Source of the DNA: Halovenus carboxidivorans
GTDB lineage: Archaea; Halobacteriota; Halobacteria; Halobacteriales; Haloarculaceae
Reading direction: 5' to 3'
DNA length: 64,000 nt
Assembly (NCBI RefSeq): GCF_009831575.1
Contig: NZ_WUUT01000002.1
Location: 310,001-374,000, forward strand
In this document: piece after piece, positions 1-64,000 of the stretch
How positions within the stretch are numbered: position 1 is the stretch's first letter
Layout: every line of letters begins with the position of its first letter
The notes under the pieces: generated by a model
What the model saw: the letters and a program-made list of their open reading frames with translations, nothing else
What the model was told of the DNA's origin: nothing
Databases searched by the model: none
Position numbers and translations under genes: made by a program

Positions 1-2098
1 ACGCGATACTGTCACCCTCGGTAAACGTCGGAATCTCGCCGATGAGATCGCGGGTAGCGTCCGTTGCCGCGTCCGGGACGAGCGCCTCCTGGTCGTCGTA
101 CAGGTGAATCGCGTTCGCCTCCAGTCTCAGCACGTCACGCGCCGCTTCGACGCCGATCTCGCTGATTTGCTTACGCGTATCAGCGGCAATCAGGTTGTGC
201 ATCGTCTGGTTGAGGCCGTTGAGACGGGATTCACGCTCTCTGCGCTCGGTGATGTCCCGGAAGAGACCAACTATCCGGTCAGGCTCGTCTTCCTCCTCGA
301 TAATGAGCCCCCGGGCCTCCGCCCAAACTGTCTCCCCCTCGTCGTTGATCATTCTGAACTCCGCATGATAGGGTTCGTCGGTTTCGATGGCTCGGTCAAT
401 TGCCGCTTCGACCTGGGGGATGTCATCCGGATGGACGCGTTTGGCGAAGGCTTCGTATGTGCCTTCAAATGACCCGGGCTCAAGTCCAAACGCTCGTTCC
501 AGCGTTTCGTTCCACTCGACTTCGTTAGTGCCTATTTTCCACTCCCAGATCCCCGTTTCTGTCCCCTCAAGCACGAGATCGAGTCGTCGTTTCGTCTCGC
601 GAAGCTCCTGCTCTCGGGCTCTCAACTCGGTGAGGTCGCGGCCGATCCCGGCAATCCCGATGAGTTCTCCCTCGGAATCCGTTAACCGTCGGCTACGGAA
701 CTGGTAGGGAATCCGGGTCCCGTCGGCTGTGCGAAGCTCGGCCTCAACCTGGTCCGTTCCAGTCTCGACAGTTGTTTCAATAGAGGCCGTAATCCGTTCG
801 CGTTCGTCTTCGGGGAAGAAATCGAGTGCGTTCATCGCCTCAATCTCTGTCTCCGAATATCCCGTGACTTCCTCCACACGCTCGTTCCACCGCTGGAGAT
901 CACCGTCCGGGTTGACTACATAGAAGACATCATCCAACGTATCGAGTGCCTGGGAAATGAACCTCTGCTCCGCTTCGAGTTCGTCCTGTCGTTCGCGTTG
1001 TTCCGTGACTTCGACGAAATAAAACGCGATCCCCCCATCGTCTTTCGGATAGACTTCAATGTCGAACCAGCCATCCAGTTGGGAGAAGTACTCGACGAAC
1101 GATGTCGGCTCTCTGGTTTCCATGACCTCTCGGTACTTCTCCTCGAAGCGGGTCCCTTTCGCTTCCTCGAACACGTCCCAGAAGTCCCGACCGAGGAGGT
1201 CATCCTCAGTCATGTCGTAGAGATCTTCAGCTTGCTCGTTGACGAGCGTGAACCGCCAATCAGCATCGACCTCGACGATTGCATCGGTCACCCGCTCGAT
1301 GATTTCCTCGCGTTTCTGTTTGAGTCGCTGTTGGTCAGTAATATCCTGAAACTGTGAGAAGACGGCGAGGACCTCGCCATCGTCGTCGGTGATGACTCGG
1401 TTGTGCCATTCACAGACGATTCGTTCGCCATCTTCTCTAACATTCTCGTTGATACTGTGATAGCCGCCCGCGTTTTCGAGCAGATCAGAGACAACGTCAC
1501 GTACCGCCGGTCGGTCAGATTCAGGAACAATAGTCTCCCATGATTCTCCAGCCAATGTCTGTTGTTCATACCCGAGAATGTCCTCAGCGGCATCGTTCAT
1601 GCGGCAGAGTTCGAAGTTGTCATTCCACTCAATGACTCCGAGAGCAGACTGCTCAAAAAACAGATTGAGCCGTTGTTCCCTCTCGGCGAGAGCGGTCTGG
1701 GTATGGTATTGTTCGACCGCATTACGGATGCGGTTTGCGAGCACCGTATACTGGCTTGTTCCACTTCCCTTCTGTAGGTAGTCCGTAACACCGGCCGAAA
1801 TGGCGTCACTGGCAATTTCCTCACTACCCTTGCCCGTATAGAGAATAAACGGTAGATCCGGATGTTCGTCCCGGACGGCTTCGAGGAACTCGATCCCGTT
1901 CTGGCCCGGCATGTCGTAGTCAGAGACGATACAGTCGAACTCGTTGTCACGGAGACGGTCCAGCCCTTCGTCAGCACTGGTGGCGGTTTCGATGACGAAC
2001 CGCTCGTCCTCGCGTTCAATGAAGGTAGCGGCCATGTCCGCGAAATCCGGTTCGTCATCGACGTGTAGTACGCGGGTTGTATCAGGGACTGTACTCAT
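1..2098 (-). CDS. REC-PAS-PAS-PAS-PAS-GAF signalling protein (partial)
   Basis: Reading from the ATG at 2098, the first 125 or so residues are a response-regulator receiver domain: the acidic pair in VLHVDDEPDF and the phospho-acceptor Asp in IVSDYDMPGQNG are visible. At least four PAS repeats follow (examples: FFEQSALGVIEW, ERVTDAIVEVDADWRFTLVN, LVLEGTETGIWEW), with PAC-like tails such as VFSQFQDITDQ and GLFRDITERR. The last ~60 residues before the window edge (LNQTMHNLIAADTRKQISE) begin a GAF-type domain. At least 699 residues are present and there is no stop, so the output domain is off-window. In haloarchaea this layout ends either in a histidine kinase or in a bacterio-opsin-activator-type HTH; I cannot tell which. 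Cytosolic, since no membrane segment is seen. The ligand is unknown. Confidence 0.88.
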   Translation of the reverse strand, partial: MSTVPDTTRVLHVDDEPDFADMAATFIEREDERFVIETATSADEGLDRLRDNEFDCIVSDYDMPGQNGIEFLEAVRDEHPDLPFILYTGKGSEEIASDAISAGVTDYLQKGSGTSQYTVLANRIRNAVEQYHTQTALAEREQRLNLFFEQSALGVIEWNDNFELCRMNDAAEDILGYEQQTLAGESWETIVPESDRPAVRDVVSDLLENAGGYHSINENVREDGERIVCEWHNRVITDDDGEVLAVFSQFQDITDQQRLKQKREEIIERVTDAIVEVDADWRFTLVNEQAEDLYDMTEDDLLGRDFWDVFEEAKGTRFEEKYREVMETREPTSFVEYFSQLDGWFDIEVYPKDDGGIAFYFVEVTEQRERQDELEAEQRFISQALDTLDDVFYVVNPDGDLQRWNERVEEVTGYSETEIEAMNALDFFPEDERERITASIETTVETGTDQVEAELRTADGTRIPYQFRSRRLTDSEGELIGIAGIGRDLTELRAREQELRETKRRLDLVLEGTETGIWEWKIGTNEVEWNETLERAFGLEPGSFEGTYEAFAKRVHPDDIPQVEAAIDRAIETDEPYHAEFRMINDEGETVWAEARGLIIEEEDEPDRIVGLFRDITERRERESRLNGLNQTMHNLIAADTRKQISEIGVEAARDVLRLEANAIHLYDDQEALVPDAATDATRDLIGEIPTFTEGDSIA

Positions 2099-2392
2099 GG
2101 TGCCATCAGTTCTCTGACGGTTGTAACGCCCGAGGTATAAGCGTTGACTGGATGGAGATCACGAAACCACGGTCGAAGGTCAGGAAGTAGGTGCTGTGAG
2201 TCTGATAAGATCGTGAGTCTCCAACTACAGACACAGGGTACTGGAATGAACTGTTTCGAGAGGTGGAAACGAGAGCACAACTCGACTTTGGGGAGCGTTG
2301 CTGAAGCGGTCTCTCCGGGCGTGAATATACATACACAGGCGTTCGTCACTCTGCTGGGTGCGAGAGCAGGGGGCATGAGGACGGAAGCCGCG

Positions 2393-2408
2393 GCGCACCT
2401 GCTGTCAG
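2393..2408 (+). repeat. Solo copy of CCTGCTGTCAG terminal repeat
   Basis: GCGCACCTGCTGTCAG matches the terminal motif of the two inverted-repeat pairs near 14.9 kb and 18 kb (GCACCCTGCTGTCAGG). No inverted partner is visible nearby, so it may be a remnant end of a small mobile element or a shared protein-binding site. It sits upstream of the small-gene cluster. Confidence 0.5.
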
Positions 2409-2526
2409 CGACGTGTGAATTTTTACTATAATCACAGTACATAGAAGGTTAAAGTAATATCATCCGTCTTAGATACTATTATCCCTCTCCCCCTCCTAAT
2501 ATCTAATACAGGGAACCCATAGCTAC

Positions 2527-2576
2527 AGCTCTCGGAGCTACGGTTCCAGAGCAAAACCCGGTGTAGTGGCACCGGG
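2527..2576 (+). promoter_or_regulatory. Two tandem hairpins in the leader of the small-gene cluster
   Basis: The first is AGCTC-TCG-GAGCT (2527-2539). The second is CCCGGTG-TAGTGG-CACCGGG (2557-2576), with a perfect 7-bp stem. They are followed by GGAGGT at 2595-2600, eight bases before the ATG at 2609. Many haloarchaeal mRNAs are leaderless, so a structured 5' leader with a Shine-Dalgarno site is notable. Function is inferred, not shown. Confidence 0.45.
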
Positions 2577-2608
2577 ACGCTGTCGGGTTCTCTCGGAGGT
2601 TGAACCCA

Positions 2609-2857
2609 ATGCCAGATAGCGACAGCTACAGCAAAAGAGCATCGGCACCACAACACCCCGACGCAGAACAGGTCGGCGAGCACCTCGTCATCGACAAGAC
2701 CCAGTGGTGTCCGGGACCGCACCCGGACCCGCACCGACAACGTGACGGCCAGACCGAGTACCTGGAGCGATACCTTCGGTGCGTCCAGTGTGGAGTCGAA
2801 GTCCTCCGTGAGGACGATCTTCCCGAGACGTGCGACCCGGAGGGTAAGACGCGATGA
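2609..2857 (+). CDS. Small CxxC zinc-finger-like protein
   Basis: Eighty-two residues, first gene of a run of nine tiny genes. The C-terminal half has the pair CVQCG and a further Cys (PETCDPEG), so a small zinc-binding knuckle is plausible; an upstream Cys/His (WCPGPHPDPH) could complete the site. Acidic and hydrophilic, no membrane segment. I chose ATG 2609 because GGAGGT lies eight bases upstream; a TTG nine bases earlier overlaps that site. The stop overlaps the next start (ATGA), so translation is probably coupled. I do not recognise a family. Clusters like this are common on haloarchaeal plasmids and proviruses. Confidence 0.75.
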   Translation: MPDSDSYSKRASAPQHPDAEQVGEHLVIDKTQWCPGPHPDPHRQRDGQTEYLERYLRCVQCGVEVLREDDLPETCDPEGKTR

Positions 2858-3345
2858 GCGGAAATCTCCCTCCTGGCGTTACTCCTGCGGACATTGACCG
2901 GCATTACGGCCCCTCGTTGCCGGATCACGACCACGAGTGGGAGCCGGTCCAAGGATTGTCACCAGTCCTCGAAGACATGGCGGCCATCTTCCACGAGCAG
3001 TGCCGGTTCGTCGAGGTCGTGGACAGCTACACCGACTACCAGCGAGACGAGACGTACTACGAGACAGGCGCGGAGTGCGAGGCCGAGCGCCACTACCGCT
3101 TCGAGCTCGCATACGTGGAGACCGAGGAGGAACGGCTGGACCGCGACGACATCGACCGGTTGGAGGAGAACGGAGACGGTCAGTTCGAGGCGGCACTTGA
3201 GGCCGTCATCGAGGCGGAGCAAGCGTTCCCGGACGAGACGGAGATCATCGAGATCGATCCCGATCAGCAACATGGCCAGGTAATCATCCGCCACGACGGC
3301 GTCGAGATCGGCTACGGTCCCGGTGTCAACGGAGGTGACGCCTAA
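2854..3345 (+). CDS. Hypothetical acidic protein
   Basis: A 163-residue, very acidic protein with no membrane segment. It is overlapped by ATGA with the gene before and by TAATG with the SWIM gene after, so all three are very likely co-translated. The middle (CRFVEVVDSYTDYQRDETYY and ECEAERHYRFELAYVE) looks like a beta-rich fold with few Cys. The C-terminal part (DETEIIEIDPDQQHGQVIIRHDGVEI) looks like another short beta domain. No recognised motif and no assigned function. The fixed position next to a SWIM protein is the only functional hint. Confidence 0.8.
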   Translation: MSGNLPPGVTPADIDRHYGPSLPDHDHEWEPVQGLSPVLEDMAAIFHEQCRFVEVVDSYTDYQRDETYYETGAECEAERHYRFELAYVETEEERLDRDDIDRLEENGDGQFEAALEAVIEAEQAFPDETEIIEIDPDQQHGQVIIRHDGVEIGYGPGVNGGDA

Positions 3346-3746
3346 TGTCCTCAGAGACGACCGAGCAAGACATTGGACCGGAACCCCGGACGTTGCGGGC
3401 GCTCACCGAGCCGATGTCGGTACTCCCAGAGATGGGACGAGCAAAAGGAGCCGAGGACCTGTACCTCGTGGTGAGTTCCAGCGGCAAGGAGTACCTCGTG
3501 GACGCCCGCGACTGGTCCTGTGACTGCCCGGATGCCACTCACCGCGATGTCCGGTGCAAGCACCAGCGGGCCGTGGCCATTCGCACGGGCCGCCTCGATC
3601 CGGACGAACTCGAAGAAGAACTTGCAACGACGGCTCGGGACTTGGAGACCAGTGCCGAGCGACTCCATGAGAAAGCCCACGATCTCGAATCCTCCGCCGA
3701 GGAACTCCGTGACGCGATGGACCGGCTTCAGGAGGTGGCTCAATGA
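3345..3746 (+). CDS. SWIM zinc-finger protein
   Basis: Its 133 residues hold a SWIM motif near residues 55-70: CDC, a spacer (PDATHRDVR), then CKH, which is the CxCx(n)CxH pattern. SWIM domains bind zinc and mediate DNA or protein contacts. The segment before it (LYLVVSSSGKEYLVDARDWS) matches the beta-strands usual in front of SWIM. The C-terminal ~50 residues are a heptad-like coiled coil (LEEELATTARDLETSAERLHE...), suggesting dimerisation. Small SWIM proteins are frequent in haloarchaeal mobile elements, where their role is not established. Starts on the stop of the previous gene (TAATG) and overlaps the next start (ATGA). Confidence 0.85.
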   Translation: MSSETTEQDIGPEPRTLRALTEPMSVLPEMGRAKGAEDLYLVVSSSGKEYLVDARDWSCDCPDATHRDVRCKHQRAVAIRTGRLDPDELEEELATTARDLETSAERLHEKAHDLESSAEELRDAMDRLQEVAQ

Positions 3747-3901
3747 GTCGAAACCCCCAGGGTCAGACCGGAGAACCTCCCAAGGAACGACCCGATGAGT
3801 GTGCTTGTGACGACCTGAACGAGTTCATCGATCTCCCGTGTTGGCCCTGCTACCGTGACGGATTCGAAACCCCCGCAAGCGAGGTGATCGGCGATGCTTG
3901 A
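3743..3901 (+). CDS. Tiny Cys-rich protein
   Basis: A 52-residue gene starting on the SWIM gene's stop (ATGA). It has four cysteines as CAC (near residue 21) and CWPC (near residue 34), which could form one zinc site. The rest is acidic and unstructured-looking (MSRNPQGQTGEPPKERPDE). Its end overlaps the start of the next tiny gene by eight bases. No family recognised. Belief that it is real rests on the seamless overlap chain and the paired cysteines. Confidence 0.6.
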   Translation: MSRNPQGQTGEPPKERPDECACDDLNEFIDLPCWPCYRDGFETPASEVIGDA

Positions 3902-4055
3902 GTGGTACTTTCGGCTGATGCGGTGGTGGCTACGCAAATGGTATCCGGTGTTGCGGTGGATCGGGCGAGTCACCGGCCAAGAGGAGTACGCTGAGCGGGC
4001 CATCGACGTTACCGAGGACAACTTCAATCGGATTCTGGAGGGCGAAGACGAATGA
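3894..4055 (+). CDS. Tiny Trp-rich basic-amphipathic protein
   Basis: Fifty-three residues. The first 28 are unusual: Trp/Arg-rich and amphipathic (MLEWYFRLMRWWLRKWYPVL), so the protein could sit on a membrane surface or bind a partner. The second half is acidic and helical (AERAIDVTEDNFNRILEGEDE). It overlaps both neighbours, by eight bases upstream and by ATGA downstream. No homologue recognised. A membrane-active or toxin-like role can be imagined from composition but is not supported by anything else. Confidence 0.55.
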   Translation: MLEWYFRLMRWWLRKWYPVLRWIGRVTGQEEYAERAIDVTEDNFNRILEGEDE

Positions 4056-4336
4056 GCCGACCCGATCCAGCAAATACACTCAACGGTGTCCCGAGTGGCC
4101 CATGGTGCGACCGGTGTAATAAGCGGATTCAGCACGGTGACAAGGCCGGGATGTACGTGACCTGGTACGAGGAAGGTGGATGGACTCCCAGACGCACCTA
4201 CTGTTTCGGGTGCTGTCCAGAGGAGGTGGACCTCGGTACTGAGGGAGCCGACGAAGCGATATTGGTCGGCGTGTTCTTCAGCCATCGCCTCGCTGGTGTC
4301 CGAGTTCGAGACCGGAGCCGTCCAGAGGAACCATGA
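4052..4336 (+). CDS. Zinc-finger-like protein with two CxxC knuckles
   Basis: Ninety-four residues. CDRC near residue 19 and CFGCC near residue 51 give a two-knuckle zinc-binding pattern separated by about 30 residues (MYVTWYEEGGWTPRRTY). The tail is charged. Coupled by ATGA to both neighbours. No specific family recognised. Similar small haloarchaeal zinc proteins are mostly of unknown function, some affecting motility or biofilm. Confidence 0.72.
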   Translation: MSRPDPANTLNGVPSGPWCDRCNKRIQHGDKAGMYVTWYEEGGWTPRRTYCFGCCPEEVDLGTEGADEAILVGVFFSHRLAGVRVRDRSRPEEP

Positions 4337-4557
4337 TCACCTTCAGGAAGCACGACACAGCAACATGTCCCGACTGCGGATCATCGCTGGTCTACGGGAC
4401 GAAGGAAGAATCGTCGGGGTGGAAAGTATTCTACGAGTGCAACGACCGGTGCGGATTCGAACAGATGACGGGCTGGGTGAAGCTGTCCGAGGTAGACCAT
4501 CGAGACGAATTACAGAAACACGCCCGCGAGATGGGTGAGCGGTGGGCTGGACCGTAA
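4333..4557 (+). CDS. Zinc-ribbon protein
   Basis: Seventy-four residues. CPDCG near residue 13 and CNDRCGFE near residue 38 form a zinc-ribbon pattern with a typical 20-odd-residue spacer that reads as beta-strands (SLVYGTKEESSGWKVFYE). A short acidic helix closes the protein. It begins on the previous stop (ATGA). Zinc ribbons of this kind are found in transcription- and replication-linked proteins; no partner can be named here. Confidence 0.72.
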   Translation: MITFRKHDTATCPDCGSSLVYGTKEESSGWKVFYECNDRCGFEQMTGWVKLSEVDHRDELQKHAREMGERWAGP

Positions 4558-4591
4558 CGAACAGGAAGCCAGCCCATCGACTGTTCCGATA

Positions 4592-4816
4592 ATGAGACGT
4601 TTCGAAGCCGGGGACCGGGTTCGCATTGACATCCCCGATAGAGACGATCCTGACTTCGACCGCTACCACGGACGAACCGGGACGGTCGTCGAGGTGATCG
4701 AAGACGATGCTGGCGAGGCGACGGGCGACGAACGCGATTCGTACCTCTTCAGTGTAGAGTTCGAGAACGGTGACAGCGATCACTTCCGCTGGCGCGATCT
4801 TCGACCCGAGGGATAG
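4592..4816 (+). CDS. SH3/KOW-like small protein
   Basis: Seventy-four residues from ATG 4592. FEAGDRVRIDIPD, then YHGRTGTVVEVIED and YLFSVEFENGDSDHFRWRDL, is a small beta-barrel pattern resembling SH3/KOW or nitrile-hydratase-beta-like folds, used for RNA, DNA or protein binding. I prefer the ATG over an in-frame GTG at 4535, because the extra 19 residues overlap the preceding gene and look unstructured. Common as a stand-alone small protein in haloarchaea; function unknown. Confidence 0.75.
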   Translation: MRRFEAGDRVRIDIPDRDDPDFDRYHGRTGTVVEVIEDDAGEATGDERDSYLFSVEFENGDSDHFRWRDLRPEG

Positions 4817-4818
4817 AC

Positions 4819-5043
4819 ATGGAACTCACGGATCGAGAGTACGAGGTCGTGACCAACGTCTATGGCGAGGCAATCCCTCGTGATCTCCGCGAAGTCGAGA
4901 CTGAGCAGTTAGTGGCGATGCACGAACGGGTATCGAAAGCCGTGCAAGCCTGCTACGAAGAGACGGACGTAGACAGAGATAGCCTCGGTATCCTTCTCCC
5001 GTTGGAGGGCAAGATAGTCCAGGTGCTTCACGCACGGCTGTAG
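4819..5043 (+). CDS. Small helical hypothetical protein
   Basis: Seventy-four residues, predicted all-helical, acidic, without Cys. Begins two bases after the previous stop and is the last gene of the nine-gene run. Its stop directly abuts the end of the convergent winged-helix gene. No motif recognised. Confidence 0.68.
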   Translation: MELTDREYEVVTNVYGEAIPRDLREVETEQLVAMHERVSKAVQACYEETDVDRDSLGILLPLEGKIVQVLHARL

Positions 5044-5307
5044 TCAAGAATCGATCTTGTCCAGTGCTTCGAGAAGGAGTCGCCCATTCTCCGTGAGCTG
5101 GTAGTGAACTCGTTTCCGGCCCTCGGATTCCCGCTCAGCCACCTCGATCATCCCTTCATCTGCTAATTCGCCAAGTACATCGTAGATGTAGCTCTGGGTA
5201 TATTCGATGTCGTTGTCATCATCGGTGGCGATCTTATATCCCGTGACCGGTTCGTTGTCGTAGATGTATTTGAGCACCTGGATCTTCCGTTCATCGACGA
5301 GTGCCAT
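5044..5307 (-). CDS. Winged-helix (PadR-like / phiH1-repressor-like) regulator
   Basis: Eighty-seven residues that are almost entirely one winged-helix DNA-binding domain: the first helices (DERKIQVLKYIYDNEPVTGYKI), a recognition region (YTQSYIYDVLGELADEGMIEVA) and a wing (RKRVHYQLTENGRLLLEAL). Small stand-alone regulators of this type in haloarchaea resemble PadR and the phage phiH1 repressor. It is transcribed away from the NucS-like nuclease gene across a perfect 12-bp palindrome, so autoregulation and control of the nuclease is the simplest reading. ATG 5307 is preferred over a GTG immediately before it. Confidence 0.85.
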   Translation of the reverse strand: MALVDERKIQVLKYIYDNEPVTGYKIATDDDNDIEYTQSYIYDVLGELADEGMIEVAERESEGRKRVHYQLTENGRLLLEALDKIDS

Positions 5308-5355
5308 CACTCGACTGTAACAGAGGGGTCGGGATAGCCTATGTAAGCAAATTGA

Positions 5356-5367
5356 TAGACCGGTCTA
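5356..5367. promoter_or_regulatory. 12-bp palindrome TAGACCGGTCTA between divergent genes
   Basis: Perfect palindrome about 50 bases upstream of the winged-helix regulator and 38 bases upstream of the nuclease start. A half-site-like TTAGAC follows at 5372-5377. This is where an operator for the adjacent regulator would be expected. The function is inferred. Confidence 0.55.
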
Positions 5368-5404
5368 AAAATTAGACTTGTTCAGTAATTTGATATGGGT
5401 CGCG

Positions 5405-6517
5405 ATGGATGTGCGGCGCATGGAAGTGTATCTCGTGGAACGTGACAATATGAAACGAGTACCCGAATCCGAACTGGACACGGAAGCGAACCTCGAACAG
5501 CGACTGGTGCGAACGGATGGAGCCAAGATCGGAGAAGTGGAAGTCCTCTACGTCGGTCGCCAGGGAAGCCCCGGTGAAGGCGGGATCTTCGACATCCTCG
5601 GTGTTGACGAGCGGGGAGACACCGTTATCGTCGAACTCAAGCGGGACCGCGCACCGCGAGACATCGTCGCCCAAGCACTCGAATACGCTTCTGAGATTCG
5701 GAACGTGGACTACGAGTATCTCAACGACCAGTACCGTGAGTTCCTCCGAGAGGAGCAGGGCTACACCGACCCGAGCGAAATGCCGACGCTCCGAGAAGCC
5801 CATCGTGAGTATTTCGACCTGGATGACGCACTCTCGAAACGAGAGTTCAACGACGAACAACGGCTCGTGGTCGTCGGCACCGACTTCCAGGATGTCTCGC
5901 TCAATATGGCCGACTTCCTGCGTGAGCACGGCGTCGATGTCGTAGCTGTCGAGTACAGCACCTACCGCGACGAGGAGGAAGGCATCGAACTGCTGACGAC
6001 GGATGGTATCCGCCGCCCGCTGAGCGAAGAGCCGACCACCGTGTCGAGCAGTACCTCAACCAGCGGGATAGACTATACAGAGTTCATCACGAGGGTTCGT
6101 GATCGGCTATATCACAAGGTCGGATCAACACTTCAGGCTGAGAGCCCGGAAGATCTCTCCGGCGCATCAAGCAGACGGTTCGGCTGTCGAAGTAATCATC
6201 CTGACCATCCTCAGCCCCTGCTTTACGGATTTGTTCCACGGATGGAGGAAGAAGGTACGATCACAATCCGATTGGGTGTGCATGGCGGGAGTGACGAGGA
6301 GAAACAGCGGATCTACGAGGGGATCGTTAGCCACGTTGACGATCTGGATGGGTTCGAACAAGTCGCTGAGACACCGAAGGCAACGATCGTCGCCGAAGAG
6401 ATGGAGGTGACAAAGGAAGATCCATACTCCGATGAAATCGTCGAAGAGACAGCGTCTGAGTTAGCGCGGCTCATCGAGTTTTATCATCCGAAATTCGTCG
6501 AAGAGGTTCCTGAGTAA
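5405..6517 (+). CDS. NucS/DUF91-like PD-(D/E)XK nuclease
   Basis: About 370 residues. Residues ~60-82 read GGIFDILGVDERGDTVIVEL followed by KR: the Asp in FDILG and the ELK triplet are the PD-(D/E)XK catalytic core as arranged in the NucS family, followed by the usual QALEYASEI helix. NucS-type enzymes cut branched or mismatched DNA; here the context points to defence. The region after residue 200 contains a Ser/Thr-rich linker and a C-terminal domain of unknown type (YGFVPRMEEEGTITIRLG). I chose ATG 5405; ATG 5420 and an upstream TTG are possible. It is divergent from the winged-helix gene and preceded by the palindrome. Confidence 0.82.
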   Translation: MDVRRMEVYLVERDNMKRVPESELDTEANLEQRLVRTDGAKIGEVEVLYVGRQGSPGEGGIFDILGVDERGDTVIVELKRDRAPRDIVAQALEYASEIRNVDYEYLNDQYREFLREEQGYTDPSEMPTLREAHREYFDLDDALSKREFNDEQRLVVVGTDFQDVSLNMADFLREHGVDVVAVEYSTYRDEEEGIELLTTDGIRRPLSEEPTTVSSSTSTSGIDYTEFITRVRDRLYHKVGSTLQAESPEDLSGASSRRFGCRSNHPDHPQPLLYGFVPRMEEEGTITIRLGVHGGSDEEKQRIYEGIVSHVDDLDGFEQVAETPKATIVAEEMEVTKEDPYSDEIVEETASELARLIEFYHPKFVEEVPE

Positions 6518-6575
6518 GCATATAGACCAGAACACGGGAATTAGCTGGGTGGATGGTAACCACGGTAACTCTCTA

Positions 6576-6624
6576 ACTCACTCACTTTTTAACTTAGAGT
6601 AAGAATTATATACTCAGAGTGAGT
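6576..6624. promoter_or_regulatory. 8-bp inverted repeat bracketing a TATA box
   Basis: ACTCACTC (6576-6583) and its exact reverse complement GAGTGAGT (6617-6624) flank ATTATATA at 6605-6612, about 35 bases before the ATG at 6646. A repressor binding both arms could occlude the promoter of the downstream gene. Confidence 0.5.
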
Positions 6625-6645
6625 ACATGAGTGTGGTGAGAGCTA

Positions 6646-7191
6646 ATGGATGAACTCATCCTCCGCGAAGACGGCGTCCACCTGACCAAGCAGATCGAGG
6701 TAATGGGATCGCCCAAGGAGTTCGAGGAGGAGTTGAGCTACGAGGAACTGAACGAGAACCATGACCTGCGTCTCGACATCGAGAAAATAACCCCTGATAC
6801 AGACGAGAACGGAGAGTTCATCGTTCACATACAGCTAAACTCTGGCGGGACTAAGTCTCGCTCGGGAGCGACCGACACCCCGGATGACCTTCCGGAAGTA
6901 CCGGAGATCCCACTCGACGAGATTCAAGAGAGTCGCCAACCGTTCTACAGTCGTCTGTCGAATCCTGAGCGGCAACCCTATACCACACGTCAAATAATCT
7001 ACGAGGCTGGTGAACTCACGGAACGTGAGCTGAAACAGCGGTTGCACGAGAACGGCCATCCAGGTGTTGAACCGGGTAAGCAGAATGGGAGTGTCGCCTC
7101 AACGCTGGTTGTTCTCGATGAGGTAACAGGCGAAATCGAACGGGAAGGCCGAGGAGAAGATAAGACAATTCGGTGGGTTGGCGAGTCGTAA
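6646..7191 (+). CDS. Hypothetical protein with C-terminal winged-helix-like region
   Basis: A 181-residue protein, less GC-rich in its codons than the neighbours. The N-terminal ~65 residues are charged with a beta-strand end (GEFIVHIQLNSGG). A linker with Ser/Thr/Pro follows (residues 66-95). The C-terminal ~75 residues (YTTRQIIYEAGELTERELKQ, then SVASTLVVLDEVTGEIEREG) suggest a helix-turn-helix with a wing. It precedes the methyltransferase gene by 119 bases in the same direction, so it could regulate or belong to that system. No family assigned. Confidence 0.7.
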   Translation: MDELILREDGVHLTKQIEVMGSPKEFEEELSYEELNENHDLRLDIEKITPDTDENGEFIVHIQLNSGGTKSRSGATDTPDDLPEVPEIPLDEIQESRQPFYSRLSNPERQPYTTRQIIYEAGELTERELKQRLHENGHPGVEPGKQNGSVASTLVVLDEVTGEIEREGRGEDKTIRWVGES

Positions 7192-7310
7192 TCCACCTGC
7201 GAAGGGGCGATTTGTTCCCTCGTTACCGGTAATCGATCCTTAGTACAGATCCCGGAAGCGATGTCGTTCGCCACCAACATATTTGACCCCCCGACTCAAC
7301 GGATTTTTGT

Positions 7311-10300
7311 ATGGCATCTGGATTTCTCTCCTCCCGAAGCGGACGACCCTGGAACTACGATAGGGAGGGGAACGACTACGAATACTACCAAGGAAACGGT
7401 GCGAGTCAACTCGAAATCGCAGTTACTGATCACGGCGAACGACCGACCAAGGAGTTTCTCCAGAAGACCTACTCGGATCGTCGCGGTGGACGCGTCAACC
7501 CGATTCTCGTCGTTGCTATCTACGGAGACAGAGTCGGCCTCTGTGGTCCGAGTGGGGAGGAGCCCCCCGTCTATCGAGATGTAGATCGCGGTCAGGCGGA
7601 GCGCGTTTGTGAAGCCGCACTCGATCAGCCCGACCGGCACGCGGCCCAACAGTTCCTCAGCGAGATGCTTCCACAGCTCGACGAGGAACTCACCGGCCTC
7701 CGCAATCAGGGACTGCTCTCCACGCACGAACTTCGTGTGGGTGTCCCTGAGCGTGACGACTGGGAAGACGCCGCCGAACAAGCGCGGCGTGCCCTCGACG
7801 ACGACCCGCGAGAGCTCATCAAGGGCCTGAACTACGAGATCGATCGGCTCACCGACCAGAGCTACGTCCTGAAAGACACCAGCGACGGACACGAGCGGGC
7901 GGTCGCGGTGTTCCTCCAGGAAGACGAATCGTTCGACCACGCGCAGGATCGCTTCGTCGGTCAGTCGCCGGTGGCCTATGCGCTCAACGAGGCGGACAAA
8001 CGCAACCTCGAATACGTCATCGGGAACAGTGGCGATACACTCCGCCTGTACACGACGAACCCGGACGCTGGCTTCGGCTCGCGCGGACGGACGGACACAT
8101 ACGTTGAGGTGAACACGACACTGCTCGCTGACGAGAAAGCGGCGTACCTCTGGCTGTTGTTCTCTGCGAACGCCCTCCGCGACGACGGGACGCTCCACGA
8201 CATCATGGAGCGGTCGAAGGATTACGCCGCCGATCTTGGGGCGCGGCTCCGCGAGCGCATCTACGACGATGTGATTCCCGACCTCGCGGAAGCCATCGCC
8301 AAAGCACGTGATCTCGACGATCCGACGAAGGACGAACTCGACGAAACCTATCGGATGACGCTGGTTCTCCTCTATCGGCTCCTCTTCATCGCCTACGCCG
8401 AAGACGAGGAGTTCCTTCCACGGCGTCGGAACGCCCGGTACGACGAGAACTCGCTCAAGCGTAAGGCCAAGAACCTCCACGAGTTCATTCAGGACGGCGG
8501 CAAGTTCGACGATTCGTTTTACGACCACTGGGACGACGTGATGCACCTCACGCGGGCGGTTCACCACGGCCACGACGAACTCGGGCTCCCCGCCTACGAC
8601 GGGACACTCCTCTCCGAGGACCCCGACATATCCGACGCCGGAGCAATGTTGGCGGATCTCCGGCTAAACAACGCCGAGTTCGGCCCCGTGCTGTTCCGGC
8701 TTCTCGTAGACGAAACCGAGGACGGCTTCCAGGGACCGGTAGACTTCCGCAACATCGGCGTCCGTGAGTTCGGCGTGATCTATGAGGGACTGCTGGAGTC
8801 GGAGCTGTCCGTTGCCGATCAGCCGCTCACGCTTGACGACGAAGGTCACTACGAACCGGTTGATACTGACGGCCAGCAGACGCTTGGTGACGAAGACGTG
8901 GTCGTCGAAGAGGGCGAGGTCTACCTCCACGGTCAGTCTGGAGAGCGAAAGGCGACCGGCACGTACTACACGAAAACCCGGTTTGTTGAGCACCTGCTGG
9001 ATCACTCACTGGAGCCCGCATTGGAAGACCACATCGACCGAATCGACCGGCTCCGTGAAGAGGAAGGCGAGAACGCCGCCGCAGATGTGTTCTTCGACAT
9101 TCGCGTGTCTGACATCGCCATGGGCTCTGGACACTTCCTCGTGGGTGCTGTTGATCGGATTGAATCTCGACTCTACAAATACCTGACCGAAAACCCGCTA
9201 CCGCCGGTGGAAGAGGAACTCGACAATCTGGAAGACGCCGCACTGGAGGCGTTCGAGGACGAGGAGTATGCGCCCCCTGTCGAGCGCGGTCAGCTTCTCC
9301 GGCGTCAGGTTGCCCGACGGTGTGTCTACGGTGTGGATCTGAACCCTCTTGCCACGGAGCTTGCACGGCTATCGATTTGGGTTCACACTTTTGTTCCGGG
9401 ACTTCCGCTGACGTTCCTCGACTACAACCTCGTGACCGGGGACTCGCTGGCGGGGATTGGGACGCTGGACGAGGTGACCGAAATTCTCGACGTAGAGCAG
9501 TCATCACTGGGAATGTTCGCGGGAGGCCAGAGTGTAATGAATGAGATCCGCGAAGAGATTGAGCAGTTAGGAAGCTTCGCTGATGCCAGTGCCGAACAGG
9601 TCGAAGAGGCCCGAGAGACGCGGGAAGAGATCGAGGAGAAACTGGAAGAGGTTCGAGCGCGCTTCGACGTGTTGGCGGCTTCACGGATCAACGACGAGAT
9701 CGATACTGATCCCGTCTCAGATACCGGTATTGACATCAGAGAAGAGGCGTGTTACGAGCAAGCTCAAGAAGTACTGGAATCGACCGACCCGTTACACTTC
9801 CCCGCCGCATTTCCCGAGGTTTTCGATGGCGACGGCTCGGGGTTCGATGTTCTACTCGGTAATCCTCCTTGGGAGGAAGCTACCTTGGAAGAGGACGAGT
9901 TCTGGATGCGCTACGAGCCTGGGCTTCAAGCGAAACCTCAGTCCGAACAAGAACGTATCAAAGATAGACTCCGTGAAGAACGTCCAGATCTTGTTGAACA
10001 GTACAAGGAAGAACTGGCGGAGCAAGAAAAGCGTCGAGCACTCCTTCGGAACGGTCCATTCCCTGGGATGGGAACTGGCGACCCGGATACCTACAAGGCG
10101 TTCTCTTGGAGATTCTGGGCTCTCACAAAGAACGGAGGTCGTTCAGGGGTTGTGCTCCCAAGGAGTGTATTCAGCGCGGCTGGTTCCGAAGAAATTAGAA
10201 GACGACTCCTTAACAAGAGTGTGGTTAGAGATCTAACATTTCTCGTGAACAATCGAAACTGGGTATTCTCAGCTGTACATCCACAATATACCATCGCACT

Positions 10301-11447
10301 CCTGAGCTTTGAAAAATCAGAACCGGCGGACGACGATGTACTCTCAATACGTGGTCCATTCCCAAGTGCGGAAAGCTTTGATGAAGGTCGGGACCAGCCT
10401 CCGCACACGTTCCCAGTTGAAAGGGCAAAGAACTGGACAGGGACTGCGGCTTTCCCGCTTCTCCCACCAACTCCCGAAGCAGGGGATGTGTTTGGAGTCT
10501 TGACGGAGTCCCCTCCCCTAAACAGAGACGACCCAGACGAGTGGCGTGCAAGACCCAATACAGAACTCCACGCTACAAATGACAAAAAGAAGGATGATGG
10601 TACTGTTCTTATGCACTTTTTCGAGGAGGAAGAGACGCCTCCGGATGGTTACTGGCCAATCTTCAAAGGCGGATCATTTGATATTTGGACGCCTGATACT
10701 GGCGAGCGGTATGCTTGGGCCGACCCAGACATCATGATTGACCACCTACAAGAAAGCAGAGAGAACTCCTATCAGTACGCTGGGAAACGATCTGCTTTCT
10801 ATGAGATGCCCGAAGAGTGGGTTCATGATAAGGACACTCTATCGTGTTTCTACCCGCGGGTTGTGTTTCGGGATGTTACAAGAGCAACGGATAGCCGAAC
10901 GGTGCGGTCGGCACTTGTCCCTCCGGAGATCTTTCTGACAAACAAAGCACCGTACTTCCTGTGGCCCCGGGGAGATGAGAAGGACGAAGCATACCTCCTC
11001 GGGATTCTTTGCTCAATACCCCTTGACTGGTATGCCCGAAGATTTGTAGAAACGACTCTCAATTACCACATCCTCAATGGTTTCCCGATACCACGTCCTG
11101 GCTCTGAGAATCCCCTCCGCCAGCGAGTCATAGAACTGTCAGGCCGTCTTGCCTCAGTAGATGACCGCTACGCGGACTGGGCCGACGCGGTTGGCGTAGA
11201 ACACGGGCCACTTGACGAAGACACGAAGCAGGAGAAGATCTACGAACTGGATGCCGTCGTGGCACACCTCTATGGCCTCTCCCGCGAGCACGTTGAGGTG
11301 ATCTTCGAGACGTTCCACAACGGCTGGGACTACGAAGAACGCCTGAATCGTGTCCTCGACTACTACGCTGACTGGGCTGACCGACTTGATCTCGATCATA
11401 CCGACCGCGAAGAAGAACGCGCGGCGGGAACGCGAGACGATGACTGA
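7311..11447 (+). CDS. Eco57I/PglX-like DNA adenine methyltransferase (large)
   Basis: A 1378-residue protein. The N-terminal ~550 residues are of unknown function and acidic. SAM-binding motif I is VSDIAMGSGHFLVG (near residue 600). The gamma-class N6-adenine catalytic motif is LLGNPPWEEA (near residue 850), followed by a long C-terminal part that should hold target recognition. Size and order resemble Eco57I-type IIG enzymes, BREX PglX and the DISARM methylase. There is no clear PD-(D/E)XK core, so cutting may be done by the partner or a neighbour. Codon use shifts toward AT (AGA, ATA codons) from about 9.9 to 11.1 kb, then returns abruptly, suggesting that the recognition region was exchanged. 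The end overlaps the helicase start by eight bases. Confidence 0.88.
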   Translation: MASGFLSSRSGRPWNYDREGNDYEYYQGNGASQLEIAVTDHGERPTKEFLQKTYSDRRGGRVNPILVVAIYGDRVGLCGPSGEEPPVYRDVDRGQAERVCEAALDQPDRHAAQQFLSEMLPQLDEELTGLRNQGLLSTHELRVGVPERDDWEDAAEQARRALDDDPRELIKGLNYEIDRLTDQSYVLKDTSDGHERAVAVFLQEDESFDHAQDRFVGQSPVAYALNEADKRNLEYVIGNSGDTLRLYTTNPDAGFGSRGRTDTYVEVNTTLLADEKAAYLWLLFSANALRDDGTLHDIMERSKDYAADLGARLRERIYDDVIPDLAEAIAKARDLDDPTKDELDETYRMTLVLLYRLLFIAYAEDEEFLPRRRNARYDENSLKRKAKNLHEFIQDGGKFDDSFYDHWDDVMHLTRAVHHGHDELGLPAYDGTLLSEDPDISDAGAMLADLRLNNAEFGPVLFRLLVDETEDGFQGPVDFRNIGVREFGVIYEGLLESELSVADQPLTLDDEGHYEPVDTDGQQTLGDEDVVVEEGEVYLHGQSGERKATGTYYTKTRFVEHLLDHSLEPALEDHIDRIDRLREEEGENAAADVFFDIRVSDIAMGSGHFLVGAVDRIESRLYKYLTENPLPPVEEELDNLEDAALEAFEDEEYAPPVERGQLLRRQVARRCVYGVDLNPLATELARLSIWVHTFVPGLPLTFLDYNLVTGDSLAGIGTLDEVTEILDVEQSSLGMFAGGQSVMNEIREEIEQLGSFADASAEQVEEARETREEIEEKLEEVRARFDVLAASRINDEIDTDPVSDTGIDIREEACYEQAQEVLESTDPLHFPAAFPEVFDGDGSGFDVLLGNPPWEEATLEEDEFWMRYEPGLQAKPQSEQERIKDRLREERPDLVEQYKEELAEQEKRRALLRNGPFPGMGTGDPDTYKAFSWRFWALTKNGGRSGVVLPRSVFSAAGSEEIRRRLLNKSVVRDLTFLVNNRNWVFSAVHPQYTIALLSFEKSEPADDDVLSIRGPFPSAESFDEGRDQPPHTFPVERAKNWTGTAAFPLLPPTPEAGDVFGVLTESPPLNRDDPDEWRARPNTELHATNDKKKDDGTVLMHFFEEEETPPDGYWPIFKGGSFDIWTPDTGERYAWADPDIMIDHLQESRENSYQYAGKRSAFYEMPEEWVHDKDTLSCFYPRVVFRDVTRATDSRTVRSALVPPEIFLTNKAPYFLWPRGDEKDEAYLLGILCSIPLDWYARRFVETTLNYHILNGFPIPRPGSENPLRQRVIELSGRLASVDDRYADWADAVGVEHGPLDEDTKQEKIYELDAVVAHLYGLSREHVEVIFETFHNGWDYEERLNRVLDYYADWADRLDLDHTDREEERAAGTRDDD

Positions 11448-14400
11448 GCGCCCACAGTTCGTCGATAACCGCAACGGGAACACGCTCGCCCGGGCGATCG
11501 ACGAGTACCTCGACTACCTCGATGGCCGACTCCAAGATCAGCCCGACCTCGACGTGGTGACCGGCTACTTCAACCCGCGTGGGTACTTTTCGATTGCCGA
11601 TGGTCTCGAACACGTCGGTCAGGTTCGTCTTCTAATCGGCGCACAACCCGACCAGGAGGGTATTGAACGCTGGCGACAGCCCGAAGAACCACGCGGCGAG
11701 GCATACGAGCGTAAGCGCATCGACGAGGCTCTCCAATCACTCGATGAGAATCTCGAACGCGACCGCAATCTCTTGGGTTTCTCCCGGGAGGTCGATCAGG
11801 GCCTACAGGAACTCGTTGACTTCTTGCGGAGTGATCGCGTTGAGGTCCGTCGCCACGAGGACAAGTTCGTCCACGGGAAGGCATACCTATTCTCCGACGC
11901 TGAGGGTGTCATCGCTGGCTCCTCGAACTTCACCGGTGCGGGCCTGAACTCGAACCTCGAACTGAACCTTGGCACCTATGACCCGCACGTCACTGACCGC
12001 GTCCACGAGTGGTTCGAGGAACTGTGGGCCGCCAGTGAACCGTACGATCTCGCCGCACTCTACGAACAGCGGTTTGAGCCCTATCGCCCGTACCTGATCT
12101 ACCTCCGCGTGCTCTGGGAACGCTACGGCGAGGAACTGGCCGAAGAAGAGGACGAAGACGGCGGGATCAACCTCGTGAACTTCCAGGAGGACGCCGTCAG
12201 GCGAGCCAACCGCTTCCTCAAGCGACACGGTGGCGTCATCATCGCAGACGAGGTTGGCCTCGGGAAGACCTACATTGCCGGTGAACTGCTCCACCAGTAC
12301 GTCCAGGAGAACCGCCAGCGTGCGCTCGTGATTTCGCCCGCCTACCTCCGAGACGGTATGTGGGAACAGAAGGGACCGGAGTGGGGCATCCAGTTCGAGA
12401 CGGTCTCGTACGCCGAACTTCGAAATGAGAGCCAACTCGGTGGCGACCGGAACGTGCTTGATCTGGACGTGGACGAGTACCAGCTCGTCGTCATCGACGA
12501 GGCTCACGCCTTCCGTAACCCTGGCACACAACAGTCCCACGCGCTCCGTACCCTCCTCCGTGGCGATCCCCCGAAGGATGTGGTCATGCTCACGGCTACG
12601 CCGGTCAACAACTCGCTGTGGGACCTGTACTACCTGCTGAATTATTTCATCCGCAACGACGCCGCCTTCGCCAACGAGGGTATCCGGTCGCTCCGTGAGC
12701 GATTCAAAACGGCCCAGTCCGAAGACCCGTCGGATCTCAGCCCCGACATGCTGTTCGACGTGCTGGACGAGACGACTGTCCGCCGGACACGCCGGTTTAT
12801 CAAAAACCACTACGAGGACGCGATGATGCCCGACGGCGAAGGCGGGTCTGTCCGCATCAACTTCCCCGACCCGAACCCCCAGCGCGTCGATTACACGTTC
12901 TCGGGCACGCTCGGTGACGACTACTTCCGCGATGTCGCACGCGGGCTGGCCGCTGGAGAACGCGAGGAGGCGGAGCTCACACTTGCCCGCTATCGGCCCT
13001 CGTATTACCTCGAAGGCGAAGAGGACGCGTCAGAACTCTCGCTGGTGGGTCTCCTCCGAACAGGCCTGCTCAAGCGGTTCGAGTCCTCCAGTCATGCCTT
13101 CGCTAACACACTCGACCGGATGATCCGACAAAATCGTGCCGCACTCCGGCTGATGGATCAAGGGTACTTCCCCGACCCTGACGCCATTGATGAGTGGGTC
13201 GAGATGGACAGCGACGAGGCGATGGATGAAGCACTCGGAGAAGCCGCCGATGGTCGGGTTCCACTGTCAGCCGCCGATCTCGATCCAATACGCCTCCAAG
13301 ACGACTTGGAGAACGACATCGAGATACTCGAACGCTGGCGGGACGGCGCACGGAGTGTGAGCCGCGAGGACGACCAGAAGCTCCATGCCCTCCGTGAGAC
13401 TCTCTCCGAGGTCGTTGAGCGAGCGCGGGATGATGCTGAGGCACGTGAACTCGAAGACGAGGACGTTGAGGCGGCGTTCCGACGCAACCGGAAGGTGCTG
13501 TTGTTCTCCTACTACGAGGATACCGTGGACTGGATCTACGAATATCTCCAGGAAGTCGTAGCGGAGGACGATGAACTGTCGTGCTACGAGGGTCGTATCG
13601 CGGCGGTTGTTGGTGATGGTGCGAAATACGGTGTGAGCCGCGAGGATGCTGTTCATGGATTCGCGCCGAACTCCGGGGACGCGCCACCGGACGCCACCGA
13701 TGAGTACGACATCCTGATCGCTACGGACGTGCTTGGCCAGGGTGTCAATCTCCAGGAAGCACGGACAGTCATCAATTATGACCTACCCTGGAATCCGATG
13801 CGCGTTGTCCAGCGCAACGGACGGATCGACCGCGTGAACTCGCCGCACTCTGAGATCTATCCGATCACGTTCTTCCCCGAAGACCGCCTCGACGACTTGC
13901 TGGAACTCGAACACCGAGTGCGACAGAAGCTCACCCAGGCCGCCCGCTCGATTGGCGTCAGCGGTGGCGTAATCCCCGACATGGAGACGCTGAACCAGAA
14001 CTTCGCAGAGAAGGTCGAGGACATTGGCTCGATCCAAGAAGGCGACACGGGCTTCTACGAAGAGGGCGGTCGGACGGCCGCCGCATACTCCGGTGAGGAA
14101 TACCGTCAAGAACTTCGGAAGGGGCTGGAGACGCGCGAAGAACAGATCACCGGTCTTCCGTGGGCGGCGGGCTCAGGATTCCGTGGTGACAGCCCCGGCT
14201 ATTTCTTCTGTGCGCGGATCGGCGACGAGGTGTTCATGCGGTTCCTCCCGGAGGACATGGACGACGAGGAGGACGTTGTCCAGGATACGCTCACCTGTCT
14301 CAAGCGGATCGAGTGTACAGAAGAAACCGAGCGTGTCCTTCCCGACGCGATGCGCGACGAGATCTATAGCGCGTGGGAAACAGCACGTGAGGACATCTAC

Positions 14401-14802
14401 CGACAATGGCAAGAGCAAACCGACCCGCTGAACGTCCAGCCGGACATCCGGAAGCTGTTCCGCGAGGTCGGCCAGCACCTACGCGAGCACTGGCCCGACG
14501 ACATGACCCAGGACAAGCTTCAGGAAACGGTCGAGGCTGTCGAGGCTCCGTGGGGACGCCGGTACGAACGGGAACTCCGCGAGATCTACGAGGATGAGTC
14601 CTTCGGCCCAGTCGAGAAATCCCGCCAGCTTGTCGAGAAGGTCGATGATCTGGGACTCCAGCCGTTCGAGGCTCCTGACCCACTCCCGCCTATTGAGGAG
14701 GACGAAGTGAAGCTGATCTGCTGGATGGTTGTGGCACCAGAAGAAGACGAAGAGGACGAGGATCGCCCACAACTGCTGTCGCAAGTGACGCTCAACACAT
14801 AG
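11440..14802 (+). CDS. PLD-nuclease/SNF2-like helicase fusion, anti-phage type
   Basis: A 1120-residue protein. Residues ~140-165 carry a phospholipase-D HKD motif (HGKAYLFSD, then GSSNFTG), a nuclease/phosphodiesterase signature. A superfamily-2 helicase follows: Walker A in ADEVGLGKTYIAGE (~264), DEAH box VVIDEAHAF (~352), motif III TATPVNNS, and C-terminal motifs DVLGQGVNLQ and VQRNGRIDRVNS (~790). The last ~280 residues are acidic and unassigned. In class 1 DISARM a SNF2 helicase (DrmD) partners a methylase and a separate PLD protein (DrmC); here helicase and PLD are fused and DUF1998-type partners are absent. It probably translocates on and cuts unmodified invading DNA. ATG 11440 lies inside the end of the methylase gene. 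Confidence 0.88.
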   Translation: MTERPQFVDNRNGNTLARAIDEYLDYLDGRLQDQPDLDVVTGYFNPRGYFSIADGLEHVGQVRLLIGAQPDQEGIERWRQPEEPRGEAYERKRIDEALQSLDENLERDRNLLGFSREVDQGLQELVDFLRSDRVEVRRHEDKFVHGKAYLFSDAEGVIAGSSNFTGAGLNSNLELNLGTYDPHVTDRVHEWFEELWAASEPYDLAALYEQRFEPYRPYLIYLRVLWERYGEELAEEEDEDGGINLVNFQEDAVRRANRFLKRHGGVIIADEVGLGKTYIAGELLHQYVQENRQRALVISPAYLRDGMWEQKGPEWGIQFETVSYAELRNESQLGGDRNVLDLDVDEYQLVVIDEAHAFRNPGTQQSHALRTLLRGDPPKDVVMLTATPVNNSLWDLYYLLNYFIRNDAAFANEGIRSLRERFKTAQSEDPSDLSPDMLFDVLDETTVRRTRRFIKNHYEDAMMPDGEGGSVRINFPDPNPQRVDYTFSGTLGDDYFRDVARGLAAGEREEAELTLARYRPSYYLEGEEDASELSLVGLLRTGLLKRFESSSHAFANTLDRMIRQNRAALRLMDQGYFPDPDAIDEWVEMDSDEAMDEALGEAADGRVPLSAADLDPIRLQDDLENDIEILERWRDGARSVSREDDQKLHALRETLSEVVERARDDAEARELEDEDVEAAFRRNRKVLLFSYYEDTVDWIYEYLQEVVAEDDELSCYEGRIAAVVGDGAKYGVSREDAVHGFAPNSGDAPPDATDEYDILIATDVLGQGVNLQEARTVINYDLPWNPMRVVQRNGRIDRVNSPHSEIYPITFFPEDRLDDLLELEHRVRQKLTQAARSIGVSGGVIPDMETLNQNFAEKVEDIGSIQEGDTGFYEEGGRTAAAYSGEEYRQELRKGLETREEQITGLPWAAGSGFRGDSPGYFFCARIGDEVFMRFLPEDMDDEEDVVQDTLTCLKRIECTEETERVLPDAMRDEIYSAWETAREDIYRQWQEQTDPLNVQPDIRKLFREVGQHLREHWPDDMTQDKLQETVEAVEAPWGRRYERELREIYEDESFGPVEKSRQLVEKVDDLGLQPFEAPDPLPPIEEDEVKLICWMVVAPEEDEEDEDRPQLLSQVTLNT

Positions 14803-15137
14803 CCATCTTTGTCTATTGAGGATTGAACTGGTGTGCCTGTTGAATAACTCCGTGAGCGAAGCTTCGAGGTGAATTTTAGATTGACCGCGCCAACCTGCTG
14901 TCAGAAACGCAGGACTGAGAGGGGTTGCATCAGTACGGATTCTGGCATACCGAGAGCCGGGGTAACCGTCTCTGACAGCAGGGTGCGTTCGATTCTGATT
15001 CTAATACCGTCTCTCAGGCCCCTCAAACTGATTAATTCGGCGGGATAGTCATTTCCCTATTACACTATGCAGAGCAGAAAGCCATTCTCGCAGAAATAAA
15101 TGGTTTCAGACGTTGATACGGCTATTCTCGGAATATA
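14803..15137. other. Intergenic region between helicase and inverted cassette
   Basis: About 335 bases without a plausible gene, lying between the 3' ends of two convergent transcription units. It holds the first inverted-repeat pair (14888-14986). No other signal stands out apart from AT-rich runs. Confidence 0.55.
14888..14986. repeat. MITE-like inverted-repeat pair, copy 1 (~100 bp)
   Basis: The left arm contains CCTGCTGTCAG at 14894-14904, preceded by GACCGC. The right arm contains its reverse complement CTGACAGCAGG at 14972-14982, extended by GTGC. The arms point at each other with about 67 bases between. The same arrangement recurs at 17909-18081, on the other side of the four-gene cassette. 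No target-site duplication was recognised. Confidence 0.6.
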
Positions 15138-15848
15138 TTACGGTGAACTCGTCTCCTCAACGGCCGCTTCGAGGCGGTCGAGATACGCTGAGTCGTACTG
15201 TTCCTCGACGTGATTGACGTTCCATAGTCCGGACTGACGGATCTCCTCACATGGACTTTCGTTCCCTAACCATTCATCGTCTCGACTATCGATTAATTCC
15301 TTCGAGTAGTTGCTGACAAGAGCAATCGTGTTCCGCTCAAGATACGCACGATCACTCTCAGGCCCGGGCTCGTCGTCAACGCTGATCCACAGAAACGGTA
15401 GATCCCGAATGTAGTCGCTCACTTGTCGTTCCAGTTCGAGTTCGGCGAGCCTCCGTTCACGCCCCGCGCTGGAGCCTTCGCCCCAGTTCGGATATTCGTT
15501 GTGGATGTCGTGACGTTCGATCATCGCCTCTCCGACACGCTTTCGGAATACTGACCCACGATGGTTGCCCCCTCCCTCGTAAGTCCCACTCTTCGCGCCG
15601 CGATGGGTCCGGAGTCGATTCCAGAGAGATGTACCTGATCCAGAGGAGACAGCGTGTGTTCCAACGCGTGTGAGCCGAAGCTGATCGGTTGATTCTCGTG
15701 TCTCGTCCGCGGCGAAAAAGAAGTAGACACCGCGATCCGGCCAGTCCATGTGGCCAGTACATTCCCGCAAGCGTTGCATCCCACCGACTCTCTCTTCGAG
15801 AATCTCGAACAGATCGTAAAGTCGATCCATATCGTCTTGTCGTGACAT
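15138..15848 (-). CDS. GIY-YIG-like nuclease-fold protein
   Basis: About 236 residues, fourth and last gene of the minus-strand operon. GVYFFFAADE (near residue 45), RLTRVGTHAV and SLWNRLRTHRG read like a GIY-YIG core: a strand ending in GVYFFF, a second strand with RVG in place of YIG, then the Arg-containing helix. GGNHRGSVFRKRVGEAM extends the pattern. Many restriction and repair nucleases use this fold. The catalytic Glu cannot be placed with confidence, and the canonical GIY and YIG triplets are degenerate. The C-terminal third (WISVDDEPGPESDRAYLERN) is also seen in GIY-YIG-like proteins. ATG 15848 was chosen; an in-frame ATG lies 27 bases upstream. Confidence 0.62.
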   Translation of the reverse strand: MSRQDDMDRLYDLFEILEERVGGMQRLRECTGHMDWPDRGVYFFFAADETRESTDQLRLTRVGTHAVSSGSGTSLWNRLRTHRGAKSGTYEGGGNHRGSVFRKRVGEAMIERHDIHNEYPNWGEGSSAGRERRLAELELERQVSDYIRDLPFLWISVDDEPGPESDRAYLERNTIALVSNYSKELIDSRDDEWLGNESPCEEIRQSGLWNVNHVEEQYDSAYLDRLEAAVEETSSP

Positions 15849-15890
15849 TATCCGTCCTTCGATCAGGTGGTACAAAATATTCGGCTTCGA

Positions 15891-16331
15891 TTAGAGTTGC
15901 TCGTTGTACCACGCGAGCGTTTCACCGTATTGGAGTCCATCTGTGGGGATCTCGATCTCAACAGGTGTGTTATCCAACAGCGGCCGAAGCTTGTCGTGAT
16001 AATCTCGTCCGGCGTGGAACATCAGTCGATTTCCCTGGGTGAGGAGGCCTTCGTCTTGAAGCTGGTCATAGACTATCTGCGCCCACTGACGTTTCCGATC
16101 GACTGATGCACCGCTTAGAGTCTCGTCGTACGGTTCGATGGGCGGCCCGTACGGATCAAGAAGGTAGTGTTTCGCGGAGAGGATGTACCAGTCGTCGTGA
16201 TTGGCTTCAGCGTACTCACGCGCTTTCCGGAAAAACGCCGATTCCATATACAGGTCCGCTGGCTGGGTAGCCTGCTTACGTTTGCTCTTGGTACAACTCA
16301 CGAGTCCGATTTCAACATCGGATTGAGTCAT
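15891..16331 (-). CDS. DUF6884 / YaaA-like protein
   Basis: A 146-residue protein. It opens with IGLVSCTKSKRKQ, the Cys-x-Lys-Ser-Lys signature shared by the DUF6884 and YaaA-like families, followed by DLYMESAFFRKAREYAE, a strand WYILSAKHYLLDP and IEPYDETLSG. YaaA binds DNA and limits oxidative damage; some relatives are fused or linked to base-modification genes. Its job here is unknown. The start ATG 16331 is supported by GAGGT eight bases upstream; an earlier ATG (16361) overlaps the stop of the membrane gene, so coupling is likely either way. The next gene, GIY-YIG-like, follows after 42 bases. Confidence 0.72.
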   Translation of the reverse strand: MTQSDVEIGLVSCTKSKRKQATQPADLYMESAFFRKAREYAEANHDDWYILSAKHYLLDPYGPPIEPYDETLSGASVDRKRQWAQIVYDQLQDEGLLTQGNRLMFHAGRDYHDKLRPLLDNTPVEIEIPTDGLQYGETLAWYNEQL

Positions 16332-16353
16332 CGCACTTGACCTCTTCCCAGCG

Positions 16354-16875
16354 TTATTCATTCGCTCGAATCGCTTTATTGAGCAAGACAAATATTTGAA
16401 GACACCTCCAGAGCCGTAGAATCACGAAAACGAAAGCAAAGATCGCAGTGAAGGCGAACACAGTCTGGACTTGCCGCTGAAACAGTGTATGGATCTCAAA
16501 GACTGTGATGCTAAACGTGTAAATCCAGACTACACCGATACTGGCGATTGAAAGCGTGAAGATCGAGAGAACATCATCGAACTTCCCGATCCGTTTTAAT
16601 TCCTTGATAGCGCGGTTATCGTCCCGAAAAGCAAATGCGTAGATGATCGCCAACACAGGGAAGAGTAGACCGAGGATGGTGGTAATCGTCCGATTGATCG
16701 CATCTATATTTTCTAATGCTACCAGAGGTGTGCCCGCGTAGAACAGCAACAAAAGCCCAGCTACAGAAAGGACGACGGAGTAGACGACATCCCTCGTGAG
16801 GTCGCTAACTGGGCCTGAGCCCATAAAATCCCTCTCCGTTAGAGTACGGGGAGTTAACTTATGAAGTTTAGTCAT
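16354..16875 (-). CDS. Four-helix membrane protein of the cassette operon
   Basis: A 173-residue protein with four clear membrane segments, near residues 29-48 (VVYSVVLSVAGLLLLFYAG), 64-84 (TILGLLFPVLAIIYAFAF), 103-125 and 135-160. A basic loop between TM2 and TM3 (DDNRAIKELKRIGKFDD) and a charged tail face the cytoplasm in the most likely topology. It begins four bases after the upstream partner's stop, so the two are almost certainly co-translated. A small tetraspan membrane protein next to a ~300-residue cytosolic partner recalls Kiwa (KwaA/KwaB) and other membrane-effector defence pairs. This is an analogy of layout; sequence kinship has not been shown. Confidence 0.75.
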   Translation of the reverse strand: MTKLHKLTPRTLTERDFMGSGPVSDLTRDVVYSVVLSVAGLLLLFYAGTPLVALENIDAINRTITTILGLLFPVLAIIYAFAFRDDNRAIKELKRIGKFDDVLSIFTLSIASIGVVWIYTFSITVFEIHTLFQRQVQTVFAFTAIFAFVFVILRLWRCLQIFVLLNKAIRANE

Positions 16876-16879
16876 GGTG

Positions 16880-17770
16880 TCAGATTCGATCACACAGTTC
16901 CTCACCAAGGCGTGGATCAAAGATCCCGTATCCACTCGTGTCGATCTCCTCCTTTTTGACGATGTCGGCGAGGTTATCTTCGACTTCTTCCTCGTCGGAC
17001 TCTATGCCTTCAATACGGAAAGTGTGCATGATTCTGGGGAAGTCGATTTGAGAAATCGACTCCTCAGCACTATCCGCGTTCACTCCCAGAAGCGAACTGA
17101 ATCTGGTTATGAACTCATCTACGGGAGTGCTGTCAGCATCTTTGTCTTGGTGTAGACTGGCAACGAACTCCAGCCGATAACTGTCGTCTATCAAGGTTCG
17201 AATCGCGTCGTCAGGGTCCAGTTCAGCGTAGGACTGAGGATTCTTTTTGAAACTGATCTCGACCTTTTTCAGGTGACTATCCAGTAACCGTTCCATCTTC
17301 TCGTCATCGAGGTCACGGATGTCGGTCTCATGTTTGAGTTCGTATTCTTCATCGAACTCGACATGGTCATCCAGATACTGCTTTAGCACCCCGATCCCAG
17401 GGGTCTGAAACCCAACTTCGATCAGCAGATCGATCCCCGTAGTCCCGAAGTCTATCGCAAAATCAACATAGTCGTAGTCTATATCACCAGCTTCTCCACT
17501 GTCTTCTGTAGCGTCTGAAAGTCGCCCAAGACGGCCATCCGACGAGAGTCTCACGAAGTCATCTTCGTCTTTTGTTCTGATAAGAACCCCGTGGTACTGA
17601 CCGTTGGTAATTTCTTGAAACTGCGAATGGTAGTTCCTTTCACCAGCGTTCGATATTCTGTATAGATCCTCAGCAAGCACTTCGTCACTGAGGACATCAG
17701 ATGGATCGAGCCTTCGACCGTCATCCCCTTCGATCCAGAGATTGTAGTGATAGAACTTTGTGAGACTCAT
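16880..17770 (-). CDS. Hypothetical ~296-residue cytosolic partner protein
   Basis: First gene of the minus-strand operon. Opens with FYHYNLWIEGDDGRRLDPSD and continues with a beta-rich half (YHGVLIRTKDEDDFVRLSSD, YVDFAIDFGTTGIDLLIEVG). A helical, charged half follows (LKKVEISFKKNPQSYAELDP, DDAIRTLIDDSYRLEFVASL). No membrane segment, no nuclease or ATPase motif seen. Layout (N-terminal sensor-like sheet, C-terminal helices, membrane partner) would suit a sensor that controls the tetraspan protein, but this is inference. ATG 17770 follows GAGGAG by nine bases. Lower GC than the core genes. Confidence 0.72.
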   Translation of the reverse strand: MSLTKFYHYNLWIEGDDGRRLDPSDVLSDEVLAEDLYRISNAGERNYHSQFQEITNGQYHGVLIRTKDEDDFVRLSSDGRLGRLSDATEDSGEAGDIDYDYVDFAIDFGTTGIDLLIEVGFQTPGIGVLKQYLDDHVEFDEEYELKHETDIRDLDDEKMERLLDSHLKKVEISFKKNPQSYAELDPDDAIRTLIDDSYRLEFVASLHQDKDADSTPVDEFITRFSSLLGVNADSAEESISQIDFPRIMHTFRIEGIESDEEEVEDNLADIVKKEEIDTSGYGIFDPRLGEELCDRI

Positions 17771-17829
17771 AACCAAGTACTCCTCAATCGGATACTGTAA
17801 AGCTTTCTGTCATAAAATCCCAACCAGTA

Positions 17830-17850
17830 ACAAATAGAATATTTATTTGT
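17830..17850. promoter_or_regulatory. Inverted repeat ACAAATA-n7-TATTTGT upstream of the operon
   Basis: A perfect 7-bp inverted repeat with a 7-base spacer, centred about 70 bases upstream of the ATG at 17770 on the minus strand. Its AT richness and position suit an operator or promoter element for the four-gene operon. Function inferred. Confidence 0.5.
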
Positions 17851-17908
17851 TCGTACAAGCGTTGTCAGGTGAAGCTAACTGGGTCGAATAGATTTGTCCG
17901 AGAAGACC

Positions 17909-18081
17909 GCACCCTGCTGTCAGGAACGTCCGCCCGGACACGATTTTCATCTTAATCCCCGGCTCAGCAAACCGGCAACCGTTCGTTAAAACACCCGTTA
18001 TTAAGATTCCTAATAACACCCGTTTGAATGAATGAGTCGTTATCTTGTGATTCTCCGCAGACGGCCCTGACAGCAGGGCGC
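17909..18081. repeat. MITE-like inverted-repeat pair, copy 2 (~173 bp)
   Basis: The left arm GCACCCTGCTGTCAGG (17909-17924) and the right arm CCTGACAGCAGGGCGC (18066-18081) are a 16-bp inverted repeat with one mismatch. Same core as the pair at 14888-14986 and the solo copy at 2393-2408. Together the pairs bracket the four-gene cassette. Confidence 0.65.
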
Positions 18082-18135
18082 GATTTTTTCACACTGGCCC
18101 GCACGATTTTGTTCCCGCCGCTCGATAGTCGAAGT

Positions 18136-19134
18136 ATGGCTTTCAGCGTCTCCTGGCACACGCTCTTGGACGAACTCGACGATCTCTCCGAGGAGGCCAC
18201 GCTGATCACGCCACTCTCGCACGACCGATTCCGAGTGACAGACGTACAGGAGCAACGTGTTGTCATCGAGTTTCTCGACCGCGACATCGACGAGACGCGC
18301 CCGCTTCAGCGCAACCAGTTCGAGACGCTGTACCGGCGCATCACCGACGAGCTGGACGGGTTAGAACTCGACAGACTTCCACCCGACGCCGACCCGTAAC
18401 CGGCGGTGTTGAGTCTTCACCCACGGTTCGAAATCGACGAAGATCGAGGCGTGATCATTGAGAAGGAAGGTCCGACCACGAGCCAGCTACTCGATTCCGG
18501 CGATGAATCCGAAGCGAGCGAGGAAGAACGTACTGAGCCTGATCTGGATGTCTATGCCGACGCTCTCCTGCTCGTAGACGCACTCGAACGCCACGGAGTG
18601 GAAGTCCTCGAAGAGATGGAGACGGACGCGCTGGTGAACCTCTACACGCTTCTCTCGGACGTACAACGGAACGCCAACGACCTCCGTCAGGATGTCGCTG
18701 ACGTGCTTCTCAACCGGCTTCACCACGACCGTCCGGTGAATGGACCGTTCGGCTCCGTCCAGCGGACCACGCGGCGCAATCGGTCGCTGAAAGACGACGA
18801 GGAAGTTCTGGAGACGCTCGAAGAGGCTGGGATCGACCGCGAGCGCGTGCTGGGTGTGGACCGCGGCAAGGTTGACGACGCCCTCGAAGTCACGGAGCTG
18901 TCCGAGAGCGACGTGTACCAGGTCGAGGAGTCCGAGTACGTCCGCAAGGCCGAGGTGGACGAGGAGCGTAAGGAAACACGGCTCCAGGGGCTCAAAGATC
19001 AACTCGCGGCCGCTGAAGGTGACGAAGCCGAGGAGTTACGCGAGGAGATCGAGGAACTCGAAGATCGTATCGAGGAACTCACGGAGTTCAAGTCCGGGTC
19101 ACAGTTCCACACTCGGGCGGGAAGTGAACCATAG
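18136..19134 (+). pseudogene. Hypothetical protein gene split by in-frame TAA
   Basis: An 87-codon reading frame from ATG 18136 stops at TAA (18397-18399). The same frame then continues without interruption to 19134, from codons after the stop (PAVLSLHPRFEIDEDRGVII) onward. The halves would make one protein of about 332 residues. A GTG at 18406 could restart translation. The first half begins FSVSWHTLLDELDDLSEEAT. The second half ends in a long charged coiled coil (LQGLKDQLAAAEGDEAEELR onward). No family recognised. It lies behind the defence core and before a nuclease gene. A point mutation, a sequencing error or genuine two-gene organisation are all possible. Confidence 0.62.
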
Positions 19135-19184
19135 ACCTGGTCTTGTCGAAACCGTTGTGACCGGTGAGATTGAACTTGTGTGTA

Positions 19185-19703
19185 ATGCCGGTCACGGTGG
19201 AAGTACCGCCCCGGTACGCTCGTCGTGCCCGTCAGTTAGCCGAAGAGCGAAATCAGTCGTTTGAGGACAACGAAGCATGGGACAACAACGCAGACTCGTG
19301 GGGTGTCGAGCCTGTCGAGCGGAACTACCGAGGTCTGATGGGTGAATTTGCCTTCGCAGAATACGCTGATCTTTCGATTGACACGTCGATAAATCGCTGG
19401 ACTGATGGCGGACAGGATTTCGAGATTGAGCTTCGTGGACAGCCAGCAACCGTTGACGTGAAAGTCGCAAACAAGGAACCCAAGGCCCTCATGGTGAAGG
19501 AATACGCTGTGAACGCTGACTACTATGTGTTGGGGCATCTCGAAGAGAATGAGGTGATGTTCTATGGTGGGGCATGGGCTGAGCAAGTGACTGACGGAGT
19601 CAAGAAGGAATCACCGTTTGGTCATACGAACTACACGATTGGAGTGGACTATCTGGAGGAAATACCGACTCCTGATGAGATCGAGGAGATGAACCCTACG
19701 TAG
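19185..19703 (+). CDS. PD-(D/E)XK nuclease-like protein
   Basis: About 172 residues from ATG 19185. NYRGLMGEFAFAEY (helix with Glu, near residue 48), GGQDFEIELRG (catalytic Asp, near residue 81) and ATVDVKVAN (D-x-K, near residue 90) match the PD-(D/E)XK core with Val in the middle of the last triplet. YYVLGHLEENEVMFYGGAW resembles the later strands of this fold. Such small proteins occur in phages, plasmids and defence islands. It may supply cutting activity to the upstream system, but the 1-nuclease-per-locus logic is not needed since the helicase has its own PLD domain. An upstream GTG (19164) is less likely. Confidence 0.7.
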   Translation: MPVTVEVPPRYARRARQLAEERNQSFEDNEAWDNNADSWGVEPVERNYRGLMGEFAFAEYADLSIDTSINRWTDGGQDFEIELRGQPATVDVKVANKEPKALMVKEYAVNADYYVLGHLEENEVMFYGGAWAEQVTDGVKKESPFGHTNYTIGVDYLEEIPTPDEIEEMNPT

Positions 19704-19872
19704 TCACGACTTACGTTGTGGACGTAGGTTTTCGGACTAACACCGGAGTTGTACCGTGGTCTCCACTGTCGCTGTGACGTAGGTAATTTTTTAAATCTTG
19801 CCCCCAATTTGCACCCTGTCGAGGAGGAAAACGGCCTCTCAGGGCGTCTATAGTCCGTTTCCCGAGGGCAAG

Positions 19873-19923
19873 CTTAGGACGCTGTCCCGTAGGGGTCCGC
19901 CGGTTCAAATCCGGTCCCGCGCA
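19873..19923 (+). other. 3' half of tRNA-Leu (TAG anticodon): putative attachment site
   Basis: The stretch starts CTTAGGA (anticodon loop with TAG), continues CGCTGTCCCG, has a leucine-type long variable arm and the T-arm CCGGTTCAAATCCGG, and ends TCCCGCGC plus discriminator A. CCA is not encoded, as usual in archaea. The upstream bases do not supply the 5' anticodon stem, D-arm or a GCGCGGG acceptor strand, so the tRNA is truncated exactly at the anticodon loop. That is a common crossover point for archaeal tyrosine integrases, so this looks like the right att site of an element lying to the left. The intact tRNA and integrase would be off-window. Confidence 0.75.
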
Positions 19924-19993
19924 TGAGCGAACGAAGTGAGCGAAGAGCAGGCACGGATTTGAACCCTGGAAACCGAGCGAAGCGAGGTTTCAT

Positions 19994-20017
19994 CCGGTTC
20001 AAATCCGGTCCCGCGTA
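19994..20017 (+). repeat. Second copy of tRNA T-arm/acceptor tail
   Basis: CCGGTTCAAATCCGGTCCCG followed by CGTA repeats the tRNA tail almost exactly, 94 bases after the first. An inverted, degenerate T-arm (CGGATTTGAACCCTGG) lies between them at 19954-19969. It suggests tandem remnants of past integrations or slippage. Confidence 0.65.
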
Positions 20018-20113
20018 CTGACCGAGTTTTCGAGCGACGCGAGAAAACGACGGAAGGAGTAGGACCGATTTGAACTCTGGAAGTCGCGCGCAGCGAAGCG
20101 AGCACGTCTTTCT

Positions 20114-20137
20114 CCGGTTCACATCCGGTCCCACACA
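20114..20137 (+). repeat. Third, decayed copy of tRNA T-arm/acceptor tail
   Basis: CCGGTTCACATCCGGTCCCA followed by CACA is a further copy with several changes, 120 bases after the second. It too has an inverted T-arm-like piece before it (CCGATTTGAACTCTGG, around 20064). The decay gradient suggests it is the oldest copy. Confidence 0.6.
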
Positions 20138-20323
20138 CACTCTGTCCAAACGGTAGCGAAGACGAGTAGTGTACCGAGCGAAGATTGCGAACCGGGACGA
20201 CTTCGATACGGAAGCCGCCTCAGTCCTCGTCGGAGAGACGCCTGTGCAAGTAGACGCCCGCTGTCGTGGCGGCCGAGACCCGAAACCGCAAGAAGTGTCA
20301 CACCCGAGCGCGAACTCCGCTCA

Positions 20324-21049
20324 ATGAGTCGTCGGGAGGATTTCATCGCCGGTGTACGGACGACGACGCCGGTAATGTTGGGAGTGATCCCGTTCGGACT
20401 GGTCGCCGGTGCGGCCGCCGTCGGGGCGGGGCTGTCGTTGCTGCAGGCAATCGCGCTGTCTGTCGTGGTGTTCGCCGGAGCCTCACAGCTCGCGATGATC
20501 GAGCTGCTGGGACAGGACGCGACGCTGCTGGTAGTCGTCGGGACGGCGCTGATAATCAACTCGCGGCTGGTGATGTACTCGGCATCGCTCGCGCCGCATT
20601 TCACCTCGGAGAGCCGCCGCTGGCGCGGGCTGATGGCGTATATCATGACCGACCAGGCCTTCGCGCTCTCGGTCACCCGGTACGCCGAGGGGATGGACGA
20701 TGTCACTCGCCGGCGGTGGTACTATCTCGGGACCGCCGCTCCGCTGTGGGTCGTCTGGCAGATCTGTACGGTCGTCGGCGTCGCCGTGGGAGCGAGCGTG
20801 CCCGGCTGGCTACCGCTGCGGTTCGCGGTTCCGCTGACCTTCCTGGCGCTGCTCGTGCCGGCCGTGCAGACGCGGGCGCACGCGACGGCGGCCGTCGTCG
20901 GCGGTGGCGTCGCGACCGCCGGCGCGACGATTCCCTACAATCTCGGGCTGGTACTCGGTGCTCTGCTGGGCGTCGCCGCCGGGACGTTGGTCGCGCGAAC
21001 TGCGTCGGAACCCGCAGGGGGCGTCGGGCCGGAGGAGGTGGGTGAATGA
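20324..21049 (+). CDS. azlC: AzlC family branched-chain amino-acid exporter subunit
   Basis: A 241-residue protein with about six to seven membrane segments. FIAGVRTTTPVMLGVIPFGL, the AzlC signature FAGASQLAMIELLG and NSRLVMYSASLAPH are all present. AzlC is the large subunit of a two-component exporter of branched-chain amino acids and analogues (LIV-E class) in the cytoplasmic membrane. The next gene, azlD, overlaps it by ATGA. This is the first core gene beyond the island boundary. Confidence 0.92.
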   Translation: MSRREDFIAGVRTTTPVMLGVIPFGLVAGAAAVGAGLSLLQAIALSVVVFAGASQLAMIELLGQDATLLVVVGTALIINSRLVMYSASLAPHFTSESRRWRGLMAYIMTDQAFALSVTRYAEGMDDVTRRRWYYLGTAAPLWVVWQICTVVGVAVGASVPGWLPLRFAVPLTFLALLVPAVQTRAHATAAVVGGGVATAGATIPYNLGLVLGALLGVAAGTLVARTASEPAGGVGPEEVGE

Positions 21050-21372
21050 CATCTCCGGATCCGGTCGTCTGGCTGGCAATCGTCTTCGCCGGGGTCGGAA
21101 CGTATGCGCTACGCGCCTCGTTTCTCTTCCTGTTCGAGCGGTTTGGCGACGTTCCGGACGGGGTCGAGACCGCCCTGGAGATGGTTCCCGCCGCGGTGTT
21201 GTCGGCGCTGGTCGTCCCGGCCGTGGTCGCCCCGGAGGGAGCGATCGCCGTGATCGGAAACGGTCGGGTCCCGGCGGCACTCGTCGCGGCCGCAGTTGCG
21301 TGGTACACCGAGAGTATCCTCGCGACCATCCTGAGCGGACTGGTGGCGCTGATCGTCCTCGGCGCAGTATGA
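21046..21372 (+). CDS. azlD: AzlD family exporter subunit
   Basis: A 108-residue protein with four membrane segments: WLAIVFAGVGTYALRASFLF, LEMVPAAVLSALVVPAVVAP, VPAALVAAAVAWYT and ILSGLVALIVLGAV. The YALRASFLF motif is characteristic of AzlD, the small partner of AzlC. Translationally coupled to azlC by an ATGA overlap. Confidence 0.92.
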   Translation: MTSPDPVVWLAIVFAGVGTYALRASFLFLFERFGDVPDGVETALEMVPAAVLSALVVPAVVAPEGAIAVIGNGRVPAALVAAAVAWYTESILATILSGLVALIVLGAV

Positions 21373-21440
21373 GTCGGCCGCTTCGAGATTGGGAGTGACG
21401 TGAGCGAGCCGATAGGCCGCGGTCCGCGGTCGGTGTGAAC

Positions 21441-22688
21441 TCACTCTCGAACGATCAGCGAGAGCGCCAGCGCCAGCGCGATACCCTCGAATCCGGCGAG
21501 CAGGACGAACACCGCCGTCGTGGAGGCGTAGGTCAACACCGTGCCGACGATAGAGGCGCCGAGCGCACCGATACCGAAAATCGCCAGGTAGGTGTATCCG
21601 AACGACAGTCCGCGGCGCTCCGGCGGGGAGTACTTCGCAATCGTCGCCTGGCTGAGCGGCTGCATCGCGAAGAGGACGAACCCTAACGCGACACTCACTA
21701 GCAACAGCGTCGGCAGCGTCCCAGCGGCCGGGACGAACAGCAGCGCGATGACGCCGAGCAAGCCGAGCATCAGCGCCAGGCCCCGCTCGACGCTGACGGT
21801 ATCGGTCAGGCGACCACCGACGTACTGGCCGCCGATTCCGACGGCCAGCAGTCCGGCGTAGAGATACTGCGCGAGGTCAAACTCCCGGGCGAGTCGGCCG
21901 TCGGGGATCGGTCCGATCCCTTCCTCCGGCGCGATGTCGACCAGCGGTTCGAGGAACTCACCCAACATTTCGGGGAGGAAGGTGAGCATTCCGCGATAGT
22001 ACAGCCCGTTGAACAGCACGAGCGCGAACACCGTCGCGAAGCCGACGGTGAACAGCCCCCGAGACGCAGAGACGAACTCTCGGAAGGAGTCGATATCTGC
22101 GGTGTGTCGGCCTCCGTCAGTCGCAGCGACGGCCGCCGTCTCGTCGAACTCGACGGTCAACCCTGCGAGGGCCGCCAGCAACGCGGGCACCGCGAGGATG
22201 ACCGCGGCCATCCGCCAGTCGACTGCAACGAGTAGTATGGCGGTGACGAACGGACCTGCGGCGATTCCGATGTTGCCCGCCATGCCGTGGTACGCGAACG
22301 CCGAGCCGCGCTGATCGACGGCCTTGCTGATCAGCGAGAGTCCGGCGGGGTGATAGACGCTCGCTGAGAGCCCCCAGAGTCCGAGAGCCAGCGTGATGCC
22401 GACGATTCCGGGGGCGATGCTCAACAGCAGGAAGGACAGGCCCATGCCAACGAGACAGGCGACGATGAGCCGCCGGGAACCGAAGCGGTCGACGAGCAGA
22501 CCGCCCGGCAGTGCTCCGACCCCGAACAGCCCGTAGCCGACGGCGACGACCGTCCCGAGCGTCGCCGAGTTCGCCGCGAACTCGACTAACCAGACGGTCA
22601 TCATGATCGGCACCGACAGCTCGTAGGTGTGGACCATCGCGTGCCCGGCCATCGTGAAGCCCGTGATCTTGCGGTCGTTCGCGTTCAT
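21441..22688 (-). CDS. MFS transporter
   Basis: A 415-residue protein with about twelve membrane segments and the motif-A-like loop GGLLVDRFGSRRLI between TM2 and TM3. Other marks: SLISKAVDQRGSAFAYHGMA (central TM4-5 region) and SQATIAKYSPPERRGLSFGY in the second half. This is a proton-driven or facilitative transporter of the major facilitator superfamily. YHPAGLSLISK and the sub-type resemble fosmidomycin-resistance-like or nitrate-like families, but the substrate cannot be read. A 9-bp inverted repeat lies ~95 bases upstream of its start. Confidence 0.9.
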   Translation of the reverse strand: MNANDRKITGFTMAGHAMVHTYELSVPIMMTVWLVEFAANSATLGTVVAVGYGLFGVGALPGGLLVDRFGSRRLIVACLVGMGLSFLLLSIAPGIVGITLALGLWGLSASVYHPAGLSLISKAVDQRGSAFAYHGMAGNIGIAAGPFVTAILLVAVDWRMAAVILAVPALLAALAGLTVEFDETAAVAATDGGRHTADIDSFREFVSASRGLFTVGFATVFALVLFNGLYYRGMLTFLPEMLGEFLEPLVDIAPEEGIGPIPDGRLAREFDLAQYLYAGLLAVGIGGQYVGGRLTDTVSVERGLALMLGLLGVIALLFVPAAGTLPTLLLVSVALGFVLFAMQPLSQATIAKYSPPERRGLSFGYTYLAIFGIGALGASIVGTVLTYASTTAVFVLLAGFEGIALALALSLIVRE

Positions 22689-22780
22689 CTGTACCGTCCT
22701 GTCACCCCCCGGACCGGATCGAGCGAATCAGTTACCATCGCTATGGGCCCGTAGAACCCCCTCGTTCAATGTAGTTTTTC

Positions 22781-22806
22781 TTCGTGAATCGAAATTAATT
22801 CACGAA
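22781..22806. promoter_or_regulatory. Inverted repeat TTCGTGAAT-n8-ATTCACGAA
   Basis: A perfect 9-bp inverted repeat with an 8-base spacer. It lies about 95 bases upstream of the MFS start and about 110 bases after the transducer's stop, both on the minus strand. An operator of the transporter gene is my preferred reading. A terminator is less likely because the stem is AT-rich and no T-run follows. Confidence 0.55.
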
Positions 22807-22915
22807 CAGAGGTATCGAAGTAAGGAACTACCGGAGTCGGACTTCTCGAAGGAAAGTGTAAGCCGCTCGTGCGGTGAGAACAGAGAGCGGTGATCCGGAG
22901 GGGTGCCGTGTCAGA

Positions 22916-25045
22916 TTAGTCCTCAGAGCGGGTGCCGCCGTCGGAGACGGCCTCAGATCGACCGTCGCCGACCGTGATGTCGAGATCCAGATCCGACTGC
23001 TGTACGTCGTACTCGTTCAGGTACGCGGAGAGATCACGCGTGTTCGCAGTCAACGACTGGATCTGTTGAGTGATGTTCTCGACAGATGCCGTCTGCTGTT
23101 CCGTCGCCGCGGAGACGCTGCTGGCTTCGGTGTTCGTCTGTTCCGCGAGTTGTGTCACGTCGTCGACTAGTTCGACCGCTTCCGTCGTCGAACTCGCCTG
23201 GTCGTCGGTTGCGTTGCTGATCTCCTGGACACCGCTGTTGGCGTCTTCGATCATCCCGACAATCTCCTCCAGATCCCCGAGCGCGTCTTCGATGGTGTCG
23301 GTTCCGCTCTGGACGCGCTCGCCGAGTTCCTGCATGTCCTCGGTGGTGTTCGTCGTCGACTGCTGGATATCCGCGATTCGCTGTTCGATGTCGTCGGTCG
23401 CTTCGCTGACCTCGGTGGCCAGTCCCTTGATCTCGTCGGCGACGACTGCGAAGCCTTCGCCGGCCTCGCCCGCGCGTGCGGCCTCGATAGAGGCGTTCAG
23501 CGCGAGCATGTTCGTCTGCTCGGCGATGTCGGTGATGAGTTCGACAATCTCACCGATCTCGTCGATTTCGGCCGCCAGACTCTCAACCTCGTCGATGGTA
23601 CGGTCCGCGGTCTCCTGGATCGCTTCGAGTTCCGTGACCGCCTCGGTCGCCGCCTCGCGGCCGGACTGCCCCCGCTCGGTCGCCCGACTCGTCGTCGACG
23701 CGACCTCGTTGGCGGAGGATGCGATCTCCTCGATACTGCCGGACAGCCCCTGAAGTTCTCCGCTGACCCGTTCGAGGTTCTCGTGTTGGTCCTCCGCGCT
23801 CGCCGCGATGTCCTGCACGGAGTCGCTCACCTCCTGACTCGCGGCCTGGATCTCGTTCGCGCCGGTCGAGAGCCGCTGGCTGGAGGCGTCGACCTCGGTC
23901 GTGAACTCCTGGACGGTCGCAACCATCCGTTCGATCTCGTCCATCATCGCGTTGAAGGCGGTTCCAATCTCCTGCATCGCGTCGCTGTCGGCGTCGGCGT
24001 CCATCCGCTGGGTGAAATCGCCCCCGGCGGCCAACTCCATCGTGCGGCTGTACTCGTCGGCTGTCGCCCGTAGCGACTCGTTCAGCCGTTCGACGTTGCG
24101 CCGGGCCTCCTCGGTCTCGGCCTGTGCCCGCTCGATGTCCTCGGCCATCCGGGTCATCACGTCGCCCAGCGTCCCGGGCACCTCCTCGTCCAGCACGTCG
24201 GCGTCGAAACGCTGGTCCGAGACCGCCTCCGCCTGCCGGCTGGCCGTCTGGAGGTTCGCTGTCATCTTTCCGAAGGAGGCGACGAGATCACCGATCTCGT
24301 CCTCCCGGTCGCTGGAGTCGACCTCGAAGTCGTATTCACCGGCAGCGATTCGATCGGCCGTGTCACGGAGTTGGCTCACTTCGGCCGCGATCCCACCGCC
24401 GACGCGGCGACCGATCCCCAGCGCGCCGAGGAACGCCCCGCCGGTAATCAGGAAGATCAGGATTCCGCTCCGGCGCTCGGTTTGCCGGGCGGACTCGACG
24501 TCTTTCTGGAGTTCGGATTTGGCCGTCTTTTCGAGCGTTTCTAACACCTCGTTCAACTCGCTCAGCGTGGACCGGTAGGCCATGAGATGTTCTTCCATGG
24601 CTTCGGTGTCCCCCCGGTCTTTGGCTTCCATCGCCGCCCGCGCTTCGCTGACTGCCTGCTCGTGTAGCTCTTTTGCCTGCGTGATCTGTGGCGTGTTCTC
24701 CGCGGAGAGGAGATCCGTCCGGACGAGTCGCTCCTGATGTATTCGGTTGTACTTGTCGACCGCCCCGTCGAACTCCTCCTACGTGTCGCTATCATTTCTG
24801 ATATACGAGAGGGTCGCGGCACGCTCTCGCTGTGACTCGAGTTTGAGCATCATCACCCCGTCGACGGTCTCCGTGCCGTCGTTGGCAATCGTCTCCGATG
24901 TCGATGCCGTTTGCGATACCCCCACCATCCCGACGATGCCGACGATAGCGGTCAAAACGGCAATGCTGATGAACCCGACGATGAGTTTCCGTCGCAGTGT
25001 TCCGTTGTAGATTACCGACGTGATTGGATCGAGGACAGACCCCAT
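22916..25045 (-). pseudogene. Methyl-accepting chemotaxis transducer (Htr), split by in-frame TAG
   Basis: From ATG 25045 the frame encodes TM1 (LIVGFISIAVLTAIVGIVGM), then a sensor region, and hits TAG at 24779-24781 after NDSDT. The same frame continues with [22 protein letters not shown]2 ([19 protein letters not shown]), a HAMP domain ([18 protein letters not shown] region), a second HAMP-like segment and the signalling hairpin ([20 protein letters not shown]). The whole would be about 709 residues with the stop read through. One base change, for instance TGG to TAG, explains it. An internal ATG at 24631 could give a soluble-start fragment lacking the first membrane helix. The sensor is a short helical-bundle region between TM1 and TM2; the ligand is unknown. 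Confidence 0.85.
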
Positions 25046-25225
25046 GCCAAGTCCACGGGAATTTTCCCAGTTAACGATTTGCGACGAGTTATCACCGCTG
25101 AAAACGAAACTGTCACTGGTTCGTCCATCTATTCGAGAAGGTACGATAGTCGACCGAGAGAGCACTCCGCTTCAGCGGGTTGACCTGACCGACAGGCTCA
25201 TATCGACGCCGTCGAAGGCCGCGGT

Positions 25226-26596
25226 ATGAATCTGTTCTGGCATCGGCGTGACCTCCGTATTCCGGACAACCGCGGACTGGCACTCGCAGCCAACAACGGG
25301 CCGACGCTGCCGGTCTACGTCGTCGACACGGATATGCTCAAACAGATCGGGAAACGACAGCGGGCGTTTTTCATGGCCGGTGTCCGCGACCTCAAGCGAC
25401 AGTACCGCAAGCGGGGCTCCGACCTCCTCGTCCGTGCGGGCACGCCCGAGGACGTGCTCGGTGATCTCTCCGAGGAGTACGACGCTGACCGCGTGTACTA
25501 CAACCGCCACTACCGGCCTGCTCGACGGAACCGCGAGCGGGCGGTTGCTGACGCGCTCCCGAGCAAGTCCGTCACGGATCTGTTGCTGGTCGATCCCGAC
25601 CGCCTGGAGCGGTCCTATCCCAACCACAGCCAGTTCTACGACGACTGGCAGACGGAACACAAACTGACCCCCTTCGACGCGCCCGGCGAGGACGACCTCG
25701 TATCACTCAGCGACGAAACGGGACCACCGGAGTTGTCCGCTGACATCGACCTGCCGGAAGCGGGGTACGGTGCCGCCCGCGACCGGTACGACCAGTTTCT
25801 CACCGCCGGGATCGAGAGCTACAACGACACCCGAGACGACATGCGGCGGGCCGTCGAACAGCCGGTTGGGGCCGTCTCCCGACTCTCGCCGTACATCGCC
25901 GCCGGGATGCTCGGAATCCGGGAGACCTGGGCCGCCGCGAGCGAACGCTACGACGCCGCGACGGGACGCGCCCGGAAGAACGTCGACAAGTTCCGGTACG
26001 AACTCTCCTGGCGCGAGCAGAACTACCATCTGCTGTACTACAACCCGACGCTTCTGACGGAGAACTACAAGGAGTTTCCAAACGAGATCGAGTGGCGGAC
26101 CGACGACGAGGATCTGACGGCGTGGAAACGCGGCGAGACGGGGTACCCGTTCGTCGACGCCGGAATGCGCCAGCTAAACGAGGAGGGATACATCCACAAC
26201 CGCCCCAGACAGATCGTCGCCTCCTTTCTGACGAAGCACCTGCTCATCGACTGGCGGGTCGGGGCGCGGTACTTCCAGAAGCAGTTGATCGATCACGACG
26301 CCGCGAACAACTACGGGAGTTGGCAGTGGATCGCCTCGACCGGGACCGACAGCGTCGACGTGCGGATCTTCGATCCGGTTTCGCAGGCGAGCAAGTACGA
26401 CGACGGCGCGACCTACATCCGGGAGTACGTTCCGGAACTCGCGGACGTGCCGACCGAAGAGGTAATCGACTGGCCGACGCTGTCCCGCGAGCGCCGCGAG
26501 GAACTCGCACCGGAGTATCACCACCCGATCGTCGACCGGAACGAGGGCTACGAGCGGGCACAGCGGACCTTCGAGCGCGCGCTAGGTAAGCGGTAG
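25226..26596 (+). CDS. phr: Deoxyribodipyrimidine photolyase
   Basis: A 456-residue protein with an N-terminal alpha/beta domain starting NLFWHRRDLRIPDNRGLALA and a C-terminal FAD-binding helical domain (KFRYELSWREQNYHLLYYNP, GMRQLNEEGYIHNRPRQIVA, LIDHDAANNYGSWQWIASTG). The NNYGSWQW region and the Asn of the FAD pocket match class I CPD photolyases. The enzyme repairs UV pyrimidine dimers using blue light, an expected asset in sunlit brines. A TATA-like CATATCG lies about 30 bases before the ATG, consistent with a near-leaderless transcript. Confidence 0.93.
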   Translation: MNLFWHRRDLRIPDNRGLALAANNGPTLPVYVVDTDMLKQIGKRQRAFFMAGVRDLKRQYRKRGSDLLVRAGTPEDVLGDLSEEYDADRVYYNRHYRPARRNRERAVADALPSKSVTDLLLVDPDRLERSYPNHSQFYDDWQTEHKLTPFDAPGEDDLVSLSDETGPPELSADIDLPEAGYGAARDRYDQFLTAGIESYNDTRDDMRRAVEQPVGAVSRLSPYIAAGMLGIRETWAAASERYDAATGRARKNVDKFRYELSWREQNYHLLYYNPTLLTENYKEFPNEIEWRTDDEDLTAWKRGETGYPFVDAGMRQLNEEGYIHNRPRQIVASFLTKHLLIDWRVGARYFQKQLIDHDAANNYGSWQWIASTGTDSVDVRIFDPVSQASKYDDGATYIREYVPELADVPTEEVIDWPTLSRERREELAPEYHHPIVDRNEGYERAQRTFERALGKR

Positions 26597-26638
26597 CGGT
26601 TACATTCTCCCCGCTCAGCGAACATATTCACCATACAT

Positions 26639-26645
26639 CTATAAG
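26639..26645 (+). promoter_or_regulatory. TATA box of moaA
   Basis: CTATAAG is centred 27 bases before the ATG at 26669, the spacing expected when transcription begins at or next to the start codon. It supports a leaderless mRNA and the chosen start. Confidence 0.6.
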
Positions 26646-26668
26646 CCCTCGCCTACAGAAATTATGGT

Positions 26669-27736
26669 ATGCCCCTCGAAGACGAGTTCGGTCGGGAAGT
26701 AACGGGGATTCGTATCTCGCTGACCGACCGCTGTAACTTCGATTGCGTGTACTGTCACAATGAGGGGTTGGGTGACACGCGCGGTCCGATGGATCCACAG
26801 GACGACGAGATGACGGCCGACGAGGTGGTCCGCATTCTCGAAGTCGTCTCGGAATTTGGCATCGATTCGGTCAAGTTCACCGGTGGGGAACCGATGCTTC
26901 GGGACGACCTCGAAGAGATCATCCGTCGCACGCCCGAGGAGATGGAGGTGTCGATGACGACGAACGGAACCTTCCTCCCGGGGCGGGCGACCGACCTCGT
27001 CGACGCCGGCCTGGACCGCGTCAACGTCTCGCAGGACGCACTCGACCCGGACGATTTCGCGGAGTTGACCCAGAGTGGCGCGTACGACCGCGTCATCGAA
27101 GGCGTGGAGGCGGCGCTGGACGCGGGACTCGCGCCGGTGAAACTGAACATGGTCGTCTTCGAGCCGACGGCGGGGTACGTCCCGCAGATGGTCGATCACG
27201 TCGCCAGAAACGACGGGCTCCGTCTGCAGTTGATCGAGTACATGCCCGAGATCTCGGGCCACCCGGAGTGGGCCATCGACATCGACCGCGTCCACGACTG
27301 GCTGGCCGAACAGGCCCACCGCATCGAACGCCGTGAGATGCACGGCCGGGCGCGGTATTTCATCGCCGAGGGCGAGGCGACCGACGAGGAGCCAGTGCGG
27401 ATCGACCTCGACAGCGGCGACACCGATCTGGAGGCGCTCCCCGAGACCGCCGGTGAGGGGATGGTCGAAATCGTCGATCCCGTCGAGAACGCCGAGTTCT
27501 GTGCGAACTGCCACCGGGTTCGGGTCACCCACGACGGTAAGTTCAAGGGCTGTCTGAACCGCCACGACGACCATCGCCCGATGGGAGCGATGTCGAAAGC
27601 GGAGATCCGGGAGAGCTTCCGCGAAACGGTCGCCAACCGGGTCCCCTACTACGGCGAGTACATGGTCCGCGAGGACGGCGAGTGGGTCCCGAACGAGGAG
27701 TATCTCGACGCGGTCGAATCACCGGCCGACGACTGA
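26669..27736 (+). CDS. moaA: GTP 3',8-cyclase
   Basis: A 355-residue radical-SAM enzyme. The N-terminal cluster motif is [12 protein letters not shown] (CxxxCxxC, near residue 24), with [13 protein letters not shown] for SAM binding. The C-terminal cluster is [20 protein letters not shown] (CxxC...C). It converts GTP to 3',8-cyclo-GTP, the first step of molybdopterin synthesis. The usual C-terminal GG pair is not obvious; the tail is acidic (VESPADD). moaB follows after 47 bases. The length is close to that of other archaeal MoaA proteins. Confidence 0.94.
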
Positions 27737-27783
27737 GTGACGCGTACTTTCTTACTGCCGGCGGGCGAATCCCCGACAGAGCA

Positions 27784-28380
27784 ATGAGCGATCACGATCA
27801 CGGTGAGTCCCACGACCACGGTGGATCGGAGGGAGACGGTCACGAGCACTCACACGGACACGATAGCGGAGACGACGAGGGGCACCAGCACAGCCATCTC
27901 GAACTCGATACTGTCTCCTTCGCAGTGGTGACCGTCTCGTCCAGTCGCACCCTGGAGAACGACCCCGGCGGCGACCGACTCGAGGAGTTGATCGAGGCGG
28001 GCGGCCACGAGGTCGCAGTCCGGGAACTGGTCGGAGACGAACGCGAGGCCATCGCGGCGACGGTCGAGGCCCTCGTCGAACGGTCGGACGTCGAAGCGGT
28101 GGTGTTGACCGGGGGTACCGGTCTCTCCCCGGAAGACGTGACCGTCGAGGCGGTCCGGCCGCTGTTCGATCAGGAGATTCCCGGTTTCGGCGAGCTATTC
28201 CGGATGCTCTCCTACGAGGACATCGGGCCGCGCGCCCTGCTCTCGCGGGCCTTCGCGGGGTCGAAAGACGGCGTCGCGGTCTTCTGTCTCCCGGGGAGCG
28301 AGCAGGGTGCGGCCTTCGGGACCGAGGAACTCGTTCTCCCGACGGTCGCACACGTGCTCGGGCACACCCAGGGGGAGTGA
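27784..28380 (+). CDS. moaB: MoaB/Mog-like molybdopterin protein with His-rich N-terminus
   Basis: A 198-residue protein. After ~42 residues the MoaB fold begins: VSFAVVTVSSSRTLENDPGG, VVLTGGTGLSPEDVTVEAVR, FGELFRMLSYEDIGPRALLS and VFCLPGSEQGAAFGTEELVL. MoaB/Mog proteins adenylate molybdopterin before metal insertion. The first ~40 residues are an acidic, His-rich tail (about 11 His in DHDH, SHDH, GHEHSHGH and GHQHSH clusters), which could bind metal ions. Downstream of moaA, probably in one unit. Confidence 0.9.
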   Translation: MSDHDHGESHDHGGSEGDGHEHSHGHDSGDDEGHQHSHLELDTVSFAVVTVSSSRTLENDPGGDRLEELIEAGGHEVAVRELVGDEREAIAATVEALVERSDVEAVVLTGGTGLSPEDVTVEAVRPLFDQEIPGFGELFRMLSYEDIGPRALLSRAFAGSKDGVAVFCLPGSEQGAAFGTEELVLPTVAHVLGHTQGE

Positions 28381-28428
28381 GCCGAGACCAAACACAACGT
28401 ATAGGCGTCCGTGGTCGAACCAACAGGT

Positions 28429-28986
28429 ATGCAACTGCAGGCACGTGAGCACGTCCCGGCGCTGACCGGACTGCTGACGGTCATCTCGCTCGCGCTGGTG
28501 TTCGGTGCGGTCGGCGGGATGGTTCCCGAGGGGGTGCTCCCTCACGTCGGGGGACTCGTCTCGGTGATTCCCCACGTCAACGCCGCCCTGAGCCTCGCCG
28601 CGATCGGAACGATCAGCTACGGGGTGGCCTCGATTCGGCGCAACAACGTCGTCGAGCACCGCCGCGCGATGCTCACGGCCACGGCGTTGTTCGCGCTCTT
28701 TCTGTTGCTCTATCTCTACCGCATCTCACTTGAGGGGACGACGGAGTTCGGCGGTCCCGAGCTGGTCTACCAGTACCTCTACCTCCCGATGCTCGCGGTC
28801 CACATCCTGCTCGCGATGCTCTGTATCCCGTTCGTCTACTACGCGCTGCTGCTGGCCGGCACTCACTCGATCAGCGAGCTTCCGGAGACGAACCACCCGA
28901 AGGCGGGGAAAGTCGCAGCAGTCCTGTGGCTGGTCTCGTTCGCGCTCGGCATCGCTGTGTACCTGCAACTGTACGTCCTGTTCTGA
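28429..28986 (+). CDS. DUF420 family membrane protein
   Basis: A 185-residue protein with about five membrane segments: ALTGLLTVISLALVFGAVGG, HVNAALSLAAIGTISYGVAS, AMLTATALFALFLLLYLYRI, LAVHILLAMLCIPFVYYALL and VAAVLWLVSFALGIAVYLQL. Conserved His residues sit in or near helices (PHVNA, EHRRAM, AVHIL, NHPKAGK), as in DUF420/CtaM-like proteins linked to cytochrome oxidase assembly. That role is inferred from the family. ATG 28429 is preferred to a GTG six codons earlier. Confidence 0.82.
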   Translation: MQLQAREHVPALTGLLTVISLALVFGAVGGMVPEGVLPHVGGLVSVIPHVNAALSLAAIGTISYGVASIRRNNVVEHRRAMLTATALFALFLLLYLYRISLEGTTEFGGPELVYQYLYLPMLAVHILLAMLCIPFVYYALLLAGTHSISELPETNHPKAGKVAAVLWLVSFALGIAVYLQLYVLF

Positions 28987-29047
28987 GGCCGAGGTGTCGT
29001 CTCCGACACCGGTGGCTATTTTGTGGACTCTGCCCGACAGGCCTGGT

Positions 29048-29458
29048 ATGGAGGAAACCGAACTGCTCGCCGCCGCACGGGAGGCCTTCGAGACGGCGTA
29101 CACCCCGTACTCGGAGTATCCGGTCGGCGCGGCGCTGGAAGCCGTCGACGGAACCGTCTACACGGGATGTAACGTCGAAAACGCGAACTACTCGAACAGC
29201 CTCCACGCGGAGGAAGTCGCCGTCGGAGCCGCGATCAGCGACGGCAAAGACGAGTTCGAGCGCCTCGCCGTCGCCTCGGCGGCGGCGGACAACGTGACCC
29301 CGTGTGGGATGTGCCGACAGACGCTCGCGGAGTTCTGCGGGGACGCCTTCGAGATTCTCTGTGGGACGCCCGCGGAGTTCGAGCGCCACACGCTCGGGGA
29401 GCTGCTTCCGGAGACGATTACCAGAGCACACCTCGACACCGCGGAGGGAGAGCGATGA
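29048..29458 (+). CDS. cdd: Cytidine deaminase
   Basis: A 136-residue protein. TPYSEYPVGAALEAVDGTVY, CNVENANYSNSLHAEEVAVG (catalytic HAE) and the zinc-binding PCGMCRQTLAEF are all present. It deaminates cytidine and deoxycytidine to uridine forms in pyrimidine salvage. It overlaps the uridine phosphorylase gene by ATGA, so its product feeds directly into the next enzyme. Confidence 0.94.
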   Translation: MEETELLAAAREAFETAYTPYSEYPVGAALEAVDGTVYTGCNVENANYSNSLHAEEVAVGAAISDGKDEFERLAVASAAADNVTPCGMCRQTLAEFCGDAFEILCGTPAEFERHTLGELLPETITRAHLDTAEGER

Positions 29459-30282
29459 GCGAACACACCGGCGACGAGGATCCCAGGGAGGACGAACAGT
29501 ACCACCTCGAAGTGACCGAGGACGACGTGGCCGACAGTGTGCTGTTACCCGGCGACCCGGGCCGAATCGAGACGATCACCGACTGCTGGGACGAGGCCGA
29601 TGTCGTCGCGGATCACCGCGAGTACAGGACCGCGACCGGGACGACCGACGGCGCGCCCATTTCGGTCACCTCGACCGGAGTCGGGTCGCCGGGTGCCGCG
29701 ATCGCCGTCGAGGAACTGGCGCGGGTCGGCGCGGAGACGCTGATCCGGGTCGGCTCCTGCGGAGCCATCCAGCCCGAAACCGATGTCGGTGATCTGATTA
29801 TCACGAGCGGGGCCGTGCGACAGGAGGGAACCAGCGACGAGTACATCCGCGAGGACTATCCGGCGGTGGCGGACCACGCCGTCGTGGCTGCCCTGGCGGC
29901 CGCCGCCGAGGAGTTGGGCTACGAGTACCACGTCGGTCTGACAGCCAGCACGGACAGTTTCTACGCGGGCCAGAGCAGGGAAGGATTCGGCGGGTTTCGG
30001 AGTCGAGACAGCGAGGCGGATATCGAGGAACTCAAGCGAGCGAACGTGCTCAACTTCGAGATGGAAGCCAGCGCGATCCTGACCCTCGCGAACATCTACG
30101 GGCTTCGGGCCGGGGCCGTCTGCACCGTCTACGCGGACCGGACGACCGGGGAGTTCGAGGTGACGGGCGAGCAACGCGCTGCGAAGACGGCGAGCAAGGC
30201 GGTGAGTCTGCTGGCCGAGATGGACCGGGCGGTAGACGATGCGGACAGTTCAGCGTGGCACGCAAAACTCGGGCTGGAGTAA
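29455..30282 (+). CDS. udp: Uridine phosphorylase family nucleosidase
   Basis: A 275-residue protein of the PNP/UDP phosphorylase family: VLLPGDPGRIETITDCWD, TSTGVGSPGAAIAVEELAR, LIRVGSCGAIQPE and LNFEMEASAILTLANIYGLR (catalytic Glu-Met-Glu nucleoside site). It phosphorolyses uridine to uracil and ribose 1-phosphate; purine activity cannot be excluded from sequence. The start is the ATG overlapping the cdd stop. In archaea this product would feed the pentose bisphosphate route. Confidence 0.9.
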   Translation: MSEHTGDEDPREDEQYHLEVTEDDVADSVLLPGDPGRIETITDCWDEADVVADHREYRTATGTTDGAPISVTSTGVGSPGAAIAVEELARVGAETLIRVGSCGAIQPETDVGDLIITSGAVRQEGTSDEYIREDYPAVADHAVVAALAAAAEELGYEYHVGLTASTDSFYAGQSREGFGGFRSRDSEADIEELKRANVLNFEMEASAILTLANIYGLRAGAVCTVYADRTTGEFEVTGEQRAAKTASKAVSLLAEMDRAVDDADSSAWHAKLGLE

Positions 30283-30290
30283 TCCCCGTC

Positions 30291-30307
30291 GCCTCGACGG
30301 GCGAGGC
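30291..30307. terminator. Hairpin between convergent genes
   Basis: GCCTCG-ACGGG-CGAGGC forms a perfect 6-bp stem in the 28-base gap between the uridine phosphorylase stop and the convergent lipoprotein gene. A bidirectional terminator is plausible, though archaeal termination usually relies on T-runs, which are absent. Confidence 0.4.
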
Positions 30308-30310
30308 GGC

Positions 30311-31174
30311 TCAGAGATTGTAGTTTTCGGTTTCGGCCTTTCCGACCACGTACCGCCCGTCCTGGGAGAGGTCGACGAGCGTCGTGCTGTCGTCCTCTTC
30401 GATCGAACCGATCAGATCGTCTTCGTTCTCGTCGAGAACCGTCTCGGCGTCACTGGCCGACTCGAACAGGATGTGGACCTCCATCAGCGCGTTGCCGCCG
30501 TCCGCCGAACTGATTCCGACTCCGCCTCGCAGCGGTTCCGCCGCCAACTCGGCGCTCGTGACAGCCTCGTCGCCCGAGACAGCACCCGACAGTGTGGCAG
30601 AGGAGACGCGATCGATTGTCGTCTTCAGATCGCCGCTACCGTCGTCGACGGTCGAGACGTTGCCGTTGTCGGCGTCGATGAACGATTTCGGTGACGGCGC
30701 GATGATGAGCGCCGACTCCCCCAGCGCGACGTTCGATCCCCGGCCCTGGGTAGCGACCTGGTATCCGTTGTACTGTTCGGTCTCCTCGGCCGGGACGGAG
30801 AACGTATCGAGTAGTTCCTGTGGGTTCAGCGGCGCGACCATAATCACGACCTGTGCCCCGTTTTCGGCCGTATCGGTCACCGTGATGAAATCTTGGATCT
30901 CCGACGGCTCGACGTTGTACTGCTCGGAGAGGCTGTCGATGCCCAGATTACTCTGTGCCTCGTCGGGAAACTCCGCGACCGCCGACGGCACGTCGAGGTG
31001 GATTATATCGGTCTCTCCGGCGACCGCAGACTGCGGAATCCAGCCGAGCCACTCGGCGCTGCCACTAGAACCGCTGGAAGAGTCATCGTCCGGCCCGCTC
31101 GAACAGCCGGCGAGTGCACTCACGGTGAGGGTCCCGGCTGCCAGCAGCACCTCTCGTCGGTTTCGATCTATCAT
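30311..31174 (-). CDS. Tat-exported lipoprotein, unknown function
   Basis: A 287-residue protein. Residues 1-23 are a signal with RREVLLAAGTLTVSALAGC: twin Arg, hydrophobic core and a lipobox Cys. A Ser/Asp-rich linker typical of exported halophilic lipoproteins follows. The mature part (residues ~40-287) is acidic, mixed alpha/beta and contains two similar-looking halves (VVIMVAPLNPQELLDTFSVP, MEVHILFESASDAETVLDEN). No enzyme motif. Membrane-anchored on the outside. Same-strand ndh is far upstream. Confidence 0.82.
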   Translation of the reverse strand: MIDRNRREVLLAAGTLTVSALAGCSSGPDDDSSSGSSGSAEWLGWIPQSAVAGETDIIHLDVPSAVAEFPDEAQSNLGIDSLSEQYNVEPSEIQDFITVTDTAENGAQVVIMVAPLNPQELLDTFSVPAEETEQYNGYQVATQGRGSNVALGESALIIAPSPKSFIDADNGNVSTVDDGSGDLKTTIDRVSSATLSGAVSGDEAVTSAELAAEPLRGGVGISSADGGNALMEVHILFESASDAETVLDENEDDLIGSIEEDDSTTLVDLSQDGRYVVGKAETENYNL

Positions 31175-31279
31175 ACCGCGTATTGTTTCACGGGGGATAA
31201 AAAATCACGGGGATCCATCGGAGGTCTGCGAGTACGCTGTATCCGTACTGCGAGCGTGTTCGAAAAAGGTGAGGCGAGG

Positions 31280-32446
31280 TTACATGTCGGCCCAGGCGTC
31301 CACCGCGCGCCCGACGCCGGTGATGTCCGAGATCCAGTTCGCCGCGATGGCCTTCTTCAGCGTCCGGGCGGGGAACCCGCCGAAGGTGTCGACGAACGGG
31401 ATGATGTAAACGTCGTGAGCGACCGCATCCTCACCGACGGAGACGACAGTTCCTTTGTCTTTGTACGTCCAGTTTTTCAGCGGCTGACCGCGGATCTCGC
31501 GGGCGATGTTCTCGCCGGCGACTTCGGCGGCCTGCCAGGCGGCCTGTGCCGTCGGGGGGGCGGGGTCGTCGCCTGGCTGGTCGATCAGCGCCGCGTCGCC
31601 GATGGCGAAGACGCGGTCGTCGGAGGTCTGGAAGGTCTGGCCGGCTTCCAGCCGGTAGTTTCGCTCGTCCTTGTCGACGTTGGCATCTCGGACCGCTTCG
31701 CGGCCGGTGATACCGCCGGTCCAGATCAACACGTCGTAATCGAGTTCGGTCTCCTCGCCGATGTAGACAGTGTCGTCGTCGACTTCGCCGATGAACTCGC
31801 CGGTGAGAATGTTCACGTTGCGTTCCTCGAGGAGGTCTCGAAGCGCCGACTGGATGCTGTCGTCGTTCCCGGGGAAGATTTCGTCGAGGCCTTCGACGAG
31901 GTGGATATCAAGCGGTGCGGACCGTTCGTCGCGGAGACGGGCAATCTCTCCCGCGGTCTGGATGCCGGATAGCCCCGCGCCGCCGATGACGATCTGGGCG
32001 GGATCGGTCTGGGTCGCTTCGTCGGCCGCCGCGACGACAGCGTCGTGAATACCGAGCGCGTCGTCGAGACTCTTCAGCGTGTGTGCGTGTTCCTTGAGGC
32101 CATCGATGCCGAAGAAGGCTGTTTGGGTCCCGAGACCGACCAGGAGGTAATCGTACCCGATCGTCTCGCCGTCTTCGAGGTCGACCGTCCGCTCGTCGGT
32201 ATCCACGCCCTCGACTGTCGCCTGGATGAACTCGGTCGAGGAGGATTTGATCTCCTCGATCGGAATCGCGACTTTCTCTTTCACGCTCGGGTCGCTGATA
32301 CAGCGGTGGGTCTCGTGCAGAATGAGATGATAGTCGACGTCCGATACCCACGTGATCTCTGCGTCGCCCGAGAGCGACGATTCGAGGCTCTGAACTGCTC
32401 CGGCACCAGCGTACCCGGAGCCGAGAACGACGACCTGCTCTGTCAT
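31280..32446 (-). CDS. ndh: Type II NADH dehydrogenase (NDH-2 family)
   Basis: A 388-residue protein. FAD-binding start VVVLGSGYAGAGAVQSLE, second dinucleotide fold QIVIGGAGLSGIQTAGEIAR, and the FAD C-terminal motif VFAIGDAALIDQPGDDPAPP. The family oxidises NAD(P)H and reduces quinone without pumping protons, bound to the inner face of the membrane; sulfide-quinone reductases are close relatives but their paired Cys are not seen. LKKAIAANWISDITGVGRAV at the C-terminus is the likely amphipathic membrane anchor. The regulator gene lies 162 bases upstream on the same strand. Confidence 0.88.
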   Translation of the reverse strand: MTEQVVVLGSGYAGAGAVQSLESSLSGDAEITWVSDVDYHLILHETHRCISDPSVKEKVAIPIEEIKSSSTEFIQATVEGVDTDERTVDLEDGETIGYDYLLVGLGTQTAFFGIDGLKEHAHTLKSLDDALGIHDAVVAAADEATQTDPAQIVIGGAGLSGIQTAGEIARLRDERSAPLDIHLVEGLDEIFPGNDDSIQSALRDLLEERNVNILTGEFIGEVDDDTVYIGEETELDYDVLIWTGGITGREAVRDANVDKDERNYRLEAGQTFQTSDDRVFAIGDAALIDQPGDDPAPPTAQAAWQAAEVAGENIAREIRGQPLKNWTYKDKGTVVSVGEDAVAHDVYIIPFVDTFGGFPARTLKKAIAANWISDITGVGRAVDAWADM

Positions 32447-32608
32447 ATCCTCCCGTCAGTAATCCGCCGATACAAAGGTTTGCAATTTACCCTACAATGA
32501 CGTGTGATAACATATGTCACCAAGGTCGTCGGGGGAAGAGACGGCGGCGCGATGGCTGACGAGTGCGACCCGCGCCGACATCACCCGCACGGCAACGGTA
32601 CGACCCGG

Positions 32609-33142
32609 TCAGTGATCCGGTTCTTCGACCGGGGCCTGCATATCGTCGATCGTGAGAATCAGCGCGTTGTCGGTGTCGTCTTTCCCTTCGAGCGTGCCGA
32701 TGATCTGTAGCTTCGACAGCGGCGTCGGGCCGACAGTTACCTTGTCGCCCTCGTCGAACCGCGAGAGGGAACCGCGCATGTTGATCTTCGCGCGACACTC
32801 CTCCGGGTGGTGGACGCTGGTCAGATCGATCTGTTCGACGTTGGCCTCCTCGATCAGTTCGCCGTTGTGATACAGCGGAACGTCGGCGGCCTGGTCCATG
32901 TCCTGAATCTGGAGTGCGTCGTAGGCCGTTCCCGTCGGCTTGTACCCCCCTTTCGGCCCGGGTACCCCCTCGACCAACTGCAGGGCCTTCAGACTCTGCA
33001 TCTGGTTCCGGATCGTCCCGGGATTACGGTTTACCTCCTCGGCAATATCCTCACCCTTGACTGCGCTGTCGGACTCCTTGTGGAGATTTATCAACTCCTG
33101 GAGAATAGTTTTCTGACTCGGTGTCAGTTCGATTGATGACAT
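32609..33142 (-). CDS. HTH transcriptional regulator (Rrf2/TrmB-like)
   Basis: A 177-residue protein. The N-terminal winged helix is LTPSQKTILQELINLHKESD, then EDIAEEVNRNPGTIRNQMQS and LVEGVPGPKGGYKPT, an Rrf2-like layout. The second domain (LTSVHHPEECRAKINMRGSL, VTVGPTPLSKLQIIGTLEGK) is a small beta-barrel conserved in haloarchaea that contains a His-His-Pro-Glu-Glu-Cys cluster, perhaps a metal or redox sensor; only one Cys, so no Fe-S cluster is predicted within one chain. It may control the adjacent ndh, but no site is shown. ATG 33142. Confidence 0.82.
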   Translation of the reverse strand: MSSIELTPSQKTILQELINLHKESDSAVKGEDIAEEVNRNPGTIRNQMQSLKALQLVEGVPGPKGGYKPTGTAYDALQIQDMDQAADVPLYHNGELIEEANVEQIDLTSVHHPEECRAKINMRGSLSRFDEGDKVTVGPTPLSKLQIIGTLEGKDDTDNALILTIDDMQAPVEEPDH

Positions 33143-33347
33143 AATCAGATTTTCGGCGCTTGCGTTCTTAAAGCCGACGGTAACAATCATGATATTTTGA
33201 TGTTTTGTTAGAGAGGAACCACCGAGTGAGCTATCCCGGCGGCTTTGCTGGTATTCCGACGGCAGACGGCCGGCAATGGTCGTTCTGATGGGTCATCCGT
33301 TTCGAGCGCCGGATGGGTTTTTGTGAGTCGCTCTGTTCTGTCGAGAT

Positions 33348-34250
33348 ATGGACCAGCCAGTGGACCTGATCGGCGTCCCGATGGATCTCGGTGCCGACCG
33401 GCGGGGCGTCGACATGGGGCCGTCGGCGATTCGGTACGGAGGGCTGCGCGATCAGTTGGAATCGCTCGGTATCGACTGCACCGACAGCGGTGATATCGGC
33501 GTTCCACAGCCGGAGCACTGCCGATCTGAGTCCGACATCGAGGGCGAGGCGAAGTACCTCGACGCGACGCAGACGGTGTGTGAACAGGTGAGCGAGCGGG
33601 TGCGCGAGATCCGAGCGACGGAGACGGTACCGCTCGTCCTGGGGGGCGATCACTCGATTGCAATCGGGACGGCACACGGCGTCACCGACAGGCCGACCGG
33701 ACTGCTCTGGTTGGACGCCCACGCCGATCTGAACACGCCGACGACCACGCCGAGCGGAAACGTCCACGGGATGGCGCTGGCGGCGATTCTGGGGGAAGGG
33801 CCGTTCAGCGAGATGGACTGGGCACATGCGCCGAATATTCGACCGGAGAACGTGGCCGTCGTCGGTCTCCGGAGCGTCGATCCGGGCGAGCGATCTCTGC
33901 TCGAATCCAGTCCGATTCACGCGTACACGATGACCGACATCGACCAGCGCGGCATCTCGACGGTCGTTCGAGAGGCGCTAGAGGCAGTGACCACGACGAC
34001 CGATCAACTCGCGGTCAGCCTGGATCTCGACCTGCTGGATCCGAGCGAAGCCCCGGGCGTCGGAACCCCCGTCAAGGGCGGGGCGTCGTACCGCGAGGCG
34101 CACGCCGCGATGGAAATCGTCGCGGAGACATCGACGGACCTCTGTTCGCTCGAACTCGTCGAGGTGAACCCGATTCTCGACGAGTCGAACCGGACCGCCG
34201 AGTTGGCCTGCGAACTCGCCGCCAGCGCCCTCGGCAAGCGGGTGCTGTGA
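33348..34250 (+). CDS. rocF: Arginase/agmatinase family ureohydrolase
   Basis: A 300-residue protein. Metal-binding motifs of ureohydrolases are visible: GGDHSIAIG (near residue 98), WLDAHADLN (near residue 122) and [15 protein letters not shown] (near residue 222). [14 protein letters not shown] is arginase-like (the SGN loop). These enzymes use two Mn ions to hydrolyse arginine, or agmatine, to urea. The [10 protein letters not shown] loop favours arginase, hence the symbol, but agmatinase or formiminoglutamase is not excluded. Confidence 0.86.
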
Positions 34251-34261
34251 CCCCCGGGCGG

Positions 34262-36253
34262 TCACCGGGCGGCTTCGATCTCCTCCAGCGCTTCGGGATT
34301 CTCGATGCTGGAGAGGTCTCCGAGTTCCTCGTCCTCGTGGACCGCCTGGATGAGCCGTCGGACGATCTTGCCGCTCTGTGTCTCGGGGAACTCGTCGACG
34401 AAGTACAGTTCGGACGGACGGAACGGCTTGCCGAGTTCCTCGCCGACGTGGTCGGTCAACTCGGCCCGCAGGTCGTCTGTCTCCTCGTAGTCCTCTTCGA
34501 GGATGACGTAGGCGACCACGGCAGTGCCGGTGGTGTCGTCGTCGGCGCCGATCACCGCGGCGGCGTTGACCGCCTCGTGGTCGATCAGCGCGCCTTCGAC
34601 CTCGGCGGGGCCGACCTTCCGGCCGGCGACGTTGAGCACGTCGTCCGCGCGACCCTGCAGGAACCAGAAGCCGTCCTCGTCCTTTTCGGCCCAGTCGCCG
34701 TGGTCCCAGAGGTCGTCGAAACGCGACCAGTACTCCGCCAGGTAGCGCTCGTCGCCGCTCCACAGCGACTTGGTCATCGACGGCGCGGAGGAGCGACAGA
34801 CCAGATACCCCTGCTCGTGGTCGTCCGCAATCGACTCGCCGGTCGCGTCGACGATGTCCACGTCCATCCCCAGCGCCGGCGCGCCCAGCGTCCCGGGTTT
34901 CAGCGAGTGCGTCGGGGAGGGCTGGAGGAAACAGCCGAAAATCTCCGTCCCGCCGGAGATGTTCATGATGGGGGTCTCGCCGTTGCCGACCCGTTCGTAG
35001 AACCACTGCCAGGACTCGGGGTCCCACGGCTCGCCGGTGGAACCGAGCAGCCGAAGCGTCGAGAGGTCGTGTCCCGACAGCCACTCGTCGCCGTGTTTGC
35101 GCAACGCGCGAATCGCGGTCGGGGAGACACCGAAGACGCTCAACCCGTGTCTGTCGATCATCTCCCAGTACCGGTCCGGCTCCGGGTAGTCCGGCGCACC
35201 CTCGTAGATGAAGATCGTGCCGCCGAAGACGTGGTTGCCGATCAGCGTCCACGGCCCCATCATCCAGCCGATATCCGACACCCAGAAGAATCGATCAGAG
35301 GGCTTGTGATCGAACGAGAAGTACAGCTCTTTGGCCGGCTGGACGAGGCCGCCGGCGTGGGTGTGGACGATCCCCTTCGGCTTGCCGGTCGTCCCCGAGG
35401 AGTACAGTAGCATCGACTCCTGGTCCGAGGGGAGTGATTTCGTCTCGTAGCTGTCGTCGGCGGTCGCGACCGAGTCCGTCCACCACTCGTCGCGGCCCTC
35501 CGTCATCGGAATCTCCGCCCCCAGCCGGTCGAAGACGATCACGTCCTCGACGTGGCCGGCCTCCGCGATTGCCTCGTCGGCCTGGGACTTGAGCGTGATC
35601 TCCTCGCCCCGGCGGTAGAAGCCGTCGCCGGTGAACAGCACCGAACACCCCGCGTCAGCGATCCGGGTCGCGGTCGCGTCGACGCCGAACCCGGAGAAGA
35701 TCGGGACGGCAATCGCACCGGCCTTGAAACAGCCGTAGAGAATCGAGACGATCTCCGGGACCATCGGCATGTACAGCCCCACCGTGTCCCCGGTCTCGAT
35801 CCCCTTCGATTCCAGCGTGTTGGCGACCTGGTTCGCCTGGCGGTGGAGTTCGTGGTACGTGACTTCGCGAACCTCGCCGTCTTCGCCCTCCCAGATGGTC
35901 GCGACCTTGTTCCGGGTCTCGGCGGTCGGATCGGCGTGTCTGTCGACGACGTTGTGAGCGATATTCAGTTCCCCCCCGACGTACCACTCGGCGAACTGCG
36001 GCCCGTCGCTGTCGTCGCGGACGGTCTCGTACGGCTGGTCGAACTCGATGCCGAGCGTGTCGACAATCTCGTCCCAGAACCAGTCCAGACCGGAGGCCTC
36101 GACGCCCTCGACGTCGGTCGTCGACCGGCGGTGTAGCTCCTCGTAGTCGTCGATCCCGTGCCGTTGCATGAACTGCCAGATGTTGCTCTCCTCGACGAAG
36201 GACTCCTCGGGATCGTAGACGACCTCGTCCGTTCCCGTCAGTGAGTCTGACAT
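34262..36253 (-). CDS. Acetyl-/acyl-CoA synthetase (ANL family)
   Basis: A 663-residue protein. The N-terminal cap resembles acetyl-CoA synthetase. Core motifs: LYSSGTTGKPKGIVHTHAGG (P-loop), GSTGEPWDPESWQWFYERVG, ISGGTEIFG, WDHGDWAEKDEDGFWFLQGR, and C-terminal SGKIVRRLI with the catalytic and acetylation-prone Lys. Activates a carboxylate with ATP and CoA. SDIGWMMGPW and the length suit acetate or propionate, but substrate cannot be fixed. Its 3' end converges on the arginase gene with a 11-base gap. Confidence 0.9.
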   Translation of the reverse strand: MSDSLTGTDEVVYDPEESFVEESNIWQFMQRHGIDDYEELHRRSTTDVEGVEASGLDWFWDEIVDTLGIEFDQPYETVRDDSDGPQFAEWYVGGELNIAHNVVDRHADPTAETRNKVATIWEGEDGEVREVTYHELHRQANQVANTLESKGIETGDTVGLYMPMVPEIVSILYGCFKAGAIAVPIFSGFGVDATATRIADAGCSVLFTGDGFYRRGEEITLKSQADEAIAEAGHVEDVIVFDRLGAEIPMTEGRDEWWTDSVATADDSYETKSLPSDQESMLLYSSGTTGKPKGIVHTHAGGLVQPAKELYFSFDHKPSDRFFWVSDIGWMMGPWTLIGNHVFGGTIFIYEGAPDYPEPDRYWEMIDRHGLSVFGVSPTAIRALRKHGDEWLSGHDLSTLRLLGSTGEPWDPESWQWFYERVGNGETPIMNISGGTEIFGCFLQPSPTHSLKPGTLGAPALGMDVDIVDATGESIADDHEQGYLVCRSSAPSMTKSLWSGDERYLAEYWSRFDDLWDHGDWAEKDEDGFWFLQGRADDVLNVAGRKVGPAEVEGALIDHEAVNAAAVIGADDDTTGTAVVAYVILEEDYEETDDLRAELTDHVGEELGKPFRPSELYFVDEFPETQSGKIVRRLIQAVHEDEELGDLSSIENPEALEEIEAAR

Positions 36254-36302
36254 GAGTGTGACTCACAACCGGAGACGACAAAAAGCGTCGGGTTAACTCG
36301 AC

Positions 36303-37571
36303 TCAGACCATCCCGAACAGCGGCAGCGCGAGTCCGCCGAACCACGCGAGCAACCCGGCGGCGATGAGCACGCCGCGTTCCTCGTCAATCGCTTCGGGGT
36401 CGTCGCTCACTTCGCGGGCGACACCCAGCGCGAGGACGCCGAGCGTGAGCGCGAGACCGAACCGGTGCAGAAACACCTGCACCGGGACGACGCCGAGTCC
36501 GACCCACATCGTGTCGGCCGCGAGTGCGGCGACGAGTCCGAACACCGCGAAGCCGAAGGCGGGAAGCGGGCTGAGCCGTCTGGCGAGGACGGCGACGACC
36601 GCTGGCGGTCCCAGCGCCAGGATCGGATACGCCACACCGGCGAACACCTGGGGGTACGTCTCGGTGAAGGTGTTTTCGAGAGCGAGCGCAAACGCTCGCG
36701 TCCCGACGACCGTAACGACGAGTCCGGCCGCGAGCACGAACCCGGCCCAGTTCGTCCGTGCCCACGAACCGAAGTTCCGGGTCAGCGACCACACGGCGCG
36801 GCGCGTGCTGGCAGAGACGACACTCCCCAGCGCGAATACCCCGAACAGTGCCGTCGGGATCAGCGCTCCGAGATGGATGGATACCGTCCAGCCGTCCGTC
36901 CAGCGTCCGCGGGTTCCGAAGTACTCGCGGCTGACCCGGTCGACGAACGGCTGGTCGAGAAACTCGTCTTCGAGCATCTGTCCGGAGTCCTCGATATCGA
37001 CGACGTTGTGCCGGAGTTGGAAGAAATCGAAATACTCCCGGTGGATCTGGATGGCGGTGTACTCGCCGTCAGGATCTTCGTACGCCCGAATGTGTTGTCG
37101 TTCGCCCATGTAGTTCCCCTCGTGGAGTTGGTAGCTCTCCCTGAGCCACCTGCCGCCGCCGTCGTCCTGGATGTAGATGTACCGCGGCGACCCACTCGCG
37201 TCGTTCCAGTCGAGTTCGCTGTCTTCGATGTCGATCTGGTAGGTCTCGTTGCCCGCCTCGGACTCCTCCGCGGGTAGTTCCTCGAACCCGAGGTCGGAGC
37301 GGTCTGTCAGTGCTGTCCGCACGTCGCCGGGGTCGCCGTGGATGACGACGTTGATCGGCAGTGTGCGCCCGCTCGTCGAGCGTCGCTTGCTGGTGTACGG
37401 GTAGAGTTTCGAGACGTTGTCCGCCGGCTGAACGAGTTTCGGGTCGGGGGGGCTCGACGTGTCCGGTGTCGATTCGGTCGGGGGATCCACTGCGCTCGCG
37501 CCCGCGTACGAGAGGGCGACGAGACAGAGGGCGGCGAAGACGAGGCCGACTAAAACGCGGCGGCGCGACAT
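36303..37571 (-). CDS. Membrane protein with extracytoplasmic domain and C-terminal helices
   Basis: About 422 residues. A signal-like N-terminus (RRRVLVGLVFAALCLVALSY) is followed by a ~200-residue exported acidic domain (LPINVVIHGDPGDVRTALTD, RYIYIQDDGGGRWLRESYQL, HIRAYEDPDGEYTAIQIHRE). Then come six or so membrane helices (HLGALIPTALFGVFALGSVV to VLIAAGLLAWFGGLALPLFG). No family motif is recognised; the exported domain carries RHNVVD and HEGNYMGE segments that could hold a ligand. Placement next to acyl-CoA synthetase is not informative. ATG 37571 was chosen over an upstream ATG because the signal follows it directly. Confidence 0.75.
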   Translation of the reverse strand: MSRRRVLVGLVFAALCLVALSYAGASAVDPPTESTPDTSSPPDPKLVQPADNVSKLYPYTSKRRSTSGRTLPINVVIHGDPGDVRTALTDRSDLGFEELPAEESEAGNETYQIDIEDSELDWNDASGSPRYIYIQDDGGGRWLRESYQLHEGNYMGERQHIRAYEDPDGEYTAIQIHREYFDFFQLRHNVVDIEDSGQMLEDEFLDQPFVDRVSREYFGTRGRWTDGWTVSIHLGALIPTALFGVFALGSVVSASTRRAVWSLTRNFGSWARTNWAGFVLAAGLVVTVVGTRAFALALENTFTETYPQVFAGVAYPILALGPPAVVAVLARRLSPLPAFGFAVFGLVAALAADTMWVGLGVVPVQVFLHRFGLALTLGVLALGVAREVSDDPEAIDEERGVLIAAGLLAWFGGLALPLFGMV

Positions 37572-37673
37572 ACCAACAGGACGGCAGCTAGACGACAAGA
37601 GCGTTGTGGTCGTCCACGCCAGCGGCCAACCCGGTCATCTTTAGTATCCAAGTGTCGTAGACGCGGATAACTG

Positions 37674-38816
37674 ATGACGGAGGATTTCTACGATATCCTC
37701 GGCGTCTCGCGGGACGCCTCCGAGGAGGAAATCGAGAGCGCGTACCGCGAGGCAGTCCGGGAGTATCACCCGGACGTGAGCGACGACCCGGACGCCGAGG
37801 AGAAGTTCAAGAAGGCAAAGAAAGCAAAGGAGGTGTTGACCGACGACGAGAAACGCCGCATGTACGATCAGATGGGCCACGAGCAGTTCGTCGAGGCCGA
37901 GAAACGCGGCGCGACTGACGCCGGGGACGGTCGCGGCCGCGGCGGCGACCCCTTCGGGGGCGCCGGTGGCGGCGGGTTCGGCAACATGCAGGATATCTTC
38001 GACCAGTTCTTCGGCGGCGGCTCCGGCGGCGGCTCTCGTCGCGGGCAGGATCTCAAGACCAAACTGACGATCGACCTCGAAACGGCGTACCACGGGACCG
38101 AAAAGGAGCTAACGGTCACCCGGCCCGAGACCTGCGACGACTGCAACGGCCGCGGCCACCCGCCCGGCACGGACTCGCGGACCTGTCCGGAGTGCAACGG
38201 CCGCGGCGAGAAGACGCGGGTGCAGGAGACCGCCTTCGGTCGGATGCAACAGCGGACGACCTGCCGGCGCTGCGAGGGCGAGGGGACGATCTACGAGCAG
38301 CGCTGTCAGACCTGCCGCGGCGACGGCATCGTCCAGAACGAGACGACACTCGCCGTCGAGATTCCGGCCGGGATCCAGAGCGGCCAGACGCTCCGCATGC
38401 GCGGCGAGGGCGCACCGGGGGACCACGGCGCTCGCAACGGCGACCTGCTCGTCGAGATCGAGGTCGAGGACCACCCCGAGTTCGAGCGCGAGGGCGCGGA
38501 TCTCCAGACCCGGAAGGCGATCTCGTTCCCGCAGGCGGTCTTCGGGGACACGGTCGAACTCGAAACGCTCGACGGCGTCGTCGAGTTCGATGTTCCCGCC
38601 GGCACGCAGAGCGGCGAGACCTTCCGTCTGGAAGGGAAGGGAATGCCCCGCCCGCAGCGGCGCGGACAGGGAGATCTGTTCGTCAAGGTCCAGGTCGTCA
38701 CGCCGGAGTCGCTCAACGAGGAGCAGCGCGAGGCTCTGGAGGCGTTTGCCGACGCCGGCGGCGAGGACATCGAGGTAGAGCAGGGCTTTTTTGATCGGCT
38801 CCGTAACTCCTTCTAG
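37674..38816 (+). CDS. dnaJ: Chaperone DnaJ
   Basis: A 380-residue full-length type I DnaJ. The J domain (residues 1-68) has the HPD triad in REYHPDVSDD. A Gly/Phe-rich linker (GDPFGGAGGGGFGNMQDIFD) follows. Four CxxCxGxG zinc repeats are present (CDDCNGRG, CPECNGRG, CRRCEGEG, CQTCRGDG), then substrate-binding barrels. DnaJ delivers unfolded proteins to DnaK and stimulates its ATPase. No dnaK or grpE is in the window. The next gene starts on the base following the dnaJ stop. Confidence 0.95.
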   Translation: MTEDFYDILGVSRDASEEEIESAYREAVREYHPDVSDDPDAEEKFKKAKKAKEVLTDDEKRRMYDQMGHEQFVEAEKRGATDAGDGRGRGGDPFGGAGGGGFGNMQDIFDQFFGGGSGGGSRRGQDLKTKLTIDLETAYHGTEKELTVTRPETCDDCNGRGHPPGTDSRTCPECNGRGEKTRVQETAFGRMQQRTTCRRCEGEGTIYEQRCQTCRGDGIVQNETTLAVEIPAGIQSGQTLRMRGEGAPGDHGARNGDLLVEIEVEDHPEFEREGADLQTRKAISFPQAVFGDTVELETLDGVVEFDVPAGTQSGETFRLEGKGMPRPQRRGQGDLFVKVQVVTPESLNEEQREALEAFADAGGEDIEVEQGFFDRLRNSF

Positions 38817-39593
38817 ATGGAGACTCTCAAAGACCTCGTCGCGGAGTGTCGCGACGCCTCGGGGACCGTCATCGAGACGCCGACCCGTACCGCCCCCTAC
38901 ACCTACGACGATTTCGTCCCGAACGCCTGGAAATCCGGCAACCTGCTCGGCCACTACGGCGTCCATCCCGGCGCCCCCGTGACGGTCGTCGCCGGCCCCA
39001 AGGACGCGGACGCCTCGGAGACAGGCCGCCGCGTCGACGCCGCCGATCCGCTCCTCGCGGCAATCGGGGCGACGCTGGTCGGCGCGACCGTCGAACTCGA
39101 ACCGCAGGAGCCGGTCGACTCCCGGGCGCTCGTCCTTCCCGCAGGCTGGACCGAACGGTACGATCTGACGCCACAGTGCACACAGATCGCCTACGGCGGC
39201 CCGCCAGAGGAGGCCGACGTGGTCCACTTCGAGCAGGAGATGTGGAGCGAGAATCCGATCGAGCCGCCGGAGCGAGTCGCGCCCGACGACTCCGCCGTCG
39301 TCGACAGCGACGAGGAGTACAGCCACGCGGACCTGCTCTCCGTCGCGACCGATCTCCTCGAAGAACACGGACTCGACGCCGAAAGCACGGTCGTCCTCGA
39401 CACACCAGTGGTCGAACCCGGAGCCTTCGTTCCGTTTCTCGCCGCGCTGGCCGCCGAGGCGACGCTCGAACTGGCACAGGTCGACAGCGGGTCGATAGAG
39501 GGAGATCTGGTCGTGAGCGAGGACCCGGCGGGGGAGAACGAAGTGAGCGTCTCCGGACTTACAGCCCGCTTGCGCGATACTCGCCGTGCTTGA
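38817..39593 (+). CDS. Conserved haloarchaeal protein, possibly degenerate adenylate-forming fold
   Basis: A 258-residue protein starting directly after the dnaJ stop, so co-transcribed and probably coupled. TAPYTYDDFVPNAWKSGNLL, HYGVHPGAPVTVVAGPKD and VHFEQEMWSENPIEPP loosely resemble pieces of acyl-CoA synthetase-type proteins, but no ATP-binding loop is present, so it is unlikely to be an active member. The 3' end overlaps the convergent small membrane gene by 35 bases. Function unknown. Confidence 0.72.
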   Translation: METLKDLVAECRDASGTVIETPTRTAPYTYDDFVPNAWKSGNLLGHYGVHPGAPVTVVAGPKDADASETGRRVDAADPLLAAIGATLVGATVELEPQEPVDSRALVLPAGWTERYDLTPQCTQIAYGGPPEEADVVHFEQEMWSENPIEPPERVAPDDSAVVDSDEEYSHADLLSVATDLLEEHGLDAESTVVLDTPVVEPGAFVPFLAALAAEATLELAQVDSGSIEGDLVVSEDPAGENEVSVSGLTARLRDTRRA

Positions 39594-39756
39594 CGCCGAT
39601 TGCGAAGACGATTGCTGCGAAGACGAACATCGACGGCGTGACCATCATCAGCGTCGTCTGTGTCGTCATTCCGATGGGAGCGAAGATCAGCCCGGCGGTA
39701 CCGGCCACGATTATCGCGAGGACGATACCGGCCGAGACGGGGAAGTTGAGTTCCAT
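39559..39756 (-). CDS. Two-helix small membrane protein
   Basis: Sixty-five residues. Two membrane segments, SAGIVLAIIVAGTAGLIFAP and MMVTPSMFVFAAIVFAIGV, with a short loop and a basic tail (KHGEYRASGL). Conserved small proteins of this look (DUF7333-like) are found in haloarchaea. Function unknown. Confidence 0.75.
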   Translation of the reverse strand: MELNFPVSAGIVLAIIVAGTAGLIFAPIGMTTQTTLMMVTPSMFVFAAIVFAIGVKHGEYRASGL

Positions 39757-39889
39757 ACGCGACAGTAGGCGTTCATAATAAAAAGCCTTCAGAAAACGGT
39801 GAGATGTTTACCCGGGGTCACCGCCCGGGCGGGGTCTCACCCGAGGAAGTCTCTCCCGTCATCTCGAATTCGAGCGGACGGGGAGTGGG

Positions 39890-40630
39890 TTACTCGCCCG
39901 TGGGGCGGATCAGATCCGCCAGCGAGACGAGCAGACCCAGGATCCAGCCGATGGGGAACGAGAAGACGAACCAGATGATGACGTGGTGGGCCTCCTGGCG
40001 GTCGAACCGGCCGAGTTGCTCCTGCACGAAGTCGGGGCTGGCGAAGAACAGATCCCGTGCGAGTTCGTCGCTACGGGCGATGATGAGGTCTTCGAGCACG
40101 GGGTGAAACAGCGCCGCGACGACCGGCGGCAGAAACAGCGCCGTCATCGCGAACGGGTAGGCGAGAAACACCGTCGTTCCGCGGCCACCGAGCTGCCAAC
40201 AGCCGAACGACAGCGCCGAGGAGACGACTGCGACGGCTCCCGCGGCTCCGATTGCGATTATCTCGACGGTGCTGAACGTGCTCTGGAAGCCGAACCAGAT
40301 CAGCGCGACCAGTCCGCCCCACAGGAGGACGAACACCCCGATGACCCCGAGGAGTCCGATCCGCGCCGCCGTGACGTTTAGCTTGCGGGCCTGGAATCGG
40401 ACGAAGTATCCGGCCAGCAACAGCGGGTAGGAGAGACCGACGATCAGCACGCCGAAAAGCGAGACGAGGCGATACACCGCCAGTTTCCACGTCTCCTCGG
40501 GTTCGTACTTTCCGAGGACCGTGTCTTCGGCGTTTCGCTGGCGCGGATAGAACAGCTCCATCCACGTCTCGTGCAGCAGCGTCAGATCGTATTTGATCGC
40601 ATCAGCGATACCGCGGTTCCCGGCTGCCAT
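39890..40630 (-). CDS. DUF4013-like membrane protein, function unknown
   Basis: A 246-residue protein with about five or six membrane segments (LVSLFGVLIVGLSYPLLLAG, IGLLGVIGVFVLLWGGLVAL, IIAIGAAGAVAVVSSALSFG, VFLAYPFAMTALFLPPVVAA, VIIWFVFSFPIGWILGLLVS). YPLLLAGYFVRF resembles the DUF4013 group of archaeal membrane proteins; that label is tentative. No catalytic residues seen. Confidence 0.75.
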   Translation of the reverse strand: MAAGNRGIADAIKYDLTLLHETWMELFYPRQRNAEDTVLGKYEPEETWKLAVYRLVSLFGVLIVGLSYPLLLAGYFVRFQARKLNVTAARIGLLGVIGVFVLLWGGLVALIWFGFQSTFSTVEIIAIGAAGAVAVVSSALSFGCWQLGGRGTTVFLAYPFAMTALFLPPVVAALFHPVLEDLIIARSDELARDLFFASPDFVQEQLGRFDRQEAHHVIIWFVFSFPIGWILGLLVSLADLIRPTGE

Positions 40631-40678
40631 ACCCGTCAGTTTGACTCCGGCCGGTATATGTTTTCGTACTCGTGGCGC

Positions 40679-41491
40679 TCACCACGACGCGGGGGCGAAG
40701 TCGGGATGGACCTGCCGCTCCCGGCGTTCGATGGCGTCGATCCGCTCGATCTCGTCGTCGCTCAGCTCCAGCGTCCGGCTCTCCCAGTTGTCCCGGATGT
40801 GGGCCTCTCCGGTGGCTTTCGGAATCGCCGTGATGTCGTGTTCGCGCAGCCAGGCGAGCGCGACCTGAGCCTCGCTCACGCCGTGGTCGTCGGCAATCTC
40901 CCCGAGGGTCGGATCCGAGAAGATCTCCGTCCGGGCCAGCGGCGAGTACGCGACCAGTTCGATATCGTTCTCCGCGGCGTACGAGCGCAGTTCCTCCTGC
41001 TGGAGGTACGGATGGATCTCGATCTGGTTCGCGAAAATCGGGGCGTCGAGAATCTCCGCAGCCTCGTCGATGTGCTCGGGCTCGAAGTTGGAGACGCCAA
41101 TCCGCTCGATTGTTCCTTCGTCGTACAACTGGTCGAACGCCGCCAGCGTCTCCTCCGGTTCGTACTCCCGTGCCGGCCAGTGGATGTACAGCAGGTCCAG
41201 GTAGTCGGTCCCCAGACGGTCGAGGCTCTTCCGCGTCGTCTCGAGCACGTCGTCGTGAGAGAGGTTGCTGATCCAGACCTTGGTCGCCAGGAAGATATCC
41301 TCGCGGTCGACGTCTGCCGCCGCGATGCCGTCGCCGACGGCGTCTTCGTTGCCGTACGCCTGGGCCGTATCGATGTGTCGATAGCCCATGTTGAGGGCCG
41401 TCTCGACGCTGTCGGCGCACTCCGCAGCGTCGTCGTTTTGCCACGTTCCGAGACCGAGCATCGGCATGCCTGAAGCGGTTGGGACGCTCAT
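40679..41491 (-). CDS. Aldo/keto reductase
   Basis: A 270-residue TIM-barrel oxidoreductase. Catalytic tetrad: Asp and Tyr in HIDTAQAYGNED, Lys in ATKVWISN, His in LDLLYIHWPA. IGVSNFEPEHIDEAAEI and the C-terminal NADPH site AIPKATGEAHIRDNWES follow family patterns. It reduces aldehydes or ketones with NADPH; 2,5-diketo-gluconate reductase-like members are the nearest in layout. Substrate unknown. Confidence 0.9.
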   Translation of the reverse strand: MSVPTASGMPMLGLGTWQNDDAAECADSVETALNMGYRHIDTAQAYGNEDAVGDGIAAADVDREDIFLATKVWISNLSHDDVLETTRKSLDRLGTDYLDLLYIHWPAREYEPEETLAAFDQLYDEGTIERIGVSNFEPEHIDEAAEILDAPIFANQIEIHPYLQQEELRSYAAENDIELVAYSPLARTEIFSDPTLGEIADDHGVSEAQVALAWLREHDITAIPKATGEAHIRDNWESRTLELSDDEIERIDAIERRERQVHPDFAPASW

Positions 41492-41616
41492 ATCAAACGG
41501 TGGGGGCGTCAGCGGAATATGCGTTTGGAAATCCGAGTTCGATGCCAGCAGGCTGACCAGTGACTGGCGTCTCCGTCACCGGGGGACGAGCCCGGCTGTG
41601 AGAACCGCCGCGGCCA

Positions 41617-42000
41617 CTACGGAGAGGGCTCAGTGCGAGCACTCACCAGGAGATGGGGAACGATGACCCCGACGAAGAAGACGATGCCGAAGATGACCTC
41701 CGAAGAGAGCGCTGTTTCTGCACTGAGGACGAACAACAGCCCCATCGCAGTCAGGACGCAGGCCGCGATGATCCCGTTCTCCTCGGTCACCAGCCCCTCG
41801 CGTCGGATGGCCGTTCCCAGCGAGAGGACGACGAGTAACAGGATGCTGACGAGCGCGGCGACGACTAGCTCGAGAGAGCCCGTGAACAGGCTGACGAGGA
41901 GGGCAACACCGGTAACGACGTACGTCACTCCGAGCAGCAGGTCCCAGGTCGAACCCCGGAGAATCGCAGAGACGGCGGAGTCGGCGTTTCTGTCGGGCAC
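41617..42000 (-). CDS. Small four-helix membrane protein
   Basis: About 127 residues from GTG 42000. Four membrane helices: WDLLLGVTYVVTGVALLVSL, LELVVAALVSILLLVVLSLG, NGIIAACVLTAMGLLFVLSA and VIFGIVFFVGVIVPHLLV. No family motif. A TTG at 42039 would add 13 residues, but it lies inside the palindrome TTGTTTGTCAAACAA, so the GTG is preferred. Confidence 0.65.
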   Translation of the reverse strand: MPDRNADSAVSAILRGSTWDLLLGVTYVVTGVALLVSLFTGSLELVVAALVSILLLVVLSLGTAIRREGLVTEENGIIAACVLTAMGLLFVLSAETALSSEVIFGIVFFVGVIVPHLLVSARTEPSP

Positions 42001-42028
42001 GTTCCGACACCGAGGAGCGAGAAGAAAG

Positions 42029-42043
42029 TTGTTTGTCAAACAA
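42029..42043. promoter_or_regulatory. 15-bp palindrome TTGTTTGTCAAACAA
   Basis: Perfect 7-bp arms around one base. Centred about 36 bases upstream of the GTG start of the small membrane gene on the minus strand, where a promoter would be. It looks like an operator. Confidence 0.5.
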
Positions 42044-42087
42044 ATCTGACAGGACGGTCACGGGCGGAGAGTGTCGCCCGGCGGTGG

Positions 42088-43467
42088 TCAGTATTTGGGT
42101 TCTGCGCCGGTAATCTCGTAGACCTCGTCCATGAGTTCGTCGCGCTTGGCCTGCCAGGCCTCGAACTCCGACGGCGTCGTCGGGTACTCGTCGTAGATAG
42201 ATTTGAGTTCGGAGGCGAGGTTGCTCACCTGATAGCCCTCGTAGAGGACGTTCCAGTGGCCGCGGGTCTCGAAGGCGGTGACCAGTCCCGTCTTGAGTTT
42301 ATCGAGGACGCCGAGTGTCGTCTCGCCTTTCTTCCCCATCAGGTCGATCAGCATCTGGCCGGGCAGGGCCGTCACCACGTCGGTCAGTTCGTCGACCTCG
42401 TGGGCCGTCCCGAAGATGTTGTACAGGTCCATCGCGGCGAATCGCTTCCCGAAGTCGGTCTGGACGCGCCGGTTGTACTCCCACAGCGCGGACTCGCTCA
42501 GATCGCCGTCTGCGATCGCTTCGGCGGCGATTTCGGCCGCCCAGTGGCCGGCCTTCGCCGCGCCGGGAATACCGCCTCCTGTAGTCGGGTTGACGTGGCC
42601 GGCGGCGTCACCGACGGACATGAACCCGGGTGCGACGGCGGAGTCGTACGGCCGGCGGGTCGGCAACGCGGCCCCGAGTTTGTCCTTGACCTCGGCGTTT
42701 CGGAACTCGGGCTGGTTCTGGAGGTCCTTTTTGAGCACGTCCACCAGCGGCATCGGTGGCTGGTCCATCTGAAAGCCCAGTCCGGCGTTGATCTCGCGGT
42801 CGGTTCGCGGGAAGTACCAGAGATAGCCGAGTTCCTCGGTCGGCTTGAACACGATTGCGTCGTCGTACTCGACCGGCTGCTCGGTCTCGATGACCTCTCG
42901 GTAGGCCGAACAGAACTGGGAGTAGTCGACGTTCGTGTCGTAGTTCGTCCCGGCGAAATCGACCTTGTCCTGCAGAAGCGAGAGAGCGCCGGCGGCATCG
43001 ATCACGATATCTGCCTCGTATTCGACGTAGTCGCCCTCGCGAATCCCTTCGACGCCGGTCACTCGGCCGTTCTGAGTCACGTCCTGAACGACCGTGTCGA
43101 AGTGGATATCGGCGCCCGCCCGCTCGGCCTCTTCGAGTAACACCTCGCCGTAGCGTTTGCGGTCGACGACGGCGCCGGACTCGCCCTCGAAAGGGATATC
43201 GTAGTTGTCGCCCTTCGGATTGATAAAGTGCGCTCGCTGGATGTTCTCGTTCGTGAAAGATTCTTCCCGGAGATACTCGCGGTCGATCACGTCCGGGAAC
43301 GTGCTCTTGCCCTTGATGGCGTCACCGCAGGCGATGTGGCCGCCGTCCTCCTCGCTTTTCCGTTCGAGGAGGACGACATCGAGCCCGTCCTGTGCGGCCG
43401 TCGCGGCGGCGAAACAACCGGCAGTGCCGCCGCCAACGACGACGATATCGCGGGTTTCCGTTGTCAT
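42088..43467 (-). CDS. Geranylgeranyl-reductase-like FAD oxidoreductase
   Basis: A 459-residue flavoprotein. The FAD-binding start is DIVVVGGGTAGCFAAATAAQ, and the reductase-family signature follows: LLERKSEEDGGHIACGDAIK, with the Cys-Gly-Asp used by geranylgeranyl reductases. FAD C-terminal motif: GFMSVGDAAGHVNPTTGGGI. Relatives saturate the isoprenoid chains of archaeal membrane lipids. Its 3' end lies 87 bases from the small membrane gene. It is divergent from a gene with a prenyl-synthase-like Asp-rich motif, which fits a lipid role. Whether it is the main lipid reductase or a paralogue cannot be told. Confidence 0.85.
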   Translation of the reverse strand: MTTETRDIVVVGGGTAGCFAAATAAQDGLDVVLLERKSEEDGGHIACGDAIKGKSTFPDVIDREYLREESFTNENIQRAHFINPKGDNYDIPFEGESGAVVDRKRYGEVLLEEAERAGADIHFDTVVQDVTQNGRVTGVEGIREGDYVEYEADIVIDAAGALSLLQDKVDFAGTNYDTNVDYSQFCSAYREVIETEQPVEYDDAIVFKPTEELGYLWYFPRTDREINAGLGFQMDQPPMPLVDVLKKDLQNQPEFRNAEVKDKLGAALPTRRPYDSAVAPGFMSVGDAAGHVNPTTGGGIPGAAKAGHWAAEIAAEAIADGDLSESALWEYNRRVQTDFGKRFAAMDLYNIFGTAHEVDELTDVVTALPGQMLIDLMGKKGETTLGVLDKLKTGLVTAFETRGHWNVLYEGYQVSNLASELKSIYDEYPTTPSEFEAWQAKRDELMDEVYEITGAEPKY

Positions 43468-43606
43468 CACTGACCGTCTTGTACCCTGGCTCATAAAAAA
43501 CCCCAATATCTCCATCGGGGATCCTGACCGGCTCAACTGGTCGGATTCGGGCGGTTGCCGCCGACCGACAGGATGAAGGGGAGACCGGGCAGACAGGAGA
43601 GACAAG

Positions 43607-44677
43607 ATGCTCAGGCGAGGGGCCGGTCGAATCGCCGCCGTCGATGCGATGCCGACAGCCGTCCGTGCCGTGTTCGGCTACTACGCCGACACGGGAGCGT
43701 TCGACGCGGGTAGTCTCGGCTTGAAGCGACGCGTCGACGCACGGGTCGAGGAGATGATCGAGACGGCGTTCGCCGAGGTCGAGGCGGCTATCGCCGAGGA
43801 GTTCGGGTACGACTTCGTCCAGTTCTCCTACGACACCAAACTCGTCCTCCCGGCCAAACTCACGCTCGGCTACCTCTATCGACGGCTCGACGACGCGCAA
43901 CACCGCGAGGCAGAGGCCGTGACTCGGCTGGCCGTCGAGGCGCTGATCGACGGCGACATGCGCGACGCGCTGAACGACGCCGAGTACGGGGATTTCGGCG
44001 TCGACTTTCCGACCGCTGAGGCGGACCGCGAACGGATCGCAGAGATCGCACAGTCGGTACTGCAACGCCGTGTCGACGAGCAGTTCGAGTCCTATCCCGA
44101 CGAACTCAGGGAGTACTACGACTGGGCCGTCGAGATCTCGGAGGCACACCAGGAGGAAGACGAGGAGTTTCGCAACCTGATGAGTCGGGCGCGAGCGGGC
44201 GAGGAGGCCGCCCGGGAGGCGATCCGCGACCGGTACAAGTACGGCACCTTCGAGGAGGATCCGACGGTGTTCAGCGCCGAGGAACTCGAACTCCCGTATC
44301 TGAAGACCCAATACGACCGGGTGGGCGTCATCTACGACGGGATGATCGAGATGTACCGGGCGGCCGGGTTCGATATCGAACCCGCGTTCAAGCGGTCGAT
44401 CGTGCTGGCGATCATCGGGGCGCAAATCTGGCTCGACGATCTCGACGACTACGAGGTCGACCTCGCGGACGGCCAGCTAACGCCGGTGACGGCGGAGTAT
44501 CTTCTCGCAGACTCCGGCCCCGAGGCGAAGGCCGCCGTGATCGAGATCAGCGAGTCCTATCTGAACCGTGCCCGACAGCAGGCCACCGCGGTCGACTCGA
44601 CGCTGACCGGCATCGCGACCGAGTACATCCACCGCGACGGCGATCCGAGCGTCCTGCCGCGGAGGCTCCCGGAGTGA
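43607..44677 (+). CDS. Helical protein with prenyl-synthase-like Asp-rich motif
   Basis: A 356-residue, almost entirely helical protein. Residues ~268-297 contain IIGAQIWLDDLDDYEVDLAD, then GQLTPVTAEYLL. This closely mirrors the second Asp-rich motif of trans-prenyltransferases and terpene synthases (Gxx-Q-xx-DDxxD, then a G-K/Q-x-T-P loop). A first DDxxD motif is not clear; RRLDDAQHREAE near residue 93 is a weak candidate. The protein may thus bind a prenyl diphosphate without being a standard synthase. It sits between a geranylgeranyl-reductase-like and a GGGP-synthase-like gene. The start is the ATG at 43607; ATG 43649 is also possible. Confidence 0.72.
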   Translation: MLRRGAGRIAAVDAMPTAVRAVFGYYADTGAFDAGSLGLKRRVDARVEEMIETAFAEVEAAIAEEFGYDFVQFSYDTKLVLPAKLTLGYLYRRLDDAQHREAEAVTRLAVEALIDGDMRDALNDAEYGDFGVDFPTAEADRERIAEIAQSVLQRRVDEQFESYPDELREYYDWAVEISEAHQEEDEEFRNLMSRARAGEEAAREAIRDRYKYGTFEEDPTVFSAEELELPYLKTQYDRVGVIYDGMIEMYRAAGFDIEPAFKRSIVLAIIGAQIWLDDLDDYEVDLADGQLTPVTAEYLLADSGPEAKAAVIEISESYLNRARQQATAVDSTLTGIATEYIHRDGDPSVLPRRLPE

Positions 44678-44731
44678 CCGGCCCGAAGTGGACACGTTTT
44701 TACCGACCAGCGCGGACGTGTGAACCAAGAG

Positions 44732-46000
44732 ATGTCGCTGACACAGTTCGCGAAACGGTTCGAGTCGGCCGCCTCGCTGCTCTCGATTGCCGGCCGGACA
44801 TTGCTGGGGCTGGAGACGAACCCCGTTCCGGGCGAGTGGACCCACATCACCAAGGTCGACCCGGAGGGTGAGAAGCGGCTGCCGCTGCTCTTTCCGAGCT
44901 ATCTCTCGCACACGAGCGCCGTCTCGGTGGGCGGGTCACAGGACGTGACCGACGAGAACACCGAACAGACCTTCGAGTTGCTCACCGACAGCGGCGTGAC
45001 CGCCTTTCACGAACCGAGCGAGGCGACCCACGTGACCGAGAAGACGCGCGACCACGCCAACTTCCTGGCCGTCCCCGAGGTGCTCAACGGCGACAGCGAG
45101 TCGCTCGTCGGAACGCTCGGCAAGGGTATCGACTACGTCCGGGAGGATCTCGGTCCGGAGATTCTCGAACAGAAGACCGGACTGCCGCTTTCGGAGTTCC
45201 TGGGCGACCGCGCCGGTGATTTCGTCGCCGGCATGATGATGGACGAAGCCGTCTTCGAGGCGTACATCATCATGAACGTCGACAGCGCCGCCGCCCGGGA
45301 GGCGAACGTCACCGAGGAGGACCTGCTGAGCCCGCAGGAGGCCAAAGAGCGCGCGCTCGCCGCACAGCACCACCTCGAAAGCGAGATCATCTACCTCGAA
45401 TACTCGGGGACGTTCGGCGGTGACGAGGCCGTCGAGATGCTCGAAGCCATCGACGACGGGGTCACCTGGTCGCAGATCTGGTACGGCGGCGGCCTCGACA
45501 ACAGCGAGAACGCCCAGCGCGTTCTCGACGCGGGTGCAGACGCGGTCGTCGTCGGGGACGCCTTCCACCGGGTGGCGGAACTGGAGGCCGAACTGTTCGA
45601 CCGGGCCCGCGAGGAGTTCGACGGCGACGCCTCCGCCGAGCAGTTGCAGTCCTGGGTGGACGAGACCGTCGATATCGAGGACAGCGAAGCCGTCAACTAC
45701 CTGTCGACGATCCCGGAGGTCACGGAGCCGGAACAGCGGGCAATCGAGTACCTCGCCGCCGGCCTCGAGTTCGGACTCGCGGTGGCGGACGTGGCCGAAG
45801 AGCTCTCCGACCCGACTCCCTCGGAGATCAGAACGGCCGTCTCCGACCGGCAGTTCGCCGTCGAATCGACGTTCCGTGCGATTCCCGGAGCGGACGCGAA
45901 CGGGATGGTCGAGGAGTTCGCCGGGGGACTGCTCGCGGACCACTTCGACCTGGAGATGCCCGAACGAGCCGTCGCGGCACACTTCGGGATCGACCTCTGA
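44732..46000 (+). CDS. Divergent GGGP-synthase-like (PcrB-related) protein with C-terminal extension
   Basis: About 422 residues. The first ~290 follow the GGGP synthase/PcrB barrel: WTHITKVDPEG (residues ~36-46), AVSVGGSQDVT (~68), EIIYLEYSG (~218, catalytic Glu), GGGLDNSENAQRVLDAGADA and VVVGDAFHR (phosphate loops, ~252-275). Family members join a prenyl diphosphate to glycerol 1-phosphate, the first committed step of archaeal lipids. This one has inserts near residues 120-200 and a unique acidic C-terminal domain of ~140 residues, so it is probably a specialised paralogue. ATG 44732 is chosen because a TATA-like TTTTTACC precedes it by ~32 bases; a GTG 12 bases earlier is possible. Confidence 0.8.
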   Translation: MSLTQFAKRFESAASLLSIAGRTLLGLETNPVPGEWTHITKVDPEGEKRLPLLFPSYLSHTSAVSVGGSQDVTDENTEQTFELLTDSGVTAFHEPSEATHVTEKTRDHANFLAVPEVLNGDSESLVGTLGKGIDYVREDLGPEILEQKTGLPLSEFLGDRAGDFVAGMMMDEAVFEAYIIMNVDSAAAREANVTEEDLLSPQEAKERALAAQHHLESEIIYLEYSGTFGGDEAVEMLEAIDDGVTWSQIWYGGGLDNSENAQRVLDAGADAVVVGDAFHRVAELEAELFDRAREEFDGDASAEQLQSWVDETVDIEDSEAVNYLSTIPEVTEPEQRAIEYLAAGLEFGLAVADVAEELSDPTPSEIRTAVSDRQFAVESTFRAIPGADANGMVEEFAGGLLADHFDLEMPERAVAAHFGIDL

Positions 46001-46330
46001 GTGGCCCGGCCGACTCGTTCTGATCGAGAGCGGTTCCCCGCCGCGAACTGCACTGTCGCGTCGACTCACCACTGGTGCTGTCCCGGGTGCCGGCCGAGAT
46101 ACATCGGATCGCGGATAATGAACGACAGTTGTCACTTATCCGCAGGTAGTACCGTGTTACCACGAGACAAAACAGGGATGTGAGCGGTGAACACACCAGT
46201 TGGACCGGGTTTCAGATCGGCGTTGTCTCCGGAAATTTGGCCGAATCGGGTGTCGTAACGCTAAAGAGCTAATCTCACCATCTATAAGGTAAGATGAACA
46301 ACGCACGTTTCCGTTCGGGGAGGTGGTGCT
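46001..46330. other. Intergenic region upstream of the HD-domain gene
   Basis: About 330 bases. Near the right end CTATAAGG (46279-46290 region) is a TATA candidate, and GGAGGTG (around 46319) is a ribosome-binding site before GTG 46331. No RNA gene or ORF is recognised in the remainder. Confidence 0.5.
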
Positions 46331-47011
46331 GTGGGTGTTGAGATTCGCGAGTCACCCGTTTCGGATGCGGAATTTCGGGAGATGGAACAGTTCGTCCACG
46401 ATTATCTGGCCGCGAGCGTACAGGCCGAGGAGGAAGGTGGACGAATGCGATGGTATCCGTGGCACTCCGCGGAGTACCGGTTCAATCACATCCGTAACGT
46501 GGTCGAACTCGCCGAGGAGATTGCACAGCGAGAGGGCGCGAACACCGATATAACCCGTGTTGCAGCGCTGTTTCACGATATCGCCAAACTCGAAGTCGAT
46601 CAGGATATCCACGCCGAGGAGGGGGCTCGCATCGCCCGCGAGTATCTGGAGATCCAGACGGACTACCCCGACTCGTTCGTCGATCAGGTCTGTTCGGCGG
46701 TCGAGGATCACTCCTACCAGGGAGATATCGACGACCTGCCGCTGGAAACACAGTGTCTGATCGAGGCGGATATCCTCGACAAGGTCGGCGCGAACGGCGC
46801 GGCGCTCATGCTCTTACGGATGGGTTACGAGTCCCGGACGCACATGGACAGCGCCGAGATGGTGGGCCGCGTGCTGGAACGCGGCGAGGAGGCCAAAAAG
46901 CGGGTGCGGAGCCAGACCGCGACGGATATCGCACACCGTCGACTCAAGCGGGTTCGGTGGTTCAGGGAGTGGCTCGAAGACGAGATTGCGGGTATCGAGT
47001 TCGAGGCCTAG
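46331..47011 (+). CDS. HD-domain phosphohydrolase
   Basis: A 226-residue metal-dependent phosphohydrolase. RFNHIRNVVELAEEIAQ supplies the first His, AALFHDIAKLE the HD pair, and EGARIAREYLE plus VEDHSYQGDIDDLPLETQCL, IEADILDKVGANGA the later His and Asp. HD enzymes of this kind hydrolyse nucleotides or cyclic or linear phosphoesters; the substrate is unknown. GTG is used as start, supported by the GGAGGTG site six bases upstream. Its stop overlaps the convergent LysE gene by four bases. Confidence 0.85.
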   Translation: MGVEIRESPVSDAEFREMEQFVHDYLAASVQAEEEGGRMRWYPWHSAEYRFNHIRNVVELAEEIAQREGANTDITRVAALFHDIAKLEVDQDIHAEEGARIAREYLEIQTDYPDSFVDQVCSAVEDHSYQGDIDDLPLETQCLIEADILDKVGANGAALMLLRMGYESRTHMDSAEMVGRVLERGEEAKKRVRSQTATDIAHRRLKRVRWFREWLEDEIAGIEFEA

Positions 47012-47688
47012 ACCAGCGTCGAGAGCCCGTCGATCACGAAGAGCACGCCCGCCCCGACGAGGACCAGACCGCTGACGACAGCCACGGCCGGTGCGAGGCG
47101 GTCGACCCGGTTGCGACCCGTCACGAGCGCGGCGGGAAAGCCGACGATCCAGACGACGATGCCGCCGAACAGTCCCCCGACCAGCAACGGGCTCCCCGTT
47201 TCGACGACGACCAGACCGGCCAGGGCGTCTCCGACCAGCGGGAGCACGCTCAGAACGTCGAGCGTCCCCGAGGAGAGCAGGCCGACGCCGACCGTGAGCC
47301 AGAACAGGATCTGATAGGGGTTCGTGATCGCGAGGACGAAGGCCTTGAGAAATCCTCTGTTGGGGCCGCCGTCGGACTCGCCGGTCAGCGTCTCGCCGAC
47401 GCTTGCGAGCGCGCCGTAGCCGAAGTACAGCATCAACACGCCGCCGACCGCGACCATGGCTGCCCGGACGCGGGGGGCGGCCTCGATGACGGCGACCAGA
47501 CCGGCGAGCGCGAGCAGGAAGAAGACGAAATCCGCGACCATCGCGCCGAGTCCGGCGCGGAATCCCGCACCCCAGCCGCGACGGACGCTCTCCTCGGCGA
47601 TAATCGCGTTCATCGGTCCCGGTGGGGCCGCCAGCGCGAGGCCGAACAGAACGCCGGCACCGACGGTCAGTACGGCGGTTCCGACCAT
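47008..47688 (-). CDS. LysE/RhtB-type exporter
   Basis: About 226 residues with six membrane segments. LALAAPPGPMNAIIAEESVR is the LysE signature near the N-terminus, followed by GFRAGLGAMVADFVFFLLAL and FVLAITNPYQILFWLTVG. The family exports amino acids or related small molecules. Substrate unknown. ATG 47688 is preferred over a GTG 18 bases earlier. Confidence 0.86.
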   Translation of the reverse strand: MVGTAVLTVGAGVLFGLALAAPPGPMNAIIAEESVRRGWGAGFRAGLGAMVADFVFFLLALAGLVAVIEAAPRVRAAMVAVGGVLMLYFGYGALASVGETLTGESDGGPNRGFLKAFVLAITNPYQILFWLTVGVGLLSSGTLDVLSVLPLVGDALAGLVVVETGSPLLVGGLFGGIVVWIVGFPAALVTGRNRVDRLAPAVAVVSGLVLVGAGVLFVIDGLSTLV

Positions 47689-47856
47689 CGCCCGCGGCTT
47701 GGGCACCGCGGATCATAAACGTAGCTGTCCGGCGAACCCAACCGACTCTGCTCCCGGGAAAATTCTCGCCCCGTCGTCGTTCAGGCCGTGCGCGACCCCG
47801 ACACTGTCTGATTTCTCTCGGACCTACCGGCCGGTAGCCGCCGATCATCTGACGCA

Positions 47857-47865
47857 TTTTATAAT
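47857..47865 (+). promoter_or_regulatory. TATA box upstream of the DoxX-like gene
   Basis: TTTTATAAT ends 29 bases before the ATG at 47894, giving a nearly leaderless transcript. Confidence 0.55.
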
Positions 47866-47893
47866 CGTCCAACACGTATTCAGGTTCGGTATC

Positions 47894-48979
47894 ATGGGAC
47901 ACGTCCGTCGGATCGCGGGGGCGGCCGCGGCTGGTGGGGCAGTCGTCGCCGGACTCGCCGAACCCGCCGCCGCACACGTCGATTACGTCACAGACGAGGA
48001 CGCCGCCGGGTCGGCCCGGGAGCTGTTCGCCGCGGTCTTCTCGGATCCGGTGAGCGTCGCGGTGCTTCTGTTCGGGAGCCTCGCCGTGCTCGGACTCGCC
48101 GTCGGCTATCTCAGGTTCGCGGGCTCGCTCCGGGACATCACCGTCGCCCGCCGGACGCTGCAGTCCTACCAGCCGTATCTCCCGTGGATGCTTCGGCTGT
48201 CGGTCGGACTCCCGCTGGTCGGCGCGGGGTTTGCGGGCTACCTCTTTACGCCGGTTGTCGGAGCCGATGCTCGGCTGCTGCAGGTCGGCATCGGGTTTCT
48301 GCTGCTGTTCGGTCTCGGTACTCGAATCGTGGCCGCCCTCGGGCTGGTTACCTATCTCGGCGCACTGTTTACGGTCGGGACGCCGATGCTGTTGGCCAGC
48401 GAGTACATCGCCGGCTTTCTCGCGATTCTCGTCGTCGGTCCCGGCCAGCCGAGCGCCGACCTGATGCTTCGGCGGCTGGTCGTCACCGACGGGACGCTAC
48501 TGAGCCGGTTCCGCGGGATCAGGACGGTCGGTGGATTGCTCACAGACGCCGGGATCGAGCGCGGGGCTGCCCCAGTTCTGTTGCGGCTCTTTCTCGGGCT
48601 CAACTTCCTCTATCTCGGAATCGCGCAGAAGTGGCTCGAACCCGCCTCGGCGCTGGCCGTCGTAGAGAAGTACAACCTCGTCGCCGTCGTCCCCGTCTCG
48701 CCGGAACTGTGGGTGTTCGGGGCGGGACTCGTCGAAGCAGCCGTCGGGGTCGCCTTCGTAACCGGGACGTTCACCCGCGGAGCCGCGGCCACCGGATTCG
48801 TGCTCCTGACGACGACGCTGTTCGGTCTACCCGACGATCCTGTGCTCGCACACATCACGCTGTTCGGGCTGTCCTCGGCGCTGCTGATCACCGGCAGCGG
48901 TCGCTTCTCACTCGACAGTACGATCCTGCCGGCGCTGGGGCACCGGCTCGATCCGGAACAACAGCCCGCTGCCGACTGA
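47894..48979 (+). CDS. DoxX-like membrane protein
   Basis: A 361-residue protein with a signal-like N-terminus ending in AAAHVDYVTDEDAAGS, then about eight membrane helices in two DoxX-like halves (RLSVGLPLVGAGFAGYLFTP, RIVAALGLVTYLGALFTVGT; RLFLGLNFLYLGIAQKWLEP, GLVEAAVGVAFVTGTFTRGA). The phrase LGIAQKWLEPASALAVVEKY is DoxX-like. DoxX proteins are linked to quinone oxidation or redox homeostasis in membranes. A specific role is not evident. Confidence 0.82.
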   Translation: MGHVRRIAGAAAAGGAVVAGLAEPAAAHVDYVTDEDAAGSARELFAAVFSDPVSVAVLLFGSLAVLGLAVGYLRFAGSLRDITVARRTLQSYQPYLPWMLRLSVGLPLVGAGFAGYLFTPVVGADARLLQVGIGFLLLFGLGTRIVAALGLVTYLGALFTVGTPMLLASEYIAGFLAILVVGPGQPSADLMLRRLVVTDGTLLSRFRGIRTVGGLLTDAGIERGAAPVLLRLFLGLNFLYLGIAQKWLEPASALAVVEKYNLVAVVPVSPELWVFGAGLVEAAVGVAFVTGTFTRGAAATGFVLLTTTLFGLPDDPVLAHITLFGLSSALLITGSGRFSLDSTILPALGHRLDPEQQPAAD

Positions 48980-49005
48980 GTGCGACAGACGTGCCGCGGC
49001 GGTGC

Positions 49006-49299
49006 TTACGACCGGCAGACCGAGTAGCCGTCGTCCTCGACGCCGATGATCGCCCACTCGTACTCGGGATCGGCGAGTTCGAGTCTCTCCTCCAGCGCAG
49101 AAACCGTGTCCGCGTGCGTGACGAAACACCGGAGCTCCCCCGAACTCGGCGGTTCGGCCGGTTCGGCCATCGGTGTGACCTGTACGACCCGCCACTTCCG
49201 TTGGGCCTGCATCTCGGCCCCTTCCGGCGTGACCTCGTAGCCCAGGTCGGTGAAGATCGATTCCGCCTCCTTCTGTAGTGAGGTGCTCACGGCACTCAT
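49006..49299 (-). CDS. Small conserved haloarchaeal protein (DUF7116-like)
   Basis: Ninety-seven residues from ATG 49299. Mixed alpha/beta: SLQKEAESIFTDLGYEVTPE, WRVVQVTPM, GELRCFVTHADTVSALEERL and EWAIIGVEDDGYSVCR. Two Cys, one near the end. No known function. The family name is from memory and should be treated as tentative. Confidence 0.75.
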   Translation of the reverse strand: MSAVSTSLQKEAESIFTDLGYEVTPEGAEMQAQRKWRVVQVTPMAEPAEPPSSGELRCFVTHADTVSALEERLELADPEYEWAIIGVEDDGYSVCRS

Positions 49300-49359
49300 T
49301 CGGTATGTCATACCACCCCAAACATCATAAACGTATCCACTGCTCGAATAGTTGACAAC

Positions 49360-49599
49360 TCACTCGTGAGCGGAGTCCCACTCCTCGGCTTTCGTCCGGT
49401 TGCTGCACTCGTTGCACTGGACGCGGCCCATCGAGTCGACGGCGCTGTCGGCCGTTTCGCAGTGTCCGCAGAAAAAGCCCCATCGAGTCTCGGCGTCCTG
49501 GTCGGCGTAGACGACGAAGAAGGGGCCTTTCTGTCCGCGCTTCCCCGCGGTCCGGTCGACGAACAGCGATTGGTCGTTCGGGCCAGTGATTCGGTCCAT
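49360..49599 (-). CDS. Zinc-ribbon protein (DUF5816-like)
   Basis: Seventy-nine residues. FFVVYADQDAETRWGFFCGH and CETADSAVDSMGRVQCNECS provide FCGHC and CNEC, a four-Cys zinc ribbon spaced by ~20 residues. Conserved in haloarchaea, function unknown. Confidence 0.78.
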   Translation of the reverse strand: MDRITGPNDQSLFVDRTAGKRGQKGPFFVVYADQDAETRWGFFCGHCETADSAVDSMGRVQCNECSNRTKAEEWDSAHE

Positions 49600-49682
49600 A
49601 CACGCACATCACAGTCGAGCGACAAAGACGCATTGGGTCGAGCCGACACGCTCAGGTGCCCCCGGATGGAAACACCCGGTGA

Positions 49683-50081
49683 ATGACACAGGTCGTCGTC
49701 CCGGTCAGATACCCACTCAGCGAGCACTCGCGGGAGACCCTCGAAGAGGCGATCCGGATCGCGTCCGAGGAGGATGCCTCGCTGACGATCCTGCACATCA
49801 ACCTCTATCAGAGCGCGAACCAGGTGACGAGAAGCCAACTCAAATCCACCGTCGAGGACGAGTTCGGCACGCTCCCGAACGTCCGCTACTCGGTGAGGAA
49901 AGGGCTGCTCGTCGAGCAGTCGATTCTCGAGGAGGTCGCCGCGGAGGAAGCGGATATCGTCGTCATCGGAAAGAAACAGGTCAGCCGCTGGCGGGAGATG
50001 ATCCGACGGCTCACCGACGATCCGGATATCGAGTCCTTTCTGCGGGGTCGGGTCGACTGCCGGGTCGTCACCGTCGGGTAA
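49683..50081 (+). CDS. Universal stress protein-like domain
   Basis: A 132-residue protein with a Usp-like fold: VVVPVRYPLSEHSRETLEEA at the start, LTILHINLYQ, then AAEEADIVVIGKKQ and a final strand CRVVTVG. The ATP-binding G-2x-G-9x-G(S/T) motif is not present (GKKQ in its place), so it is probably a non-ATP-binding member. Role in stress survival is inferred from the family only. Confidence 0.8.
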   Translation: MTQVVVPVRYPLSEHSRETLEEAIRIASEEDASLTILHINLYQSANQVTRSQLKSTVEDEFGTLPNVRYSVRKGLLVEQSILEEVAAEEADIVVIGKKQVSRWREMIRRLTDDPDIESFLRGRVDCRVVTVG

Positions 50082-50166
50082 CACCGCAGTATTGGCGGGG
50101 TACATAAACCAGCCCGGATATCTGTGGTGCATCCTGGGGTGAGAGCAACCGGTAGAGACGAGTACA

Positions 50167-50547
50167 ATGAGTTCACGGCAAGGCGGCCGATTCCGACGTT
50201 CCCCCCAGCGACAGACCGAACAGACCATCGACGACGAGACGGAGATTTCGACGCTGATGGGCGCACTGGAGGACAGCGACTGTCGCGCGATCCTCGAAGC
50301 GGCGAGCGACCGGGCGCTCTCGGCGAGTGAACTCTGTGAGATCTGTGATCTCCCGTCCTCGACGGCCTACCGGAAGGTCGACCAGTTGACCGAGGCGGGA
50401 CTGCTCGAGGAGTCCGTTCGCCTCTGTACGAACGGATCCCACACCAGCGAGTATAGCCTCGCAGTGGCCGATCTAGAGATCGATCTCCAGGGCGGGGTCG
50501 AACTGACGATGACAGAGGGTGCGGCCCCGCCAGCGGCGGCCGACTAA
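50167..50547 (+). CDS. ArsR-like winged-helix regulator
   Basis: A 126-residue protein. Basic N-terminus (SSRQGGRFRRSPQRQT), then a winged-helix domain (residues ~30-85): STLMGALEDSDCRAILEAAS, ALSASELCEICDLPSSTAYR and KVDQLTEAGLLEESVRL. The following part has a beta strand pair and an acidic tail. Cys in ASDR-LCEIC and RLCTNG could make it redox- or metal-responsive. Targets unknown. Confidence 0.8.
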   Translation: MSSRQGGRFRRSPQRQTEQTIDDETEISTLMGALEDSDCRAILEAASDRALSASELCEICDLPSSTAYRKVDQLTEAGLLEESVRLCTNGSHTSEYSLAVADLEIDLQGGVELTMTEGAAPPAAAD

Positions 50548-50610
50548 ACCCCCGACGGCGGCCACCCGGATGGATGGGATTTTTGTTCGCCGGCACCGTC
50601 GCTCCTCAGT

Positions 50611-51654
50611 ATGCGCGTCGCGCTCGTTGCGATGGAGACGGCACAGCAGGTCGATAGCGCCGGCGCGCGACGGTTCGAGCGGATTGGCCGCCTGCTCGCG
50701 GATCGCGGCCACGAGGTGACGGTCTTCTGCGGCCAGTGGTGGGACAGCTACACCGACGAGTGGACCGTCGGCGGTCTCCGGTACCGCGGGGTGACCCTCG
50801 GAAGCGCACTCGCCTCGTTCTGCGTGCGTCTCCCCGCACTACTCGGAGCGTACGATCCCGACATCGTCCACGTCCGTCCGGTACCCGGCGAGCAGGTGCT
50901 CGCCGCGGCCGCCGGGAGCCGACTCGCCCGAGCGCCGCTGTTCGCGGAGTGGTTCGGCGACGAGCAACTGTCCGAGCGGCGTCGGACGTGGGCGGCGACG
51001 GCCCCTACTCGCGCGGTAACGCCGTCGCAGTTGGTCCGGACGCGGATCCGCGAGTACGGTGCCACGGAGGAGCAGACGATGGTGATCCCCGAGAGTATCG
51101 ACACCGAGCGAATCGAGGCGGTCGACCCGGCCGAGGGGATCGATATCGTGTACGCACACCGACTCGACGAGAGCGCGAACATCGAGGATTTCCTGCTGGG
51201 GATGGCGGAGTTGCGCGAACGGGACTGGACGGCGACGATCATCGGGGACGGACCGAAGCGGAGCGACTACGAGCAGGAGGCGGCCGATCTCCGGATCGAC
51301 GACAGGGTGACGTTCGTGGGTGCCTGCGACCGACAGCGCCGTCTGGAACTGTACCGCGGGGCGCACGCCTTCGTCCAGACCGCATACCGGGAGGAGTTCG
51401 CGACGGAGTTGCTGTGGGCGCTGGCCTGTGGCTGTATCGGGATCGTCGAGTACCAGGCGGAGTCCAGCGCGCACGAACTGATCGAAAACTACGAGCGGAG
51501 CTACCGCGTCACCGACCCCCAGGAGTTGGCCGACGCTATCGTCGACGCGGGCGGGTTCGAGCACCGGACGCGCGACGACCACTGGGACTCGCACGACCAC
51601 GGCGTGGTGATCGAACGGTATCTCGACGCCTACCGCGACCTCCGGGGGCAGTGA
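50611..51654 (+). CDS. GT4-type glycosyltransferase
   Basis: A 347-residue GT-B fold. The N-terminal domain starts MRVALVAMETAQQVDSAGAR and has DIVHVRPVPGEQ. The C-terminal nucleotide-sugar domain has TIIGDGPKRSDYEQEA, LYRGAHAFVQTAYREEFATE (the E-x7-E pattern) and EYQAESSAHELIENY. It transfers sugar from an activated donor, perhaps for N-glycans or exopolysaccharide; no sugar cluster is nearby. The substrate is unknown. Confidence 0.85.
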   Translation: MRVALVAMETAQQVDSAGARRFERIGRLLADRGHEVTVFCGQWWDSYTDEWTVGGLRYRGVTLGSALASFCVRLPALLGAYDPDIVHVRPVPGEQVLAAAAGSRLARAPLFAEWFGDEQLSERRRTWAATAPTRAVTPSQLVRTRIREYGATEEQTMVIPESIDTERIEAVDPAEGIDIVYAHRLDESANIEDFLLGMAELRERDWTATIIGDGPKRSDYEQEAADLRIDDRVTFVGACDRQRRLELYRGAHAFVQTAYREEFATELLWALACGCIGIVEYQAESSAHELIENYERSYRVTDPQELADAIVDAGGFEHRTRDDHWDSHDHGVVIERYLDAYRDLRGQ

Positions 51655-51984
51655 CCCCCGAAATCTCCAGGCGAAACCCCCCACCGTTTCGACTCTGACC
51701 CGCTCGCTGTCTTGCAGATCTTCGCTCGGATTTTCACTTTCACTCCGGTCTAGACACCGTTAAGAGTGGTCGACCACTCCAATACACTGAGCCGAAGCGT
51801 TCGGGTAGCGGCTGTGCTATCCGGACGTTTGAGAATTATGACACATAAAACAACCTAAAGGAACCCAGAGACAAAACCTATATTTGGGTCCAAACCGAAC
51901 AGAAGTTCCGTCACAAATGATAGTAATGGGAGCACGCACACGGCGGCGGATCGGCGCAAAACCAGGGGTACGAGGTGGGAGCCA
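51655..51984. promoter_or_regulatory. Control region of the ribonucleotide reductase gene
   Basis: About 330 bases between the glycosyltransferase and the reductase. It contains a perfect 16-bp palindrome (51764-51779), a TATA box CCTATATTTG (51877-51886), a possible short ORF starting at 51917, and GAGGTG seven bases before ATG 51985. No cobalamin riboswitch was recognised. Confidence 0.55.
51764..51779. promoter_or_regulatory. 16-bp palindrome GAGTGGTCGACCACTC
   Basis: Perfect dyad, 206 bases upstream of the reductase ATG and about 110 bases upstream of the TATA box. It may be an operator for the reductase or a terminator element for the glycosyltransferase. It does not resemble the NrdR box. 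Confidence 0.5.
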
Positions 51985-51988
51985 ATGA
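51917..51988 (+). CDS. Possible 23-residue leader ORF overlapping nrdJ start
   Basis: ATG at 51917 opens MIVMGARTRRRIGAKPGVRG and GSQ, and stops at TGA overlapping the reductase ATG (ATGA). Transcription from the TATA box at 51877-51886 should begin near 51907, placing this ATG almost at the 5' end. The peptide is Arg-rich and unlike the acidic proteome, so it may be a translational-coupling device without a useful product. Could also be chance. Confidence 0.4.
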   Translation: MIVMGARTRRRIGAKPGVRGGSQ

Positions 51989-54900
51989 GTAAGGAACTCG
52001 CGGCTGACGACCTGTCACTACCGATCAAACGCACAGAAGGAGAGACGCTCGAAGAGCGGCTGACATCGAACGCATACCACAACATCCTACCGGCACGGTA
52101 TCTGAAGAAAGACGCCGACGGCAACGTTGCCGAGGAGCCGGAGGACCTGTTCGAGCGCGTCGCGAAAAACATCGCGCTGGCCGAGGCGGTCTACGAGGCC
52201 GACAACCGAGGCATCGAGATCACCGTCACCCCCGACCAGGTCAAACCCGACCACCCGCGACGGGACGAACTGGCCGAGGAGGTCTTCGGCAAAGGGACGA
52301 CGACCGGCGACGACGTCGAAACCGTCCTGAACGAGTACAACGTCAACAAGTTCGCCTACGACACCATCGTTCCGGAGCTTCCGGAGGGCGTCCGCGAGCA
52401 CGTCGAGGAGACCGCAGCGGAGTTCCAGGAACAGATGGAACAGCTCGGCTTCATGCCGAACTCGCCGACGCTGATGAACGCCGGCGACGAACTCCAGCAG
52501 CTCAGCGCGTGTTTCGTCGACTCGCCCGCGGACGACATCGACGACATCCACCAGACGGCCAAGGAGGCCGCACAGGTCTTCCAGAGCGGCGGCGGCATGG
52601 GCTACGCCTTCTGGAAGCTCCGCCCGTACGGCGACCCCGTCGGGTCGACCGGCGGCATCGCCTCCGGACCGATCACGTTCATGCGCACGTACGACCAGAT
52701 GTGCGAGACTATCGCACAGGGCGGTGCCCGCCGCGGTGCACAGATGGGCGTCATGCGCGTCTCTCACCCGGACGTGATCCAGTTCATCCACGCCAAGAAC
52801 AAGGACGTGTCACTGGCGAATACACTGCGACTGAACGATCCCGACGACTTCACGCACACCTCCTTCGCGGAGGCGCTCGAAGAGGCCCGCGATCTGATCG
52901 ACGACGAGGGTCGCGTCCCGGAACACCTCCGGAACGCCGTCGAGGGCCACCTCTCGAATTTCAACATCTCCGTCGGTATCACCGACGACTTCATGGAGGC
53001 CGTCAAGAACGACGAGGAGTTCACCTTCACCAACCCGCGCACCGAGGAGCCGCACATCGCCACCGAGGAGACCGAAGAACTGTACGAGATGTTCGGACTC
53101 GGTGAGTACGTCGAGGCCGGCGAAGTGCTCTCCGTGCCCGCCCGCGAGATCTGGGACGACATCGTCCAGGGCGCACACGAGAACGGCGAACCCGGCGTCG
53201 TCTACCTCGAACGGATCAACAAGAAACACTCCTTCGACGTGGAGGAGCACCCGGATCACGAGATCCTGGCGACGAACCCCTGCGGCGAGCAGCCCCTGGA
53301 GGAGTACGAGGCCTGTAACCTCGGCCACATCAACCTCTCGACGCTGGCCGCGACGAACGCTCCCGACTGGCGTGTCTGGTCGGAGCGACACGCCGACGAG
53401 TACGACAGCCAGGAGGCGGCCATCGGGGCGTTCCTCGAAGAGGCGATCGACTGGGAGGAGTTCGACCGCCGGATCGAACTCGGCACGCGCTTTCTCGAAA
53501 ACGTCGTCACGATGTCCGATTTCCCGGTCGACGAGATCGAGGAGACGGTCCGGGAGATGCGCAAGATCGGACTGGGCATCATGGGGCTGGCTCAGCTGTA
53601 CGTCCAGCTCGGCATGCGGTACGGCAGCGACGAGGCCAACGAGACGGCCCGTCAGCTGATGACCCATATCAACCACGAATCGAAACAGACCAGCCACGAA
53701 CTCGCGGAGGAGCGCGGCACATTCGGCGAGTGGGAGAAATCGAAGTACGCAGATCCCACCGAGTACCGCGAGTGGTTCGAGCACCACACCGGGCTGGACG
53801 CCGACGAGTGGGAAGACGGCTTCCCGATCCGCAACCACAACACGACGACCATCGCGCCGACGGGCACGACCAGCATGGTCGGCAACACCACCGGCGGCTG
53901 TGAGCCCATCTACAACGTCGCCTACTACAAGAACGTCTCCGACGACGTGCAGGGCGACGAGATGCTCGTCGAGTTCGACGACTACTTCCTCCGCACGCTG
54001 GAGGAGAACGGGATCGACGTCGACGCGGTCAAGGAGGAGGCCCAAGAGCAGATGGCCAACAACGAGTTCGACGGCGTCGACGGCCTGACGACGGTGCCCG
54101 ATGCGATCGGTGAACTGTTCGTCACGACGGGTGACCTCTCCGCCAAGGAACACGCCGGCGTCCAGACGGCCTGCCAGCAGGGTGTCGACTCCGCCATCTC
54201 GAAGACGGTCAACGCCCCGAACGACTCGACGGTCGAAGACGCAAAGGAGGTCTTCGAGTACATCTACGACCACGGCGGCAAGGGCGTCACCTACTACCGC
54301 GACGGCACCCGCTCGAAGCAGGTGCTCACCACGCGGGCGCAGAACACGGAGTTCGCCGACATGGACGAGAGCGAACTCATCGAGCAGATCGAAGAGGTCT
54401 TCGGCGGCATCGAGGGCTTCCTTGACCACGAGGAGGTCCAGGCCGCCCTCGACCAGCAGGTCGAGGATCTGCTCGCGTCGGCCGACAACGAGCGGGCCTA
54501 CGCACAGAAACAGAGCCGACCGGACGTGCTCCACGGCATCACCCAGCGCATCGACACGGGCTACGGCAAACTCTACGTCAACATCAACGAGGATCCAAAG
54601 GAGGACCGGCCGTTCGAGCTATTCGCCAACATCGGCAACTCCGGCGGCTTCACCGCCTCCTTCACCGAGGCGCTGGCGAAGACGATTTCGACGGCGCTTC
54701 GCTCGGGTGTCGATCCGAACGAGATTGCCGACGAACTGCAGGGGATCCGCTCGCCGAAAGTCGCCTGGGACAAAGGCGAGCAGATCCAGTCCATCCCCGA
54801 CGCGATCGGGACGGCGATGCGACGCTATCTCGACGGCGACGTCGAGCGGGCGTACCCGCAACAGCAGACCCTCGAAGAGACAACCGAGGAGGCCGAATCC

Positions 54901-55110
54901 GACACCGCGAACGAACGCGTCGAGACCGAACCCGAGACCGACGGCGGTGCCGTCTCGGCGGGTGCGAACGCGGACGCAGGATCGAAGACCGACCAGCAGT
55001 CGATCATCGATTCCGGCGAGAGTCCCGAGTGTCCGGACTGTGGCGCGCTCTCGCTGTACTACTCGGAGGGCTGCAAGACCTGCGAGTCCTGCGGCTGGTC
55101 CGAGTGCTGA
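51985..55110 (+). CDS. nrdJ: Adenosylcobalamin-dependent ribonucleoside-diphosphate reductase (class II)
   Basis: A 1041-residue protein. Active-site and substrate motifs: FMPNSPTLMNAGDELQQLSA, SGGGMGYAFWKLRPYGDPVG, NPCGEQPLEEYEACNLGHIN (catalytic Asn, Cys, Glu) and APTGTTSMVGNTTGGCEPIY. C-terminal zinc/redox Cys: CPDCGALSLY and CKTCESCGWSEC. A low-complexity acidic linker of ~90 residues precedes that tail. Class II enzymes make deoxynucleotides with vitamin B12 and do not need oxygen. The length is typical for the long archaeal type. SD-type GAGGTG supports the start. Confidence 0.95.
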   Translation: MSKELAADDLSLPIKRTEGETLEERLTSNAYHNILPARYLKKDADGNVAEEPEDLFERVAKNIALAEAVYEADNRGIEITVTPDQVKPDHPRRDELAEEVFGKGTTTGDDVETVLNEYNVNKFAYDTIVPELPEGVREHVEETAAEFQEQMEQLGFMPNSPTLMNAGDELQQLSACFVDSPADDIDDIHQTAKEAAQVFQSGGGMGYAFWKLRPYGDPVGSTGGIASGPITFMRTYDQMCETIAQGGARRGAQMGVMRVSHPDVIQFIHAKNKDVSLANTLRLNDPDDFTHTSFAEALEEARDLIDDEGRVPEHLRNAVEGHLSNFNISVGITDDFMEAVKNDEEFTFTNPRTEEPHIATEETEELYEMFGLGEYVEAGEVLSVPAREIWDDIVQGAHENGEPGVVYLERINKKHSFDVEEHPDHEILATNPCGEQPLEEYEACNLGHINLSTLAATNAPDWRVWSERHADEYDSQEAAIGAFLEEAIDWEEFDRRIELGTRFLENVVTMSDFPVDEIEETVREMRKIGLGIMGLAQLYVQLGMRYGSDEANETARQLMTHINHESKQTSHELAEERGTFGEWEKSKYADPTEYREWFEHHTGLDADEWEDGFPIRNHNTTTIAPTGTTSMVGNTTGGCEPIYNVAYYKNVSDDVQGDEMLVEFDDYFLRTLEENGIDVDAVKEEAQEQMANNEFDGVDGLTTVPDAIGELFVTTGDLSAKEHAGVQTACQQGVDSAISKTVNAPNDSTVEDAKEVFEYIYDHGGKGVTYYRDGTRSKQVLTTRAQNTEFADMDESELIEQIEEVFGGIEGFLDHEEVQAALDQQVEDLLASADNERAYAQKQSRPDVLHGITQRIDTGYGKLYVNINEDPKEDRPFELFANIGNSGGFTASFTEALAKTISTALRSGVDPNEIADELQGIRSPKVAWDKGEQIQSIPDAIGTAMRRYLDGDVERAYPQQQTLEETTEEAESDTANERVETEPETDGGAVSAGANADAGSKTDQQSIIDSGESPECPDCGALSLYYSEGCKTCESCGWSEC

Positions 55111-55134
55111 ACGAAGGACACTACGGAGCCAACG

Positions 55135-55254
55135 ATGACAGACGACGGCGGTCGGCCGTGTCCGCGCTGTGACGAGCCGATGTACCGCCGCCACTGCAAG
55201 TACGTCTGTCCACGACACGGCGTCGTCTACGACTGTTCTGACACCTTTTACTGA
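55135..55254 (+). CDS. 39-residue CPxC zinc-finger microprotein
   Basis: A very small protein: GRPCPRCDEPMYRRHCKYVC and PRHGVVYDCSDTFY. CPRC and CKYVCPRHG give three Cys plus His ligands for a zinc finger. Haloarchaea carry many such conserved microproteins. It starts 24 bases after the reductase stop and its end overlaps the convergent membrane gene by seven bases. Confidence 0.7.
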   Translation: MTDDGGRPCPRCDEPMYRRHCKYVCPRHGVVYDCSDTFY

Positions 55255-55913
55255 CGGTCGAGCGAGTTTCCGGACCGGAGGCGCCGGTAGACGGGACCGG
55301 CCAGCAGAAGTACGGTCAGTCCGGCGAGCGCGACGATCAGCTCCGGCGGAAGGGCGAACGAGGAGAAATCCAGCGTCCGCATCGACGCGCCGGCGAAGAC
55401 GGCGACGAAGGCCCACGGCACCTCCCCGACCATCGTGCCGAGCAGGAACGGTCCGGCCGAGACACCCGACAGTCCGGCGGCGTAGGAGATCGGATCGCCG
55501 GGAATCGGGGAGAACCGGGCGGCCACGACCCCCCGGAGATCACCGGTGGCAGAGAAGAACTGCTCGGCGGTATCGCTGACGTAGCCGAACAGGCCGATAC
55601 TGTCGTCGGCGTACCGGCCGAGCAGATACGGCGGGAGCGCGGTCAGCGCCGCGCCGGCAATTGCGAGGCCGAACCCGGCGGCCGGGCCGTAGAGATAGCC
55701 CAGCAGGACCGCGACGGAGGTCACTGGCCAGAGGAGAAACGGCCGAACGAGGTAGAGACCGACCAGCGCCGCCGCGAAGAGGAGCGGACGGGAGGCGAGA
55801 TGTTCGAGCCACACGAGGACGGCCCCGGGCGAGAACAGCACCGCCGCGAGGCCGGCAACGCTCAGCAGGCCCGCGAGCCCGAGAAGTTGTCGCCTCGTCG
55901 CAGCGCGCATCAT
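55248..55913 (-). CDS. TVP38/TMEM64 (DedA-like) membrane protein
   Basis: About 221 residues with five or six membrane segments: LLGLAGLLSVAGLAAVLFSP, ASRPLLFAAALVGLYLVRPF, VTSVAVLLGYLYGPAAGFGL and GTMVGEVPWAFVAVFAGASM. The VVAARFSPIPGDPISYAAGL loop is the conserved TVP38-family re-entrant loop with Arg and Pro. Members include lipid scramblase- and DedA-like proteins. Which transport or lipid step is unknown. Confidence 0.86.
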   Translation of the reverse strand: MMRAATRRQLLGLAGLLSVAGLAAVLFSPGAVLVWLEHLASRPLLFAAALVGLYLVRPFLLWPVTSVAVLLGYLYGPAAGFGLAIAGAALTALPPYLLGRYADDSIGLFGYVSDTAEQFFSATGDLRGVVAARFSPIPGDPISYAAGLSGVSAGPFLLGTMVGEVPWAFVAVFAGASMRTLDFSSFALPPELIVALAGLTVLLLAGPVYRRLRSGNSLDRQ

Positions 55914-55969
55914 CGGATGACAGGTCCACGTCATCAAACGCTTTGTGGTCCGCGCCCGTTGATCCGGGT

Positions 55970-56350
55970 GTGACGGAGGACCCGCCAGCCGAACCGGTTC
56001 GCGAGCGGATCGAACTCGGCGTCGAACTGCTCGCCCACTGTGAGGACGATCAGATGCCGCTGTCGGACGCGGTCGACCGGATCGAGACGATCACGAGCGA
56101 TCCGGCGATCACCAGAGAGATCCTCGATACCGCGGAGATGCGCGGGATCATCGACCGGGGCGACGGCGTGATCCACACCAACTCGGGATCGGTTCTCAGT
56201 TTCGAGGCCGACGTGGTCGAGCGAGAGGGGGAGTTCACCTGTCGACGCTGCGGGGCCGATATCTCGACGGGCTATTTCGTGACCTTCGAGGCGGGCGAAC
56301 ACGGCCCCTTCGGGTCGTCGTGTATCCGGAAAGTCACCGGGCGAGAGTGA
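55970..56350 (+). CDS. Zinc-binding small protein (DUF5830-like)
   Basis: A 126-residue protein with GTG start. The first ~80 residues are helical (VRERIELGVELLAHCEDDQM, AVDRIETITSDPAITREILD). The last part has TCRRCGADISTGYFVTFEAG and GSSCIRKVTG: three Cys plus perhaps one more ligand for zinc, with a ribbon-like fold. Function unknown. Its end abuts the convergent coiled-coil gene. Confidence 0.75.
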   Translation: MTEDPPAEPVRERIELGVELLAHCEDDQMPLSDAVDRIETITSDPAITREILDTAEMRGIIDRGDGVIHTNSGSVLSFEADVVEREGEFTCRRCGADISTGYFVTFEAGEHGPFGSSCIRKVTGRE

Positions 56351-57406
56351 TCAGGTCTGGCGGCGGAGCTCCTCGATCAGTTGCTCGATGGTCTCGCGCT
56401 GGGTCTGAATCTCCTCGCTCTGCTCGGCGAGTTGCTGCTGTTGGGCCTCGACGGCCTCGGTGAGCGTTTCGACCTGCTCGCGCAACCGTTCGAGTTCCTC
56501 GCCGCGGTCCTGCTTGGCGTCGTCGGTGTCCGGGGTCGATGTCGGTCGCCCGCCGCCGGAGGGGTCCGCAGACGGAGCGTCCGTCTCGGCTTCTGCGACG
56601 ACTGTCGCCCCATCACCCCCGACAGCGGGACTCTCAGTGTCGTCTCCTGCCGTCTCGTGGTCGGACTCGTGGCTGTCGTCATCGTCGTCGCCGACCAGCG
56701 GCGAGATGTTCTCGTCGAGGCCGAGTCCACTCTCTCCGGTCGCGTCGGACGGGGAGTCAGTCTCGGCTTGCTGACCGATCTGTTTGTTGAGGGCCTCCAG
56801 GGAGTCGACGTCGTGGTAGGCAAACAGCGCGTTCGTCAGCGTCTGTCGGAGCCGGCGGGCCTCGTCGCTGGGAGCCTTGATCCGCTGTGGGCGGCCGCCG
56901 ACCGAGATGACGACCTGGGTTGCGACGCTGCCCTCCTCGAACTCCAGCCCGGTGACATCCTCGAAGGCGTACTCCTCGAAGTCGGGGTCCCAGACGTACG
57001 CGCCGACGTGTTTGAGCAACTGTGAGTCGGTGACGACGAGCGTGAGTTCGCTGAACAGAAAGACGCCGGCGACGGCCTCCTCCTCGTCGATGACGCCGGC
57101 GGCCCTGAGCACGCCGGTGAGCAGCCGCGAGAGTACCTGATCGGCTCGGTTGCTCGCCACCTTGAACTTCTCGACGCTGTCGACGTACTCCAGGGCGAAG
57201 GTCGTCTTGCGGCGGCCCTCGGAGAGGTTCAGTCGCTCGATATCGTGGCTGTATGTGTCGACGCTCTCGTCGCTCAACAGTCCCTCGCCGCGGTACAGAA
57301 GGGTCCGTGTCGGCGTGAAACAGATCACGTCGTCGTCGCCGAGGCTCACTGCCGACTGGATCGTCTCCCCGTCCGCAGCCGCTGCGATCCGGTCCGGAAT
57401 CTCCAT
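56351..57406 (-). CDS. Conserved haloarchaeal protein with PH-like N-terminus and coiled-coil tail (DUF7115-like)
   Basis: A 351-residue protein. Residues 1-200 contain two similar beta-rich modules (CFTPTRTLLYRGEGLLSDES... and VFLFSELTLVVTDSQLLKHV..., GGRPQRIKAPSDEARRLRQT), resembling a PH-like domain used for membrane or protein binding. Residues ~210-300 are an acidic linker. The tail is a Glu/Gln-rich coiled coil (LERLREQVETLTEAVEAQQQ). No catalytic motif. Function unknown. Confidence 0.78.
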   Translation of the reverse strand: MEIPDRIAAAADGETIQSAVSLGDDDVICFTPTRTLLYRGEGLLSDESVDTYSHDIERLNLSEGRRKTTFALEYVDSVEKFKVASNRADQVLSRLLTGVLRAAGVIDEEEAVAGVFLFSELTLVVTDSQLLKHVGAYVWDPDFEEYAFEDVTGLEFEEGSVATQVVISVGGRPQRIKAPSDEARRLRQTLTNALFAYHDVDSLEALNKQIGQQAETDSPSDATGESGLGLDENISPLVGDDDDDSHESDHETAGDDTESPAVGGDGATVVAEAETDAPSADPSGGGRPTSTPDTDDAKQDRGEELERLREQVETLTEAVEAQQQQLAEQSEEIQTQRETIEQLIEELRRQT

Positions 57407-57458
57407 GCTCGGGATGTTCCCGTCAGCGTATATAAATCCGCGGGTCGGGAGCGAACGC

Positions 57459-59606
57459 TCACTCGAGCGTCTCCGCGATCACGTCGCGGTAGGCCTGAAT
57501 CTGCTCGGCTTCGAGGGTCGTCGTCTCGCCGTCGAGCGACAGCGAGAGCGTCCCGGAGCCGTCGGCGCTCCCGAGTTGGGTCACCGGCGCGACACCGTCG
57601 AACGCCGCTCGAACGTCCTCGGGGGCGGTCGTCTCGACGACGACCCGGCCGGGTCGTTCGTCGAACAGCGCCGGAGTCGAGCCGTCGACGGTGACGGAAG
57701 CCCCCGCATCGCCCGAGACCATCTCCGCCAGGGCGACCGCGAGGCCGCCGTGGCTCACGTCGTGGGTGGCGAGTGTCGTCTCGCGGTCGGCGACGGCCGC
57801 CGCCGTCTCGACGAACCCGCTCGGGTCCTCGGGGACGGCCGGGAACCGATCGGTCCCGCCGAAGGCCGACAGGTACTCCGAGCCGCCGAGCCGAGCCTCT
57901 CGCCCTCCCGCGACCGGCCCCTCACCGACGAGCAGAATATCGCCCTCGCCGGACAGCGACAGCGGCGGTGCGTCGTAGCTGTCTTTGGTTCCGACGACAG
58001 CGAGCGTCGGCGTCGGTGGGATCGGGCCGCTCGGTGAGTCGTTGTACAGCGAGACGTTGCCGCCGACGACCGGCACGTCGAGTCGCCGGCACATCTCGGC
58101 CAGTCCGTCGACGATATCCGAAAAGCCGCCGTATACGTCCGGTTTCTCCGGGTTGCCGCCGTTGAGACAGTCCACCGCCGCGTGGGGAACGGCGCCTTTC
58201 GCGGCGAGGTTGGTCGCGTTCTCCAGTGCGACTGCCCGCGCCCCGTCGTACGGCGCGGCGTCCGTCCAGTTCGGATCGGCACCCGAACTGAACGCGAGCC
58301 CCACGTCGGCCTCCCGCACCGCGAGCACGGCGGCGTCGTCGCCCGGTCGCACCGAGGTTCGGACCTGGACTTCGTGGTCGTACTGCCGGTAGACCCAGCG
58401 TTTCGAGGCGGTGTTCGGACTCGACAGGACGGATTCCAGCGCCGCATCGAGGTCGGCGTCGGGGAGGTCGCGCTCGGCTGTCGGCTGTGGCTCGGTGGGC
58501 AGGTCGTTCATCGGTGCGCCCTCTCCCAGGAAGTGGGCGTCGACATCGACGACAGTCTCGCCCTCGAACGTACAGCGGTAGTTGCCCTCGGTGACTTCAC
58601 CGATGACGGAGGCGCCGAGGTCGTACCGCTCGGCGACCGCTTTCACCTCCTCGACGTTCTCCGGGGTGACCTCGTAACACATCCGTTCCTGTGACTCCGA
58701 GAGGAGAATCTCCAGCGCGGTCATGTTCGGTTCGCGCTGGTGGACGGCGTCGAGTTCGATGTCAGCGCCGAGACCGCCCTTGGCGACCATCTCGCTCGAC
58801 GCGCCGCCCAGACCCGCCGCGCCGAGGTCGCGCGCGGATTCGATCAGGTCTTCGTCGAGGAGGCGTTCGCTGGCCTCGATCAGCAGTTTCTCCGTGTACG
58901 GATCACCGACCTGGACCGCGGGGCGGTCCTCGGTCTCGGCGTCTTCGGAGAGGTCCTCGCTGGCGAAGGAAGCGCCGCCGAGACCATCGCGGCCGGTGGC
59001 GTTGCCGACGAGGACGAGTTTGTTACCCGGCTGTTGTGCCTCTGCGGTGACCATCCGGTCGGGGTCGTCGATCAGCCCGATACAGGCGACGTTCACCAGC
59101 GGGTTGCCCTCGTAGTCGTCGTGGAAGGCGACGCTGCCCGTCACCGTCGGGACGCCGATACAGTTGCCGTAGTGGCTGATCCCCTCGACGACCCCCTCGA
59201 AGAGATACCGGGAGTGCTCGCGGTCGAAGTCCCCGAAGTACAGCGAGTCGGCCAGTGCAATGGGATAGGCGCCCATCGAGAGCGTGTCCCGGACGATTCC
59301 GCCGACGCCGGTCGCCGCGCCGTCGAACGGGTCGACGTAGGAGGGGTGGTTGTGACTCTCGACACCCATCGTGATGTACGCCTCCGAGCCGTCCTCGCCG
59401 GCGGGCAGAGAGACGACCGCCGCGTCGTCGCCCGGGCCGACGACCACCTGTTCGCCCTCGGAGTCGAAGGCGCTCAGAAGCGGCCGCGAGGAGCGATACG
59501 CGCAGTGCTCGCTCCAGAGGTTCTCGAACAGTGCCGCCTCCGCCGGCGTCGGTTCGCGACCGAGGTGGTCGACGATGAGTTCGTGGTCGGAATCGTCCAG
59601 ACTCAT
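57459..59606 (-). CDS. purL: Phosphoribosylformylglycinamidine synthase subunit PurL
   Basis: A 715-residue small-type PurL. Visible marks: [78 protein letters not shown] and the second-half [20 protein letters not shown]. It catalyses the ATP-dependent conversion of FGAR to FGAM in purine synthesis, in complex with PurQ and PurS encoded elsewhere. Full length, no oddities. Confidence 0.95.
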
Positions 59607-59694
59607 TGTGTTCCCGTTGCCAGAGGCCGGTGAAAGCGCTTACTATGCCGGCCGCAGCGAAACGGAGAAGAGACGAGTTCGTCCCGAGAGTCGA

Positions 59695-61773
59695 TCAGGC
59701 CGCCTGCAGCGCGGAGAGTTCCTCGGCCAGCGCCTCGATCAGCGCCTCCCGGGCGGCGTCGCGCTTGCCGGAGAGGAACTCGATACGGCCGTCACGGGCA
59801 CCGCGGACGTCGAGCGCCGCACCGGGCGCGTTCTCGCCGGCGCGTTCGGCCACGCCGCGGATATCGACGCCCGACTGGCTCCGGATGTACGCCTCGTCGG
59901 TCGCGACGCCGATCAGCGCGCCGGCGTCGTCGCGGTGCCGGCGGAACAGTTCGTCGAGCAGCAACGGCTCCGGCGGGAACTCGTACTGGTGGGTGTACGA
60001 GTCCGTGTCCAGGACGAGAATCGTCTCGCCGTCGACGGTCCGCTCCTCCAGATTGGCCTCGGCCGTCTCGATTTCGGACTCCAGCCGCGTCCGGAACTGC
60101 TCGCTGATGTGCTCGGCCAGTCCGACCGGGTCCTCCGCCTCGTCGGCAAAGAGCAGATCCGAGATCAGTTCGCGTTTGTCCTCGTAGGACTGGTAGAACG
60201 CCTCCAGGGCGACCGCTTCCCGGAGTTTTCGGGTATCGTCGGCGCTGTAACCGGTCTCGGCGGCCAGCGCCGTGTACTGGTCGGGCGCGTCCTCCCAGAA
60301 GCTCACGGCCGGCAGGTGGCCCAGTTCCGTCCGCACGTCGGGATTGACGTGTGCGCCGACGGTCGCGCCGAGCACCGTCGCGGTCGTCTCGTAATCGCCT
60401 TCCAGCGTCGGGCTGACGAGGATGTCGACGGCCTCCGCGACGCCCTCCTCGATTGTCCGCTCGTCGACGACGACCCGTCGTGCGTCGTAGGTGTCGAGCA
60501 GGTCGAAGCCGTCGATGGACTCCGCCGACCCGCCCGCGCCGACGAAGACGAACAGCGGCAGGGTCTCGCCGTGTCGGTCGCGATTCTGGAGCATCGTCGT
60601 GATGTCTTTCGTCGCGTCGTTCATGTCGTAGACCGACCCTTCCAGCGGCCGTCGGTCGAAGTAGTGATATTCCGCCTCGCCGGCGCCGTGTTCCTCGCGG
60701 ATCAGCGGCAGCGTCGCCCGCTCGATGGCGGAACTGGCCGCGTAGCCGTCGGCGGTGCCGGCGTGTCGGACGACGATCGGCCGCCCCTCGATGACGGCCC
60801 GTCGGATCGCCGTCGCGGCGTCGCGAATCGGCTCCGCGACGGCCTCGACCGCGGGGTCGTCGGTCAACGGCTCGAACTCGGCGGGGCGAGCGCGCTGGAC
60901 GACCGCTTCCTCCATCCGCTCGGTGACTGCATCGCGCTCCTCGTCGGTCAGGATCACCAGCGCCTCGGTCTCGACCTGAATGTCGCCGCGCCGCCGTTCG
61001 ACCTCGCCCTCGATGCGGACGATGTCTCCCTCGTCGACCTCGGGGTAGGCTCGGACGCCCGCCTCCTCGAAGGCCGCACACTCGACGGTGCCCGTCTCGT
61101 CACGAAGCTCGAAGACCGTCGGACCGCTCGTCTGGCGCGCGGTCTCGATTTCGCCTTCGAGGCGAACGCGCTCGCCGACGAGTTCGTCGAGGTGATCGAC
61201 GGTCGCCTGCTCGAACTCCGCGGTCGGCTCCTCGGAGTCCTCCTCCGCCTCCGGCTCGGAGTCGTCCTCCGCCTTCGCTTCCGTCTCGGGCTCGGACCCC
61301 TCCTGGGACTGCGAGACCGGTTCCGGCTCGCCGATGTCCGGCTCGGAGTCGCTCCCCGTCTCCTGCTCCTGCTCGTCCGCGCTCTCTTCCTCGTCGAGCA
61401 ACTCCTGGCCCGCGTCGGGGTCGTCGACGAGCGCCCCGCGGAACCGGGATTTCTCCTGGCGGATCGACCAGCCGAGGTCGACGTTGCCGTTGTCTCTGAC
61501 GTTCTGTACCTGGACGAAAATCGTATCGCCCGGATCGAAGTCCATGCTGTCGAGTCGCTGGTCGAGTTCGCTTTTGTGCAACAGTCCGGTGACGCTGTCA
61601 CCGATGTCGACGAAGATACCGAACTCGGCGTAGCCGTCGACCGTACCGCGGTAGTACCGATTCGGTGTCAGCTCGTCCGGTTCCGTCCCCCGGAACTCGA
61701 AGACGACATCCTCTTCGTGAAGCTCACAGACGCGTCCATCGACAGATGAACCGCAGATGATACACGATCCCAT
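59695..61773 (-). CDS. S1/OB/DHH family protein (RecJ-like, degenerate DHH)
   Basis: A 692-residue protein. An N-terminal zinc finger (CIICGSSVDGRVCELHEEDV) precedes an S1 RNA-binding domain (PNRYYRGTVDGYAEFGIFVD, VTGLLHKSELDQ). An acidic linker (~120-200) and an OB fold (RVRLEGEIETARQTSGPTVF) follow. The DHH-type core has VRHAGTADGYAASSAIERA, but the DHH triad position reads VVVDERT, so the metal-binding Asp-His-His is lost and the nuclease is probably inactive or altered. RecJ-family paralogues in haloarchaea act with replication or repair proteins; a non-catalytic partner is likely. Confidence 0.82.
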   Translation of the reverse strand: MGSCIICGSSVDGRVCELHEEDVVFEFRGTEPDELTPNRYYRGTVDGYAEFGIFVDIGDSVTGLLHKSELDQRLDSMDFDPGDTIFVQVQNVRDNGNVDLGWSIRQEKSRFRGALVDDPDAGQELLDEEESADEQEQETGSDSEPDIGEPEPVSQSQEGSEPETEAKAEDDSEPEAEEDSEEPTAEFEQATVDHLDELVGERVRLEGEIETARQTSGPTVFELRDETGTVECAAFEEAGVRAYPEVDEGDIVRIEGEVERRRGDIQVETEALVILTDEERDAVTERMEEAVVQRARPAEFEPLTDDPAVEAVAEPIRDAATAIRRAVIEGRPIVVRHAGTADGYAASSAIERATLPLIREEHGAGEAEYHYFDRRPLEGSVYDMNDATKDITTMLQNRDRHGETLPLFVFVGAGGSAESIDGFDLLDTYDARRVVVDERTIEEGVAEAVDILVSPTLEGDYETTATVLGATVGAHVNPDVRTELGHLPAVSFWEDAPDQYTALAAETGYSADDTRKLREAVALEAFYQSYEDKRELISDLLFADEAEDPVGLAEHISEQFRTRLESEIETAEANLEERTVDGETILVLDTDSYTHQYEFPPEPLLLDELFRRHRDDAGALIGVATDEAYIRSQSGVDIRGVAERAGENAPGAALDVRGARDGRIEFLSGKRDAAREALIEALAEELSALQAA

Positions 61774-61881
61774 TGCCGTTAGCAAGTGCGTCCGGCCTAA
61801 AACTGTTGTCGGATTGGCTCTGTCACGCGGCCCGACAGAACGCGTTTGTTCCTCCGAAGGAATCGATACTCCCGACTCCCC

Positions 61882-62937
61882 TCAGAAGTCGACGCTGAAT
61901 CGGTACGCCTCGGCCCTGGCGGCGAACTGGCCGAGCAGTTCCGCGGTCGCGTCCAGGTCGGCCAGTTCGAGCATCTCCGTCGGCGTGTGCATGTACCGGT
62001 TCGGGATCCCGACGTTCAGCGAGGGTGTCCCGCCCCGGGCCGTGTAGAAGGCGTCCGCGTCCGTCCCGGTTCGGGTACCGGTCGCTTCGAGTTGGATCTC
62101 GATGTCGGCCTCGGCGGCCACCTCGCGGACGGCCTCGACGACGTTCGGGTGGTTCGCGCTCCCGCGGGCGACCGAGGGGCCGCCTCCGAGTTCGACGCCG
62201 CTTGACTCCTTGCCGGGCGCTCCCGGTTCGTCCGTCGCGTGGGTCACGTCGGTGGCGACGACGGCGTCGGGGTCGAGATCGAAGCCGACCATCTGCGCGC
62301 CGCGGAGACCGAGTTCCTCCTGAACTGTGCTCACGGCGTAGACAGTCGCCTCCGGGTCGGATTCCGCCGCCCGGCGAAAGCCCTCCGCGGCGGCCCATAT
62401 CCCGACGCGGTTGTCCAAACCCCGGCCGGCGATCCGTCCGTTCGCCAGTTCGGAGACTCGTTGCTCGAAAGTGATCGGGTCGCCGCGTTCGACGAGTTCC
62501 TCGGCCTCCTCGGCGTCGGCCGCCCCGATATCGACGTGCTGTTCGCTGATGTCGGCAGTCTCCTCGCTGTCCCGGTCGCGGAGATGGATCGCCGTCTGGC
62601 CGATCACGCCCGGGACCGGGCCGTCAGCCGTGTGGATCCGGACGTGTTGGCCACGGGTGACCGTCTTATCCGAGCCACCGATCGGCGTCAACTGGACGTA
62701 GCCGCTGTCGGTGATGTCCCGGACCATGAACCCGATTTCGTCGCCGTGGCCGGTCAGCGCGACGGACTGGTCGCCGCCCTCCAGTACGGCGACTGCGTTG
62801 CCGTATTCGTCGGTTCGCACGTCGTCGGCGTACTCCTCGACGTAGTCGATCCAGACTCGCTGTGCCGCCGACTCGAAGCCCGACGGACTCGCGGTTTCGA
62901 GCAGTGCGTCCAGAAACTCCCGCTGTGTCGACTCCAT
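61882..62937 (-). CDS. M42 family metallo-aminopeptidase
   Basis: A 351-residue protein. Metal ligands: ALTGHGDEIGFMV (His, Asp), GRGLDNRVGIWAAAEGF (Asp), STVQEELGLRGAQMVGFD (Glu pair), VVATDVTHA (Asp) and YMHTPTEMLEL (His). The family includes the tetrahedral TET aminopeptidases that trim peptides in the cytosol with two metal ions. Similar enzymes are sometimes labelled endoglucanase in error. Separated from the RecJ-like gene by 108 bases, same strand. Confidence 0.9.
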   Translation of the reverse strand: MESTQREFLDALLETASPSGFESAAQRVWIDYVEEYADDVRTDEYGNAVAVLEGGDQSVALTGHGDEIGFMVRDITDSGYVQLTPIGGSDKTVTRGQHVRIHTADGPVPGVIGQTAIHLRDRDSEETADISEQHVDIGAADAEEAEELVERGDPITFEQRVSELANGRIAGRGLDNRVGIWAAAEGFRRAAESDPEATVYAVSTVQEELGLRGAQMVGFDLDPDAVVATDVTHATDEPGAPGKESSGVELGGGPSVARGSANHPNVVEAVREVAAEADIEIQLEATGTRTGTDADAFYTARGGTPSLNVGIPNRYMHTPTEMLELADLDATAELLGQFAARAEAYRFSVDF

Positions 62938-63015
62938 ACGTGTCGTTGTCGGGTCGGCCCCCTAACGGTTGGTGTAGTCACAACGGGTAAATGTGAGGTG
63001 ACCGAACTGAACGGT

Positions 63016-63303
63016 ATGGTCGAAATCACACTCATCGAACTCAACGTCGAGGACGGATCGTTCGACGCCAACCTCCCGTTCAGTGGGAGCGCTACCACCG
63101 GCACAGACGACGCGGGCGAGGACGAGGACGCCGCGACAGCCACCGAGGACGACTCCGGCGGAAACAAGGGACTCGCCCTGCTCGGCGTGCTCGTCTTTCT
63201 GATCGTCGCGACAGCCGCGGTGAAGTATCTCACCGGCGAGGACGACGACCCCGAGGTGGCAGTCGAAGCCGAGGAGGGGACGCCGTCGGTCACAGCCGAG
63301 TAG
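63016..63303 (+). CDS. Single-helix acidic membrane protein
   Basis: Ninety-five residues. Residues ~8-50 are hydrophilic and acidic (TTGTDDAGEDEDAATATEDD), then one membrane helix (GLALLGVLVFLIVATAAVKY) and an acidic tail. Conserved small proteins of this kind occur in haloarchaea. Function unknown. Confidence 0.72.
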   Translation: MVEITLIELNVEDGSFDANLPFSGSATTGTDDAGEDEDAATATEDDSGGNKGLALLGVLVFLIVATAAVKYLTGEDDDPEVAVEAEEGTPSVTAE

Positions 63304-63310
63304 GATAAAG

Positions 63311-63317
63311 GCCTATA
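63311..63317 (+). promoter_or_regulatory. TATA box of the last gene
   Basis: CCTATAT lies about 28 bases before ATG 63342, consistent with a leaderless or short-leader transcript. Confidence 0.5.
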
Positions 63318-63341
63318 TTGCTGACACCGTTCGTGACAGGC

Positions 63342-64000
63342 ATGAGCATTTATCGAAGCGTCCGGGCCGTCACCGGGGCGTCCGGCGACGGACCGGTCGA
63401 CTGGGGGGCGGTCACAGACGCTGCCCGCGCCTCCACGGACCCGGGTGACATCGAGATGGACGCCGCCGAGCAACGGGGCTACGCGGAGGACGTGGCCGAT
63501 GCCCGCGACCGCGTCCGCGAGGTGACGGCGCTGGAGTTCGACCTCCCCGACCGGGTCGAGGTGATGAACCGACACCACTGGCTGGATGCAAACGTCGGCA
63601 CCTTCGAGCGCGTGATGGACCCAATCGAGCAGCAGGCGGAGGTGATGCCCGGGTTCGCTCGGGTCATCAACACCGGTTCGATGGCGTTCGCGCTGTCGTT
63701 TCTCTCCAATCACGTCCTCGGCCAGTACGATCCCCTGTTGCTCGCCGACTCTGAGGCACACGCGCTGTATTTCGTCCGGCCGAACATCCGGCGAGTCGCG
63801 GAGATGCTCGACGCGGAGTACGACCGGTTCCGCCGCTGGATCGCCTTCCACGAGATCACTCACGCCGCGGAGTTCGGGGCCGCCCCGTGGCTTCCGGACC
63901 ACCTCGAATCGACGATGATGGAGGCCGTCGAGACCCTCTCGACGGGGTCGATCGACCGGGAGAGCCTGGGGGAACTGGATACGACGATGACCGCCGTCGA
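63342..64000 (+). CDS. DUF2342-like zinc metalloprotease (partial)
   Basis: At least 219 residues; runs off the right edge. The motif FHEITHAAEFGAAPWL (HExxH, near residue 170) is the zinc site of the zincin family often annotated as coenzyme F420 biosynthesis-associated or DUF2342. MNRHHWLDANVGTFERVMDP and NTGSMAFALSFLSNHVLGQY precede it, as in family members. The physiological substrate is unknown. ATG 63342 is supported by the TATA spacing. Confidence 0.85.
   Translation, partial: MSIYRSVRAVTGASGDGPVDWGAVTDAARASTDPGDIEMDAAEQRGYAEDVADARDRVREVTALEFDLPDRVEVMNRHHWLDANVGTFERVMDPIEQQAEVMPGFARVINTGSMAFALSFLSNHVLGQYDPLLLADSEAHALYFVRPNIRRVAEMLDAEYDRFRRWIAFHEITHAAEFGAAPWLPDHLESTMMEAVETLSTGSIDRESLGELDTTMTAV

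Follow-up and report, generated by a model that had tools for sequence, protein, structure and literature searches.

A virus-like island at tRNA-Leu(UAG) of Halovenus carboxidivorans and the tRNA-tail hairpin array beyond its right end

The DNA analysed here, called the window, is a stretch of 64,000 nucleotides (C2:310001-374000) from the 3.25-Mb genome of Halovenus carboxidivorans, which was searched as ten contigs. Its left part belongs to a genomic island whose remainder, with the integrase gene, lies to the left of the window (Table 1). G+C content is about 55% in the island part of the window and about 62-68% (about 64%) in the right flank, with a step at about 20 kb. The cargo is overall of the restriction and defence type: three genes match candidate defence families, and there are proteins that match virus families. 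The position given for the HKD-SNF2 gene uses the most upstream start of its open frame, at which it runs into the gene before it; translation probably begins further downstream. A homologue of the histidine kinase (62% identical in parts) adjoins tRNA-Leu in the related genome G019.

Table 1. Features of the island and its surroundings (window positions unless prefixed C2)
Feature	Position	Strand	Remarks
Intact tRNA-Leu(UAG) gene	C2:301709-301794		anticodon by ARAGORN
Tyrosine integrase ORF, 388 aa	C2:301850-303016		starts 55 bp behind tRNA-Leu(UAG)
Island, right 19.9 kb	1-19871		remainder and integrase left of window, C2:301743-310000
Large sensor histidine kinase, inside island	1-2098 (gene C2:308214-312098)	-	
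NucS-like nuclease domain, PADLOC candidate PDC-S11	5378-6517	+	
Type IIG restriction-methyltransferase	7311-11447	+	E = 1.6e-270
HKD (phospholipase D-like) and SNF2 helicase	11350-14802	+	C3a139, E = 7e-53
PADLOC candidate PDC-M57B match	15138-15875	-	
PADLOC candidate PDC-M57A/DUF6884 match	15891-16391	-	
Member of virus family phrog_35116	18406-19134	+	E = 1.9e-124
Candidate integrase arm site inside right end	19824-19849	-	imperfect inverted copy of about C2:301811-301836
attR: tRNA-Leu(UAG) 3' half	19872-19923	+	52/52 identical to C2:301742-301793
CTTAGGA, anticodon loop, putative 7-bp overlap (crossover) region	19873-19879	+	cut itself presumed
Unit 1, host side	19924-20017	+	spacer with GAACGAAGTGA, inverted tail 19947-19965, inner hairpin with GAGCGAAGCGA, tail 19994-20017
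Unit 2, host side, more decayed	20018-20137	+	spacer hairpin GTTTTC..GAAAAC, inverted tail about 20062-20080, inner hairpin, tail 20114-20137
AzlC-like gene, first core gene right of island	20324-21049	+	name from sequence alone
Core MFS-type transporter	21441-22688	-	name from sequence alone

The sequence at the right end of the island repeats the 3' half of tRNA-Leu(UAG). The two att copies are separated by 28,130 bp, the intact gene forming the left copy on the same contig and strand. This tRNA is apparently single, with one gene of that anticodon among the tRNA genes found in the genome; the other Leu tRNAs match the right-hand copy less well, and no intact tRNA was found within the 64-kb window. 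For a perfect 52-bp repeat within about 3.2 Mb, chance is excluded. A first-pass annotation of this DNA had described a tRNA-Leu 3' half followed by two tail copies spaced by 94 and 120 bases, and had proposed that a tRNA-Leu(UAG) with a matching 3' end and an integrase be sought to the left of the window. We recovered the three fragments (19872-19923, 19994-20017, and 20114-20137), and both the tRNA, exact over 52 bases, and the integrase are where they were expected.

Tail fragments are common behind haloarchaeal tRNAs, so the 3' half might be an unrelated dispersed fragment and no island end at all; we regard this as hardly credible, given that the 52 identical bases include the anticodon loop, that the matching tRNA, on the contig and strand of the fragment, has an integrase beside it, that there is a step in composition, and that a virus attP of like build exists. 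A terminal direct repeat with one copy completing a tRNA, an adjacent integrase, and foreign composition are all found here, as in genomic islands generally, and it is well supported that a 28-kb virus-like island of an ordinary and known kind ends at attR. The prophages and prophage remnants of Haloquadratum, as described in the available part of the source (PMC3119063), likewise lie between a tRNA and a partial copy of one, with an integrase at one end and lower G+C; they differ in using another tRNA, and that part of the source reports no hairpin array.

Identity of the two att copies ends one base 5' of CTTAGGA, and from this we infer that crossover, and hence the cut, took place at the anticodon loop. 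The earlier observation that the copy begins at this loop was correct and fits a crossover there. The cuts made by IntSSV1 also flank the anticodon loop (PMC8371274). As in the island, the att of SSV1-type elements occupies a tRNA 3' part, and the anticodon loop marks where the shared stretch ends on its 5' side. Just within both island ends there is an imperfect inverted repeat, AGACGCCCT..GGCC.GTTTTC (score 36, shuffle P = 0.010), placed as integrase arm sites would be; it is modest evidence for candidate sites of this kind. The same test gave P values of about 0.03-0.04 for HSTV-2, the genome G001, and a Natrinema plasmid, and was not significant for a Halomicrobium plasmid.

The integrase open reading frame is intact and matches Phage_integrase (PF00589, E = 2.9e-18), the only domain detected. 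It retains R237, K265, Y338xxR341, H363, and Y372, all invariant in six relatives, and the enzyme may still be active today. Unlike the suicidal integrases of the SSV type, its gene remains whole outside att and is not split by integration, and it carries YxxR, not KxxR. An int gene intact after integration and the series R..YxxR..Y are features of the classical pNOB8 type, and by gene layout and residues the integrase would be expected to work as that type does.

A tblastn search with the integrase found the viruses HSTV-2, HRTV-11, HRTV-2, and HCTV-6, all about 56% identical along its full length (388 aa). A review of archaeal tyrosine recombinases (Badel et al. 2021) defines an HSTV2 family that is restricted to Halobacteria, has PF00589 alone, and includes HSTV-2, HRTV-11, and HCTV-6, with membership set at ≥30% identity to members over 60% of the protein (PMC8371274). 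At 56% over 388 aa, the level of identity places the island integrase in this family, as judged from the protein sequence. The likeness extends to the position of a tRNA 3' part directly before int: HSTV-2 and HCTV-6 have a tRNA-Leu(GAG)-like 3' part (free attP) there, which differs from the island att by six mismatches in 51 nt and by one in the last 24 nt. The viruses thus carry the tRNA-Leu(GAG) version, whereas the island carries tRNA-Leu(UAG). A plasmid of Halomicrobium urmianum has a tRNA-Leu(UAG) 3' half with two mismatches in 51 before a related int and looks like an unintegrated form of the island arrangement.

Among 80 loci with related integrases in public genomes, at 67 the integrase starts no more than 500 bp past an intact tRNA, which is tRNA-Leu(UAG) in 18 cases; tRNA-Glu and tRNA-Leu(UAG) are the commonest targets. 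Nearly all 80 are labelled Halobacteria, and one contig is labelled Pacearchaeota. The closest integrase (81%) comes from Halobiforma haloterrestris, where int follows tRNA-Leu(UAG) at a distance of 56 bp. By eye, a motif like CNGTCNTGCGATTC recurs between tRNA and int at four loci (L179, L180, L195, and L232) and possibly marks arm-type binding sites of HSTV2-family integrases.

We compared the right flank with related genomes, none of the same species. In G013, G015, and G019, a single tRNA-Leu lies close to homologues of the right-flank genes: the AzlC-like protein in G019 (82% identical), and the MFS-type transporter in the same-genus G013 (77%) and in G015 (50%). The left flank or the tRNA was present in the relatives searched, and the sequence between the tRNA and the right-flank genes varies among them. 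The nearness of right-flank homologues to tRNA-Leu indicates that the left and right flanks were probably once neighbours, the island having come between them.

The two tail copies beyond attR have a structure that the first-pass annotation overlooked: each is preceded by an inverted copy of the tRNA tail (about 19947-19965 and 20062-20080), which is the key to them. Each "decayed tail copy" pairs with its inverted tail into a long hairpin, to which the inverted tail contributes the 5' arm and the tail copy the 3' arm. The resulting units, of about 65-130 bp, have four parts in order: a short spacer that often forms its own hairpin (loop GAAC..GTGA), the tRNA tail in inverted form, an inner hairpin, and the tail proper. 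They hold no genes; a 91-aa open frame runs across the array on the minus strand (window 19874-20149). Over 53 tail copies, the best upstream inverted match has a mean of 2.8 mismatches in 12, against 5.1 in shuffles. The window array has a predicted folding energy of -81.5 kcal/mol (z = -3.1), and one unit at tRNA-Ser and one at tRNA-Met give z scores of -2.5 and -6.9, respectively. When the arms are left out of the folding, the inner stems of 52 units from the palindrome survey described below pair despite differing sequence (mean z = -1.35; 30 units below -1). An Rfam scan of the window and the array gave no match at E values up to 10. The loop motif GARCGNAGYGA was considered as the carrier of the array and dropped, as it is weakly enriched genome-wide (110 versus 59 for the reversed motif) and occurs beyond tRNAs too.

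In this genome, a tail copy lies within 500 bp downstream of 12 of the 43 tRNAs and upstream of none. The count used 24-mers and is a lower bound, because some of these were shifted by one base (the ARAGORN end) and because tRNA-Leu(UAG), whose array has moved, was left out. As a control, the tails of other tRNAs were found downstream in only 48 of 1722 cases (2.8%); the arms match their own tRNA. Among 93 tRNAs of the named genomes, a close tail copy lies downstream of 11 and upstream of none. The palindrome GATTYGAA-N15-45-TTCRAATC was surveyed with perfect arms; totals added up manually give 144 sites, at most 24 in one genome, spread over 23 of the 24 Halobacteriales genomes sampled, and nine sites in eight of 124 other Halobacteriota. 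The reversed palindrome is present in three of these 148 genomes, all three outside the Halobacteriales set. An intron-containing tRNA-Met (L116, C2:448458-448562) is followed by four units in the downstream 400 bp, the first two identical over 105 bp, a recent duplication. Units with GGGTTCAAATCCCGGCGAG-type tails occur at L018 (C4:10210-10472, minus strand) and at C1:231049-231100; ARAGORN finds no tRNA in the C4 stretch, and these are either orphan arrays or arrays whose tRNA lies just outside.

The units are repeated imperfect palindromes in intergenic DNA, as REP/BIME elements are. They share with these, and with the PATEs and SMRs of Haloquadratum as far as the available part of their description goes (PMC3119063), a short, non-coding, hairpin-forming, and clustered nature and a number of several to many per genome. 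They differ in being located behind tRNA genes and in having arms that reproduce the neighbouring tRNA's tail. REP/BIME elements are further marked by a RAYT/Y1 transposase and a conserved tetranucleotide foot. Integron attC sites, which go with an IntI-type integrase, are folded palindromic sites between cassettes; the tail-hairpin units hold no genes. A search of open-licence papers found no description of tRNA-tail repeats in haloarchaea, which, within that literature, is weak evidence. Judged by sequence, the units appear to be a tRNA-linked palindromic repeat of Halobacteria that matches no family or paper searched.

Most relatives without the island have one to three similarly built units directly behind tRNA-Leu (among others at L024-L028, L030, L031, L036, L039, L042, L045, L047, L126, L129, and L131); at four island-free loci (L043, L046, L134, and L138) no units were found behind the tRNA. 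Where a second att copy can be read, units lie outside it in this window, in G001, G020, and G025, and in Halomicrococcus (L157), Halolamina (L167), and Halorussus (L189), and no intact unit follows the second att copy at L158, L159, L203, and L210. Since units occur both in island-free relatives and outside the readable second att copies, the array belongs to the host side and predates the island, and insertion pushed it 28 kb away. Of the first-pass reading of this region as the right end of an island, the boundary at the anticodon loop and attR (19873-19923) therefore stands, while the tail copies to 20137 fall on the host side.

Some of these loci have further features. In G001 (L122:10104 onwards), a decayed integrase start, similar in DNA to the island's integrase, lies behind the array and would be the remnant of an older, like element at the same tRNA. 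G020 (L123 and L124) has an integrase behind tRNA-Leu(UAG) at C1:126569 and the matching 3' half with the array at 2777012 on the other strand, a layout pointing to an inversion with one breakpoint within the island. At L194, L197, and L232, second att copies are followed by sequence like an integrase arm, and these are probably tandem elements at one tRNA-Glu.

Such successive or tandem islands at one tRNA (the G001 remnant and the second copies at L194 and L197), and the fact that the tail copies are direct repeats of the end of the att site, would fit a reading of the tail copies as scars, each a truncated attR left by an earlier, lost element at this tRNA. We find this very improbable. Most units share the inverted tail and the inner hairpin, and loss of an element would leave no inverted copies; the window copies stop at the T arm, short of the anticodon loop, unlike real attR copies; and each genome has units behind many different tRNAs.

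In a minority of loci (L162, L179, L195, L232, G022, and G010), one unit lies between the tRNA and the integrase or element arm, and the array is therefore not always strictly outside the element. In G010 the unit precedes a decayed integrase start, and in Natronomonas sp. LN261 (L232) the unit on the tRNA side recurs after the second att copy, 4.9 kb on. A past tail-to-tail recombination that placed a unit into attP, whether by the integrase or by homologous recombination, would explain L232. The units could also be landing pads or decoys for tRNA-targeting integrases, an element then recombining at a tail copy and not at the tRNA itself: at these six loci the element arm starts directly behind the unit tail, and a unit at both element ends, as at L232, is expected from a tail-to-tail event into attP. 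We think this unlikely, however, as by inspection 63 of the 67 loci with an integrase near a tRNA have no unit between the two, and arrays usually lie outside attR. Moreover, the tails lack the anticodon-loop region common to elements and tRNA, and homologous recombination between 24-bp tails explains the exceptions equally.

A role in the tRNA transcript, for example as terminator, processing, or regulatory hairpins, is a rather doubtful alternative. The stable predicted RNA folds (z = -6.9 and -3.1), the inner stems kept while their sequence changes, and the fact that units follow the tRNA immediately and share its orientation would all agree with it. On the other hand, about 70% of the genome's tRNAs have no units, and an Rfam match is absent. 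Islands also separate the array from its tRNA, and elements with no unit behind the tRNA are common; the unit is therefore dispensable at those tRNAs.

We hold with high confidence that the locus consists of an integrative element in tRNA-Leu(UAG) and a displaced, pre-existing host hairpin array; both att copies, the intact integrase, synteny, and the array in island-free relatives support this directly. In the proposed history, an integrative element, with an integrase shared with tailed haloviruses of the HSTV-2 type, entered tRNA-Leu(UAG), adding 28,130 bp. The integrase recombined the tRNA 3' half borne by attP with the host gene, most likely through a 7-bp crossover at CTTAGGA. This rebuilt an intact tRNA at the left junction and orphaned the host's 3' half at 19872-19923, and the two-unit array, originally directly behind the tRNA, was displaced by 28 kb.

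As for what the array itself does, we give close to an even chance to a palindromic repeat of REP-like, tRNA-linked kind, which would multiply and be kept matched to its tRNA by tail-to-tail recombination. More tentatively, it may represent a lineage-wide family of tandem hairpins behind haloarchaeal tRNAs, with arms copying the neighbouring tail and with tails that serve as extra recombination sites for elements gaining or losing units.

The island is a clean case of a virus-type integrase and defence-type cargo at a tRNA gene, and it supplies exact att sites for an integrase family absent from the review's list of shown activity (PMC8371274). The end of such an island is known in kind; the array is the unexpected part and matters more, being a structured, tRNA-matched repeat behind about a quarter of the genome's tRNA genes that spans an archaeal order and hardly occurs in the sister classes. 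Arrays of this kind are easily mistaken for integration scars, as happened in the first-pass annotation, or for short coding genes, and frames across them may enter haloarchaeal annotations as spurious small proteins. Their role at integration hot spots is directly testable.
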